A DNA stretch of 64,000 bases from Bryoerythrophyllum caledonicum. Lineage: Eukaryota > Streptophyta > Bryopsida > Pottiales > Pottiaceae. The stretch covers positions 9,403,989 to 9,467,988 of the forward strand of contig OZ020518.1 in NCBI GenBank assembly GCA_963971425.1, written 5' to 3'. Shown piece by piece: positions 1 through 64,000 of the stretch; the stretch's first letter is position 1, and every line of letters starts with the position of its first letter. A model generated the notes under the pieces. The model worked only from the letters and a program-made list of their open reading frames with translations. It was not told the DNA's origin and searched no databases. Both the position numbers and the translations under genes were made by a program.

Positions 1-3000
1 TGTTTTCCCACTAAGGTCTTGGTAATGTCTTCCTATAGTAAAAATTTCAAAGAAGAATGTTGGAAATTGACACCATAGGAACCTGACCGAACTTTCAAAA
101 AGCCCTTTTTGGACATTTGGTACCTTAGGGGTTAACCCCTAAGGTACCAAGGTAGTTTTACACCAAAAACACTTCAAAATTAATGGATTCTAGTGCAATG
201 AACAAAGAAGGTAACAAAAACTTTTATTTTTAGTTTTGACCGTAGGATCTCAATAAAAGCTTATTAAGTAATACATGTACCAAATTTCATAAACTTTGAC
301 CGCATGGATTAAAAGATTATAGTATTTGAAGTCAAGAAAATGGTTCATTTTCTTCCCTGCGTTTAGTGGATCAGCAGACTTTGACTTCAGTTGGTGTCAA
401 AAAATTTCACTATACAAGGTCTAAATCTATTACCATCTTGTTAAGCATGATGTTAGCTCCTTACACACCATTTTTTAGAGGTAGAGACCGGGTGTAGCAT
501 ATTCAAAACAAGTGTGCAAGGAGTGGAGGCTCGAAATTTGTTATTTCACACTTTATTTTTTTTTGAACTTAATGTGTTTTGATTGATAATCCAAATGGTT
601 AATATGAAGGTTTACATTACATATTGATGTGGAAAAAACAAAAAGTGAAAAATATGAAGATCTCTAGGTTTTATGTGGAAAAGAAGAAGTTTTTTTGGTA
701 CCTTGCCCGACAATGAGTGACAATGTGTGAAAATGTTTGACTTGGGTTGGTATGCTATTTTTCATTAAAGACAAGAACTTTTCTTTGACAATCTGAAGGG
801 AAATAATATTACTTGCAAGTACTGAAAATCTCACTTTCAATAGAGTGTCCTAGCAAAAGTTTTTGGAGGTGCCCGATGTGCCCGCCCTCCCCATTTGAAA
901 TTAAAAACCCTATAACTTTTTCATCAAATGTCCAATTTAGGAAAAAGTTGTTTTCCCACTAAGGTCTTGGTAATGTCTTCCTATAGTAAAAATTTCAAAG
1001 AAGAATGTTGGAAATTGACACCATAGGAACCTGACCGAACTTTCAAAAAGCCCTTTTTGGACATTTGGTACCTTAGGGGTTAACCCCTAAGGTACCAAGG
1101 TAGTTTTACACCAAAAACACTTCAAAATTAATGGATTCTAGTGCAATGAACAAAGAAGGTAACAAAAACTTTTATTTTTAGTTTTGACCGTAGGATCTCA
1201 ATAAAAGCTTATTAAGTAATACATGTACCAAATTTCATAAACTTTGACCGCATGGATTAAAAGATTATAGTATTTGAAGTCAAGAAAATGGTTCATTTTC
1301 TTCCCTGCGTTTAGTGGATCAGCAGACTTTGACTTCAGTTGGTGTCAAAAAATTTCACTATACAAGGTCTAAATCTATTACCATCTTGTTAAGCATGATG
1401 TTAGCTCCTTACACACCATTTTTTAGAGGTAGAGACCGGGTGTAGCATATTCAAAACAAGTGTGCAAGGAGTGGAGGCTCGAAATTTGTTATTTCACACT
1501 TTATTTTTTTTTGAACTTAATGTGTTTTGATTGATAATCCAAATGGTTAATATGAAGGTTTACATTACATATTGATGTGGAAAAAACAAAAAGTGAAAAA
1601 TATGAAGATCTCTAGGTTTTATGTGGAAAAGAAGAAGTTTTTTTGGTACCTTGCCCGACAATGAGTGACAATGTGTGAAAATGTTTGACTTGGGTTGGTA
1701 TGCTATTTTTCATTAAAGACAAGAACTTTTCTTTGACAATCTGAAGGGAAATAATATTACTTGCAAGTACTGAAAATCTCACTTTCAATAGAGTGTCCTA
1801 GCAAAAGTTTTTGGAGGTGCCCGATGTGCCCGCCCTCCCCATTTGAAATTAAAAACCCTATAACTTTTTCATCAAATGTCCAATTTAGGAAAAAGTTGTT
1901 TTCCCACTAAGGTCTTGGTAATGTCTTCCTATAGTAAAAATTTCAAAGAAGAATGTTGGAAATTGACACCATAGGAACCTGACCGAACTTTCAAAAAGCC
2001 CTTTTTGGACATTTGGTACCTTAGGGGTTAACCCCTAAGGTACCAAGGTAGTTTTACACCAAAAACACTTCAAAATTAATGGATTCTAGTGCAATGAACA
2101 AAGAAGGTAACAAAAACTTTTATTTTTAGTTTTGACCGTAGGATCTCAATAAAAGCTTATTAAGTAATACATGTACCAAATTTCATAAACTTTGACCGCA
2201 TGGATTAAAAGATTATAGTATTTGAAGTCAAGAAAATGGTTCATTTTCTTCCCTGCGTTTAGTGGATCAGCAGACTTTGACTTCAGTTGGTGTCAAAAAA
2301 TTTCACTATACAAGGTCTAAATCTATTACCATCTTGTTAAGCATGATGTTAGCTCCTTACACACCATTTTTTAGAGGTAGAGACCGGGTGTAGCATATTC
2401 AAAACAAGTGTGCAAGGAGTGGAGGCTCGAAATTTGTTATTTCACACTTTATTTTTTTTTGAACTTAATGTGTTTTGATTGATAATCCAAATGGTTAATA
2501 TGAAGGTTTACATTACATATTGATGTGGAAAAAACAAAAAGTGAAAAATATGAAGATCTCTAGGTTTTATGTGGAAAAGAAGAAGTTTTTTTGGTACCTT
2601 GCCCGACAATGAGTGACAATGTGTGAAAATGTTTGACTTGGGTTGGTATGCTATTTTTCATTAAAGACAAGAACTTTTCTTTGACAATCTGAAGGGAAAT
2701 AATATTACTTGCAAGTACTGAAAATCTCACTTTCAATAGAGTGTCCTAGCAAAAGTTTTTGGAGGTGCCCGATGTGCCCGCCCTCCCCATTTGAAATTAA
2801 AAACCCTATAACTTTTTCATCAAATGTCCAATTTAGGAAAAAGTTGTTTTCCCACTAAGGTCTTGGTAATGTCTTCCTATAGTAAAAATTTCAAAGAAGA
2901 ATGTTGGAAATTGACACCATAGGAACCTGACCGAACTTTCAAAAAGCCCTTTTTGGACATTTGGTACCTTAGGGGTTAACCCCTAAGGTACCAAGGTAGT

Positions 3001-6000
3001 TTTACACCAAAAACACTTCAAAATTAATGGATTCTAGTGCAATGAACAAAGAAGGTAACAAAAACTTTTATTTTTAGTTTTGACCGTAGGATCTCAATAA
3101 AAGCTTATTAAGTAATACATGTACCAAATTTCATAAACTTTGACCGCATGGATTAAAAGATTATAGTATTTGAAGTCAAGAAAATGGTTCATTTTCTTCC
3201 CTGCGTTTAGTGGATCAGCAGACTTTGACTTCAGTTGGTGTCAAAAAATTTCACTATACAAGGTCTAAATCTATTACCATCTTGTTAAGCATGATGTTAG
3301 CTCCTTACACACCATTTTTTAGAGGTAGAGACCGGGTGTAGCATATTCAAAACAAGTGTGCAAGGAGTGGAGGCTCGAAATTTGTTATTTCACACTTTAT
3401 TTTTTTTTGAACTTAATGTGTTTTGATTGATAATCCAAATGGTTAATATGAAGGTTTACATTACATATTGATGTGGAAAAAACAAAAAGTGAAAAATATG
3501 AAGATCTCTAGGTTTTATGTGGAAAAGAAGAAGTTTTTTTGGTACCTTGCCCGACAATGAGTGACAATGTGTGAAAATGTTTGACTTGGGTTGGTATGCT
3601 ATTTTTCATTAAAGACAAGAACTTTTCTTTGACAATCTGAAGGGAAATAATATTACTTGCAAGTACTGAAAATCTCACTTTCAATAGAGTGTCCTAGCAA
3701 AAGTTTTTGGAGGTGCCCGATGTGCCCGCCCTCCCCATTTGAAATTAAAAACCCTATAACTTTTTCATCAAATGTCCAATTTAGGAAAAAGTTGTTTTCC
3801 CACTAAGGTCTTGGTAATGTCTTCCTATAGTAAAAATTTCAAAGAAGAATGTTGGAAATTGACACCATAGGAACCTGACCGAACTTTCAAAAAGCCCTTT
3901 TTGGACATTTGGTACCTTAGGGGTTAACCCCTAAGGTACCAAGGTAGTTTTACACCAAAAACACTTCAAAATTAATGGATTCTAGTGCAATGAACAAAGA
4001 AGGTAACAAAAACTTTTATTTTTAGTTTTGACCGTAGGATCTCAATAAAAGCTTATTAAGTAATACATGTACCAAATTTCATAAACTTTGACCGCATGGA
4101 TTAAAAGATTATAGTATTTGAAGTCAAGAAAATGGTTCATTTTCTTCCCTGCGTTTAGTGGATCAGCAGACTTTGACTTCAGTTGGTGTCAAAAAATTTC
4201 ACTATACAAGGTCTAAATCTATTACCATCTTGTTAAGCATGATGTTAGCTCCTTACACACCATTTTTTAGAGGTAGAGACCGGGTGTAGCATATTCAAAA
4301 CAAGTGTGCAAGGAGTGGAGGCTCGAAATTTGTTATTTCACACTTTATTTTTTTTTGAACTTAATGTGTTTTGATTGATAATCCAAATGGTTAATATGAA
4401 GGTTTACATTACATATTGATGTGGAAAAAACAAAAAGTGAAAAATATGAAGATCTCTAGGTTTTATGTGGAAAAGAAGAAGTTTTTTTGGTACCTTGCCC
4501 GACAATGAGTGACAATGTGTGAAAATGTTTGACTTGGGTTGGTATGCTATTTTTCATTAAAGACAAGAACTTTTCTTTGACAATCTGAAGGGAAATAATA
4601 TTACTTGCAAGTACTGAAAATCTCACTTTCAATAGAGTGTCCTAGCAAAAGTTTTTGGAGGTGCCCGATGTGCCCGCCCTCCCCATTTGAAATTAAAAAC
4701 CCTATAACTTTTTCATCAAATGTCCAATTTAGGAAAAAGTTGTTTTCCCACTAAGGTCTTGGTAATGTCTTCCTATAGTAAAAATTTCAAAGAAGAATGT
4801 TGGAAATTGACACCATAGGAACCTGACCGAACTTTCAAAAAGCCCTTTTTGGACATTTGGTACCTTAGGGGTTAACCCCTAAGGTACCAAGGTAGTTTTA
4901 CACCAAAAACACTTCAAAATTAATGGATTCTAGTGCAATGAACAAAGAAGGTAACAAAAACTTTTATTTTTAGTTTTGACCGTAGGATCTCAATAAAAGC
5001 TTATTAAGTAATACATGTACCAAATTTCATAAACTTTGACCGCATGGATTAAAAGATTATAGTATTTGAAGTCAAGAAAATGGTTCATTTTCTTCCCTGC
5101 GTTTAGTGGATCAGCAGACTTTGACTTCAGTTGGTGTCAAAAAATTTCACTATACAAGGTCTAAATCTATTACCATCTTGTTAAGCATGATGTTAGCTCC
5201 TTACACACCATTTTTTAGAGGTAGAGACCGGGTGTAGCATATTCAAAACAAGTGTGCAAGGAGTGGAGGCTCGAAATTTGTTATTTCACACTTTATTTTT
5301 TTTTGAACTTAATGTGTTTTGATTGATAATCCAAATGGTTAATATGAAGGTTTACATTACATATTGATGTGGAAAAAACAAAAAGTGAAAAATATGAAGA
5401 TCTCTAGGTTTTATGTGGAAAAGAAGAAGTTTTTTTGGTACCTTGCCCGACAATGAGTGACAATGTGTGAAAATGTTTGACTTGGGTTGGTATGCTATTT
5501 TTCATTAAAGACAAGAACTTTTCTTTGACAATCTGAAGGGAAATAATATTACTTGCAAGTACTGAAAATCTCACTTTCAATAGAGTGTCCTAGCAAAAGT
5601 TTTTGGAGGTGCCCGATGTGCCCGCCCTCCCCATTTGAAATTAAAAACCCTATAACTTTTTCATCAAATGTCCAATTTAGGAAAAAGTTGTTTTCCCACT
5701 AAGGTCTTGGTAATGTCTTCCTATAGTAAAAATTTCAAAGAAGAATGTTGGAAATTGACACCATAGGAACCTGACCGAACTTTCAAAAAGCCCTTTTTGG
5801 ACATTTGGTACCTTAGGGGTTAACCCCTAAGGTACCAAGGTAGTTTTACACCAAAAACACTTCAAAATTAATGGATTCTAGTGCAATGAACAAAGAAGGT
5901 AACAAAAACTTTTATTTTTAGTTTTGACCGTAGGATCTCAATAAAAGCTTATTAAGTAATACATGTACCAAATTTCATAAACTTTGACCGCATGGATTAA

Positions 6001-8667
6001 AAGATTATAGTATTTGAAGTCAAGAAAATGGTTCATTTTCTTCCCTGCGTTTAGTGGATCAGCAGACTTTGACTTCAGTTGGTGTCAAAAAATTTCACTA
6101 TACAAGGTCTAAATCTATTACCATCTTGTTAAGCATGATGTTAGCTCCTTACACACCATTTTTTAGAGGTAGAGACCGGGTGTAGCATATTCAAAACAAG
6201 TGTGCAAGGAGTGGAGGCTCGAAATTTGTTATTTCACACTTTATTTTTTTTTGAACTTAATGTGTTTTGATTGATAATCCAAATGGTTAATATGAAGGTT
6301 TACATTACATATTGATGTGGAAAAAACAAAAAGTGAAAAATATGAAGATCTCTAGGTTTTATGTGGAAAAGAAGAAGTTTTTTTGGTACCTTGCCCGACA
6401 ATGAGTGACAATGTGTGAAAATGTTTGACTTGGGTTGGTATGCTATTTTTCATTAAAGACAAGAACTTTTCTTTGACAATCTGAAGGGAAATAATATTAC
6501 TTGCAAGTACTGAAAATCTCACTTTCAATAGAGTGTCCTAGCAAAAGTTTTTGGAGGTGCCCGATGTGCCCGCCCTCCCCATTTGAAATTAAAAACCCTA
6601 TAACTTTTTCATCAAATGTCCAATTTAGGAAAAAGTTGTTTTCCCACTAAGGTCTTGGTAATGTCTTCCTATAGTAAAAATTTCAAAGAAGAATGTTGGA
6701 AATTGACACCATAGGAACCTGACCGAACTTTCAAAAAGCCCTTTTTGGACATTTGGTACCTTAGGGGTTAACCCCTAAGGTACCAAGGTAGTTTTACACC
6801 AAAAACACTTCAAAATTAATGGATTCTAGTGCAATGAACAAAGAAGGTAACAAAAACTTTTATTTTTAGTTTTGACCGTAGGATCTCAATAAAAGCTTAT
6901 TAAGTAATACATGTACCAAATTTCATAAACTTTGACCGCATGGATTAAAAGATTATAGTATTTGAAGTCAAGAAAATGGTTCATTTTCTTCCCTGCGTTT
7001 AGTGGATCAGCAGACTTTGACTTCAGTTGGTGTCAAAAAATTTCACTATACAAGGTCTAAATCTATTACCATCTTGTTAAGCATGATGTTAGCTCCTTAC
7101 ACACCATTTTTTAGAGGTAGAGACCGGGTGTAGCATATTCAAAACAAGTGTGCAAGGAGTGGAGGCTCGAAATTTGTTATTTCACACTTTATTTTTTTTT
7201 GAACTTAATGTGTTTTGATTGATAATCCAAATGGTTAATATGAAGGTTTACATTACATATTGATGTGGAAAAAACAAAAAGTGAAAAATATGAAGATCTC
7301 TAGGTTTTATGTGGAAAAGAAGAAGTTTTTTTGGTACCTTGCCCGACAATGAGTGACAATGTGTGAAAATGTTTGACTTGGGTTGGTATGCTATTTTTCA
7401 TTAAAGACAAGAACTTTTCTTTGACAATCTGAAGGGAAATAATATTACTTGCAAGTACTGAAAATCTCACTTTCAATAGAGTGTCCTAGCAAAAGTTTTT
7501 GGAGGTGCCCGATGTGCCCGCCCTCCCCATTTGAAATTAAAAACCCTATAACTTTTTCATCAAATGTCCAATTTAGGAAAAAGTTGTTTTCCCACTAAGG
7601 TCTTGGTAATGTCTTCCTATAGTAAAAATTTCAAAGAAGAATGTTGGAAATTGACACCATAGGAACCTGACCGAACTTTCAAAAAGCCCTTTTTGGACAT
7701 TTGGTACCTTAGGGGTTAACCCCTAAGGTACCAAGGTAGTTTTACACCAAAAACACTTCAAAATTAATGGATTCTAGTGCAATGAACAAAGAAGGTAACA
7801 AAAACTTTTATTTTTAGTTTTGACCGTAGGATCTCAATAAAAGCTTATTAAGTAATACATGTACCAAATTTCATAAACTTTGACCGCATGGATTAAAAGA
7901 TTATAGTATTTGAAGTCAAGAAAATGGTTCATTTTCTTCCCTGCGTTTAGTGGATCAGCAGACTTTGACTTCAGTTGGTGTCAAAAAATTTCACTATACA
8001 AGGTCTAAATCTATTACCATCTTGTTAAGCATGATGTTAGCTCCTTACACACCATTTTTTAGAGGTAGAGACCGGGTGTAGCATATTCAAAACAAGTGTG
8101 CAAGGAGTGGAGGCTCGAAATTTGTTATTTCACACTTTATTTTTTTTTGAACTTAATGTGTTTTGATTGATAATCCAAATGGTTAATATGAAGGTTTACA
8201 TTACATATTGATGTGGAAAAAACAAAAAGTGAAAAATATGAAGATCTCTAGGTTTTATGTGGAAAAGAAGAAGTTTTTTTGGTACCTTGCCCGACAATGA
8301 GTGACAATGTGTGAAAATGTTTGACTTGGGTTGGTATGCTATTTTTCATTAAAGACAAGAACTTTTCTTTGACAATCTGAAGGGAAATAATATTACTTGC
8401 AAGTACTGAAAATCTCACTTTCAATAGAGTGTCCTAGCAAAAGTTTTTGGAGGTGCCCGATGTGCCCGCCCTCCCCATTTGAAATTAAAAACCCTATAAC
8501 TTTTTCATCAAATGTCCAATTTAGGAAAAAGTTGTTTTCCCACTAAGGTCTTGGTAATGTCTTCCTATAGTAAAAATTTCAAAGAAGAATGTTGGAAATT
8601 GACACCATAGGAACCTGACCGAACTTTCAAAAAGCCCTTTTTGTACACTTGGTACCTTAGGGGTTAA
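1..8667 (+). repeat. 948-bp satellite array, nine full units plus a partial one
   Basis: A 948-bp unit repeats head to tail. Unit starts fall at 1, 949, 1897 and so on to 8533, and I found no difference between full copies by eye, so the array is recent or actively homogenised. The unit is AT-rich with no long ORF. If phased on the TTAA at 132-135, each unit is a 944-bp element with 15-bp perfect terminal inverted repeats (CCCCTAAGGTACCAA) that shares one TTAA with its neighbour. The array stops exactly at a TTAA (8664-8667). In the last partial unit, bases around 8644-8648 (TGTACACTTGG) differ from the internal units and match dispersed copies. The left end is outside the window, so the true copy number is unknown. 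Confidence 0.97.
117..150. repeat. 34-bp perfect palindrome at each satellite junction (first of nine)
   Basis: TTGGTACCTTAGGGG, then TTAA, then the exact inverse CCCCTAAGGTACCAA. It recurs every 948 bp at 1065, 2013, 2961, 3909, 4857, 5805, 6753 and 7701. At 8649-8667 only the left arm and TTAA remain. I read it as two abutting terminal inverted repeats sharing one target-site TTAA. As DNA or RNA it can form a 15-bp stem. Confidence 0.95.
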
Positions 8668-8758
8668 GGTAGAAGGGGTAGGAGCTTTGTAAGAATATAA
8701 CTTTTTCTCTCAGTGGACCTGACAAAAGAGGATATGCCAAAACAAAGAATGACCACGT
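8668..8758 (+). repeat. Flank duplicated after two TTAA elements (partner 9988-10077)
   Basis: About 90 bp beginning GGTAGAAGGGG directly follow the TTAA that ends the array. They recur almost unchanged directly after the TTGA that ends the single copy at 9087-9983. The same right-hand flank after two related elements means a segment of element plus flank was duplicated here. The 8713-8895 stretch is open, but its protein resembles nothing I know and I do not call it a gene. Confidence 0.8.
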
Positions 8759-9086
8759 TGTTCATGTTTGAACATAAAGATTGGCCACATCGCTTGTACG
8801 AATCTAACTTTAAAATAAATCTAATAGAGTGCTCTCATTGGCTGTTAAAAAATATCTATCACCGGCATCTTCACACAATTGGTGCATTTATATAAAAAAA
8901 AATGCATGACTCTGCAGCAATGGTCGAGTCTGGAAATGAGCAAAAGGTCTAGGCAGAAGTGAGTTTTGTTTCTTCCTCAACTGCCTCTTCCATTGTGCAC
9001 CAAGGACCAAGATATTTTTGGAAGACATCTTGTGGTCATTCTCGAGTGCAAAAAGAGTGGATGTAAATTAGTCTATTAACCCTTAA

Positions 9087-9983
9087 CCCCTAAATTCCTG
9101 TGACAATTTCACACCAAAAACACTTCAAAACTGTTGGTTTCAGTGCGATGAGTAAGGAATAAACGTAAAACTTTTATTTCTATTTTTAACTGTAGGATCT
9201 CAATTGAAATTATGAAATAACATACTCACAAAATTTCATACATTTTGACCGTACGGATGGTAAGATTATAGTGTTTGAAGTAGAGAGAAGGGCTCATTTT
9301 CTTCAGTGCGTTTAGTGGATCATAAGACTTTGGCTTTACTTGATGTCAAATATTTGCACTACACAAGGTCTAAATTAATTTCCATCATGTTAAGGATGGT
9401 ACTAGTTCCTTGTACACCAATTTATAGAGGTAGAGAAGGGGTGTAGCATATTCAAAGCAAGGAGAGGAGGTTCAAAACCTGTCAATCCAAGTTTTTTTTG
9501 TTTGTGAGCTTAATATGTTTTAGAATGATAATCCAAACTGCCAATAAGAAACTTCTCACCACATTTTGTTGAGGAAAAACTAAAAAGTGAAAAATATTTT
9601 GATCTCTAGGTTTTACGTAGAAAAGATGAATTTTTTTCCCCGCTTGCCCAAAATGTGTAAAAATGTTTGACTAGAGTTAAAATGTTTTTTTACACTAAAG
9701 ACAAGATTTTTTAACATCTTCAAAGAAAGTAATATTCTCTACATGCATGGAAAATCTCAATATCAATAGAGACTTCTAGCAAAATTTTGGAGCTGCTAGG
9801 AGTCTCCAAATATAACTTTGAGTGGTACTAACTTTCAAACCATGAATCCAAACGAAATAATAAAAATATCTCCATGGAGCTCATATCAGGGACAATCTAG
9901 TAAAAGAGTTTTTTTTAAAATAAAAAATAATTTAAGGAACTTGCCCAAAATCCAAAACGTGCGCCTCACGTACACTTTAGGGG
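9087..9983 (+). mobile_element. Single diverged copy of the 948-bp TTAA element
   Basis: The left end is TTAA-CCCCTAAATTCC (TTAA at 9083-9086). The right end is CTTTAGGGG-TTGA (9984-9987). The interior aligns with the satellite unit along its length in the same order, for example the blocks around the phrases 'gtaggatctcaat', 'tttgaccgtacgg' and 'gtgtagcatattcaaa', with many substitutions and small indels. No transposase is encoded, so it is a non-autonomous, MITE-like element. It is likely an older relative of the sequence that founded the array. Confidence 0.8.
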
Positions 9984-10077
9984 TTGAGGTAGAAGGGTAG
10001 GAGATTTGTAAGAATATAACTTTTTCTCTCAGTGGACCTAACAAAAGAGGATATGCCATAACAAAGAATGACCACCA

Positions 10078-10985
10078 ACCTTAATTTTTCGTCGATCTGG
10101 AGGCAAATTGCAAATTTTTTCTTCAAAAAGGAGTATTCCTGGAAAAAAGTGGAAAATTTATGATTTCATGTCGCCAAAACTTCATTGATGGCCATTTCTA
10201 TATCGCCATATTGCCTCTAATGAACAACTAGGACTCCATCCTATCACCAAAAAGATGTACAATTCTATATTTATGGAGATGAATTCTCAAAAATGGATAT
10301 TTATGGAGAAAATTTGATTTTGTATGGTTTTAGGAAAAAGCCAGAAGTACTACAGCTCTCTAGCCCCTGTAGCCACTGAGGCTATCTCATTAAAATGAAA
10401 AAATAAGGGCTGCTTGAGACTAAAGTTATTGATCTTGTAGCACACAGTCACACAATCATAGTGAAAATGTCACATGCCTCCAAAACATTACTCAAATGAA
10501 TCAAGATAGTGTGAGATGACCATCAAGTATACCAAAATGTGGCAAACTATACTTGAGCTTTTTGCTATTATAAGAACTATACTACAATTTGCCCTTTTTA
10601 AATGCTGATGGTTGGGAGCGAGAAAAATCGTAACACATACAAAAAATAACACTGATCAAGTTTTAACCAATTTGTTCAACCAATTTTCATCCAAAACAAT
10701 CACTCTAAACCCTTAATTGCATTTCACCCGGTCAAATTTACTGCCTTGCATTATGTTTTAACCCGTAAACATCAATCGGGAACCTTTTATAAAGGAACGT
10801 ATTTAACTCTGTAGATTGCAGAAAAAGTACCCAAGTTCAGCAAGACTTGTACCTTCTAATTGAAAATTCTTGAATGAACATCTTTCATTTGGAGGCCATT
10901 TCAACTTCTCAACCTTATCATGTTCAAATACAACAATTATACATGTAGTATATAGTAGCCACCAACGGCACCTTATGACGTTTGA
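10078..10985. other. AT-rich spacer with nothing recognisable
   Basis: There is no ORF of note, no splice-supported exon and no repeat that I can identify beyond short A/T runs. The stretch separates two diverged TTAA-element copies. Confidence 0.6.
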
Positions 10986-12092
10986 CCCCTAAGAGCCCAA
11001 GTGTACGTGGGGCGTACGTTTCGGATTTTGAGCATGTACTTTTGAGTGGAAAAAATACTCCGATTCTTATGAAAATTTTATACTGCATTGTCCTTGATGA
11101 AATCTATATGGGGAATTTTTCAAATATGATTTTGGACTTCTGGTTCAAAAGTTATTAGCCTTCGAAGGTCAAAATGGGGAGTCTGGACTATAGGGGCAGC
11201 CATGTCAACCAATGCAATTTGAGGAGGAAAATTGGGCAGAATTTTGGGACTAAAAGGGCGAGGAAAGGAATCCAGACTTCCATGCACAAAGTCCAAGTGG
11301 AAAAAACTTTGAAAATTATAAAAAGAGTTATTAATTTAAAAAAAAATTAAAAACAAACAACCAACCGTTAGGTGGCCCGCCATCGTCCCGCGCTAGAAGC
11401 GGGCCCACCGAGATTTTTTTAAAGTTTTTTTTATTTTTAAATTTTCTCGTCCAGCTATGAGGGCTCTCAACAGTGGGACGAATTGGCCACCCAATTTCAA
11501 GCACTGCCATTTCCCATAATGCTTTATTTATTCCATATATTCATGAAAATTATGGATTTTACTAGTTTTTGTCGTTTCTTCTTCTTAAAATAATTAGAAG
11601 ATAAATTGATAGTTTCCACCATTGGGATTCTCAAATGCAACAACTTGTATGAAACAAACAATTTCATATCACTTATGTAGTAATTGTCATCATTATGTAC
11701 CCCCTTTCACTAAAGTATATATTTCTACATCTATTATCCCTCGAATTGACCTCAAATTTTTCACACAAATAGCTAACAACATATAAGTCATATTGGTAAA
11801 AGATTTGATCACATTTCAATGTAAAAACTAGAAGATATGCCTAGTCAAAGTAGGCCTACCATGCCGGGCAAGGGGGAAAAAATACTTTTCTTTGCACTTC
11901 AAATGCTATAATCTTCACATCCATGCGGTGGATTGCAACCAAATTTGTATAGTAAGTTCATATACATATCTATTTTTATATTATACAATTAAAAGTCTAA
12001 AATTAGACTTTATTGTTAGATTTCGTTGCCACTTATTGATGATGGCAGTTTTGGAGTGTTTCGTGAGGGAAAATGCCTTGGGCTTTCAGGGG
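10986..12092 (-). mobile_element. Diverged TTAA-element copy, minus orientation
   Basis: On the plus strand it opens TTGA-CCCCTAAGAGCC and closes CTTTCAGGGG-TTAA (12093-12096), the inverted ends expected of the 948-bp family. The stretch near 11890-11960 matches the reverse complement of the satellite block containing 'gaccgcatggatt...attatagtatttgaag'. It is about 1.1 kb, longer than the satellite unit, and heavily diverged. An inverted C/G-rich stretch at 11365-11450 has no counterpart in the satellite and may be an insertion. The short ORF at 11892-12146 overlaps its end and is probably meaningless. Confidence 0.6.
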
Positions 12093-12324
12093 TTAAGGGT
12101 TAAACCCTTGCACCTATCTGGGGGAGCTTTAGCTTGCATGGGGTAGGGCCCAAGAGCATTGATTGCCAAGTACTTCAATGGAGCAAAAAATTAAAAATAA
12201 GTTAAAAAAAATAAAGAAAAAAAAATGAAGTTTCTGATGCTCTCTTTCTTTCAGTTTTTAAATCTCATATTCGATCTTGTACCATATTCCTCTTGGTAAA
12301 TAGGGGAAGCAGTTTCAGCGATTT

Positions 12325-12559
12325 GACAGGACATCCCCCACTCTCAGACTTACTGGGTGGGGGACGAGGTGGTGGGGCCAAAACCTGGCCCCTATTTTGT
12401 TTTTGAATGAAGACCTAAATTTAGTCAAAGGGGACTTGTTTTTAAAAAAGCCAAAAAAAGCCTCTGACCCCCCCAAAATGGGAGGGCCAGAAAAATGAGC
12501 GCATGCAATTAAGACAGGGGCCCACCTCGGGTAAGTCCGAGCGTGGGGGATGTCCTGTC
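12325..12559. mobile_element. Small inverted-repeat element upstream of the P450
   Basis: A 29-bp arm at 12325-12353 (begins GACAGGACATCCCCCAC) is the reverse complement of 12531-12559 with two mismatches. Pairing continues inward around GAGGTGG/CCACCTC. The element is about 235 bp, has no coding capacity and ends 322 bp before the P450 start codon, so it could contribute promoter sequence or a hairpin transcript. I could not identify a clear target-site duplication. Confidence 0.7.
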
Positions 12560-12631
12560 CGCGCCAAGTTTCAGGAGAACTCTATTGATCTCATTGAAGC
12601 CTCGCCCCGGGTTCTACGTCAGGACAGTATC

Positions 12632-12695
12632 ACTGTGCTTCATCGGCTTTGCCAGCCGCAATTCCTGTGTTTCATCGGAGTAGCCAGCCGCAATT
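12632..12695 (+). repeat. Two tandem copies of a ~32-bp repeat in the P450 leader
   Basis: The phrase 'ctgtg(c/t)ttcatcgg...gccagccgcaatt' occurs twice in succession with a few differences. It lies 190-250 bp before the P450 ATG, in the probable promoter or 5' UTR. No TATA box or regulatory site could be assigned with confidence. Confidence 0.6.
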
Positions 12696-12881
12696 ACTGT
12701 GCTTCCATCTCCTTCGATCCTGGACTGCTCTAATTCCATAAATTGCATCTGTGATGAGTTTCAGGATTTTCCTCCGAGAGTGGTTGTAAATAACTCTACT
12801 TTGTTTGCTTTGATGTGCAGAGAGTTCGGGACTAGGTGATCTGCTTTGCTGTAACGGGCGATTTGAGGACGGGGTTGCGGG

Positions 12882-14720
12882 ATGGACGACATGGAATCCT
12901 GGTCGCCTGTGCTGAAGGCATCGATGACAGCACTCCTGTGCATACTTGCGACAGCGCTGGTGTATGGCGTGACGACGAGCGTGAAGAGGAGGAAACTCCC
13001 GCCGGGTCCGTTTCCGTGGCCGATCGTGGGGAACATCCCGTCCGTAGGAACGCACCCGCAGGTCTCATACATGAAGATGGCGGAAAAATACGGGCACATC
13101 ATGACGCTGTATTTGGGCAGTTCTCGGGTCGTGATTGTGACGAACGGCGCCATGGCAAAGGAGATCCTGGTTACCCAGGACGCGAAATTCGCCGCACGGC
13201 CGATATATGACCTCTTGTACACATGCTGGAAGTACATGAACCCCAAAGGAGACAGCTCCTTCGCGCTTGCACTCTGGGGTCCCAAAGCTCGTGAGATGCG
13301 GCACATGATGGATCGCCATTTTATGTTGGCGCGGAGAGTGGAGGCGACGCGAGAAGCTCGAAGGGACGAGGTGTGGCGGACGATGAGCTTGGTCGAGAAG
13401 GCAGTTCAAGCCGACAAGCCGGTTGAGTTGCGACCCCTGCTTGAAGAACTGGGTTTCCGTGCCGGTTGCCGACATGGATTTAACGAGGCCTTCGTCGGTA
13501 TGGAGGCGGAAGGAAAGGGTGAATTGACGGCAGAAATGTTCTGGAAGCATGCCAAGAAACTTTCAGACCTCATTGTGGAGCAGAATCCTGCGGATATTAT
13601 GCCCATCTTCAAGCCCTTTGGGGACCTCTTCGGTATCGACAAGAAATGGGTAGATACATATTTTCCTTTGCTCAACAATTCGAACGTGATGGCAGATTGG
13701 TACAGGAAAAATGCACCAAATGCGGACTCCGAAGATGAGCTCCAAATCGACTATCTAGAATTGCTGACTCGAAAGGCCAAGGAAGGCGCCATCTCTGAAA
13801 GTGCCGTCGGAGTACAGATCACGGTGAGTTCACCTGGACTGCCTTGCACTTTTATTTAAGCAAGAGAGCAGGTGGTGAAACCCAGAGCATATGTTTGTGT
13901 GATGTTTCTTCATTGCATTGTTTCCGAAGTTATGATTGATTGACACACTCGGTGGCTTGAATTTCTGATGACGATGCAGGAAGTGATTTCGGCGGGGGCT
14001 GGTTCGATCTCTGTATGTTTCGAATGGTGTATGCTGCAGATGATGCGGCACCCGCATGTGATGAACAAGTTGCGTGCAGATCTCGATGCCAAGTATGGCG
14101 ATTCTTCACCCGTGGATGAAGACTCTATGTTCGAATTGCCGTACCTCCAGGTATCATTCAAATCCACCTGTCTGAAGTGGAATGATAGCTCTCTGTATCC
14201 GCACAGCATATTCGAATTGTGGTGACAGTGAGTAACCGCAACTTTGCTTTGACGTGATTTGCAGAGAGTGGTAAAGGAAACTCTCCGTTTGCACCCTCCG
14301 GCTCCCAACTCGATTCCGCATTACAGCACCGAGGACGCCGTGATAGCGGGCTACCACATCCCTGCCGGCACAAGTGTGTTCACCGACCTCTATGCCATCC
14401 ATAGGAACCGAGAGGATTGGGGAGAGGATGCGTCGGAGTTCAACCCGGACAGGTTTCCCGACAACGATGTCAACCCAGCGGGGTCGTCTGACATGAAGTA
14501 CCTTGTGTTTGGAGCTGGACGACGGAGCTGCCCCGGAAGGCTATTTGCTGTGCGGACCGTTGGATTAGCCGTGGCATCTCTTGTGCATGCCTTTGATTGG
14601 GAAGCCGTTCCTGGACATGAGCTCTCTGTCGAAGAAGCACCAGGAGGGCTCCACATGCGCTGCAAGAACCCACTGGTCCTGCGAGCGCGGCCGCGACCTC
14701 AGTTGTCCTTGTACCGCTAA
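12882..14720 (+). CDS. Cytochrome P450 monooxygenase, A-type (CYP71 clan), three exons
   Basis: A haem-thiolate monooxygenase, presumably anchored in the endoplasmic reticulum and fed by NADPH-P450 reductase. The substrate is unknown. Exons are 12882-13823, 13980-14150 and 14265-14720, each intron is GT-AG in phase 0, and the product is 522 residues, normal for the family. It has an N-terminal membrane anchor (residues 12-32), a proline hinge PPGPFP (40-45), ExxR in the K-helix (KETLR, 375-379), FNPDRF and the haem loop FGAGRRSCPG with Cys460. The I-helix reads AGAGSIS (319-325), with glycine and serine where most plant P450s have an acid-threonine pair. That is unusual for oxygen activation and suggests atypical chemistry or relaxed constraint. 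There are no stops or frameshifts. Placement below clan level is not attempted. Confidence 0.93.
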
Positions 14721-14794
14721 CTTCCACATCACCAAGCAAGGTGATTCGTACATCTTGTAAACTTGTGTAGTCTTGTAAACTTAACACTAGTTAT

Positions 14795-15410
14795 CAACTT
14801 CTTCACAAATAGTGTACTAGGAATGTACACTATTTGTACCACTACCCTAAACATCATTTTATTGTAGTGGAAGCTGTGTTTTCAATTGCTATAGGACTTC
14901 TACAGCAACTGGTTATTGTGGCTTATACTTCAGTAGGTAATATATTTGGAATATTTGGAGTTTGTTAGTACCAGACTTAGTGTTATTATATTGTGTACTA
15001 TCCAAGTCACTGCTCTTCAACTGATGTTGAGTTCCAGTTGCCACCAGGGCTTTTTTTTTTTGGCGACACTTTGACAGATTCGCTTTGCTGTGAGATGTGG
15101 GTTGGGTAAAATTTTGGAAGGAAGATATGTCAGTGGCCGAAAGAGAATCTGGCGAACGAAAAAAAAACGTAGGTTGCCACTAATATTGCAGTAAGTGTTT
15201 GTGACATTGTTGAATCTCTCATCATCGCCAAAGGACAAATAAAATTTCCCTGGAGAGACGTTTATCATCTTCGTTCCTGTGGTCTCAATTTTGATTTTAA
15301 TTTTCTAAAAGCATTTAGAAAGATGTGGCTTAGCACTACACTAAAGATGGCTTTTAGTGTATTGCTGCAAATAGTGTAGCTACCCTAGTACACTATTTGT
15401 TAACAAGTTG
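14795..15410. mobile_element. 616-bp inverted-repeat (MITE-like) element 3' of the P450
   Basis: The 27-bp end at 14795-14821 (begins CAACTTCTTCACAAATAG) is the reverse complement of 15384-15410 at 25 of 27 positions. A further partial copy of the end (TTTGTTAACAAGTTG) lies at about 15525-15541. The interior is non-coding. It sits about 75 bp after the P450 stop codon and may supply or interrupt the 3' UTR. Confidence 0.7.
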
Positions 15411-15679
15411 GCAATTACAGTTAGCTGCCATTGATATGAATATTATCCCTCAATCATCCACCTACTGGTCCTACCCCAGTACACTTAGTTTTAGCCCCCA
15501 ATCAATCACCTACCCTAGCACAAAAATTTGTTAACAAGTTGATAAATAGTGTTAGCCCCCAATCAACGGCCTACCAGCTGCCATGCATTTATTCTCCTTG
15601 TCTCATCCTCAACCTCATCTCCTTATCCTTCCATTCCCAACTATTTCCATTCCCATCTCTTGCATTCCTTGAATTTTTT

Positions 15680-15980
15680 TATGAATATCTAATGAATATT
15701 AAATGTATATTTATGTATGTAATGAAAATTTAATGGATTTTAAAAGAATATTTCAATGAATATTTGTATATTTGTATGTTTAAAGAGTATTTAAAGAATA
15801 TTTAAAGAATATTTAATGAATATTTAAATATTATTTAATGAATCTTTAGAGTTTCAAAAGTATATTTTATGAAGATTTAATGTATATCTGTATATTTAAT
15901 GAATATTTAATGAATACTTAATGAACAGTTAATAAATTTCTAATGTATATTTATTTTTTATTTGAATATTTAATGAATAT
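15680..15980. repeat. AT-rich degenerate minisatellite (ATTTAATGAAT-type)
   Basis: Irregular repetition of phrases such as 'aatatttaatgaatattta' over 300 bp with few G or C. No coding potential. Confidence 0.75.
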
Positions 15981-15989
15981 AAATCTATT

Positions 15990-16456
15990 TTTGTTTTTTC
16001 CACAACAATATATGGTGAAAACCTTTTTATTGACCATTTGGATTATCATACTAATACATAGATCACAAAAAACGATAACGTGAATTGGCCATTTTTAAAC
16101 CTCTACTCCTTGCACAATTTTTTTTGAACATGCTTCAGCCCTTCATTACCTCTAAAAATCGGTGTACAAGGAACTAATATCATGCTTAACATAATCGTAA
16201 CAAATTTCACACCTTGTATAGTGCAAACATGTGACACCAAGTGAAGTCGAAGTCTACTAATCCACTCAACATAGGGAAGAAAATGAGTCATTTTCTCTAC
16301 TTCAAACACTATAATCTTTCAATCCCTGCGGTCAAAGTATATGTAATTTGGTGAGTATGTAACTTAATAAGTTTTGATTCAACCCCTAAATTTCCTTCTT
16401 TTGTCATTGCACTAGAATCAACAGTTTTGAAGTGTTTTTATGTGGAACTTTAGGGG
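15990..16456 (-). mobile_element. Truncated TTAA-element copy, minus orientation
   Basis: The plus strand reads the satellite in reverse complement, for example 'ccacaacaatatatggtg', 'cctctactccttgcaca' and 'gcggtcaaagt'. The right end is CTTTAGGGG-TTGG. The left end stops inside the element, so about half is missing. Confidence 0.65.
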
Positions 16457-17379
16457 TTGGATTTTTAAATTTTTAAGGTTTTTTAAGACTCTATATTGTT
16501 GCATGCTTAGTGCTTAGTACGGTTTGGATTTTGGATTTGACTATTATTTATATAAAACTAAAAATATTGCAAATGACATTGCTCAACTTTAATTCTCAAA
16601 CCACATCATTTCATGTACCTCAAAAAAAGTGTCGGTTGTTTCAATACTTTTAGCACAAAATTAATGGGGATATGTCAAACATGATATTCCCTCTATTATG
16701 CAGCATTCAATACCAAATGACATAATTACAAGAAGCCCTAACCCAATCAATCCAACTATTCTTTTACACAAATCAATTACTCACCTTCTTCAATTCTCTT
16801 AGTGCAACAGGGCCCACTCCTTTGTAATCTCTTCAACTCTCACAATCAGATGCCTCTCCAGAAACTCGCTCAGAAATATCTTGTCTACATTCATCAGCAA
16901 GCCATGAGCATCCATGAAGGTTTTACGTGTAATTGTCTCGATGTTAAACATCAGCTCTTGCTCTTGCGTGGGCGGATTAGACACATGCACGCGAGGTCAT
17001 GTACCATGCCAGTCTCTTCCTCCGACGTCAAGACATGCCTAGTGAAGGCACACTTTCCCTCCACTTTGTGATCAGAACTATGAATCCAAACGTGCTCACT
17101 CCTACCATGCGAAGGCCATCGCAAGATCCTTAGTCGCTAGGGAGTGCAGGTCTTCTCTGTTGGATTACTTACACCACTAGTTCGAGAACAAGGTGAAACA
17201 GAACGTCATGCCGTTGGATGGCAAGGTAGTACAAAAAAAAATGCTTGCAAGCATGATCCGTAACCAACCAACACGATCTACAAGGTATCCACATTGATTA
17301 TTATCCGAAACCAAAATTGATGTGGTCCACATCACTTTTAACCCCACATTACTAATGCTTCCACACTATATACAATGAA
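16457..17379. other. Spacer without recognisable content
   Basis: ORFs of 60-90 codons occur on both strands (for example around 16800-17070), but none shows a known motif or a convincing splice context. I see no gene. Confidence 0.5.
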
Positions 17380-17860
17380 TACTGTAGTAGAAAGTCACTC
17401 CATAATTTTGTCAAATTGTTAACCTTGCCCGCAGAGGGTAGAAAAGTACTTTTTTCAAAGCATGAATCTTACCATCCGCTTGGTCAAAGTTTACAACAAG
17501 CATTTGAGTTCCTTCTTGTGGTACTGAACTTCAAGATCTTATGGTTGAAAATAGTAAAACGTTGTTTAAATTGGTCTCGTAATATCACTTCTTTAAGAGG
17601 CAAGTTTGGAGTGGTTTTGGTGAAACATAGTCACAATCATTTAGGTATCAATTATGTCTCATTAAAACAACTTCTTAAAAGTTGTTCATTCTGATACAAT
17701 CACTTGAAAGGAAAAAAAAGTTTTGATTCTAGTCCCAATTGCAAGGTCTAAAGATTTCATAGAGCTTGACCACACATTGGAAGATTATAGTATTTGGAGT
17801 GGACAAAGTTGTCACTCTTTGCATAAAATAGATCAATGGACTTTTTTTTCTAATGAAGAA
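17380..17860 (+). repeat. Very diverged relative of the 948-bp element
   Basis: Phrases such as 'gagcttgaccacacattggaagattatagtatttgg' near 17760-17800 correspond to the satellite's 'actttgaccgcatggattaaaagattatagtatttg'. The overlapping short ORFs (17416-17694, 17723-18004) are therefore probably repeat-derived. Confidence 0.45.
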
Positions 17861-18466
17861 GAAGAAGAACTCTCGTCTCTAAAGAAGGCTGGCGTAAATA
17901 AAGTTTATGTTTGTTCCACCACCAAGAACACGCAATTAAGCAATTATGCACTTAGCCAAGTGCATAGAACGGCGCTAGAAAACAACAAGATTTTCCTAAA
18001 ATAAATAAATAAAAATTCATAATTTAATAAAAATTAGTATCTCTTTTGTACTAAATTTACATGTCTGTGTTAAATATTGGCTTCTACATGTGCATGTAAA
18101 AGATATACATTCTCTATTTGCTGGAACTTGTAAAGAACACATGATTATTAATTCGGTTTTTGTTCCTTTTAAGATTGTAAGAATGATGTACTTACATTTT
18201 GTAGATACACATTTGTATGACTATACAATTTTAGAGTATCTCACTACAATACAACTTATAAAAGATGCAATAATAAAAGACGCAACTCAGTGAGGTGTCT
18301 GACTGTTTATTATATGCAAAAACATACTTAATTTAACAATTTAAAACTTCTGCAAAGAAATACTAAAATCAAACATATCAAATGTATGATACTGATCTAT
18401 GTGCTACCAAAATATCACTTGCTCTACTATGCTATAGCAGAAGGACTCCCATCATCCTCCGGCGAC

Positions 18467-18739
18467 TCAACTCCCTGCACGTGTCCTATGGCGTTTTTTT
18501 ACCATAACAGACAATTCATGTGCATGCACCGGATGATCTATCCTATCTCCAATTTTTATAAACGCAGAGTCAACATATTTGTAACCGCCAGGCTCACCGT
18601 GTTGCGTGTGTCTTATACCATCATCATTATAGTAGAAGCCATCCTTAAACAACATCTCTCGGTCTGAGGAGAAGGCCCTTGAAATGCAGTGACGTCCTCT
18701 GATACGCCAGATCTTGGAATGAAAGTCAATATCGGTCAC
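18467..18739 (-). CDS. Orphan 90-codon ORF, possibly a captured exon fragment
   Basis: I do not recognise the product. The segment is richer in G+C than its surroundings and encodes a globular-looking peptide with aromatic and charged residues (for example GFYYNDDG and HTQHGEPGGYKYV), unlike the low-complexity ORFs around it. The upstream reading stays open to about 18745. There is no clear partner exon. It could be an exon or gene fragment picked up by a transposon. Confidence that it is a functional gene is low. Confidence 0.25.
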   Translation of the reverse strand: MTDIDFHSKIWRIRGRHCISRAFSSDREMLFKDGFYYNDDGIRHTQHGEPGGYKYVDSAFIKIGDRIDHPVHAHELSVMVKKRHRTRAGS

Positions 18740-18779
18740 GTATCACTTCATGTACCTGCAACCCTCTCATGTGTCACTG

Positions 18780-19284
18780 ATTCAATCTGTGCTATAGTAC
18801 CGTGACACTCTAAAAAGCTAAATGTCATTACCATATAATAGTAATTGTTAATATTGTGTAAGATTCAATCTTGTTTGTTTAGTTTTCTGATCTAAAAGAT
18901 AATCAATCAACATCAAAAGATAATTCTTTGACATTAGAATACAATGTGTATGCCTTCTAATTAAACTTCATTTTTTTCAAAAATTGCACAATTTTCTATC
19001 TCTGAAAGTTGTTGTATATGCCCTCAAGATGAAATGACCTCCGAATAAAAGATGACCTCTATATAAAATGACCTCTAAACAAAATGACTTCCAAATGAAA
19101 GATGTTAGTTGAATAATCTTCAATCCAAAGGTGTAAGTCTTGCTAAACTTTCATACAACTTTTTGTATTCTATAGAGTAAAATTGTGCCTACATATATAG
19201 TTCATGACTAATGTTTACTCTTCTTCTTCCAACCTTTTATAAATGGTAGATTTTAACAAAAAAAATTGGTATGCACGCATGATA
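18780..19284. repeat. AT-rich spacer with short GATGACCTC-type repeats
   Basis: Around 19030-19105 the phrase 'aaatgacctc' or 'aaagatgacctc' recurs four to five times. Otherwise the spacer is AT-rich with no gene. Confidence 0.5.
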
Positions 19285-19288
19285 TTAA

Positions 19289-20247
19289 CCTGTAAAGGAC
19301 CAAGTGTACAAATGGGATTTTGAAGGTTCCATTAGGTTCCTATGGTGTTAATTTCTAACATTCCGCTTTTTAGAAGTTTATTTCAGAAGGGCATTACTAC
19401 AAATTTAAAGGGAGATCAATCTTTTCCTAAATCCGACATTCAATGAAAAAATTATAGGGTTATGAATTTCAATCACGGAGAGCGGGCACGTTTGGCACCT
19501 TCAAAAACTTTTGCTAAGACCCTCTATTGTATGTGAGATTTTCTATACTGGCATGTCATATTATTTCCTTTTATATTGTAAAAAAAACATTCTTGAATTT
19601 TGTGAAAAATAGCAAATGGGGCCAAGACAAACATTTTCACACATAGCCACACATTGTTGGGCAACATACCAAAAAAACATCTTCTTTTCCACATAAAACT
19701 TTGAGATCTCCAGATTTGTTACTTTTTATTTTTTCCACAACAATATGTGGTGAAAGCCATCTAATCGACCATTTGGATTATCAATCTAAACATATTAAGT
19801 TCACAAAATATATAACTTGAATTGGCATATTTAGAACCTCCACTCCTTGCACATTTGTTTTGAATATGCTACACTCCTCTTCCACCTCTTGAAATTGGTG
19901 TATAAGGAACTAACATCATGCTTAACACAATGGTAATGGGTTTAGACCTTGTGTAGTGCAAAAATTTCAGACCATGTGAAGTCAAAGTCTCCCAATCCAC
20001 TCAACTCATGGAAGAAAATGAATGGTTCTCTTTACTTCAAACAGTATAATCTCTCAATCTGTGTGGTCAAAGTTTAGTAAAATTGTTGGATTCTATGAAG
20101 CTTTGTAAGTATGTTACTTAATTACTCTTATTTTAAATCCTACGGTCCAAATTATAAAAAAAAGTTTTAGTTTCATTTTTATTCATTGCACTAGAATCCA
20201 ACAATTTGAAGTGTTTTTGGTGTGAAACTGTCACGGTACCTTATGGG
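19289..20247 (-). mobile_element. Near full-length TTAA-element copy, minus orientation
   Basis: TTAA at 19285-19288 is followed by CCTGTAAAGGACCAAGTGTACA. The other end is GGTACCTTATGGG-TTTA (20248-20251). The interior follows the satellite unit in reverse complement over its whole length, at roughly 959 bp. The end sequence (...TGTACACTTGG when reversed) matches the outermost unit of the array at 8643-8652. This supports an ancestral end that the internal array units have lost. Confidence 0.75.
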
Positions 20248-20251
20248 TTTA

Positions 20252-21455
20252 GGTCAATAAAGTTTCCTCGTGCGTGTTACAACAACCTGAACATATAATG
20301 TGACATGATATTGGACGAACGTGAGCAATAAACCAATAAGCTCTTGCGGGTTAGAAACCGTAGCTGACAAACAAATTAGCTGCACATACGTTGGGCAATA
20401 AATTACCTGCTCCAAGAAGAGGAATAATATTCAACATCACATAAATCCTCTACAATGCATTAAATCTCCTTGACACCCTCAACTGAGTAAGAATTTGATA
20501 GGTTACTACAATAGCTGAAATTGATCATACATAATTTCAAATTCTATTTCACTCCTTGGGAGGGAGGCTACAACTAGCGTGTTTGCAACTCTTTTGTGAG
20601 CAATAATTGAGAGCTGTACATATCAAAATGAAATGCATGCATGCAAAATATAACTATCTTTCATTCAAGACTATTGTTGTTTAAGATGTACCCTTCCATG
20701 TTGTTACATGGAATTAAGCTTTTTTTTTACAATGTATACAACTTGTTGAAAGTATGACACAGTAATTGTGCATGTGCTGCAGTAATAAATCAACAATATA
20801 TAGGTTAGGTAGCTCAGATACATCACAAGAATGGGATAAGTACAGAGGATGGAACCTGATAGTTTTTGGAAGGTGTTGGAAAGTACCGTTTATTCAAACA
20901 CAATTACAAGGGAATGTTGCTGAGATAACACACTTTGTCGAGTACTCCAACATCCACATTCACCAAACAACCACCGTCCTAACTTCTATTATAAATTTGC
21001 AAACAGTGAACTCATGTAAACTGACGACTCATGAACCAAACATCGACTCACCATCATCAACGCTTCCAAATGCAGCATAGATCCCAAAATGATGTACAAA
21101 AAACATACACCTTCACTATTCAAACTAATTTCAACGTTCAGATCCATCATTCGAAAGCACATGTTGCACTACTATGGTCACTATATACATGACCAATGTA
21201 GAATAAGAGGCACATACAAAGCCCTCTAAATTTGAACGTGATAAATGAGGGCGTAACATGAAGAGTTGAATTAAGTCTCATATATTCTTCACAACTTCAT
21301 CAAACTCCTTGGATACTTGAAAATGCAAAAGAAACAAGAAATCAAATCTCTACCTTAAACACAAGCAAAAAGATACTCGTGAAATATGACTTCAAGAATA
21401 GAAAATAGAAAATTCTTCTCTTTGATATTATCTCATCCATTATATCAAAGAAGGT
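20252..21455. other. Spacer, nothing recognisable
   Basis: AT-rich. One 104-codon ORF (20766-21080) shows no motif and no codon pattern that sets it apart from background. Confidence 0.5.
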
Positions 21456-21467
21456 TGTCAGAACGGA

Positions 21468-21741
21468 GAGCATATTACTGTTCAAGGACGCATCTTTCCG
21501 ATTAACGATGACTAAACTACAAATGGATGCCAACCTTTGGAGCCCCATAACTTTCTCAAAACAAATCCAAATTGGACATATGAGATGTTTTTCGACATCC
21601 ATATTTTTTTTAGATGCCAAAAAACATCTTATATGTTTGATTTGGATTTTGTAAGAAAGTTATGGCGCTCCAAAGGTTGACAGCCATTTGTAGTTTTGTC
21701 ATCGTTAATCGGACAGATGCGTCCATGAACAATAATATGCA
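21468..21741. repeat. Fold-back element with ~130-bp arms
   Basis: The arm 21468-21599 and the arm 21612-21741 are reverse complements at roughly 85% identity, separated by about 12 bp. The matched core runs from 'ggacgcatc...ccgattaacgatga' to 'aaacatctt/agatgttt'. A transcript through it would fold into a long imperfect hairpin of the kind processed to small RNAs. It has no coding capacity. Confidence 0.8.
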
Positions 21742-21744
21742 GTT

Positions 21745-22880
21745 TGTTTTGAGAAATGTAGCACAAGCAAAAAGATGTACCACAAGTTGATCTCTACGAC
21801 AAGCCAATCCCTATCACAAGAAAAAAGATGTATAGACAAAATCTAGGGTAAATTATATGATGGGGTAGGATATTTGTAGGATATCGCAGGGTAGACTGAA
21901 TAACGGATAATGGAGGGTGATATCAGGGTATTCGGCATTTATTGAGAAGTGCCTCCCTAGAGGTAAGCAGCCGCACACCCCAGTACGCTTCATAGATCCA
22001 TAGGATATGGGATCGCTAGGTTTGAAGTTTGGCTGCAACGTGCGCGACTTCTGAAGTTTGGCTCATGTACACTACATTGAGGTTTGCCGTTGGAGTAGGT
22101 GCACCGGGATTTTTGTGTTTGCAGATTGTCACACGTACGCAATCACGTCGGTGCGAGGTGCGTGTGCACAGACGAGGTGCGCCACAGCCTAACAACTCCT
22201 AATCGATAGGGTATAGGAGCTTCGAAAGGCTGACGTGAGGAGCCAAGAGCCAAGAGCGAGATCTGAGGAGGGAGGGAGGAGCGAGGAGCTGAGGAAAGAG
22301 ACCTAAACCGTGTTGAAAAGCCAGGAACGAGGTTGAAAAGTTGAAAAGAGAGGTTTATCATCAAGATTTGATGTCGATGAGCGATAAGAAAGTGTGCTTC
22401 ACGTAGCAAGTTTTACATGTGAAGTTCACAAACAAGCTTGAGTCAGGGAAGGAACAATCAAGGTCGGGTTGAGAAATGGTTCTTGAATGTTCCTTGAAGT
22501 GGTGATTTTACTAGGTGTGCAGCCGCACACCCATGTGGACTAAGGTAACGAGAGTGCGACAAAGGCGGCGCTCGAGTTACATAGTAAATAGGAACTTCGT
22601 AGACATGGTATAATCTTACCTCTTTTCTAGTAGAGCGAGGAGGGATGGAGGTGTTTAGAGGCAACGGTGAGAGAGCAGGAGCATAAATACATGGGAGCAG
22701 CAAATCAATTTGTCAATCTCGGATCTTAGGAGAGGTCCGTTGATTATTGATCAAGTGACCACCAATCCACGAAAGTTAGTGCAGCTGTTGGATTTATGGA
22801 ACTTATCGTCAACTTACTGTCAACTTATTTCTTACATGAAAATTGCTTCTTCAGCGTTTCTCGACTAAGTAAGTTTAGTC
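21745..22880. other. Spacer with a G+C-richer core
   Basis: The phrase 'gcagccgcacaccc' occurs at about 21967 and 22518. The 22140-22740 part is richer in G and purines than its surroundings. No exon with supported splice sites or protein motif was found. Confidence 0.45.
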
Positions 22881-22899
22881 TAGCCTCACTATTTGTAAG

Positions 22900-23308
22900 T
22901 TGTATGCTTTTGGCTTCTTCCTTAGTGTTCAAACTATGAGTTGTATGCTTAAGTTGACATACGTGAGCTTAACTTACTAATCGACCTACTAAGTTGACAT
23001 CTTGAAGTCGACATGCATGTCGATATATAAGTTCATTGATCAAAAAGCATGTCGACTTCGTAGTACATAGCTCCACCGATTCTTAGTAGTACATATCTTA
23101 GAAAGTCGACATACTTAATTCAGCAAGTCACAATACTTAAGCTGGACCACTCTTAAGCAAGTCGAGATGTTCAAAATTAGTAAGTCGACATACTTACTGG
23201 ACCACACTTAAGCAAGTCGAGATGTTCAAAATTAGTAAGTCGACATACTTACTGGACCACACTTAAGCAAGTCGACATACTTAGTAAGTTGACATACGGT
23301 GGCAAGCA
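22900..23308. repeat. Repeats rich in GTCGAC and CTTAAG, target of the Tc1 insertion
   Basis: The phrase 'aagtcgacatactta' recurs, and a unit of about 60 bp ('ttcaaaattagtaagtcgacatacttactggaccacacttaagcaagtcgagatg', interrupted) is tandemly repeated around 23150-23270. The same phrases resume at 29737-29805 on the far side of the Tc1 pair, which shows that the two stretches were once continuous. Confidence 0.8.
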
Positions 23309-23404
23309 TACAGTGGCGACCAAAAATCTTCGGACAATGAACCACCCTTCTAATAGGTGTTGACTCTAGCTTAGATTGTGGATTTGTAAGAGATTTTTTG
23401 GGCC

Positions 23405-26400
23405 AGTTGTGAGTGGCCAAAATGGCCCCCCACTGTTTTTATCTTCATTTTTCTAATTTTTTGATAGAATTGACCAAGTTTAAGTTAAACTGGTAGAGAA
23501 TCTATTAATTAGAGTCAAATTCCTAATTAATAGGCCTAGTGCCATGGTTGTGACACTAAAATTTTCTACTCTTCCTCCTCCCTACTAACATGCTCAGAAG
23601 CACAGTGGAAATGGAAATGAAGTGAAAGATTGGAAAAAAATGAAATGAAAAGGCCTTGAAAGAATGACTAAAATTTGGGAAATGGGCCAAAAATTATGAA
23701 AAAAAACTAGAAGAGTGTCTCCTAGCAGGTAAAACTAGTGGTAAAATTTCTGGAATTTTCCGAGTTAGAATGCTATTTTATTTTAGGGTTTGACCAGTTG
23801 ATTGACGGGTTGACCTTTGGAAAAAAATACTTAGGAAACTTCAAAAAATCTAGAAAAATTTAGATAGGCTAATTAGGGTGCTAGGAATCCAGCTGTGTGG
23901 TTAGTTTTTGAATTGATGAGTAGATTGCAAATCACCGGTAGATAGTATTAGATCTAGTTGAACTAGTTTTTAAAAAGGAAAGTTAGTAGGAGGTACTTCC
24001 CCACGCACATAACGCATGGCAAATTTAGTCAACTTGAGCCACCATGAATTTAGTTGTAGAGGCGGCATGTCAGGTGCAAGGCGGCGAGTTGAATGCTCAT
24101 GATAAATTATGAAGAAGATGGTTGTTAAAGCAGCCAATCTAGCACTACAGGGGAAGGTCGTGGGCTGCCTGAGAAAAAGGAGCCAGTCTTGTCGGGGAGA
24201 AAAAGAGAACAAAGAAAAATAAAAGGAAAAAAGAATGGCCAGCCCCAAATCTCGAGCGGCTCAAGCACTCGAAGGAGTAGGACGAACAGTGGCTGTTTTT
24301 TGGGAGTGCAAGGGGAGACGGCTGGAAGAGTACCGACCTGTGGAGCATGTTTGTTTTTTTTCAGAGTTTTTAGAGTGTTTTTCGTGTGTTTGGTGAACAC
24401 ACTTTAGGAGTTGTAATTGTTGAGTGAGTCAAAGTAGGGTTTTGTAGTGGGAAAGTTTTTTGAGGTTGCTGGAGAAAGTGCCGTGAGGTGGAATGTTTTG
24501 GAGTTTTCTGGACTTGGAGTGTATTTCGTGTGTTTTTGAACACATTGTAAAAAGTGCAAATGTAGAGTGCATGGTGTGAAGAGAAAGACTAGGGTTTTGG
24601 GTTGGAGAGACAATCGTTTTTTTGTGGGAAGAAGATTTTTTTTGAGTTGCAGCTGGTGGAGACAGCGTGGGGTTGCCAAGATTGTGTGAGGACTGTGGAA
24701 GTGCCGACCTATGGGCGCGCGAACGGTGGGCAGCGTTGGCGGAGGATAGGTGAAGTCGATACTCCTGCACGTTATCGACGTGCCCAGAGGTGGATAAGGA
24801 AGGCAGCGTGTTGGTTCCTCTTCTTTGGAGGCTGATTGAAGAGAGTAGCGGCACTGCGAGGACAAAGGCTCGCCTATGTGCGGTTGGAGCATGTGTGGAG
24901 TCTGAGCGAGTATCAGGCCTGTGTGAGTACTGAAATTGTGCAAGTGCCGAGACTATGTAGTCGTGCTGCTGAGGAAGTGGAGCGCCGGACCGGGAGCGAG
25001 TCTACGGAGCCGCTTCAAGGGCAAGGTCTGAAGTGCGTGCGTTTGGCTGCTGAAGTGATTGTGAGAGAAGCGGAAGCCGCTGCGGAGCACTGAGGTCATG
25101 GAATGCGCTGAGGTGCAAGTGGAGGTCAGCTGCCGCGAGGTCGGATCTATGCGGAGTGACGTGCGAGCAAGCTGTGCGGAGCGGCGTGGTAGCCTAAGCT
25201 GTTGACATGATTGTGAGAGTGTGGAGATAGCTGCATGATAGAGGGGCTGCGCGGTGTTGTTGCTGAAGGGCGGCTGTAAGCGAAGCGCAGCGGAAGAGCG
25301 AGGTGTGTTGCGTGAGAAGGATGAGCTGCGCGTGGGATCGAGACATCTGAGTGCGAGTCTGCAGCTGCAAGCACAGTGCGCAGGCGTACGATTCTGTTTT
25401 CAAGGTGTGTATACCTAGGTTGTAGATCCTCAATTGCGAGGAGCTGGAGTTGAAGTAAGTTGACGCTGGAGCAAGTTGAAGTGGCGGATCTGGAGCTAGA
25501 GACAAGCTCAAGCTGGATCAAGTTGGGATTGACGTAGAGATGAGGTGAATCGATCTCTTCTTTTGAATACAACCACCTACTTGTGATTGCAATTTTTCCG
25601 ACTTGGTGTGGCTTGGGAATTTTTTTGGTGTCTCCAGTGACGCGAAAGCCCTGCCGAATTTTTGCTAGAGGCTGAAAATCAAGTGATTAGGGTATTCAAG
25701 GTGTGTTAGTGTTGATAATGTATGTTGAGCTCAAGTTGGTATTCTCCCAAGTTAGATGTGAAAGCTTGCACAATCGAACTTCACAAGTTGACACTGTGAA
25801 TGCTTAGAAGAGATTGAGTGTTTGACATTGTTTGTTGTGCAATACTTGGAATTATTGAATAATCTGTAGATGCCTGTTGGACAGCTAATTAGTACATGTT
25901 GTGGACCTCATGGATGATATGTGAATGGTTCATCAAGTTGAGGATAAAAAAACAGTAAGGATGGGCAAAAAAAACATCAGAAACAGAGTTACTATAGAAG
26001 ACTTATGAGGGGTTGAAGTTGGGAAGTTTTTTTAGCCATCGTCGTCCTCAGAGTCTTGTTTTTCCCTTCAAAACAATCATCTAGTTTTCATCCAACTGTG
26101 TTGTTTTCATCCATTTCTTCTCATTCGGCTATTCATTTTGCTAGTTGTATGTAAATTTATTTTTTATTTTTTTTGTTTTTTTTTTGTTTTTTTTAATCTA
26201 GTTAAGGCTTGAGTTAATTCCGCTTAAGGAACTTGAAAAAAATTCAAGAAGAAAGAAATTTGAAAATAAAAAGTAAAAATCTAAATATAATAAATTATAT
26301 AAATAATAATAATAATAGTAACCAATAATAAAAATTAAATTAATAAATAATTACTTATGCCTACTAAATTTAGTGGAGTTAAATAATAAATTCAAAGGTT

Positions 26401-26565
26401 AACCGAGTCAATTTATCTCAGATAAAATAATAATAATAAAATATATATATAAAATCCGAATTCAATAAAAATTAGAAGTTATAGATCAGCACATGGAGTA
26501 GTTAAAAAACATGCAACATTAGGACCTTGTGGGTTTAAAGTTAATCCTCTTAGGGGGTGAATTTT
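23405..26565. mobile_element. ~3.1-kb insertion of unknown type inside the Tc1 element
   Basis: It is absent from the inverted Tc1 copy. Similar 11-12 bp phrases at the borders ('gattttttgggc' and 'gaattttgggc') may be a target-site duplication. The interior is AT-rich at both ends with a G+C- and purine-rich core at about 24.6-25.55 kb. Two related segments near 24353-24412 and 24501-24555 (both containing 'ttcgtgtgttt...gaacaca') repeat inside it. Several 90-180 codon ORFs on both strands are low-complexity and resemble no protein I know. The right part ends in AATAAT repeats (26280-26450). I found no terminal repeats or primer-binding site, so the class is undetermined. Confidence 0.5.
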
Positions 26566-26794
26566 GGGCTTGCACCAACTTTAATAAGTATACCATATGG
26601 CACCTAATTAACATTGACTCCCTCAAAATTTTCCACTTGTAGAGATTATACATGCAAAAATCATGAAGAGATGTGTACAACTTAATATGTACACAAGTTG
26701 TACACACCACTATCTTTTCATTACAAGTGCACTTGTGAGGCTTATTGTTTTGGATTTTTTTTGGAAAATTTGGAGAGGACTTAGGTGATTTGCT

Positions 26795-27820
26795 ATGGCT
26801 CCTTGAAGGTCTGAGAATCAACGTAGGGCAGTTCTTGAGATGTATGAGGGAGGCAACTCATATGGTGAGATTTCAGCAGTTTTGAGCATTCCTCGAAGCA
26901 CTTCTTTTGACATAGTGCGAAGGTTTCGTGAGAGAGAGAGCCTAACTGACAAAACTTCAATCGGTAGACCTACAATTCTTCACGAACGAGGTAACCATGA
27001 CATTGTGAGGAGATTAAATGATCCAAATACTAGTATAGCGGCAACTATAGGAAGAGTGTTACGATCTGAGGGCTTGCGATTGAGTGATAATACGTTTAAA
27101 AGGAGTCTTCGGAGGCAAGGGTTGAGAGCATGTGTGAAGACCAAGAAGCCACTTTTCATAAAGAAACATCGAGCACGTCGTTTGCAGTGGGCAAAGAAGT
27201 GCAAGCATGTAGATTGGGAGTTTTGGGCTCATGTCATTTTTTCTTATGAGTCTAAATTCAATCTTTTTGGCTCAGATGGACGTCAATATTGTTGGAGAAA
27301 GAGTTGTGAACGTCTTTTAGATCAACATCTGCAATCTACAGTCAAAGATGGAGGAGGAAACATTATGGTTTGGGGTTGTATGAGTTGGGAAAGAGTTGGC
27401 AAGCTTCATTTGATTGAAGGGAAGATGGATAAATATGTATAGCGCAATATTTTAGAGATGGAACTCATGGGCACTATACAGATGCAAGGTTTAAAAGAAG
27501 GTGAGGTTATTTTCCAACATGACAATGATCCAAAGCATAGTGCACATTATGTTGTAGATTGGTTGCGTGCTCAAAAAATTTAGCTTATTGGGCATCCTCC
27601 ACAATCACTCGACCTCAATCCAATAGAACATCTTTGGAATGAAGTAGATCGTTGTCTGAGAAGGTCTAAGAAGAAACCCACTAGTAAAAGTGACTTACGG
27701 GAGAAGATCCAAGAAATTTGGTACTATATAGAGCCTGATGTTGTTAGGAAGTTGATACGTTCTATGCCTCAAAGAGCTCTTGATGTCTACCAAGCAAAAG
27801 GTGGCTACACACGGTGGTAG
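26795..27820 (+). pseudogene. Tc1-family transposase, three premature stops
   Basis: Cut-and-paste transposase remnant. One frame runs 342 codons from ATG (26795) to the final TAG with no frameshift. It has an N-terminal helix-turn-helix (about residues 8-60), a second DNA-binding helix region, and a DDE core ending in PPQSLDLNPIEHLW. The second Asp (QHDNDPKH) and the Glu are separated by 34 residues, the DD34E spacing of Tc1. Stops are TGA at 26804, TAG at 27440 and TAG at 27581. Each is one C-to-T change from CGA, CAG and CAG, codons that fit the family at those places. The first catalytic Asp (expected in FSDES) is Tyr (TAT at 27245-27247). It is inactive as it stands. Confidence 0.92.
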
Positions 27821-28129
27821 TGTTTGTAAGTGCTTATGGATTGAATCATTGAGTTTTAAAGGTGTTTAGTAATCTTTAGTCTTGTTTTCTACACTTGATG
27901 TGCAATAAAAATGAGTTTGACCATAAAGAATTGTACGAGCTTGTTGCACATTTGAATTACTGTGTGTTTTTCTAATTCATATTTTCATTGAATACTTTGA
28001 GCTTTATGCTTATTGCAACTATATGTGCTTGTGGTTGTGTTCTTGCTATTTTATGAGAGTTCATGTAGATTTGGTAGCTGATTTTGTAAAAAACCTCCTC
28101 TTGTACAACTATTTCTCGTCGCCACTGTA
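27821..28129 (+). repeat. Tc1 3' non-coding region, left arm of the palindrome
   Basis: It ends with the element's inverted repeat. Its sequence from about 27960 to 28117 is mirrored at 28132-28300. The loop between the arms is about 14 bp (CTCGTCGCCACTGT), which is the terminal repeat of this copy only. Confidence 0.8.
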
Positions 28130-29734
28130 AATAGGTGTACAAGAGAATTTTTTTTAGAAAATGAGCTACCAAATCTACATGAACTCTCATAAAATAGCAA
28201 GAACACAACCATAAGAGCATATAGTTGCAACAAGCATAAAGCACAAAGTTTTCAATGAAAATATGAATTAGAAAAACACACAATAATTCAAATGTGCATC
28301 AAGCATGTACGATTCTTTATGCTTGAGCTGGTTTTTATTGCATATCAGCAATAGAAATCAAGACTATAGACTACAAAACACCTTTACAACTTAATGATTC
28401 AACTCATAAGCACTCACAGACACTACCACCGTGTGTAGCTAGCTACCTCTTGCTTGGTAGACATCAAGAGTTCTTTGAGGCATAGAGCGTATCAATTTTC
28501 TAACAACATCAAGCTTTATATTGTACCAAATTTCTTAGATCTTCTCATAGAAGTCACTCTAACCAATGGGTTTCTACTTCATTCCAAAGATGTTCCATTG
28601 GATTGAATTAGCTGATTCTGGAGGGTATTCAACATGGAAAAATATTTGAGCACCCAACCAATCTACAACATAATGTGTAATGTCTTTGGATCATTTTCAT
28701 GTTGGAAAATAACCTAATCATCCTCTAAACCTTGCATTTGTTAAGTGCCCACAAGTTCTGCCTGTAAAATGTTGTTGCATACATATTTATCCATCGTTCC
28801 TTTAATCAGACGAAACTTGCCAACTCCTTTCCAACTCATACAACCTCAAATTATTATGCTTCCTCTCCCATGTTTGATTGTAAATTGCACATATTAATCT
28901 AAAAGACGTTCTCTAATATTTCTCCAACAATATTGATGTCCAGCTGAACTAAAGAGATAGAATTTGGACTAAAATCAAAATGACATGAACCCGGAACTCG
29001 CAATCTACATGCTAGCACTTCTTTGCCCACTGCAAACAACGTGTTTGATGTTTCTTTGTCAAAAGTGGCTTCTTGGTCATCACAAATGCTCTCAACCCTT
29101 GCCTCCAAAGACTCCTTTTGACTGTATCACCACCCAATTGCATACCCTCGGATCATAACACTCTTCCTATAGCTATCGTTCTACTAGTATTTTGATCTTT
29201 TAACCTCCTCACAATGTCATGGTCACCACGTTCATCAAGAATTCTAGATCTACCGGGTGAAGATTTGTCTTTCAGACTCCCTCTCTCACAAAACCTTCGC
29301 ACTTTGTTAGAACAAGTGCTTCAAGGAAGGCCCAAAATTGCTAAAATCTTGCCAAATGAGTTGTCTCGCTCATACATCTCAAAAACTGCCCTATGCTGAT
29401 TCACAGACCATCAAAAAACCATAGCAAATCACCTAAGGCCTCTCCAAATTTTACAAAAAAAATACACAACAAAAAGCCTCACAAGTGCATTTGTATTGAA
29501 AAAATTGTGGTGTGCACAATTTCTATGTATATTAAGTTGTACACAGCTCTTCATGGTTTTTGCATGGATAATCTCTTCAAGCGGCATATTTTGAGGGAGT
29601 CAATGTTAATTAGGTGCCATACGGTGCACAAACTAAAGCCAGTTCAAAAAATCTCTTATCAATCCACCAAATACGTTGTAGTCAATAAACATTGGAGAAA
29701 TGCTTCATTGTCCGAAAAAATTTGCTTGCCACTG
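28130..29734 (-). mobile_element. Second Tc1-like copy, tail-to-tail with the first
   Basis: It reads on the minus strand. The 5' inverted repeat lies at 29704-29734 (CAGTGGCAAGC... on the minus strand), flanked by TA at 29735-29736. At its 3' side the last about 13 bp (CTCGTCGCCACTG) are missing and it runs straight into the terminal TA of the first copy. It lacks the 3.1-kb insertion. Together with the first copy it forms an inverted repeat with arms of about 1.5 kb. Confidence 0.85.
28423..29422 (-). pseudogene. Decayed Tc1 transposase, inverted partner
   Basis: The reverse complement follows the transposase at 26795-27820 from its start region (29420) to its stop region (28423), including the stretches for CMSWERVGK and PIEHLW. 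It carries many frameshifts and stops, so no long frame remains. It is more decayed than its partner and non-functional. Confidence 0.85.
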
Positions 29735-29814
29735 TACTTAATGGACCACACTTAGCAAGTCAACATATTTACAAGACCACACTTAAGTAAGTCGACATAT
29801 TGTCAAAAATCAAC

Positions 29815-30620
29815 CAAAAACACTTCCAAACTGCTTGTTTTAGTGCAATTAGCAAAGAAGAAAACCAAAACTTTTACTTCTACTTTGAACCGTAGGATCT
29901 CAATTAAAACTTCTTTGATAACATACTCACAAAATTTCATAAACTTTGACCGCACAGATTCAAAGATTATAGTGTTTGAAGTACTGAAAAGGATTCATTT
30001 TCTTCCATGTGTTTAGTTGATCAGCAGACTTTGACTCCACTTGGTGTCCAATTTTTGCACTCCACAAGGTCTAAATTGATCACCACCATGTTAAGCATGA
30101 TATTAGTTCTTTGTACACCAATTCTGAGAGGTAAAAAAAGGGTATAGCATATTCAAATAAATTGTACATAGAGTGGAGGTTCAAAAGTTGTCAATTCACA
30201 TTTTATTTTTTTGTGAACTTAATAGGTTTTAGAATAAGAATCTAAATGGTCAATGAAAAGGTTTAGTAGTTTACCCCATGTTATGCCGTGGGGAAAATTA
30301 AAAGTAAAAAATATGAAGATCTCAAAGTTTATGTGGAAAGGAAGAAGATTTTTTGGTACCTTGCCCGACAATGTGCAACAATGTGTGAAAATGTTTGACT
30401 TGTATTAATATGCTATTTTTCACTAAAGAAAAGAGTTTTTTTTTACAATATGAAAGGAAATTATATTATTTTCTATTATTGGAGATCTCACATTCAATAG
30501 AGTGTTATAGCAATAGTTTTTGGAGTTGCCTAACATGCCCGCTCTCCCCATTTGAACTTCAAAACCCTATAACTTTTTTATTTAATGTTGGATTTAGGAA
30601 AAAAATTGGACTCGCACAAA
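29815..30620 (+). mobile_element. TTAA-element copy, plus orientation, ends unclear
   Basis: It matches the satellite in order from 'caaaaacacttc(c/a)aaa' through 'tttgaccgca(c/t)...gattatagt', 'gtatagcatattcaaa', 'ggtaccttgcccgacaatg' and 'ggagttgcc...cccgctctcccca' to 'ggatttaggaaaaa'. The terminal CCCCTAA motifs are not preserved. It is inserted in, or lies beside, the CTTAAG-rich DNA. Confidence 0.75.
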
Positions 30621-30876
30621 GCTTTTAATAATGGCTATCTACAATAAAGATTTCAAAAAATAATTAATAATCATGTAGAAATCATGCTAAAAAATCAATA
30701 AGCATACAGAAAAAAGTATTATTATTGTAATGTGATTGTACAATGATTTTTTACGACTTCAACAAAACACCCAAGTATACCCACACTTCATAGGATTTGT
30801 TACGGGGATGATTGTACGCCTAGTTTTAAGTAATTGGAGTTTAATTGTATAGTTAAAGTTATCCTCTCGGTTAGTT

Positions 30877-32430
30877 CTTAAGGTTATCTACCTATCTTTT
30901 AAGAAAGTAGGGCTGTTAGCATCACTCTTAAGGGTTCCATCCACAAAGTATAATCTCAAAGGATCTCTCGTGCCTTAAGAAGGAACATTAGTCCTTTTAA
31001 GATTGTGCCTATGCTCCTAACTCCTAAACATATGCCACACTGGGCTAATGGAAGATTCCATTAAGTCTCATGGCACTGGTTCCTTAATTCAGCCCTTTAA
31101 TGATTCAAAATCTTACCTTAGGCAACTCGATCCACTTCTCACGTCCGTCCACTCGGTCCACGTGATCATGTATTTAATACAAGGGTTAGTCTCAAAAATC
31201 ACACACACAAGTTAACTTAAGTCTTAATGAGTTCAACTATTAAATCCCAACTTAAGTTCACTCATCCATGCTTAACCCTTTAAGACGGGTGGTATCCTAC
31301 ACTTACACTTATTCTCCTTAAGCCTTAACACTTAGACTTTAAGATATATGACTGTTACTTAAGTATTCACTCATGGTAGACTCCATATACTTAAGGACAC
31401 ATCCTCTGGTCTTAAGGTTCTTAAACACTCACACTCTTACTTAGGATTGACCCTTAAAGTACACGCACTTTGTCTTAAGTTTACTGAGTGTACATCATAC
31501 ATGCGTCTATTTGAGAAACGCTTAAGGACTTATAGATAACACTCTCTAAAGTATCTAATTCCTTAAGCTCGCATCAATCCTCACAAGTCTCACACTTTTA
31601 TGTTGGATTCTTTAATACGCACAAATTAGACAAAATCAGCATTAACTTCTTCCAAGTTTCCGACTTAAGTCTACCAGATCATGGAGTGAACAACACTTAA
31701 TGCAAATGATGTCTCACGCTCTCGCCCATGCACACCTTTAAGTTATAGATCTTAAACTTAAGGGTCATCTTTGTGCTTAAGTTCTTACTGTATTATGGAC
31801 TTGAGCTATCCAATCTTTAACTTAAGATTCTTAAGTTTCTATTTTCATGCTTAAGTCCTCCTTAAATATTTGTACCTTACTCACTCTCTTATGATATATT
31901 CTCTAAATGCTCACAAATTAGCCTACCTTAAAGAATCCCTTCCGTTAAGGCTAGACCTAATGCTAATTATATATATGCATATGACACTCTTTGCCATGCA
32001 TCAAGGTATGCCACTCTTGATGTTTATTGCATAAATTGCATGAACATGAATAAGAAGTCCACTCTTATTCTTAAGATTCTTAAGTTATGCTCACTCACAC
32101 TTAAGATCCTATTAAGTACTTATGCACTACACTCCTTATGCATTAAGTCACTTACTTTTGCATCAACTCAATTAAGCCTCACACACATATGCTTAATGCT
32201 TCAACACACACAAGGTCACACACATGACTTTAATAACTAAGGTGTTTTCCTAATTTATTCTATGAAGAATAAATATGTAATGCATTCATGCATAGGACTT
32301 AACTCACTATCAAGACCTAATGCATACAATAACAATTACAAAACATAATAAAATAAAATAATAAATGTATTAATTAAACAACGATTCTTACAACCGTTAA
32401 GAGCTCCTTTACTAGCTTTACTCCTTAAGC
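30877..32430. repeat. CTTAAG-dense region
   Basis: I count about 22 occurrences of the palindromic hexamer CTTAAG in 1.55 kb (for example near 30877, 30927, 30974, 31216, 31251, 31390, 31411, 31521, 31757, 31776, 31821, 31830, 31850, 32070 and 32100), plus many CTTAA half sites. Chance predicts less than one. Spacing is irregular and the sequence between sites is not a simple tandem repeat. No gene is visible. The function is unknown. Confidence 0.85.
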
Positions 32431-32439
32431 TAGGGCTTA

Positions 32440-35390
32440 CTCCATCTTTGCTAGAGGTAATGGCCAAGAATGCTAAAAATTCAAGCTATTCATGCTACTC
32501 TAAATCCAAGAGGCACACCTCTTGGCAAGAGGTTTTCCCTAGCATTAACCATTAAGATTAATTCCACTAAATCCTCACATCTATCCATATCTATTCATGA
32601 AAAGGTACATCCTTCCCAAAGGATGCGAGTTCAACCCTTTTCCCATTATTTCCTAATTCTTGGATATGAATAGGTATTTTTAATTAATTAAATATTTAGT
32701 GTAAACTTAATCATTAATTATCTAATTCTCAATATATCTACAACCCTTTTTACACTTAATTTTTTGAAAAAGCTATTTTAAGGATGTAGGCTCTACAATG
32801 ATGCACATACATATTATTAATCAATAGAGGAAACATGAATTCTTACAAATGTTGGTAAGGTCCATCCATGGCACTCACCATGCTTTTGTTTGCTCACGCC
32901 ACTTATATTTCCATTAGAACCCCATGGCTATAGGCTGCGTAATAAAGGTTAACAAGGACTCTAACTCCAAGTTTAGAACATTGTTTACTTTTCTCTTTCC
33001 ATGATATCTATGGAATTTTTCTTTTTCCATTTTGTTTAATCATTTTACATTTATATAAAAATTTAGTGCTACATAGAAGTATGATGTTGTTTTCATCACT
33101 TACAACTTCAATAATATACTTGTGGATTAGTTTCAACATACAAGTGTTGAAATGGTTAGTGTTGGAGACTTTAGGCATTATACACTTGGAACTTTTCATT
33201 CAATGTTTTCGGAACAACTCCAATTGCATTATCAACAATTTGTGCGGGTTTTTTACAGAAGCTGAAGTACATGACCACCAATAGCGCCAGCACGGGCATC
33301 AAGAGTTCAACGCTATCCAATTCGAGCAATTGCCCAACAAAAAGCTGCAATATACCGTAGGTGAGAAAAATCTCACAATTGTTTTCAAAAGTAGTACTGT
33401 AGAGTTCAATAATGAATTTTTTGAGGTGGAAAGCAGTGATGATAGGTATTGGCAATCCTCATTAATTTTAATTAAAAAATATATAAATTAAGGATTATAT
33501 AATACTTGAAGATATTTTTCAATCCTACTAAAAGCAAAAATCATGATTCTATCCACCGTTTGGACAAGGCAAACTACTAATATTTTCTTGTTATAGAAGT
33601 TAATTGTTTTCCTAAGGAAATGAGTACTTTCTAGAGTGCTAGTCATTGCAATTGCACTTCTGTTTTTCTAAACACCTCTTTTACTTGTGACTTTTGGGCA
33701 TGCAATGACCTAATACAAGCTAGAATATACATGCATAAAATTATTCAATGTTTTATAGAAAAAAATATGCCATTAACTGTATTCAAAATACCCTGACAAT
33801 GTCCACACAAGGAATAAAAAAATCGAAAAGCACTATTCAAACATATAACTTATGATCCGTGCGGTAAAAGGTTATCAAAATATTTGAGTGTCTTCTTGTA
33901 GTAGTTAATTCAAATCCCCTACAATCTAAAATCATAGTAAAAAAATTTTGAATCAATCATGGAACGTCTCATCTAAGAGGGGCAATTTTTGGGGGTTACT
34001 AGTTTAACAAACTTGTGGGAATTTGGGGTTATTGTATTGTTGTAGCTAAATTATTGGAGTACGTTAATGATTATCACCACACAATATATAAAGGATACGC
34101 ATAGAACTACAAAGTTGACTAGGACTACTAAGACAAAGCAAGAAGAGGCAAACTTATGACAATCTATCCTACATCATTTTTGGGAGCCATATGATGAGAG
34201 CCATAGTTGGATAGAGAAAGAGACATGCATTTTTTCATGGGTAGAAGAACCGGAAAGAACTACGATTGGCGCTTGCCGGTGGAGAAAGTGCAATGTATTT
34301 GGAATGTAGGTTGAAAGCAGGATTTGCATTCTTCAATTGGCTAAGGCTCACATACTAGAGTATATTGCAATGCAACCGAAGCTATTGATGACAACCACTT
34401 GCAAGCAACCTTAAATGCTATGTAATAGATATTGAAAGTATTATGAGTGTATTGTATATATGGTAATTGTATTTAGTGTATGTGCAAGGGTAGTATATTG
34501 TAAGGGTTATATAGGACGTTGTGGAGCAATCCTATAGAGTAAAGAGGTATTTACTATTGGTAAATTACATCACTGAGTCCATGTATAGATGCATCTATGT
34601 TTATTTTCTTTGATTTGTATATGATGTACTATGTAGAATATCTTCTTATGAATTCGCAATCATTGTTTATTGTATAATTATTGGTGACTGCGTCTTTTTG
34701 TACACTACAATCTTTATAGTTTATCTTTGAAATTTTGCACAATGGAATTAAATAGATAGAATTTAAAATTAACAAAGTGCCACCAAAAAGTTGTTGAAAA
34801 TTCCATTAAAAAGCTTCTTATATCAACAATTTTGACTGTACACAATATTGTTGCACAAGCTTGGTTTTTTTTAAAATTACAACAAAAAATTGCAATTTTG
34901 ACATTTTTGCCCACAACGGCCGCCATTGTACTCAAGTGCACTTTTAAATGGTGAGTGCAAAATTGCTTAATTGCGTGTTTAAGCTGATGCTCACCGGACA
35001 AAGAATTAGTAAGCAGTACCAACCTATGACCGCCACTTTAAGGAAAAGGTCGAATTAGGAACTTTGAAGTTTTTTTTATAAAAAGAATCGGTGAAATAAC
35101 TGAAGATTTTAATCTCAATCCAAGTAATTTCATATATTTCCAATGAAAATTGAATCAATTATGAATTTTCAAAGTGTGCTGCCATTTGAGCCTATTTCTG
35201 CCACTAGGTACCCCCCATTAGCACCGGCCAAAAGTCAGGGGCTTGACCAATAGTAAGCCTTTATTTGGGCTGACAAAGAGTGATTGCGTGGTAATGAGGT
35301 GGATGTGGGGTGGAATTGACACCAAATCATGAAAGGAGGTATTAGGAAGGTGGCGGATATGGAGGGGTACACCTTAGTATGGAACTACTT
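32440..35390. other. AT-rich spacer
   Basis: No gene found. A short stretch near 33850-33900 ('gatccgtgcggtaaaaggttatcaaaatatttga') is a distant relative of the 948-bp element. ORFs at 33066-33284, 33171-33455 (minus) and 34714-35022 (minus) show no family motif. Confidence 0.5.
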
Positions 35391-35399
35391 CCTTTTCTT

Positions 35400-36360
35400 G
35401 AAGTTTTTCTAATGACACTATATAAGGTCCAAATTTACTGTAACCATTCTATTAGACATAGGTGCTAGTTCATTATACAACACCTTTAAAGTTGCAACAA
35501 GATATAACATTTTCAAAAAAATTGTTCACAGAAGTAAGTTTTAAAACCATTAATAAAAAAGAGGTTTAGTACATTGCATTTTGAAGCAGTAAAATTTGGC
35601 AAGAGATCATGATGCAAGTTGTGCAAGTCAATATGAGCTGTCTTGTACTAAATAGCAAGTTCTCACAATCATAATCAATGGATATCGGGAGAATGAGTAG
35701 AGAGTGAGCTCCGCATTTCGTGGTGAGGGGAGGCACAAGGACTTAGTCTAGAAATTTGAATGTATGTGCAGTAAGAGGTTGTTGGCCTTACTGAGAGCCC
35801 ACATTGTTCAGATCTAGGCGTTGGTGTGGCTTGGGAGGCAGACCAAACTAGTTGGAAGAGCTCAAAACTCTGGATGTGGGATTTCTGAGAGGTGATGGAC
35901 AAGTGTTTGGCAGAGATTATTGCAAGTTTAATCTGAAGCATGGGAAAGTAGTGTTGTTGCATAGATCTGAACTCACTGACCCTTCTCAATCTTAGATCTG
36001 CCCAGATTGAGTGTAGTTAGATGAGGATCTGTATGCCCACCATTTAGCCATTGTTCCCCCTTGATCCACAATCCTTAGCATACAAGAGATTGGAGAACAC
36101 AAGGAGCCATCAGGGTCACTTGGACGCAAGCACTCAACAACTATATGGCAACCAGATCCGCGTCGCAAAGGTCGATCACAACGTGAGTATATCAATCCAC
36201 AATCGTCAGCACAAGTCAAGCTTCCACAAGATCGAAGAGCAAGCACCCAAGCTATTTCTAAACCCTCCCCCCTCTCTAATGTTTATTATTCTCTTGTATA
36301 CTTATGTCTTTCATTAGTAATTATAGAATCACTGGTAGTTAGAAGCATTGGAAAAAAACA
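35400..36360. other. Spacer before the LINE, with a TTAA-element remnant
   Basis: 35400-35560 resembles part of the 948-bp element in plus orientation ('ctatataaggtcc...ctagttcattatacaacacc'). 35660-36300 has higher G+C and short ORFs on both strands with no recognisable product. Confidence 0.4.
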
Positions 36361-36364
36361 AGAT

Positions 36365-37997
36365 CAGCAGAGAAGTTCAGCCGCGGTCAAGCCCGCCCTC
36401 GAAACAGACACCGTATGTAGGCCCAGTCTCGGAAAAGACAAAGTGCTGAAGCGCTTATCCAGGGAGGAACAAAACAAGCCCCAAGTCGCGGACAAGTTAG
36501 ACACAAGGCAACACACACCAACAGAGAAAGACCAAAGGTGGACGCCTCCACAGAGCTCAACAGAGGCAGCCCGAGCCAGAGAACCCGCAGTGCCCACTGA
36601 CAGCAGCCCGAGGCATCCACGAACAGTGCCGCTGACACTGACAACTCGACCAAGACCTGCGACCCAGACACAAGAGACTGCAACACAAGGAAGATTAACG
36701 TCCCAACGTAACTCTCACCAAGGCACAACAACAAGGAAAAATAACAACAGAGAATTAACCAAGGAGATACTAGACGAGCAACAACAAAGCCGACACGAAA
36801 GTCCAACAGTCCAAGTATCAGCTCCAGCTACACAGATAAACCCACTTCCCTCCTCTTTTCTTTCTTATAAAAATCACGCTCTATTTATCATTGCAACTCA
36901 CACACATTATGTACTCACAAAAACTGCACTAAAATCACAAAGCACTCACATAAGGCTTAGTCACATATCTTCCCCTAGATCCGAACCTAACTCTACTACA
37001 GAAAAGAAGTTACGAGAGAGCTGGTTGTGGTGGTACTTCTTGAATGTGCCACTTAGAGCAGACACCTGCAAGCAACAAAACGTACCAACACGTCAAGAAT
37101 GGAGCTTAAGAGAAAAGGCCAAGATTAAGAAGGGAGACCGCACGGTACCAAGAAGAAAAGACCACAACAAGAGGTAACCTCAAAATTCCAACAACAACAC
37201 ACAGCACAAGAGGCGTGCTCATTTTTGGAGCTCCAGAAACGGTGCAGACAACACGAACAGAGAAGAAATCAGAAGACATAGAACCGGCGAGATCAAGACT
37301 CAGCTGCATCAAGACAAACAGAACAAGAGGAGTTAGGTCCCCATGCACCCAACACCAACAATCGACGCTCGAACGTACAGGAGCCAAAAACATGAGAATA
37401 GGAGTCAAGAACAGGAGCCAAGAACATGAGCCAAGAACAAGAATCCACGAAACACGCAGCACCAACGTACCGAAGAACTCCGGGCGGCTGCCAATCCAGG
37501 GAGAGAGGAGCCCGCCGAAGACGAAAATAAGAACCGAAGAGCAGAATGTCGCCCTCCCCACAAACGCTCCACACTTGCCAAAGAGCATAGGAACCCCCTG
37601 CACACATAATACCAACACACATCAGCGGCCACCTCAAGAAAAGGAGGACACATCACACACATGAACAAGAAGAGAAGATCGACACAAGGGATCAGCAGTA
37701 GAAAACCCTGACATCATCACCTCAACCGCTCATAACTCGTGGCAGCGAAGAGAAGACCCCCACAAACTCAGCGACAATGTCCAGCAGCCATCGATTCAGA
37801 AGAAAAAGAGCCCGCCACACACAAGGAAGATACGAGTCCCCCGCAAACCCTGTGCAAACAAACAGAAGCCGCCACCTCAAAGAAGGGAGAGCTCGCCGCA
37901 CCGAAGTCCCAAAAAAGTCGAGCAACAAACAAGTTCTACGGCAGCAGGAGTCCTCGACGCCTTTACACCACACGGACACACGCCAACCAGCGCTGAT
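36365..37997 (+). other. Probable 5' leader of the LINE
   Basis: A/C-rich and low in T, with overlapping short ORFs but no conserved domain. Short repeats of 'aggagccaagaacatgag' type occur at 37379-37440. The ORF of 244 codons at 36443-37177 is rich in Thr, Gln and Arg and may be a chance result of composition. Confidence 0.5.
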
Positions 37998-39865
37998 ATG
38001 CAATCGAAGGAGCGCCAAGCACGAAAGGGACGCAGAATCCTTGCAGGAGAGAAGGAGCGCCAAAGTAGAAGCAAGAATCCTCCCTCCAACGGCAGCGAGC
38101 CAGAGCCCCAGTTTAGCCCGAGCCGACCCTCAAACTCCACACCCACTGGAATCAGAAGGACGCCAACTCCAAGCCCCACTCCGGTTCACCTCGCCTCGCA
38201 TCACTCCAGTAACCAGGTAAGTCCCAAATCCAATATGGCAGGATATTCCAAGGGCAATCCCGACACAGAGATGGAGGTGGAATCACTGGAGGAAAGTCCA
38301 GCCAGGGTCCAGAAATCAAAGGCAGCAAGGAAAGGTGAAGAAACTACAAGCACTAACAAGAAGAGCAGAGCTTCCCCATCCGAAAAAGGTAAGTACACTC
38401 AAACACCCGAATTAACTAAGTTCAAATTTTGGTTGGGCTTCCAAGCCATGGAGGCCTTAGCGGTGGAAGGAGAGGAGGAACTCTATAGCGGCGAAAAGGT
38501 GGCGGACATGATGACAAGAGGTATGCGCAAGGAAGAAGCGGAAGAGGTAAGCGAAGCAAGAATTGCGTTTCCTAGGATTCGACAAACCCTTTATCCCATG
38601 TCATTAAAAGGAATTGAGGGACAATATTTTAATTTAATCCAAATCCCACATGACATCAAGATTAATGAGAAGTCTGGTCTATCCCTTGATTACCACGTCG
38701 CAATTCACTTTGAACTCCCTAAAACACCTCTCATGCATGATATTGTTAAGAAGATGGTTCTTGAAAGGCTCAATAAAATGGACATAATACTTGGAAAAAA
38801 CATCGTAGATCCACTAGTAATTCAATGTTTGAGCATCAAAAAAGGAGGGAGGAAAGGAGTTTGGAGTGGGAGTATTAAAATGCACTTGCTCAAACCCAAA
38901 TACGATGGTCTATTACTCTTGAAGGGCATTAGGCCATTTATCCTTGAAATTGATGATAAGCTTATCGTTGGGAAAGTATGCAAGGCCTACCTTGGAATTG
39001 CAAAAGGTGCTAACCTTTCTGTGAAAGTCAAGAGTGAGAACTTGATGGATTTTTCAGCCCAAGCCTTCTTTAAGGAAATCCTTGATAGTAGCTTCCACCG
39101 TGGGCACAAATTCAAAATCTCCGGTGTGCAAAAGGCCATGGAGATGCACATGCATTTATCATTGCCACAACACCGCTCCAAACAAAGAAGATGCTAGCAC
39201 ACCACTTTGCCGTGAGAGGGGAGGTGGTGCAAGCAAAACAAGTACAAGACAACAAAAGTACCAACGGTGGGGTAGAGACCAAAGCAAGGAAAGAAGCCCT
39301 TACCCTAACTCTCTCCCCTCTCCCTATTCATCTTGATGTTATGAATACCTCTCATGAAATTTATAAAATTATGGGAGGAGCTAGCGTAAGAAACATTTGG
39401 TTCCACAAAGAAGATGGAAATTGTCACAATGGTAACGCCAATGTTCTTTGTGCTAACCCTATTGTGTATAGGACCTTTGTCCACAAAACCTATGTCATGA
39501 ATGGCAACTATGTGGATTTTGCACCACATAGAAGGAGCTTAGAAGGCATCAACCGTCCCAGCGAAGGTGAAGTAAAGAGCTTTGGCTTTGATGATATCAA
39601 CACCGCAATTATCAACACCATCTCCACCTATACTTTGCAAGACAAGAACGAGACTATCGCCAAGGAAGATATGGTGGAACTCTTGGAGAACAACAACAAA
39701 AAGATTAGAAAGGAGAATTGTAAATATACCGACAAAATGCACAAAGAACTCAAGGGGGAGATGGAAAACCTACAAGATGCATTGTTTGGAGTACTCAAAA
39801 GCATGTCCGTCATAACGGGGAAGAAGAACCTATTACTTGAAGACAAGGACCCATTGAACATGTGA
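37998..39865 (+). CDS. LINE ORF1-type protein, split by a frameshift
   Basis: Probably the RNA-binding ORF1 protein of the element. The first part (37998-39197, 399 codons) has a disordered basic/Ser/Pro N-terminus (about 1-135) and then a folded region of about 250 residues beginning LTKFKFWLGFQAMEALA. The second part (39191-39865, 224 codons) continues with a folded stretch (IWFHKEDGNCHNGNANVLC) and a charged, likely coiled-coil tail (IAKEDMVELLENNNKK...). The two parts overlap at 'atgctag', where the stop of the first and an ATG of the second share bases. Either a one-base shift broke one ORF, or the second is reached by termination-reinitiation. I cannot name the fold. Confidence 0.6.
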
Positions 39866-40529
39866 AGAAACAAGACTACACGGTAATCATTAGTTACCAT
39901 ACTAAAAACCACAAGTACAACACTTGGTATAGAAAAGACTACAATACATATCATAGAATACAAGTACTTAGACACATAGTAGTATACGAGTACAAAACAT
40001 CAAAAAATGTATGTGGTATTATACTGAATACATACACTATTACAAAAAAATACACACTATACTCAATACAAAAACCACCTCCAAAAATGCATACGTACAA
40101 AAAACATACAAGTACACAAACACATCCATAAAAACAAAACTCACAAAAAACCGCATGCACATCAAACAACACATACACCTATACAACAAGAACACCCCAC
40201 CAGGAATACTAATATAAAAACATACTCCAAAACCACATATACATACAAAAAAACACATGCTAACACCCATACACATACACACACAAAACACACAAACACA
40301 AACATATATAACAACACATACAAATACACCATCAATACACCCACAAACATACACACATCTATACAAAAACACATGCACAAAAACATACACAACAAAGCTT
40401 ATACACACAAAACATACATAAATATCAAGTATAAACACAGGCAGATACAGACAAAAACAAAAACAAAAACACCAAAAAACACTACCTACAACAACAAAAA
40501 TAAAATCTTTTCAATTAAATACATAAACA
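39866..40529 (+). other. A/C-rich spacer between ORF1 and ORF2
   Basis: Nearly devoid of G, with runs such as 'acacacatac'. Open reading arises from composition alone. No domain seen. Confidence 0.6.
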
Positions 40530-40862
40530 AAAGAAAAAATGCCAAAATATACTCCATACCATACTCCATCAGAATACACCCAGAATATAAATACATTGCC
40601 CAAACACTCTCATCTCTCATAAACAACACACATACTCAACATCAATTTACATATTCATACGCCACCCGATACATCCCTCAACATAACTCGCACCTCCCAT
40701 CACATACCCTATATGCCCTAATAAACACTATATACCCTATTAGAAATGACTACAACCGCCTATTAGACCCACAAAATCCAAAAATTACTCAATGGACCAA
40801 CACACTACCAAAAACCCTTGCCGAATCAGAGAATCCCCCTGAAATACACGGCAACACCTCTT
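40530..40862 (+). repeat. First copy of a duplicated ORF2 N-terminal domain
   Basis: The frame at 40373-40972 encodes KNAKIYSIPYSIRIHPEY...HTLYALINTI...QWTNTLPKTL. The same pattern returns downstream of the 2A motif at 41290-41625 as KNAKIYFIPNTIRLQPEY...HILYALVVTI...TWTNTLLQTL. The offset is about 760 bp, so a domain of about 110 residues is tandemly duplicated. The first copy is in a different frame from the main ORF2 and no 2A motif precedes it. The function is unknown. Confidence 0.75.
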
Positions 40863-41228
40863 CAAACACTAAAACATATACAAATATTATTACACATAAT
40901 AACCACACACACATACGGCCAAACACAACCACAAAAACATACACACAAACATACATACCTATACAACATTAATAAAACAAAAACCACTATGCAAATAAAC
41001 ACAAGGACACCAAAAAAAATCATCATCATCAAAAAATCAAAAACAAATCCACCCACTAAAAGAAGAAATAAAAAAGCCATTCCCCACATCCAAAATACAA
41101 ACACCCACCTCCCCCCAAACAAACAAAACTTTTGTAACATAATAAATCCCCAAAAAATCATACGAAAAACAAAAACTCTAAAATATAGCACTAAACATAC
41201 ATATCACAAACTTCTACTACTCTTAGGA

Positions 41229-41255
41229 GGAGATATAGAAACCAACCCGGGACCC
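41229..41255 (+). other. 2A-type ribosome-skipping motif GDIETNPGP in LINE ORF2
   Basis: The ORF2 frame reads LLLLLGGDIETNPGP then Met. It matches the D-(V/I)-E-x-N-P-G-P consensus, at which the ribosome fails to join Gly to Pro and so releases the upstream peptide and continues. A hydrophobic Leu run precedes it, as in active 2A sequences. Such motifs are known at the ORF2 N-terminus of some animal and trypanosome non-LTR elements. Here it would separate a leader peptide from the endonuclease-RT protein. Confidence 0.9.
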
Positions 41256-41893
41256 ATGCCTAATATACTAAAAAGACACCCTACATCACACAAGAAAAAT
41301 GCAAAAATATACTTCATACCTAATACCATAAGATTACAACCGGAATATGGACACATTGCAAAATCCTTCGCACCCGTCCTAAAAAACACACATACACTAC
41401 ACCACACACTTAACACTACACACCCAAACATTGCCCAATACATACAACAAAAAAGCACACATCCACCACCCCACATCCTATATGCCTTAGTAGTCACTAT
41501 TCACCCACAAATAGATAAATGTAACCATCTCCTAAGCCCACAAAATTCGAACACAACTACATGGACCAATACACTCCTACAAACTCTACTAAATTTACAA
41601 AACCCACCAGAACGACACATTCACATCCCACATCCTTACATAAAGTTCCTAGAAGACAACCAAAATATTATAAATCATGAAAACTCAATACATAAGGAAC
41701 TATATAGTTTTTTACATAGTCATACCATACTTCCCTCAAATGAAACAATAAAACTAAAATTCCCTTACCTCCCTAATAATCTCATTAACGAATCATTAAA
41801 ATGTTTAGACCCCATACCAGAATACATCCATCCACCTCCACCACCTCCCTACATCCCACCACAAAATCAAAATCTTAGATCAAATCAAGAAAA

Positions 41894-42660
41894 TACATAC
41901 ATAATCACATGGAATGCCTCCTCTCTAAACACTGCCCTCCCTAGTTTACAAACTTTGGTCACAAACACAGACACACCACCAGCCCTCATAGTCATACAAG
42001 AAACAAAATTATCTGCCACAAAATCTACAAAATACATACAAAATATTTTTCAAAACTATAAACTCATCTTTAATGATACACATGCACTCACAAGATGCAT
42101 TCAACAATGGAGACCATACACACCGGGGCAAGGTGGCCTCCTTACACTAATACACAAAAAACATGCCTTCCCGGGCAACATCAACAAAATTCCTACCCCA
42201 ATGCACATATCACCTTACATTCAAATAATCAAAATTACAAATCACCCACTACAACCATGGTTAATCTTTCACATGTATATGCCATCTCATCCTGAAGATA
42301 CTAGATTTATCATAGACATACAAAACATTATTACAACTCAAATTAATAATAACCCCAACCACACATACCTATTATGTAGAGACTTTAACAGAGACATAGC
42401 ATTAATTGGTCGCCAAAATGGAAATCATAACACCCCCCCTCAACCCATTGATTACCAATGGCGCCGCTTCACAGAAAACTTAAACTTTACCTACATCAAC
42501 ACCGATACACAATTCTCTCGACAAGGTGGATACAACTATAGTGATTGGAGTCTAGTAGATGGATTCTATATAAATACATACAACAATACACAATGCACTT
42601 CTACAACAAACAAGGATATTATTCTCAACTCGGACCACTCACCTATTCAATTACACATCC
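41894..42660 (+). other. APE-type endonuclease domain of LINE ORF2
   Basis: The motifs fall in order: ITWNASS (asparagine motif), VIQETKL (catalytic Glu), MYMPSHP, LLCRDFNRD (usual GDFN, here with Cys-Arg before Asp-Phe-Asn), SLVDGFYIN and NSDHSPI (catalytic Asp-His). This nuclease nicks target DNA for target-primed reverse transcription. The GDFN change may weaken it. Confidence 0.88.
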
Positions 42661-43589
42661 CAAATAACACATTAATTAATAGAATTCCTACAAATCCAAG
42701 CAACAACACTATACGCATAATCAACCCCATTCCAAAAAACAATATAGAAAAATTCAATACAAATTTCTTTGAAGAAAACTCCATAAAAATAGACTCCCTC
42801 ATAAACACTCTTAAAAATAATAGCCAACTATCACAAATACAATGGCAAGAAGCATGCCATACCCTAGACAAACTCATCAATGAAATCTCCAACACACTAG
42901 AACAAACCTGTAAAGCCCACCCACTACCTCAAATGACAAACAGAACTTCCCAACAAGGCGGATATTTACCCCGTAAACTTTCTAAAACTTGGAAACAACA
43001 CTTAACTACATACCATGTTATACAGAAAACCATTAGAATAATAAAAAACAACCCTCGATGGCGTAATCACCCCATATGCAATGAACTCTTAACTCTACAA
43101 CACACTCAAATTCCTACCCCGCTGCCTCCGGATCTACCCCACGATACATGTATAAAAAATATCGCACTAATTGCAAAAAACGCCAACATACAAGCGAGAA
43201 AAATAACCTCTAAATACACCAAAGATAACATTAAAAAATCCATCTCAAAATACAGACAATTATACAAAAATAGCCCCAAAAAAATTAATAGAAAAGTCTT
43301 TAAAAACCTCGAATCTCCACCAATGGACTGTATCACAGATCAATATAATAATATTCTAACCAGCCCCGAAGACATTGCGAATGAAATATTCAACCAACAA
43401 ACAAAAATCAATAGACCATCAGTACCAACATGTAATTATCAACCACAACATCCAATTAAATGTACATGTGCCGTATGTCAATACCCATGGCATGACCTTG
43501 ATGGATTTACCTTTGACAAACGGGGCGAACCAGAAATCCCGCTACATAAATACTTCAACAGAGCCACATACGATACATGCCTGCAAAAT

Positions 43590-44560
43590 CTTGGTAACAA
43601 CAAAACCCCAGGCCCAGATTGCATACCAAACTCAATACTCAAAAACATGCCTCCAAGATTCCACATACTACTATTCATGTTTTTTTATCACTGCTATAAA
43701 CAAAAACAAATACTGACCTCATGGAAATCAAGTGCAACAATTTTACTATACAAAAAAGGTTTTCCATCCATGCTACTCAATCATAGACCAATTGCACTTG
43801 TCAACACAATATATAAACTCTTCACTAGTACACTCACCTATATACTATCCTCATACGATGAAAAATACAAAATCCTACATGAAAGCCAAGAAGGATTTAG
43901 AGCAGAGAGAAGTACCGCTCGACAAATACAAACTATCATAGCCGCACTAGAAGACGCAAGATTTACTAATCAAGATATATACATATTATACGTTGACTTT
44001 AAAAATGCCTTTGGCTCAATAAACCATGCTCGACTACTAGCCATAATGATGGATCTTGGTTCCCAAAAGATGCAACCACACTTGTTGGAAACATATACTC
44101 CCAATCATCCATTTGTTATATTGGTGAACACTTTGGAAGAACAAAACCTATACCTATTCAAAGAGGAACTATACAAGGGGACACCCTTAGCTCATACTAA
44201 TTCATTATTTTCTTAGAACCACTATTCAGATGGCTAGAACGAGGAAACAATGGATACACTTTTGGAACATCACAAGTCACAATAAACTCTGCCGCATACG
44301 CGGATGACCTCGCCGCCATAACTAACAAAATCAAATCTATCCAGATACAGCTCAATAAAATTGATAGATATTGCAAATGGACCGGTATGGACATAGGTGT
44401 CCCAAAATGTGCCGCTACCGGATGCCCTAACAAATCCAAATTGAACCCTACCACTTTCAAAGCCTTAATGCAAGTTTCTAACATTAACTACCGCAATCAA
44501 CCAATCCCTTTTCTACACCAAAATGAACCATACATATACTTAGGAACAAATCTTGTTCCC
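43590..44560 (+). other. Reverse transcriptase domain of LINE ORF2
   Basis: Finger and palm motifs: NKTPGPDCIPNSILK, SATILLYKKG, NHRPIALVNTIYKL, SQEGFRAERSTARQ and YVDFKNAFGSINH (motif A, catalytic Asp). After the frameshift near 44058 come QRGTIQGDTLSS (motif B) and AAYADDLAA (motif C, near 44297-44310), then TGMDIGVPKCAA (motif D/E region). All core motifs are present but split by one shift and one stop. Confidence 0.9.
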
Positions 44561-46059
44561 TCGCTAAATGGAAAATCCAAATTCACACTACAACCACAAA
44601 ACTCATCAAACAATGCAAAGAACTAACAACATGTCCGGCCACCATGAAACAAAAAATAAAAATGGTTGACACCGTACTACGCCCAGGTCTGGCATACAGT
44701 TTCTACAGTGTACCATACTCTATACCAGCCATAAAAAAACTTGACCAACAAATAGTAGCCATACAAAAAACTATATGTGGATTACCAAAATGTATGTCAA
44801 ATGCAATAACCCAACTCCCACATAACCTATTTGGACTTGAAGCTTTCTCCCTCAAAAATGCATATGTCCGATGTATTGGTGAACAACTACAAAATGCTCT
44901 AAACGATAAAGGCACACTTGGAAAAATATATAATGGATTAATTCATTATGTCCTTGCCCAATATGGTGGTGCCGAAAACACACCCAGAATCAAAAAAAGT
45001 GACTACATAAGATCACCAATAACACGAACATTCTTCTTATTAAAACACATAGCTAAAGTCCACCTTAAAAGTACGCTCCCAAACTTCCTCATTAATCCTA
45101 CATCACTAGAAACAATATGGCACCAAGAAACACTAAATCACAACACACTTAATGCCCAACTCTTCCAAAAGCTACTACAAAAATTCCTATCAAAAAATAT
45201 TTTCGAACTAAAACAAATTACTTTCCCTAACGGCACACAAATCATGAACAATGAGGAATTCAAAAACTACCACTTCACCCCATCCAAATTATTAAAAAGT
45301 GCTATAAATATTGCCAAACGACTATTTTGCCACTCTACATGCCCCACTCCATGTCATTCCCCTTGAAACATACACCCATACTCCTATATACTTAAAGACA
45401 CATTCATCACCTTCAACAATAGCATCACCCCAAGAAATATCCCCCCACCAACTAATCCCCCTAACCCCCCACATCCACACCATCCCCGCCCCCCAACGCA
45501 CATCTCCAAAAACCCTATCGCTTATCCCATTAACAATATCATATACCACAAACATATCCAACATGCAGACACAAATAACATACAAAACACCTACACAAAA
45601 TATCTATGCCAATGGCAACACAATGATAACACATACAATAAATGACTTCCCCAACGAGACCTATTTCCACGACATGACACCAATACCTCCACACATAACA
45701 TTGAAAAATTAAAACAATACTACCAAAAAACTCAAAACAAAATTTACTCGAACATCATCCTAGCCCACCACCCCCAAGAACAATTCTCAGACTCTAGATC
45801 CGTAACACCACCCATAGTTATTCCACTCCTAAACATCTATATAGTAGAATGCAACCCCGAAAATAATATCCTTACATCCTCAAACACGATTAAAATATAC
45901 AACAATCAAGCACAGCTATATGAAGAAAATGGCCGACATTTGCACACTACCCCCGTTACTCGACTCCAATGGCTATGGAACCAATACAATACAAAACTAT
46001 AAACTCCTACGAACATTGAACCAACGATCCAATCCTTTGAAACCGAATTAATTTGGCTA

Positions 46060-46550
46060 TAACAAAGGTATAAATACCGAATACCAAAAAATGACCCCCT
46101 CAAAAATGCGCAGTACACAATACCCACACCCATTCTAGACTCACTAATCTCATCCTTTAACATCGAACAATCATATTTTTCCTCCCCGGTCACATGTTCT
46201 ACCAAACTAAAAAAATTCTACTCACCATATGAACGAGACAAAATATTCGGTTCCTTGGGAAAGGCCTTTGACCACAAATGGACCAGTAATGGTGTAGCTT
46301 ACCCCCACAACGAGAAGGAAATGAAACAAGCAATACATTGGGCTCGACTTGCCGCCAAACATGATCCAAACAACACAAATACAATCATCATCACACCGAA
46401 CATCAATTGGTACCAAAACAATAACCAACACTCAAATCCATTTCCAGACTCCCATATCATTGCATTATTTGAAGCAGACTCAATACCATACGAAGAACCT
46501 ACCATCCCGCCCGAGCTAAAAAAAACCCAAATAGAGCCATCTACATTACA
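46060..46550 (+). other. ORF2 linker domain, possibly Dam-methylase-like fold
   Basis: Between RT and RNase H the frame encodes a compact region: KKFYSPYERDKIFGSLGKAF, then HKWTSNGVAYPHNEKEM, ARLAAKHD, TIIITPNINWYQNN and SHIIALFEADSIPYEEP. The pattern (FG...AF..W.....YP......A..A......II.P...WY) recalls the N6-adenine methylase-like domain seen in some retroelements, with YPHN where NPPY would be. This is a weak resemblance and an inference only. Confidence 0.3.
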
Positions 46551-46809
46551 AATACTATGTGTCCATCATCAAAATCAAACCCTCGGCACTCTAGAACAAC
46601 TTGCCGAACTTTCCTCCATATCAGACAATTTAAACATACATCGATTATACACAAAACTGGCCCCACCGACACCTATACAAACCCCCGTAAACCAAAGTAA
46701 AAACTTGTCAAAACTAAGCTATATCAATAATACATTAAACTACTTCATCACACCGCCCCCTCTCCCTAACTACCCAACTCATACCACACCAAAATTTAAC
46801 CCCGCACAT

Positions 46810-47240
46810 AGTTATTACACCGATGGCTCCTTTAAACCACCATAACAAATTAGCCCGGGATCTTGGCACAGAGAAAAAGCTGGTTATGGCATATATAATT
46901 CTACCAAGGAAATTAAACTAGCCAAAAGACTCCATGGACTACAAAATATCCTCAGAGCAGAACTCATGGCCATTCATAAAACACTACAAATCATCACAAC
47001 AAAATACAACAATGAACCCGCACATATATTCACGGATTGTATAAATGCACTCTACTTACTAAACACTCAAATAACACACCCTACATTTCACAATAGCCAC
47101 CCCGACCAAACCATACTAACATCAATGGTCCAAATGTTACAAAACCGCACACAAATCACAACCCTCCACAAAGTGAGAGCCCATGCCAACATTGATGGCA
47201 ACGAACAAGCAGACAAAATAGCAAAAGATAGGCGAGAAAA
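46810..47240 (+). other. RNase H domain of LINE ORF2
   Basis: The catalytic carboxylates are in order: YYTDGS (Asp), LRAELMAIHKTL (Glu), IFTDCINAL (Asp) and HANIDGNEQADKIA (His and Asp). It would remove template RNA during cDNA synthesis. A TAA at 46843-46845 lies between the first and second motifs. Confidence 0.88.
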
Positions 47241-47594
47241 AACACACAAAAATGCCAAAGACCCACACAAACATGCCCATTCCACCCCATACTACTTCCA
47301 AAAATAAAATTGGCCTTCCAAAGAAGATACCCCCGACAAAGGCCCAATTAGATTTTTGGGCATATACCTCAAAAAACAAGACCTCTACAACAACCTTGAT
47401 ACAATCTCAGAAAATATTCCTAACATAGAAAAATGGACTAACAATGATAACATAGACAATGAACTCTCTACAAATTTCTGGAAAAACCCCATCATCTCAG
47501 ACTCACAAATAACATGCCTCATCAAATTCCGAACGGGTCAATATATGGGAAACGCTTGCAAACAACTCTTCTTTGGAATAGAAAGATTTCCATT

Positions 47595-48130
47595 CATAAC
47601 ATGCCCCATATGCCTCTCAACGGACCCCGACACATGGCTTCATGTTCTACTCAAATGCCAAAACCATCACACACTCCCTAATTGTTAAAAGACATAATGA
47701 AGCGGTATGGGAAGTCCGAAACTAATCACCTCCTACAACAAATCGAGATGTTTTATACTAATGAACGTCGGCACCTTTAATAACAATCCACAAGAAAATA
47801 TGGTCCCTCCTTGGCTACTCCCATGCTCATGTGTGACCCAAAGATGTCATTGCAATGCTAGGCTCAAACCGGACATCCTCTGTGTTAGAGGTTTACCATA
47901 TAATGACCCGCCACCCGATAACATCAACCAAGAGTACACCATTCAATTCATTGAATTTACATATTGCAACGATAGATTTCCCCCGGAAACAATTCAAAAC
48001 AAAATAGACAAATACCAACCCCTCATTGATGACATCATAGCCCTTGGATGGAATGTGGACCCCCTTATTGTAATCACATTTGGTGCTCGTGTCACCACCT
48101 TTATCCCATCTATGAAAACTCTAGAGGATA
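47595..48130 (+). other. Zinc knuckle and restriction-like endonuclease of LINE ORF2
   Basis: CPIC...TWLHVLLKC (Cys-x2-Cys-x8-His-x4-Cys) is followed, in another frame, by LIVKRHNEAVWEV and then, back in a third frame (47707-48177), by ARLKPDILCVRG, IQFIEFTYCND and KIDKYQPL. The RHN, PD, (D/E) and K-x2-KY signatures match the restriction-like endonuclease of early-branching non-LTR elements such as R2. It sits at the C-terminus in an element that also has an APE nuclease. Confidence 0.7.
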
Positions 48131-48150
48131 CCTTCAAGATACCCATTGCT

Positions 48151-48239
48151 ATTAACACCATCGCTATTCAATATTAACACCATTAACACCATCGCTATTC
48201 AATATTAACAACATTAATACCATCGCTATTCAATATGCC
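48151..48239 (+). repeat. 31-bp repeat, three copies, at the 3' end of the LINE
   Basis: The unit begins ATTAACACCATCGCTATTC. Copies are at 48151-48181, 48182-48212 and 48213-48239, the last shortened. It overlaps the end of the nuclease frame. Short 3' repeats are common in non-LTR elements and arise during reverse transcription. Confidence 0.9.
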
Positions 48240-48329
48240 ATGACCATCTTACTTCATAAACGCAAAATTGAAAACAACCAAGCCCTTTCTGATACACAAG
48301 ACCCCCCTTCAATTCCTCCCCTGCCTTGA

Positions 48330-48560
48330 TTCTTCTTGATTGGTTGGGCTTGTGGTTTTTGGTTACTTGTTTGGTTAGTTGGTAGGTTGTTTGATTGGTT
48401 GGTTTCTGGCTACTTGGTACATAGTGTCTACCCTCGAAAGGGGGAAGTAGTTCCAGCTTTCTAATTCCCTGTCCGGTAGGCATGGTCTTAGTAGTGGAAC
48501 GAACAGACACTTTATTCACACTGGTCCCCTTTTAGGAACCGGCGTTTTTTTTCTTTTTTT
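48330..48560. other. G/T-rich stretch ending in a T run
   Basis: The base bias reverses here: TTGGT-type phrases dominate 48335-48415, then a mixed sequence leads to a T-rich run at 48545-48570. It may be the LINE 3' UTR or an unrelated flank. I see no gene. Confidence 0.45.
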
Positions 48561-48624
48561 TCTTCTTCTCGCAATCTCTGTGACAAATCTTCAAATGTGT
48601 TCTCTTCAAGATAGTTCTAGAGAT

Positions 48625-49085
48625 TAGAGCGCCCAACCTCGGCACTAAGGGCCTCATGGAAATGGAGGGCCGCCCCTGCCCCACGATTCTTGCCCTCGCC
48701 GACCAAGCCCCAACCAACGTTTTTTCTGGCCCAGTTCTCAACATTCCCCCGTTGTGTGCTTGAGTCTCCCTCGCCCCACCTCCCGGTCTCTAGCCCAACC
48801 TCTCTCGTTCTTGTCAACAAATTAGCTTCCAACAAGAAATTTTAGCAGCAAACAACTGAACTTGTGTGATCTTTGACTTGTGTGATCTTCCCTAATTTTC
48901 GAGCTATGTTTTTCCTTGTGGTGATTTCTTGTGGTATTCTACTTGGAAAAGCAGAAACAACCAACTTCTATTTCTGCTAAACATGTGCAAGAGAGAACGT
49001 TGGCTGGAGCCTCGTCAGGCAGGGCGTGGGTTGTAGGGCAAAGGCGGTCCTCGAATTCCATGAGGCGTTTAGTGCCAAGGACTAG
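48625..49085. repeat. Inverted pair of a protein-coding-like fragment
   Basis: 48625-48730 (plus strand) and 48983-49085 (minus strand) both encode the pattern LGTK(G/R)LME(M/F)E(G/D)R(P/L)CPT, then ALADQAPTNV or ALPDEAPANV. The nucleotide arms match at roughly 75%. I do not recognise the protein. The conservation at codon level suggests two captured or duplicated exon fragments facing each other, which could form a hairpin transcript. Confidence 0.6.
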
Positions 49086-49429
49086 CCACACTAAACATGG
49101 TTGCACAATTTGAAAATTCATAACTAATTCAATTTTCATCAAAAAAATATGAAATCACTTGGATTGGAATTGCAATTCTATTGGCTATCACTGAAAAATA
49201 ATAGAATAATTTCTCCTCTCTCCATATATGCACATTCCTTAACTTGTTGGTTATAGGGGGCTTACTTTAGTGCAACTAAGTATGCCATTAGGATTGAAAT
49301 AGTAGACGCTTTTCTTTATTCTTTCTTCCTATGGAGAATCCTATAACTACTTAGCCTACAAGTACACACCTTAATAAGCAAGCCTTGTGCTTCACCAAAA
49401 CCACCCCAAAATTATCACTTCAAGATGAG

Positions 49430-49810
49430 ATAATATTAGACTTATTCAAAGGCCAATTTACTATCTTCAACCATTGGATTGTCAAGGTAACTACAATAAA
49501 AAGACACCCTAACATTTTCGTATACTTTGACCGTACAGATTGAGAGATAAATGCATTTAAGAGTGCAAATTTGTTTCTTTCTTTAGTGCCCTGACTAGTT
49601 CAACATACTTTGACACAAGATAATGGCATGTTTTTCCATTACATGTTGCATGAACTCAATGGATCTATGTTCTACCTTGTGTTAAGTCATTGCAAGCCAA
49701 AAATCACAAGTAATGGAGGTGTTCTCGATAAGAAAAATGAACTTGCAACTACTAGGGGTATAGAAAGTGGTCCTTTACTAAGGAAAACAATCTTGTTCTT
49801 TAAATAGATA
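49430..49810 (+). repeat. Diverged relative of the 948-bp element
   Basis: Phrases such as 'cattttcgtatactttgaccgtacagattgagagat' correspond to the satellite block around 'aactttgaccgcatggatt'. The far part ('ggatctaaaatccaaac') is shared with 58740-58770. Confidence 0.5.
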
Positions 49811-50164
49811 AATAATTGTTGGATCTAAAATCCAAACTGTGAATAAAATGATCATGTCTTATTTTATCAATAGAACAATCTTCAAAAAAGTAAAATCCTT
49901 AATTTCTATATATTTTCAAGTGAAAACAATGAAGGTTACCAAGAACTTTCCTTCACTACTATCTGCTTAAAAAAAGTGCAAATTTCAACTCTACAGTAGC
50001 ACTATTCATCTCTATAATACCCTGCCCAGCTACCAAAAGGAACATGCTTCTTATGTTTGAAGCACCATAACTATTTCCCCACAAGTCCAATTTTTTTTTA
50101 TAAACTTCCCGTAAAGATAACCCATCTTTCTATTAGCAGGACAAACAATCAGGGTTGCTAACAT
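49811..50164. other. AT-rich spacer
   Basis: Nothing recognisable. Confidence 0.5.
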
Positions 50165-50225
50165 GCGAGCAGTGAGCAGTGAGCGGTGAGCAGTGAGCAG
50201 TGAGCAGTGAGCAGTGAGCAGTGAG
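50165..50225 (+). repeat. Microsatellite (GTGAGCA)n
   Basis: About eight copies of the 7-bp unit with one variant (GTGAGCG). It lies 470 bp outside the first copy of the CTTCGG hairpin motif. Confidence 0.9.
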
Positions 50226-50636
50226 GTAATATTTTTGAAATTTTAGGCCAATTACCTAGAAATTTGTTTGAAGTTTAGTTAAAAATTTAGTCGAGAATCC
50301 TACATCCATTGAAGAAATAAGTCATTAAAAGTAGAGTAATGGTGGTATTTAGGCCATTATTCTACGTCTTTGGAGAACAAAGATGAATGTAGATGGATGA
50401 TAGATTGCATGGATGAATGGAGATGAATGACTCTGTCCATAAATGGTGATGTTTTTAAGGATGTTAAGACTCAGATTTTTTAATGACTTGGAAATGAAAG
50501 ACGTTAGTTGGGGTACTGGGACAATCAGAAAACCGCAATGAGTGAAGTAAGTTTATAGAATTTTAGAGATATATACGAGACAAGGCAGAGAACTCAGACA
50601 AACAACAAATTAACTAGAAAAAAAGGTGAGAGCAAC

Positions 50637-50650
50637 CTTCGGTGCCGAAG
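50637..50650. promoter_or_regulatory. Hairpin motif CTTCGGTGCCGAAG beyond the 3' end of the methylase-like gene
   Basis: A six-base stem (CTTCGG/CCGAAG) around two bases. It lies 287 bp after the stop codon of the minus-strand gene and is the outermost left member of a family otherwise found at 55407-57551 and 63701-63720. The role is unknown: protein binding site, hairpin or terminal-region repeat of a mobile element. Confidence 0.6.
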
Positions 50651-50936
50651 AAGCTTGTTGGTTGTCGTTTAAAAATAACTAGTGACAAAAATCAAGATTA
50701 GAGATGCGTGGGATCAAGGGGAACAAATACTCAAAATTCAGGAAATAGAGTTCTTGGACTTGCAATGCAACGGCTTTAAGATGTATTAGAACACAAAAAT
50801 AGTGGCCCTTTTAGTCGCACTATTAAGTTCAAAATTAAAAGAAAAAACAATGGTAACCGTCGCATGGTCAGGAAACAAAATTGCACAAAATAAAACATAC
50901 TGAAGTAGCCGTAAGCCTACCAACAACCCTGGTGAT

Positions 50937-53900
50937 TTAGGAACTTCCAGCACTGGCTGATCCAGCACTAGATCCATCCTCTAAAGCTTCCACAGCCTCC
51001 AAATCAAGATATTTGTGCACTCTACTATCATATACTCGTGAAATTGGCGCACGATGTGGCGTTTGAATCTCCGCGAGCTGAATCGCAATAGCCTCAATAT
51101 AACAAGGCAAAGACATCGGGCTAGGCGGACTCTTCATTTGATCTACCAAACTGATTAAGAAAACATTGTTACATTAGTGAAGAGAAGTGAGAAATTATAC
51201 TACAACAATGACAATTTGTAGGATAGGAAATTCACCAGAACAATGAGAATGCAAGGATTTGACTTACTTACTCAATCGGTTTTTAGGGACCCTTTTAGAA
51301 GGCCTAACCACAAGGGAGTTGCCAGAAGAATCCGGTTCTTTCCGTTTCTTCTGCATTAAGTCCTCTGACATCTCCAATGATTCGAGAGGGGCAAGCACAG
51401 CTTCAAAGATGTCTGCTTCGGCCTCCAAGACAACCACGTGGCGCCCAATTTTCTTGCAAGCATGCACGCTCGCACCTAGGATCATTGAGGCACCATTAGA
51501 CTTGTAAATAATGAGTGATGATAGAACAAGATTAAAGAGAATAGAAAGTAGAAGAAGTTACCGGTAGATGCGTTGCAGTCTAGGACAACATGCCCTGGTT
51601 GCGAGAAGCTTTCTATCAACAATTGGAGTAGAATAGGGCTCTTTTCTCTAGCCCCTCGCCAAGGTACGTCTCCATTCTTCAATGACATTTTGGCGGTCAA
51701 AAAGTTATGGAGAACTCCCTCACCAACGATGTCAGTCTCCACTTTGCTAACATCCAAGTTTTTCTCAATTGAAAACCTTGAATGAACCTTCTTATCTTTA
51801 TAGGATGTCTTGATGAAAAGAATGATCCAGAATCGCTTTGTCTGCGTATTGCAAAAATAAAAAAATAAGAAGGATAAAGGAAATGAAATTAAATTGAACC
51901 GCAAGATGGACTAAGTGTGGTGTCAAACTTACAGTGCACTTCTCACTCTTATAAGACGTGAGATGCATCTCGTTAACGCCCCACCAATCATGGAGGGGCG
52001 CAAATCCGTAGGCCTCCGCAAAAGAGTCTGTTGCTTCACGAACGGTTGGATTATCAGGATGGAAGAGTACAATAGCTCCGTCATCCTGGAGAGTGTCCCT
52101 AGCGAATTCAAAAATTGGCTCCGACCAGTCCTCTGTCAAATCATTCCAACTTGGAATGACTGAATGGCTAAGGGACAAACCAGGAATGGGCAAACCATCT
52201 GGCATGTCCGCTATAATGAGATCGAGGCAAGCCTCACGCTTGGGAATTCCACCAAGGCGCCGCTCCATCCCTCGACCAGCCTAGCACAGAGGGCATATAT
52301 AATCAACAACAGTATCATGGAAAACTATGCACATGTATATGATCTTAAAAATTAATTAAGTACAATTAGTACGAGAGGTTTGAATTTAATACCTTTTGAG
52401 CAAAAGACAAGATTTTCAACCACTCTGGAGGAAGTTGATGATTCGAAACCATGAAGTCAATGAGCGTTGGAATGGAAGTACACAATGGTAAAACGGTTGC
52501 CTCAACCCCGTGTGTAACAGTGCGTGTGAAGCTCTTGGCATAGAGCTGCGAAGCAGCAAATTCTTCAGTCGTGACAGAAAGCAATTCAGGAGGGTACAAG
52601 GGAGTGTCGGTCACCGTATGAACTTGAGATGGAACTGTAGTTGTAGCTGAAGGAACATGAGGCTGGTCTACTTCAACTGTGGATGATTCCAATTCCTTCC
52701 CCTTAGAGACACTAGCTTTCGCTTTCTTACCAACTATTGGATCCTTCTTCTTCTTCCCCTCCATCGTCTCCAAAGCCTTTTTGCCACCCTTCTTTGTCAC
52801 AATTATAGCTGGCTCAGTTAAATCAGTTAAGTCTTCTGCAAGATCATCGAGATCCTGAACTAGTTCAGTAGGTGGTGCTTGTTTAGCCTTCTCTTCCTCC
52901 TCGTCCGCTGGAGCAAACTTGCGAGGGCACTCAAGGTACCATGGACAGGACTGGTGCTCGGATGAATTGAACGCTCGCAGTTGGGCAGCGGTAAGCATAC
53001 ACATTGAACCCTTTTCTGTCCAGGCGCCGAAAAACTTGGGCATTGATTTTCGATCAATGACACCTTTGCCGTGCAGTTCTCTTTTAAAATATCTACACAA
53101 TAAGAAGGGATCATTAGACATTTCATATACATGCTTTGGATCTAAATTTCTATGTAACTCCGGACTCTCCCTTTTGGCACCAAAGAAATCAAATTGTTCT
53201 CTCGCAGAAATAAATCCAAAAATCATAAAACTACAAATTCTTAAGTATTGAAGCTAACTTATCAAAGTCAATTTCATTAAGACATTATACACCTGAGGTG
53301 AACTTACCGGTAAACGAGTCGTTGCATGGCCTTTTCATTTCCCTCATTTTTGAGGAAGATAGCTGTCCGATCGAATCCTCCTTGCTTTCTGAATATAGAG
53401 TAGAAGGCTTGGTCCCATACAATGATACGGTACTTCTCAATGTAATCAGCAATCTCGTCAACGTTGGAGTTCGTTTCCCAGTCCACATTCAACTTCTCCA
53501 ATGCTAGAGTCTCTTTAACGACTCTTACTGTCGCGGCCTCCAACTGATAGATTAAAAAAAACCACATTAGTGATCATACTTACAGAGAAGTAGATATAAT
53601 GATTGAAGCAATGACATGACTTACCTCAGCCCAAAACGAAGCTTTATGCAACCAAACATCGAGTTTCTCATCTGTCACTCCAGTAGGTGGGAATCTTAGA
53701 GCAACTCGATTCATTTCGCCAGCGTTCCACCATTGCAACCAACGAACCTTGAATTGCGATGGCACAGTAGTTCCCGAAACCTTCTGTAGTTTTTCTAAAG
53801 ACATCTCCGGCTTCTCGAAATTGGACCAATGGTAGTTAATCTGCAAGCATGAGTAGATTTCTCAATAGAATGAAATCAAATTGAATCAGAACATAAATTA

Positions 53901-55272
53901 GAGAGTGGAGGAGAACTGACCGCATCCAAGAATTCGGGGCCATGCTTTGGATTAGCCACTGTTGCCATTTTGTCGAATTCTGTCCTGAAACTTTTTAACT
54001 TTGCGACGGATGCTTCATTCATTGCGTTGTGAATACCTTGAGAAGTCCTGCTCTGTGGAGAAGTTCGCTCCAAATAGAGTCGACCTGCTTCATCTGCAGC
54101 TGCGGCAATCTCATGCTGCAAATTCCATACAATTTAGCTCATCGAGCATACCTAAATGGTTAACCCAAATTCTGAGTCCAAAAAATTTAGGAAACTATAC
54201 CCGATTTAAAAACTTGATGAACACTTCTGATGTCAGAGGATACCAAGCCGTAGTCTTGGGCCGATTCTCACAGGACTTATATTCTTCGTGGGTGAGAAGG
54301 TCCTTAAAATCGGTTAGCTTCAATTGTCCATATGTGTTGATGCGGTGCAAACGATGGACTAGATTAGTCTTCACATGAGCGTTCTCAGTAGAGCTGGAAG
54401 TGAGAACATCATATTCGTTAATATCTAGCCATAAAAATCCAACGAAAAACCATTGGTAATTGACCTTGAACATGTGTCTTGAAAACTCACCGATTGATGT
54501 CATTCATTGCATTAAGTAAAATCCCAATACTCCCCTTGGAATTCAATATGATACAGTCTACCGAGTAATGCCACTTCCGATCCGCAAAATGCATGCGTGA
54601 AATATATCCTGACCAGGCCTGATGCCTGTGATTGCCGTCCCAGATAAAGAACATCTTACAAGAGAACTGGGACCAACTGGCATGCTTTAACAGTTCCGAT
54701 TCAAAATCGTCGTTCTCATACACCCATTGGAGGTCCCAAGTTTTGATAATCTCGTCATCAACCTGGCGACTGTTCCCATTGTCGTCGGTAATGGAAACAT
54801 AAAATACACGGTCACCCTCACGGTATCCATGTACAAACTCAGACTCCAACCTTCTGACATCGGAGAGCAGAAGTGGTCGAACTAATGGTAGAGGTATCAT
54901 CCTGCACAATGGAATCTTCAACCTGGACTGAGAAAATGGATTGAACCTTAACTCTTGAATGATTGAATTCGAATCAAGTTTTTCCTTTAGTTTGAATGCG
55001 TCCTCAGCCTCATCTACGGTTAGATGACTCATACTGTTGTTTCCACCCAAACCATCAATGCTCTTTGATTGGCCTCCAGCTATCGCCTCGCCCGCTACAG
55101 CCGCTGCACCTTCATGATTAGGTGAGTCGCCGATAACAACCGAGCCTCCAATTACATCCTCGACTCTACGCGAAACCTCATCCCCTAACGAAGCAATTCT
55201 TTCACCGTCAGCCTGATCTCTCCCATGTGTAGCCTGAACAGTGACTTCCCGTATTTTCTCGTTAACGTCCAT
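50937..55272 (-). CDS. ParB-like plus N4/N6 DNA methylase-like protein, ten exons
   Basis: Predicted DNA-binding, methylase-fold protein of 1169 residues, presumably nuclear. Minus-strand exons: 55272-54491, 54393-54201, 54115-53921, 53840-53625, 53543-53308, 53230-52393, 52280-51933, 51841-51562, 51475-51268, 51150-50937. Every intron is GT-AG, 76-117 nt, and phases agree throughout, which strongly supports one gene. Residues 115-265 resemble ParB (DGNHRHQAW at 212-220). The middle is helical and Trp-rich. A charged, Lys-rich linker (about 650-730) may carry a nuclear signal. The C-terminus has motif IV (DLIIADMPDG, about 840-849) before motif I (EKSP...PGHVVLDCNASTG, near 1024-1030, then ACKKIGRHVVVLE), the permuted order of prokaryotic N4/N6 methylases. 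The usual (D/S/N)PP(Y/W) is DMPD and FxGxG is NASTG, so catalysis is doubtful. An acceptor-like CAG just before the ATG hints at a 5' UTR intron. Confidence 0.85.
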
Positions 55273-56457
55273 CTGCAAATTGTAATTCCATGTTAGAACA
55301 AAAGACAATGGACCAAGAAATCAACGCTTACAGATCAAACCATTTCAACAAGCATCACTTTTCAGAGTCGAGATCGGAATGGGAAAATAAAATAATTGTG
55401 AAACTGCCTTTGGCACCGAAGGATAAAAATCAGGCTGGAAGTAGATCTCGAGATAAAGAAACTTTGCCAGCCTCAACCTTCAAAATCGAAGAAGCTGCAA
55501 ACGAGCGATTATCAAAAGTCTGGAAGAGAGGGTCTTTCGGCACCGAAGGCCACGGATCGGGACACAATATATTAAATTTCCATGACGGACTTGTCAAGTT
55601 CTAAAAGCACCCACGTCATCATCTGATGCAGAAAGTCGTGAACTCATCACTAATTTCGTCCTTCGGCACCGAAAGCCCTGTGGTCACCTAAGTTCTCAAC
55701 GACATGATGATGTGTAATAGAGTTCTCAAATAGACGTCAGGAGCTAGCATCCGAGACTCACAGGTTTCTATGATTATACGTTGAACCATACTGGATGTCA
55801 ATATTACTTCGACCTTAAACGTAATTTCTAGAAAAATTCGGCCTGCTAGATCATCTCCTTCGCCACCGAAGGCCCTCGGTGTCAAGAATAATTGAAGTGA
55901 AGTGAAGGTCGCGATCAATACTTGGAACCTCACATTCCAACCTCAGTGTAACCTCCAGGCCCACACCACGGCTGCGACACAGGCATACACATCTGCACGA
56001 GCATACATATGAATAATATGGCACACTGAAAATTATGAGCTCATGCTCGACACTGAATAATATGGCACACTGTCGATGGTGCGGCCGCCTCTGTTGTGTC
56101 GTGTCGTGTCGCGGCCGCATGAGCTCCAGTCGATCATGCGGCACTAAGGTGCTCCCTTGAACATCAGCACTTTCTATACTTCGGCACCGAAACCCTGATA
56201 ATACTTTCCATACTTCGGCACCAAAAAACATACACTTCGGCACCGAAACCCTAGTGGGACTGCAAGTCAACACAATGTGCGCACCGATGCCGGACAAGGT
56301 GGGCCTGACCCGGCGGAACTTGGCACCAGTAGCATACACTTCTCCCCACCCCCTCGCGTTACAGGTTGACAACACTCCCTCCTGCAAAGTCACGAGCTCG
56401 ACACAGGCCATCGACACGAGCTCATGACAGGCCATCGACACGTGAAAGGTGAGGCTC
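55273..56457. promoter_or_regulatory. Upstream region of the methylase-like gene with repeated hairpin motifs
   Basis: Copies of the CTTCGGCACCGAAG motif with small changes lie at 55407-55422, 55534-55549, 55660-55675, 55857-55872, 56179-56192, 56213-56226 (half) and 56235-56248. The spacing is irregular, 20-300 bp. The 56080-56125 part contains duplicated GTCGTGTCG and GCGGCCGC. No convincing coding exon was found. It is a candidate control region shared by the two divergent genes. Confidence 0.55.
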
Positions 56458-57000
56458 ATCACTCGTTACCACCATGGTAGGCCTCTATCCTACCATCGAA
56501 AGTTGATAGGGCGGAAATTTGAATGAAACCACGACGCTGGCAAGAGGCCGTGCGATTCAACAAGTTATCATGATTCACCGCAATACCGGCATCGGCATTT
56601 CATCTAATAAATACGTCCCTTCCTGGCCAGCCGAGTCGGGAGTTTGTGCACATATTAGTTCTAGAATTACTACGATTATCCGAGTAGCCAAGGTACCATC
56701 GAAGAAAACTGATTTAATAAGCCATTCGCAGTTTCAAGGTACCATCGAAGAAAACTGATTTAATAAGCCAATCGCAGTTTCAAGGTACCATCGACGAAAA
56801 CTGATTTAATAAGCCATTCGCAGTTTCAAGGTACCATCGACGAAAACTGATTTAATAAGCCAATCGCAGTTTCAAGGTACCATCGACGAAAACTGATTTA
56901 ATAAGCCATTCGCTGTTTCACAGAACAAAAGAGTTTATACTTACACATGCATGGCTTAATCTTTGAGACGTCCATATGACTACTGGCAGGATCAACCAGG
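56458..57000 (-). pseudogene. Rearranged 5' fragment of nuclear 18S rRNA gene
   Basis: The minus strand starts at the mature 5' end (CCTGGTTGATCCTGCCAGTAG, 57000-56980) and follows 18S rRNA through TTAAGCCATGCATG, the ACTCGGATAA...GTAGTAATTCTAGA block and CTATCAACTTTCGATGGTAG to GGTGGTAACGAGTGA, about the first 350 nt of the gene. It differs from typical plant 18S at many conserved sites and contains an internal five-fold repeat, so it is a decaying fragment, not a working rDNA unit. The 300 bp beyond 57000 may be external transcribed spacer. It was probably captured by the surrounding mobile unit. Confidence 0.92.
56690..56919 (-). repeat. 46-bp segment of 18S rDNA repeated five times
   Basis: Copies start at 56690, 56736, 56782, 56828 and 56874, with no spacer. 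Each covers the 18S stretch AAACTGCGAATGGCTTATTAAATCAG...GATGGTACC (interrupted). Copies alternate CATTCGC/CAATCGC, and the first two carry GAAG where the others carry GACG, which implies stepwise doubling. Confidence 0.95.
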
Positions 57001-57535
57001 TCGCTATTCCTTTCAAAAGTACAGCCCCCCAATATTCCTTCACTCATTTCATGCCGTAGCAACAGAAAGTCCCAATTCTATCGATCATTGCTTTAGGTGC
57101 TGACCAGTGTCATATGGTCCCCCACCACCACTGTGATCGTAACCCAGGCCAACCCGTACAACACACCCAACCCCAAGACGCTTGTCCCAACACGTGGTGC
57201 CCTCAATCATGTTCCCACAACACTCAGCCTTCTCCACCGTCACCCCCCAAGAAAACAGCTTATTATATAATATTGACGTCGCTTCTTCATCCAACGAAGT
57301 CAAACCCTTGACACGAAATAGACACCGAAGGCAGGCTGGATCACCTCCTTCGGCACCGAAGGCCGTCAGTTTATAGAAAAGTTCAGAGTCGGTTGCTTCC
57401 TACATCTACACCGACTTACGATGCAGGCGCCACCAAACTCACGAGGCTGCCGCAGTAGAAGCAACATTCTGCTACTAGGTTATCATAGGTCTCGAAGGTG
57501 ATGAGTCTCGGATGCTAAGCAGTGGAAAGCATGCT
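57001..57535. other. Possible rDNA spacer, and a 16S-like 3' end
   Basis: 57001-57300 lies directly upstream of the 18S 5' end on the minus strand and may be external transcribed spacer. At 57333-57350 the plus strand has GGCTGGATCACCTCCTT, identical to the 3' terminus of bacterial and plastid 16S rRNA, preceded by GAAGGCA. It runs straight into hairpin motif 57347-57362. The match is short, so a chance resemblance cannot be excluded. Nothing else was identified. Confidence 0.4.
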
Positions 57536-57551
57536 CCTTCGGCAGCGAAGG
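57347..57551. promoter_or_regulatory. Two further hairpin motifs (57347-57362, 57536-57551)
   Basis: CCTTCGGCACCGAAGG has a seven-base stem with a two-base loop, the clearest copy in the window. CCTTCGGCAGCGAAGG at 57536 has one change. A half copy (CACCGAAGG) lies at 57323-57331. These are the last of the central cluster between the two divergent genes. Confidence 0.7.
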
Positions 57552-57585
57552 AGTCTCATTGACCCTTGCGATATTCACGTCTTCA

Positions 57586-57645
57586 GATCCAGATCGAGAT
57601 CGAGATCGACATCAAGATCGAGATCGAGATCGACGTCGAAGTTCC
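57586..57645 (+). repeat. Microsatellite (GATCGA)n
   Basis: Imperfect hexamer repeats, AGATCGAGATCGAGATCGAC type. This produces artefactual Arg-Ser and Asp-Arg ORFs at 57522-57825. Confidence 0.9.
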
Positions 57646-58130
57646 AGATCCGACAGAACTTCAAAGTTACTTCACATCTTCAGAGTCGAGATCATACTAT
57701 GGAGCTTCATAGAATCAAGATCTAGCGTTAAAGTCTCAGTACCCCAACAAAGAATAGTTCAAAATCCAGATCCGACACCGAAATCTAGAATCCAGATTCA
57801 AACTGACGATTCATTTCAGCAATGATCGACAAACTTTGCGAATGTGCTTGAAGCATAAGAGTGGCGGACTGAGATGATCGACTGCCGAACACACCTGACG
57901 AAGTGGCGAAATGCTTGCAATCCTTGCGAACTCAAACCCTCTCAAACCCTTCGCGCACGCACTGCAACACTGAGAACATCAGGCCGCTCCCAAAAATCTC
58001 CCTGAAAACAACTTCGCCCCCTCTCCGACAACACTCAAAGGAGAAATCAAACAGACGTGAACCTCCCCAATGACCTACCAACTTCTCATCCATTATACGC
58101 ACATCCATTCAAAGGCACAACTTCATTCAC
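57646..58130. other. Spacer without recognisable gene
   Basis: Mixed composition, no splice-supported exon, no motif. Confidence 0.45.
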
Positions 58131-58770
58131 ATGATTACATCCCGTTTCACACCAAAACACTTAAATAGAACTACTTGGAGATGCATGGTTGAAAGACTAA
58201 TTGAAACAATTTATTACCACTATTAACCATTTGATCTAAAATTTTAGTCATCATACTTTGACTCAAGATATAGGCATACTTTCCGCTTCCCCTTGACGTA
58301 CCCCTAGAATTCCTTGACAATTTCACACCAAAAACACTTCAAAACTACCCTTCTAAGATGTGGCGTTGCAATACTGGGTGTAAAAACTTCCTACTATATC
58401 CAACCGTAGGATCTTCTAGTTCACTACTACAATGTGACACATAAAAAATTTCATAAAATTTGACCGTACGGATTGTAAAAATCAGAGTCTAGTGAAAAAT
58501 GCACTGTGGTTTTTTCGTTCCCAGTGCGGACAGTGTCAGCGTTCTTTGACTCAAGATATTGGCATACATTTGTACTACACATTGCATAATTCTATGGATC
58601 TATGTTCTACCATGTGGTGGTCATTACACGCTCAAAATCACACATAGTGAAGGTGTTTATAATAAGAAAATATATCGCAGATACTTCAGGTTTAAAAAGT
58701 AGCCATGTATTTTGGAAAGCAATTTAATTTTTTAGATAGAAAAAAAATTTAGATCTAAAATCCAAACATA
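58131..58770 (+). repeat. Fragmented TTAA-element copies
   Basis: 'tttcacaccaaaacactt' (about 58145) and 'acccctagaattccttgacaatttcacaccaaaaacacttcaaaac' (split across 58308-58350) mark two starts. The block 'tttgaccgtacggatt' follows at about 58460. Ends are incomplete, so these are remnants. Confidence 0.6.
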
Positions 58771-58870
58771 CTGCAAAGCCCCCAAAGCCCACTCATGATG
58801 TAGACAAAAATTCAAAACCTCATTAGAAAATTCAAAATATTACACCACATCAGAAAAGTTATGAAATTAC

Positions 58871-59233
58871 CCTTTGAGATTCATCGCCCGAAAAATCCAT
58901 GTTTTCCTTGTCATATGCTGACTCCACAGGGTTGTTGTTGGTCATGCGCAAATTGTCATCTTCTCCCATGACTATAACACTTTGCATTCCTTGAACGATG
59001 TCGTCCCTATTGCCTAATAAACTCGCAATGCCGGTCTCCTCCTCCTCGCGCTCGAAATGGTCACCACACACCATGTTATCAAAAGTTGAACTAAGCGAAG
59101 TCCCATCCAAATCCAATCTCCTAGACCTTGTTCGTCGTGCCATTCTAGACTTCAGGAGCTGCTTTGGAGTGGAAAACCTGAATCTAGACTTATAGCGTCT
59201 GCGCTTCACCTCTTCCTGCATTCCTCTTTTCAA
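58871..59233 (-). CDS. Possible exon of an unidentified minus-strand gene
   Basis: About 121 codons with a basic N-terminal half (KRRRYKSRFRFSTPKQLLKSRM, split, then RRTRSRRLDLDG) and an acidic C-terminal half. A GT donor follows AGG at 58871. The reading begins within a few bases of a possible acceptor (GTGTAG, about 59242). I do not recognise the product. It faces away from the transposase-like gene and could be a third gene of the same unit, an upstream exon of a longer transcript, or noise. Any continuation would pass into repeat DNA at 58.1-58.8 kb. Confidence 0.35.
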
Positions 59234-59891
59234 CCACTACACATTAACGTTAAAGCATTTCCACACTATAGTTATGCGGTCCCACTTGCTACCCTAAAGT
59301 TCAAAGATACCAACCACTCAGCTATATTGAATAGGCGTAAATATTATATGTAATGACAATATTAGTTCATAACCAAAATTAATCAATGCTAACTGTCATT
59401 TGCATTATTTGCCCACTACCTTCTACTATGATATGTTAGAAATAAACTCAAGTATCACAATATTTAAAACCAATTTCTAAATACTCGTACCCCACGAGAT
59501 TAAAGCATTGTCACTTGCACCCCACGAGATTAATGCTTTAAGATTTAACTTGCAATAACCTTTCTTGTAGCCATCATTTTAGCTTCCTTTCCACTTTTTC
59601 ATTAGACTATTAGATCAACGTGTATCGTAACATAATTTTAGACATTTCTAATTTTATACATGCTAGCCGCCAGCTGCTGCTCATCTGTAACTAGCACTTC
59701 TAAAAAACTTACCAAACTACTAAAACTTACATTTTAAATTCACTAAATTAATATACTCACAACGTCTCTATTCTATTTCAACCCTTCTTTTTCTACCATA
59801 TATCCATTCATACAAATTCCCACATTCGTAAGAGTGTTCGTACCGGGTCAGTTCCGTAGTAGTAGCAGCAGTTTACGTCCCCCCACACGCC
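59234..59891 (+). promoter_or_regulatory. Upstream region of the MULE-type gene
   Basis: AT-rich. It contains a direct repeat, CCCCACGAGATTAA(A/T)GC, at about 59490 and 59520. A pyrimidine-rich stretch precedes the ATG, which has CCATGG context (59891-59896), a good plant start context. No TATA box was assigned. Confidence 0.5.
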
Positions 59892-62800
59892 ATGGCTATG
59901 GCAACTATTCGTGGTGGAGATGGAAGCGTTCCGATCTCCGTCCCTCTAGGTGACGATGACGTAGCATGGGTCTTTGAATCGATGCTCACTCATCGTTTCA
60001 ATTATGCTATGAGGTCTATGTGGATTGAGGAGGAAGTCTTTGATCCAAACGGAGAGTTAGTACTGTCTACAATTATGCAGAAGAAACATATCCATGATGG
60101 TGACCTTCTCTGGAGACTTTTGCCAGGAAAATATAGGGTTTACGGAAATCCAATCCTTTGCCCCTCTGTTCCCACTTCAGAGTCAAAGAAGCCGACTGTG
60201 CATTTGTCTCGTCCAGCTCCAGTCAAAGTTGAATCATTTGATAGTGCGACTATCCTACTTAGTGAGTCCTCAGATGATGAATCCGTTCCTAGATCAAATT
60301 CCCGTTTCTCCTTCCTATCTCCAATTACAGAAACTGTCTTTGAAGTCCCTGAAACTTTGTCACAGTCAGTCTCTACTCTGCCATTTCAGAATTCACGTCC
60401 TCCTCTTCATCCAGCCTCAGATCCTACAAGCATCCTCAATTGTCTTAAGCAGTTACAGTGCAGACCACGTGGAAAGAGTGATTTGAAATTTTTGGATCTA
60501 GATGCTCTACGGTGTGAGAAAGTCCAATTTCTTCCTTCAGAGTTCAATGGTGACATAATGTTTGAGTTCCCACCCATGCCGAGTAATTTGTCTCCATCAT
60601 ACGCTCGTAAGATGGAAGGGATGGACAAAAGATATGATGGTCATCTATGGACCAAAACACATACTACTAACATTGTCAATGACTATGGTCTTACCTTCAG
60701 ATACTCAAGTTGTGTCGGTCACCTCCAATGCATGAACGACAGTTGTCCGAGATTGCGTCGCTCCGGCTTCCACAACGACACGGAGTGGGATGGCATTACA
60801 ACGCACGTATTTCTTGTAGGGGAGCAGCCACCGGCGCATTCCACTGTCCAATGTCGAATTTGTAAGTCTCCGCCCTCTTGCATTGCCTCTTGTCCGTGCA
60901 GAATGTATTACATTCTTAACAAGAGTGGAATTGGAAGAGCTTGTATTCACGTGGGCACCCACCAACATCCGACCGCAAAAGGAGTATGTCGAGAGTCTGT
61001 TCAAAGAGTTTCTGAGCTTGTGAGTAATGAGGTCCACAGAACCCCAACTGGCAAGAACTCTGCAATTGCTCTTGCCGCAAGTAAAGAGTTCTTGTCCACC
61101 GAATTGTTTGCACTTGATCGGGAGGGAGTCCCTGAACCCCTTCGTGGAGATTCCCTTGTGGCGGTGATGGAGAGATTTCGAATCCTAAGCTCACCCAACA
61201 TCCGCAACGCTATCTCTACATTACGTCCCAATGCAAATGGAGGACCACTAGACAACATCATCAAACTCAAGTTGAAGAGTCCCTACGCATACATCCAAGA
61301 TAGCGTTTTCCCGGGACAAGGAAAAGATAAGGTGTACCTCTTCAAGATGTCTGAAGAAGGTCCAGGGAGCGGTGTGGATCTCGTAAGGCGAATGCAAATT
61401 GGCGGAGACCTGCAGAACTCCTGGATCATGTTCGACCATGTCAAACGTGTGAAGAGTTGGACTACAATGGCATGCCATGTGTACGATCCTGAATACTGTC
61501 GGGTGATGAGCATCGCCATATGTGATATGCAGAGCGAGGACGTTGAGTCTCAGAAGTTGATGTGGTCAGCTCTCAACAATGTGATGGCTCGCCACGGTAT
61601 CACAAACCCTAATTTCAAGGGTTTCATGGCGGATAGTGCGCAGGCTAACTGGAACGCTGTGAGGATAATCTACGGAAGCGGCGACCCAACAGCAAAGATG
61701 GTTGATAGAGAGACGACATGCTTTCTTCACTGGGTAACGTCACTCAATCGGCACACAAAGAAGCTTATCCGAACTGATTTACAAGACCAACATATCAAGC
61801 TATGTAGACAGTATAGAGATGCAAAATCATTTGAAGAGGCCGAAGTATTATACCTCGGCATTAAAGGTTGGTGGCTCTCATCTCGTGCAGCAACGGAGGA
61901 GGCTGTACGTGAGTTGGACGATTGGCTCGGTTTTTGGCACTTCCGCTACCGCCAATGGGGTAGCTTCATGGACATGGTAAGTTATCACAAACCTAACCCT
62001 ACATTGATTTACCTCCTTCTATACATACTCTACGTCTTCTAAACACTAACCCTAAGCCTATGTATCTTCGCTCTTCGATTTCACATGCCCTAACCTAAAT
62101 CCCTGAATTCTGTTGACTGCTCGACAGGACCTCGACATTGAAGAATTGGCTGAAATGCCATCCTGCAACCTATCTGAGACGGTGCACAATAGATGGTTAC
62201 AAATGTCGGGCAACAGAGGGACGTGCTTATATGTTGCTACGACGGACGATATGATGCGTGCAATGATGCAAACCACAAACTATTGGGCCTATTTACAGGG
62301 TCACGCTTCGGGAACTGGGCCCCACCTCGACGAACTTCGTTTACGGGCAGCCCGACGATCTAAGGATCCACTAAAGGTTGCTACAGCAATCAAAAAGCTC
62401 CCTGGCGCAAATCAATTTGCTACTCGAGTTCCCCATTTGGAAGGCGAGGAGGTATTTGGATCCACGAAGCGAAAACTAGATCTTCCGCCGGGATCTGATG
62501 AAGACTCTCACCGCCATGATAAGGTGAACTACTCTCATCCCCGTGTACAAACCCGCTCTACTCGATCTCGAACAGACGCCGGTCCTTCAAGTGTGGTTAT
62601 TACTCCACCCATAGAACCATTGTCAGACCGGGGCCACGCAACTTCAATCCTAGAAACTGAGTGCAATCCACATCAATGGCACATTGCTCGGTGCACTAAA
62701 GTCACCAAGAAGTGCTATGCCGTCCAAGTGGGCCAGAAGACCAAATGTGGTGCCAAGGTATGCCGTGACAAGGTAAAGGGCACTCCTGCCCCTACTTACA

Positions 62801-63516
62801 ATGGTAAAATGACAGAGTGGGGGACCAGATTAATTATTTCTTCTGATTTCTGGTTTTGTTCGGACGATATTGTGCGTTGTGTCCAAGCTGGCAAGTTTAG
62901 ATATGTGCACGATTGGCCCCCTCTTCCAACTACTTGGCCAATTGCACGTGGTACAAATCTCACTAAGGCTGAGATTCTGGCATTGGAAGATGGGGGATTT
63001 GAGCTTCAGACGAAGGACTTTAATATGTCTCCTAGACGCCTTTTCAACACGTCTCCTTCTGTAGCTACTTCAAACACTCCAAGCCCCACCCCCCCAGATG
63101 CGGGTGGCCATCCAACAAAGCGTTATGGAAGGACGATAAAGAGGAATCCAAAGGCACCCACCGTGGATCACCTTAACAAATGGGAGACTGCTAGGAATGT
63201 TCGGGCAACCGTGAAATCCGTTACCATGATTCCATACCCTGGTTATGGCAGAATCATCACATTGGACTCGGGTATCTTCCCGAAGCAGAAGACCTATCTA
63301 ATTTCACTTAGTGACTTGCCGTCTTGCACTTGTGATTATTTTGTTACCATGAGCACTGGTGCACTTGGCAAACGGAAACCGTGGCTGAACTGCAAGCATT
63401 TGTATTATGTTTACAGATACCTCTGTAAGGCTGATTGCCAAGTCGACAAATATGTTCACGCTGCGAGTCTCAGTTTTGATGAGATTCAACAACTTCTGCG
63501 AGGCACTGATCTCTAA
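59892..63516 (+). CDS. MULE-type transposase-like protein with SWIM zinc finger, two exons
   Basis: Probable Mutator-superfamily transposase or a domesticated relative. Exons 59892-61976 and 62128-63516, one GT-AG intron in phase 0, 1157 residues, no stops or shifts. The N-terminus (about 1-75) is a small domain of the kind preceding MULE transposases. A Ser/Pro-rich linker follows. Residues about 265-390 hold a Cys/His cluster ending RACIHVGTHQHP, resembling WRKY-GCM1 or FLYWCH DNA-binding fingers. The core (about 515-690) has candidate catalytic Asp in WIMFDHVKRV and FMADSAQANW with a CFLHW signature, as in MULE cores. The third acid (Glu, near RAATEEAVRELDDW) is tentative. The C-terminus has SWIM ligands CTC...NCKH (1095, 1097, 1117, 1119). 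The intact frame suggests recent activity or selection. Confidence 0.8.
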
Positions 63517-63682
63517 ACTGTTAGCCTAAACCTAGGTCGCCTTCATATAGTTAGGCGCATGGTTATTTCTTTCATGTGCATAGGGACCTAAACTGCAAAA
63601 CTGTTATATTGATAGGTTATATAATTGCATTGTCCTTCACTTTGTTAGGAAGTCATTTATCCATTCTAATGGTTTTAAAAAA
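63517..63682 (+). other. 3' flank of the MULE-type gene
   Basis: AT-rich. It presumably contains the polyadenylation site, but no single signal can be singled out. Confidence 0.4.
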
Positions 63683-63720
63683 AATTGGAGCTCCAATTAT
63701 GCTCTTCGGTACCGAAGAGC
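63683..63720. promoter_or_regulatory. Two adjacent perfect palindromes, 16 and 20 bp
   Basis: AATTGGAGCTCCAATT (63683-63698), then two bases, then GCTCTTCGGTACCGAAGAGC (63701-63720). The second is a fully palindromic version of the CTTCGG hairpin motif. It lies 185 bp past the stop of the MULE-type gene, as the motif at 50637 lies past the stop of the methylase-like gene. Confidence 0.8.
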
Positions 63721-63744
63721 CCATTTCACCCTAGCAATATTTTT

Positions 63745-64000
63745 CTTCTATCCTTTTTTAATTTGTTTTTTATTCTAGTTTTTTTTTGGTTTTTTTTTTT
63801 TTTTTTTTTAAATTTGTTCTGGTGTTTTTTTGTGTTTATGTTTGTGTTAATTTTTCTGCTTTTCTAATTTTTTTAGTGGTTTTTTGGTGTAATTCTTTTT
63901 GTATAATGTCTTTCATTCATTTTTATTTTCTGTGTATTGTCTTTTTGTAGTTTTTTTTTTTTTTTTTTTTTCTGTAGTGTTCTTTGTGTTTTTTTTAGGT
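63745..64000. repeat. T-rich low-complexity tract running to the window edge
   Basis: Long T runs mixed with G and C. Open frames here are compositional. Confidence 0.85.

Follow-up and report, generated by a model that had tools for sequence, protein, structure and literature searches.

A ParB-methylase-like gene and palindromic site arrays in an apparently recently mobile DNA transposon of Bryoerythrophyllum caledonicum

Results

Genes at the locus

The window, as the whole analyzed stretch of 64,000 nucleotides is called here, corresponds to C6:9403989-9467988 of the 437-Mb Bryoerythrophyllum caledonicum genome. It contains a ParB-methylase-like gene and a transposase-like gene, together with palindromes and one end of a DNA transposon (Table 1). 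The ten exons of the former gene, which run from 55272 to 50937 on the minus strand, form a single open frame, 1123 codons plus the stop codon in length (3372 nt), and a reading of the sequence found GT-AG borders at 9 of the 9 introns. The outer coordinates in the first-pass annotation (50937..55272) were correct, whereas its figure of 1169 codons is replaced by this count. The transposase-like protein has 1157 aa and is encoded over two exons.

Table 1 Positions of the transposon, its two genes, and its palindromes in the window
Feature	Position	Strand	Remark
DNA transposon, window part	50150..64000	.	homology with copy C3:32677412-32692236
Left target-site duplication	50139..50149	.	GGACAAACAAT
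Left terminal inverted repeat	50150..50225	+	CAGGGTTGCTAACATGCGAGC, then AGTGAGC-type heptad repeats
Palindrome TTCGGTGCCGAA	50638..50649	.	downstream of ParB-methylase-like gene
ParB-methylase-like gene, exon 10	50937..51150	-	ends with stop
ParB-methylase-like gene, exon 9	51268..51475	-	end of motif I, GASVHACKKIGRHVVVLE
ParB-methylase-like gene, exon 8	51562..51841	-	PWRGAREKS; start of motif I, LDCNASTG
ParB-methylase-like gene, exon 7	51933..52280	-	methylase-like domain begins; altered motif IV IADMPDGLPIPG
ParB-methylase-like gene, exon 6	52393..53092	-	contains low-complexity linker
ParB-methylase-like gene, exon 5	53308..53543	-	
ParB-methylase-like gene, exon 4	53625..53840	-	
ParB-methylase-like gene, exon 3	53921..54115	-	
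ParB-methylase-like gene, exon 2	54201..54393	-	TENxHVK sequence follows its junction point
ParB-methylase-like gene, exon 1	54491..55272	-	residues 1-260; predicted ParB domain about 110-260
Nine TTCGGCACCGAA-type palindromes, at most 1 mismatch	55409..57549	.	between both genes
Transposase-like gene, exon 1	59892..61976	+	695 codons
Transposase-like gene, exon 2	62128..63516	+	SWIM-like CTC...CKH near C-terminus, by eye
Perfect 20-bp palindrome GCTCTTCGGTACCGAAGAGC	63701..63720	.	downstream of transposase-like gene

The intron positions were compared with those of L001, a full-length relative of the window protein (332 of 1021 aligned residues identical). The introns of L001 match window introns 1, 2, 3, 4, and 8 in aligned place and phase; its last intron agrees with window intron 9 in phase but is displaced in the alignment, and window introns 5-7 are absent from L001. 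The TENxHVK sequence following the exon 2 junction point is the same in six relatives, five of which have no intron there. In another copy of the gene, on C3, all nine GT and AG pairs are kept; the two copies differ by 13.1% in the introns as against 5.3% in the coding sequence, and in the C3 copy a single internal stop occurs and gaps affect 17 codons. The intact spliced gene proposed from the sequence is thus borne out by the open frame, the nine GT-AG introns, and the intron places common to L001 and the C3 copy, and it appears to be genuine. The contig carrying L001 (CADCWO010000058.1) is filed in GTDB under a cyanobacterial metagenome assembly, in which a spliced transposon-type gene is evidently a eukaryotic contamination.

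Several other features were found in the window. Positions 1-8667 hold a 948-bp satellite in about nine copies, which are 99.8-99.97% identical and have a 34-bp palindrome each; diverged satellite pieces occur elsewhere. Open frames at 12867-14720 resemble cytochrome P450 by eye. A 3.1-kb stretch (26579-29638) can be aligned with its reverse complement (83%) and includes an open frame (26807-27442) that we take to be Tc1/mariner-like. The open frames at 40028-48177 have a strong excess of C over G, encode the 2A-like peptide GDIETNPGP, and are presumably non-LTR retrotransposon-like.

Ends of the transposon and target-site duplications

The element is about 14.54 kb long. The window and C3 copies are homologous from 50150 to 64690. 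The right end of the element lies at about 64688/64689 in window numbering, some 690 bases outside the window (locus L005), and carries the inverted counterpart of the left terminal inverted repeat. The window and C3 copies both start with CAGGGTTGCTAACATG and heptad repeats and close with the inverted counterpart, and each of these two full copies is flanked by an 11-bp direct repeat, GGACAAACAAT for the window copy (10 bp if its leading G is assigned to the element) and GGTGTTCCCTA for that on C3. When ten further copies were fetched at their expected ends, the end patterns were found on both sides in 8 copies and on one side only in 2. The duplications measured 9-11 bp in all 10 copies with both ends seen. 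Because G is the first base in 11 of the 11 right flanks read, the element in our view has the form CA...TG and is flanked by a 10-bp duplication, or one of 9 bp in a single copy; a duplication of 11 bp is possible, as G is also found at this position in 6 of 10 left flanks. The direct repeats at 49459-49837 and 58392-58767 had been considered as LTRs and were rejected, because the element really ends at 50150 and about 64689. Three stretches, 33387-33907, 49459-50006, and 58392-58767, are copies of a dispersed AT-rich repeat with 68-71% identity, the last of them lying inside the transposon.

The duplication length falls within the 8-11 bp given for MULEs in the part of PMC6446971 consulted. 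A Pfam search of the transposase with E up to 1 returned only DUF7841 (E 0.18) and no MULE profile. From the duplication length and by-eye likeness, the transposase looks Mutator-like. As an alternative identity, the transposon may be a KDZ-type element.

In the central region of the transposon, Rfam matched positions 56378-56954 on the minus strand to part of the 5' end of 18S rRNA (117.7 bits); a 46-bp piece is repeated about five times within this stretch, which has no match in the C3 copy. The sequence GGCTGGATCACCTCCTT at 57334-57350, which runs into a palindrome, is like the 3' terminus of 16S rRNA from bacteria or plastids, and two matches to 57332-57364 occur in the C3 copy.

Copy number, pairing of the two genes, and selection

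At least 69 genome matches were found for the transposase exon (3191 candidates), the best other copies being 99-100% identical. For the ParB-methylase-like gene, at least 147 scored matches were obtained with exon 1 (1781 candidates) and at least 150 with exon 7 (1649 candidates), and exon 1 copies that are 99-100% identical and free of stops occur in C4, C14, and C7. Of the 55 transposase matches spanning 1500 bases or more, 29 are accompanied on the 5' side by a divergent exon-1 match within 12 kb, and none by one in the same orientation on that side, in a count that used 66 of the 147 exon-1 matches. Four of the 26 transposase matches without a tabulated partner were fetched, and a divergent ParB open frame was present in all four.

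The ParB-methylase-like gene had been described as standing beside a transposase gene. The shared ends, the duplications, and the divergent pairing indicate instead that it and the transposase gene belong to one transposon, so that the proposed link to a mobile element holds in the form of a gene within a transposon with ends and target-site duplications. The ParB-methylase-like gene is one of two genes in a recently mobile DNA transposon. The first-pass annotation had also offered an old bacterial transfer now serving the host in self-recognition. The domains are indeed of prokaryote type, and phage ParB-N6_N4_Mtase fusions are known (excerpts of PMC12704722); however, the copy numbers of exons 1 and 7 and the several 99-100% identical copies at different places with target-site duplications refute a host gene of this kind for the window copy and leave the idea hardly tenable.

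The dN/dS between copies, a measure to which that annotation had looked, was 0.29 for the gene of the window and C3 copies, with 0.49 for exon 1 and 0.23 for the methylase-like part; it was 0.23 for the transposase, whose C3 copy also has one internal stop. These ratios point to purifying selection on both genes.

Palindromic sites around one core

The nine TTCGGCACCGAA-type palindromes between the genes start at 55409, 55536, 55662, 55859, 56180, 56214, 56236, 57349, and 57538, and the window as a whole has 12 strand matches of this type at 11 places, against 0.16 expected. All seven exact occurrences of TCGGNNCCGA in the window are in the non-coding parts of the element; its coding parts and the 50,149 window bases preceding it contain none. 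This core was picked after the window and L001, which has three TCGGNNCCGA sites upstream of its gene, had been seen; the later sets are therefore tests, near-identical copies being included in them. A TCGGNNCCGA site was found within 1.5 kb upstream in 29 of 30 same-genome exon-1 loci (the window copy included), among them 9 of the 9 with 63-69% protein identity (L036-L044). Of the 20 regions upstream of copies at 42-58% identity, 12 had a TCGG-arm site and 8 had none, and TCGG came top among the 256 arms (next arm, 6; expected, 0.33 for first-order random sequence). In six intergenic regions, TCGG was likewise first of the 256 arms in 6 of 6, with 49 sites, the next arm occurring in 3 of 6 with 3 sites. 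Across the 437-Mb genome, CTTCGGYRCCGAAG has 173 sites versus 4 for the reversed control, and its spacing at C3:32.68-32.69 Mb is similar to that in the window.

The subfamilies carry their own palindromes around the one core TCGGNNCCGA. The flanks are CCTTCGGCACCGAAGG-like in the window, CCCTCGGCGCCGAGGG or its CA form at 17 of 18 sites in L087, GTCTCGGATCCGAGAT-like in L086, L088, and L001, GCTTCGGCGCCGAAGC in L085, and AGCGTCGGTACCGACGCT in L059 and L060. The palindromes might be promoter or insulator elements for a host factor, the ParB-like protein acting elsewhere, and both genes do have sites upstream; however, the core stays constant while the flanks vary by subfamily, and the sites keep to the element, none lying in the 50,149 window bases before it, so that we regard this reading as quite improbable.

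The sites might also serve transposition itself, being bound by the transposase or by a ParB-like protein that joins the ends and has no anti-silencing role. Sites also lie nearer both ends (50638 and 63705), and site pairs 1.5-1.6 kb apart occur in L006, L007, and L008 without a ParB open frame, as they might in non-autonomous derivatives, which these loci perhaps are; the end patterns found no element ends in them. Maize mudrB, moreover, is apparently needed for integration (PMC6446971, in excerpt). Nevertheless, the sites are mostly in the middle of the element, between the two genes, and their number, up to 18 in L087, exceeds what the pairing of ends seems to require. A role as transposition cofactor is thus rather unlikely.

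The ParB-type domain

Structure prediction gave a ParB fold for part of the exon 1 product, and the ParB-like domain named from the sequence alone stands in this sense, although no Pfam or PHROG profile match to ParB was found in the window protein. The motif DGNHR occurs in 104 of the 120 listed relatives and DGNH in 113, and the box II (P motif) arginine R216 is conserved in 90% or more of the 50 sequences in alignment A1. The A1 profile matched only a ribosomal protein (E 0.14) among solved structures and gave chance-level matches only in Pfam. For the middle region, where a helix-turn-helix or the C-terminal dimer domain of ParB proper was at issue, two pieces were tried and neither had a Pfam match. 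A single-sequence structure model was of poor quality. According to the prediction, the exon 1 domain has a ParB-CTPase fold with the conserved box II arginine.

The methylase-like domain

PF01555 (N6_N4_Mtase) matches residues 825-1009 with 35.6 bits, above the cut-off of 26.7. The spliced L001 relative reaches 25.1 bits, slightly under the cut-off, and the longest single open frame of L001, from which the end of motif I is missing, gave no PF01555 match. CcrM is the best solved relative by sequence (E 1.5e-4). For the catalytic motif IV, 24 sequences were compared (the window, L001, and 5 + 17 further relatives), L092, which is near-identical to L090, and the C3 copy, whose motif is as in the window, having been left out. 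The pattern [DNS]PP[YFW], including DPPY/SPPY, is absent from all 24: the first aspartate is present in 23 and the proline two places after the first position in 19, while E or D occupies the place of the aromatic residue, three residues on, in 21; one sequence, YMSY, appears decayed. The aromatic residue of DPPY/SPPY stacks on the flipped base. Decay of the methylase in a single copy only was considered and rejected, as the altered motif IV occurs across subfamilies. Motif I reads LD..A[SA]TGAS here versus DPFFGVGTT in CcrM, the first glycine being gone and the second retained, and the acidic residue ending the strand after motif I is retained in 7 of the 7 sequences with both parts read. Before motif I, PWRG[AGP]R[EQ]K was found in 6 of the 7 sequences read there, the seventh having WWGPREK.

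Because motif IV is changed and motif I is present in altered form, base methylation via the usual mechanism is unlikely, and the methylase fold and perhaps SAM binding would be retained. The N4/N6-methylase assignment thus survives as a domain above the PF01555 cut-off but probably not as an active enzyme. The authors of the Ectocarpus study proposed self-marking for such proteins (PMC12477816, in excerpt), that is, an active N4-cytosine/N6-adenine methyltransferase modifying the transposon's own DNA; the PF01555 and CcrM matches, the altered motif I, and the acidic strand end agree with it, but the loss of DPPY/SPPY throughout the set makes it unlikely here.

Searches of a protein collection found nothing with the full-length protein among the 8000 candidates sharing most words and nothing with the methylase region among 605 candidates, and no relatives were found in the viral contigs searched. 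In phages and plasmids, the methylase part alone gave matches, at 20-25% identity among the best 20 of 264 records.

Discussion

On balance, we lean towards an accessory gene of an autonomous-looking transposon, whose altered methylase-like ParB protein would act on the palindromes and thereby keep silencing off. The ParB-type protein would recognize the TCGGNNCCGA palindromes, with their subfamily-specific flanks, in the non-coding DNA of its own element, would load there, perhaps nucleotide-bound as in ParB, and would cover or mark the element, thereby fending off host silencing and keeping both genes active. SAM may still be held by the methylase-fold domain, whose base-methylating motif is lost. 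Binding of the sites by this protein rather than by the transposase, nucleotide use, spreading, SAM binding, and anti-silencing are all what we infer; loading at a palindrome and spreading via the ParB fold would be possible by analogy. Anti-silencing or control of the mobile element, which the first-pass annotation had suggested, is therefore possible and our best guess. A more specific model, put forward tentatively, is a nuclear ParB-parS-like clamp, in which a ParB protein of the lineage's own and co-evolved TCGGNNCCGA-core palindromes would permit spreading over 14.5 kb, and the methylase fold, with a new D-x-P-E site, would be a SAM-gated switch or catalyze a reaction other than base methylation. 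The parS sites of bacterial ParB are palindromic.

We take VANDAL elements to be Mutator-type, and the Hiun entry in PMC6446971 also has it so. The role proposed for the window protein would parallel that of VANC, the anti-silencing proteins of Arabidopsis VANDAL elements, for which an effect on methylation has been demonstrated (PMC5735166, PMC10398659; both in excerpt). Both are accessory genes of DNA transposons with arrays of short motifs that lie in non-coding parts and differ by subfamily. In contrast, the excerpts of these two papers mention no likeness of VANC to ParB or a methylase, its motif YAGTATTAY is non-palindromic, unlike the sites of the window family, and its effect is shown, whereas anti-silencing by the window protein is proposed by analogy.

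The closest description is that of Sola1-1_Ec32 of Ectocarpus, a 21.5 kb transposon with a ParB + N4/N6-methyltransferase accessory gene, and green and red algal cases are cited in the same paper (PMC12477816, in excerpt). Its protein, like that of the window, has about 1,100 aa with ParB-like and N4/N6-type methylase domains and is encoded inside a large DNA transposon on the strand opposite the transposase. The likeness is one of description only, and the window family differs in its 9-11 bp duplication and by-eye Mutator-like transposase, its motif IV altered in 24 of 24 sequences, and its palindromic arrays with a common core; palindrome arrays and a changed motif IV are not mentioned in the excerpts of PMC12477816.

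With bacterial ParB, Noc, and KorB, the window protein shares the predicted ParB-CTPase fold and conserved arginine, and with phage proteins the fusion of PF01555 to ParB (PMC12704722, in excerpt). It differs from them in being eukaryotic and spliced and in its long middle region and altered motif IV. Sulfiredoxin is given as the commonest eukaryotic ParB-type form in the excerpts of PMC12704722. The rotifer N4CMT and the Marchantia 4mC methylase are eukaryotic N4-type enzymes of bacterial origin, recruited as host genes according to the excerpts of PMC8885841; N4CMT has SPPY, which the window protein lacks, and the word ParB is absent from that source.

The ParB-methylase transposon family is represented by many copies in a single genome, has been mobile recently, and is under selection. 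Given the altered catalytic motif, caution is needed before the making of 4mC or 6mA is ascribed to such genes on the strength of domain names. The escape of plant transposons from silencing has already been worked out for VANC proteins, and the subfamily palindromes around one core would constitute a testable site code. If the ParB-like protein binds these palindromes, a DNA clamp of bacterial chromosome partition would enter eukaryotic transposon biology.
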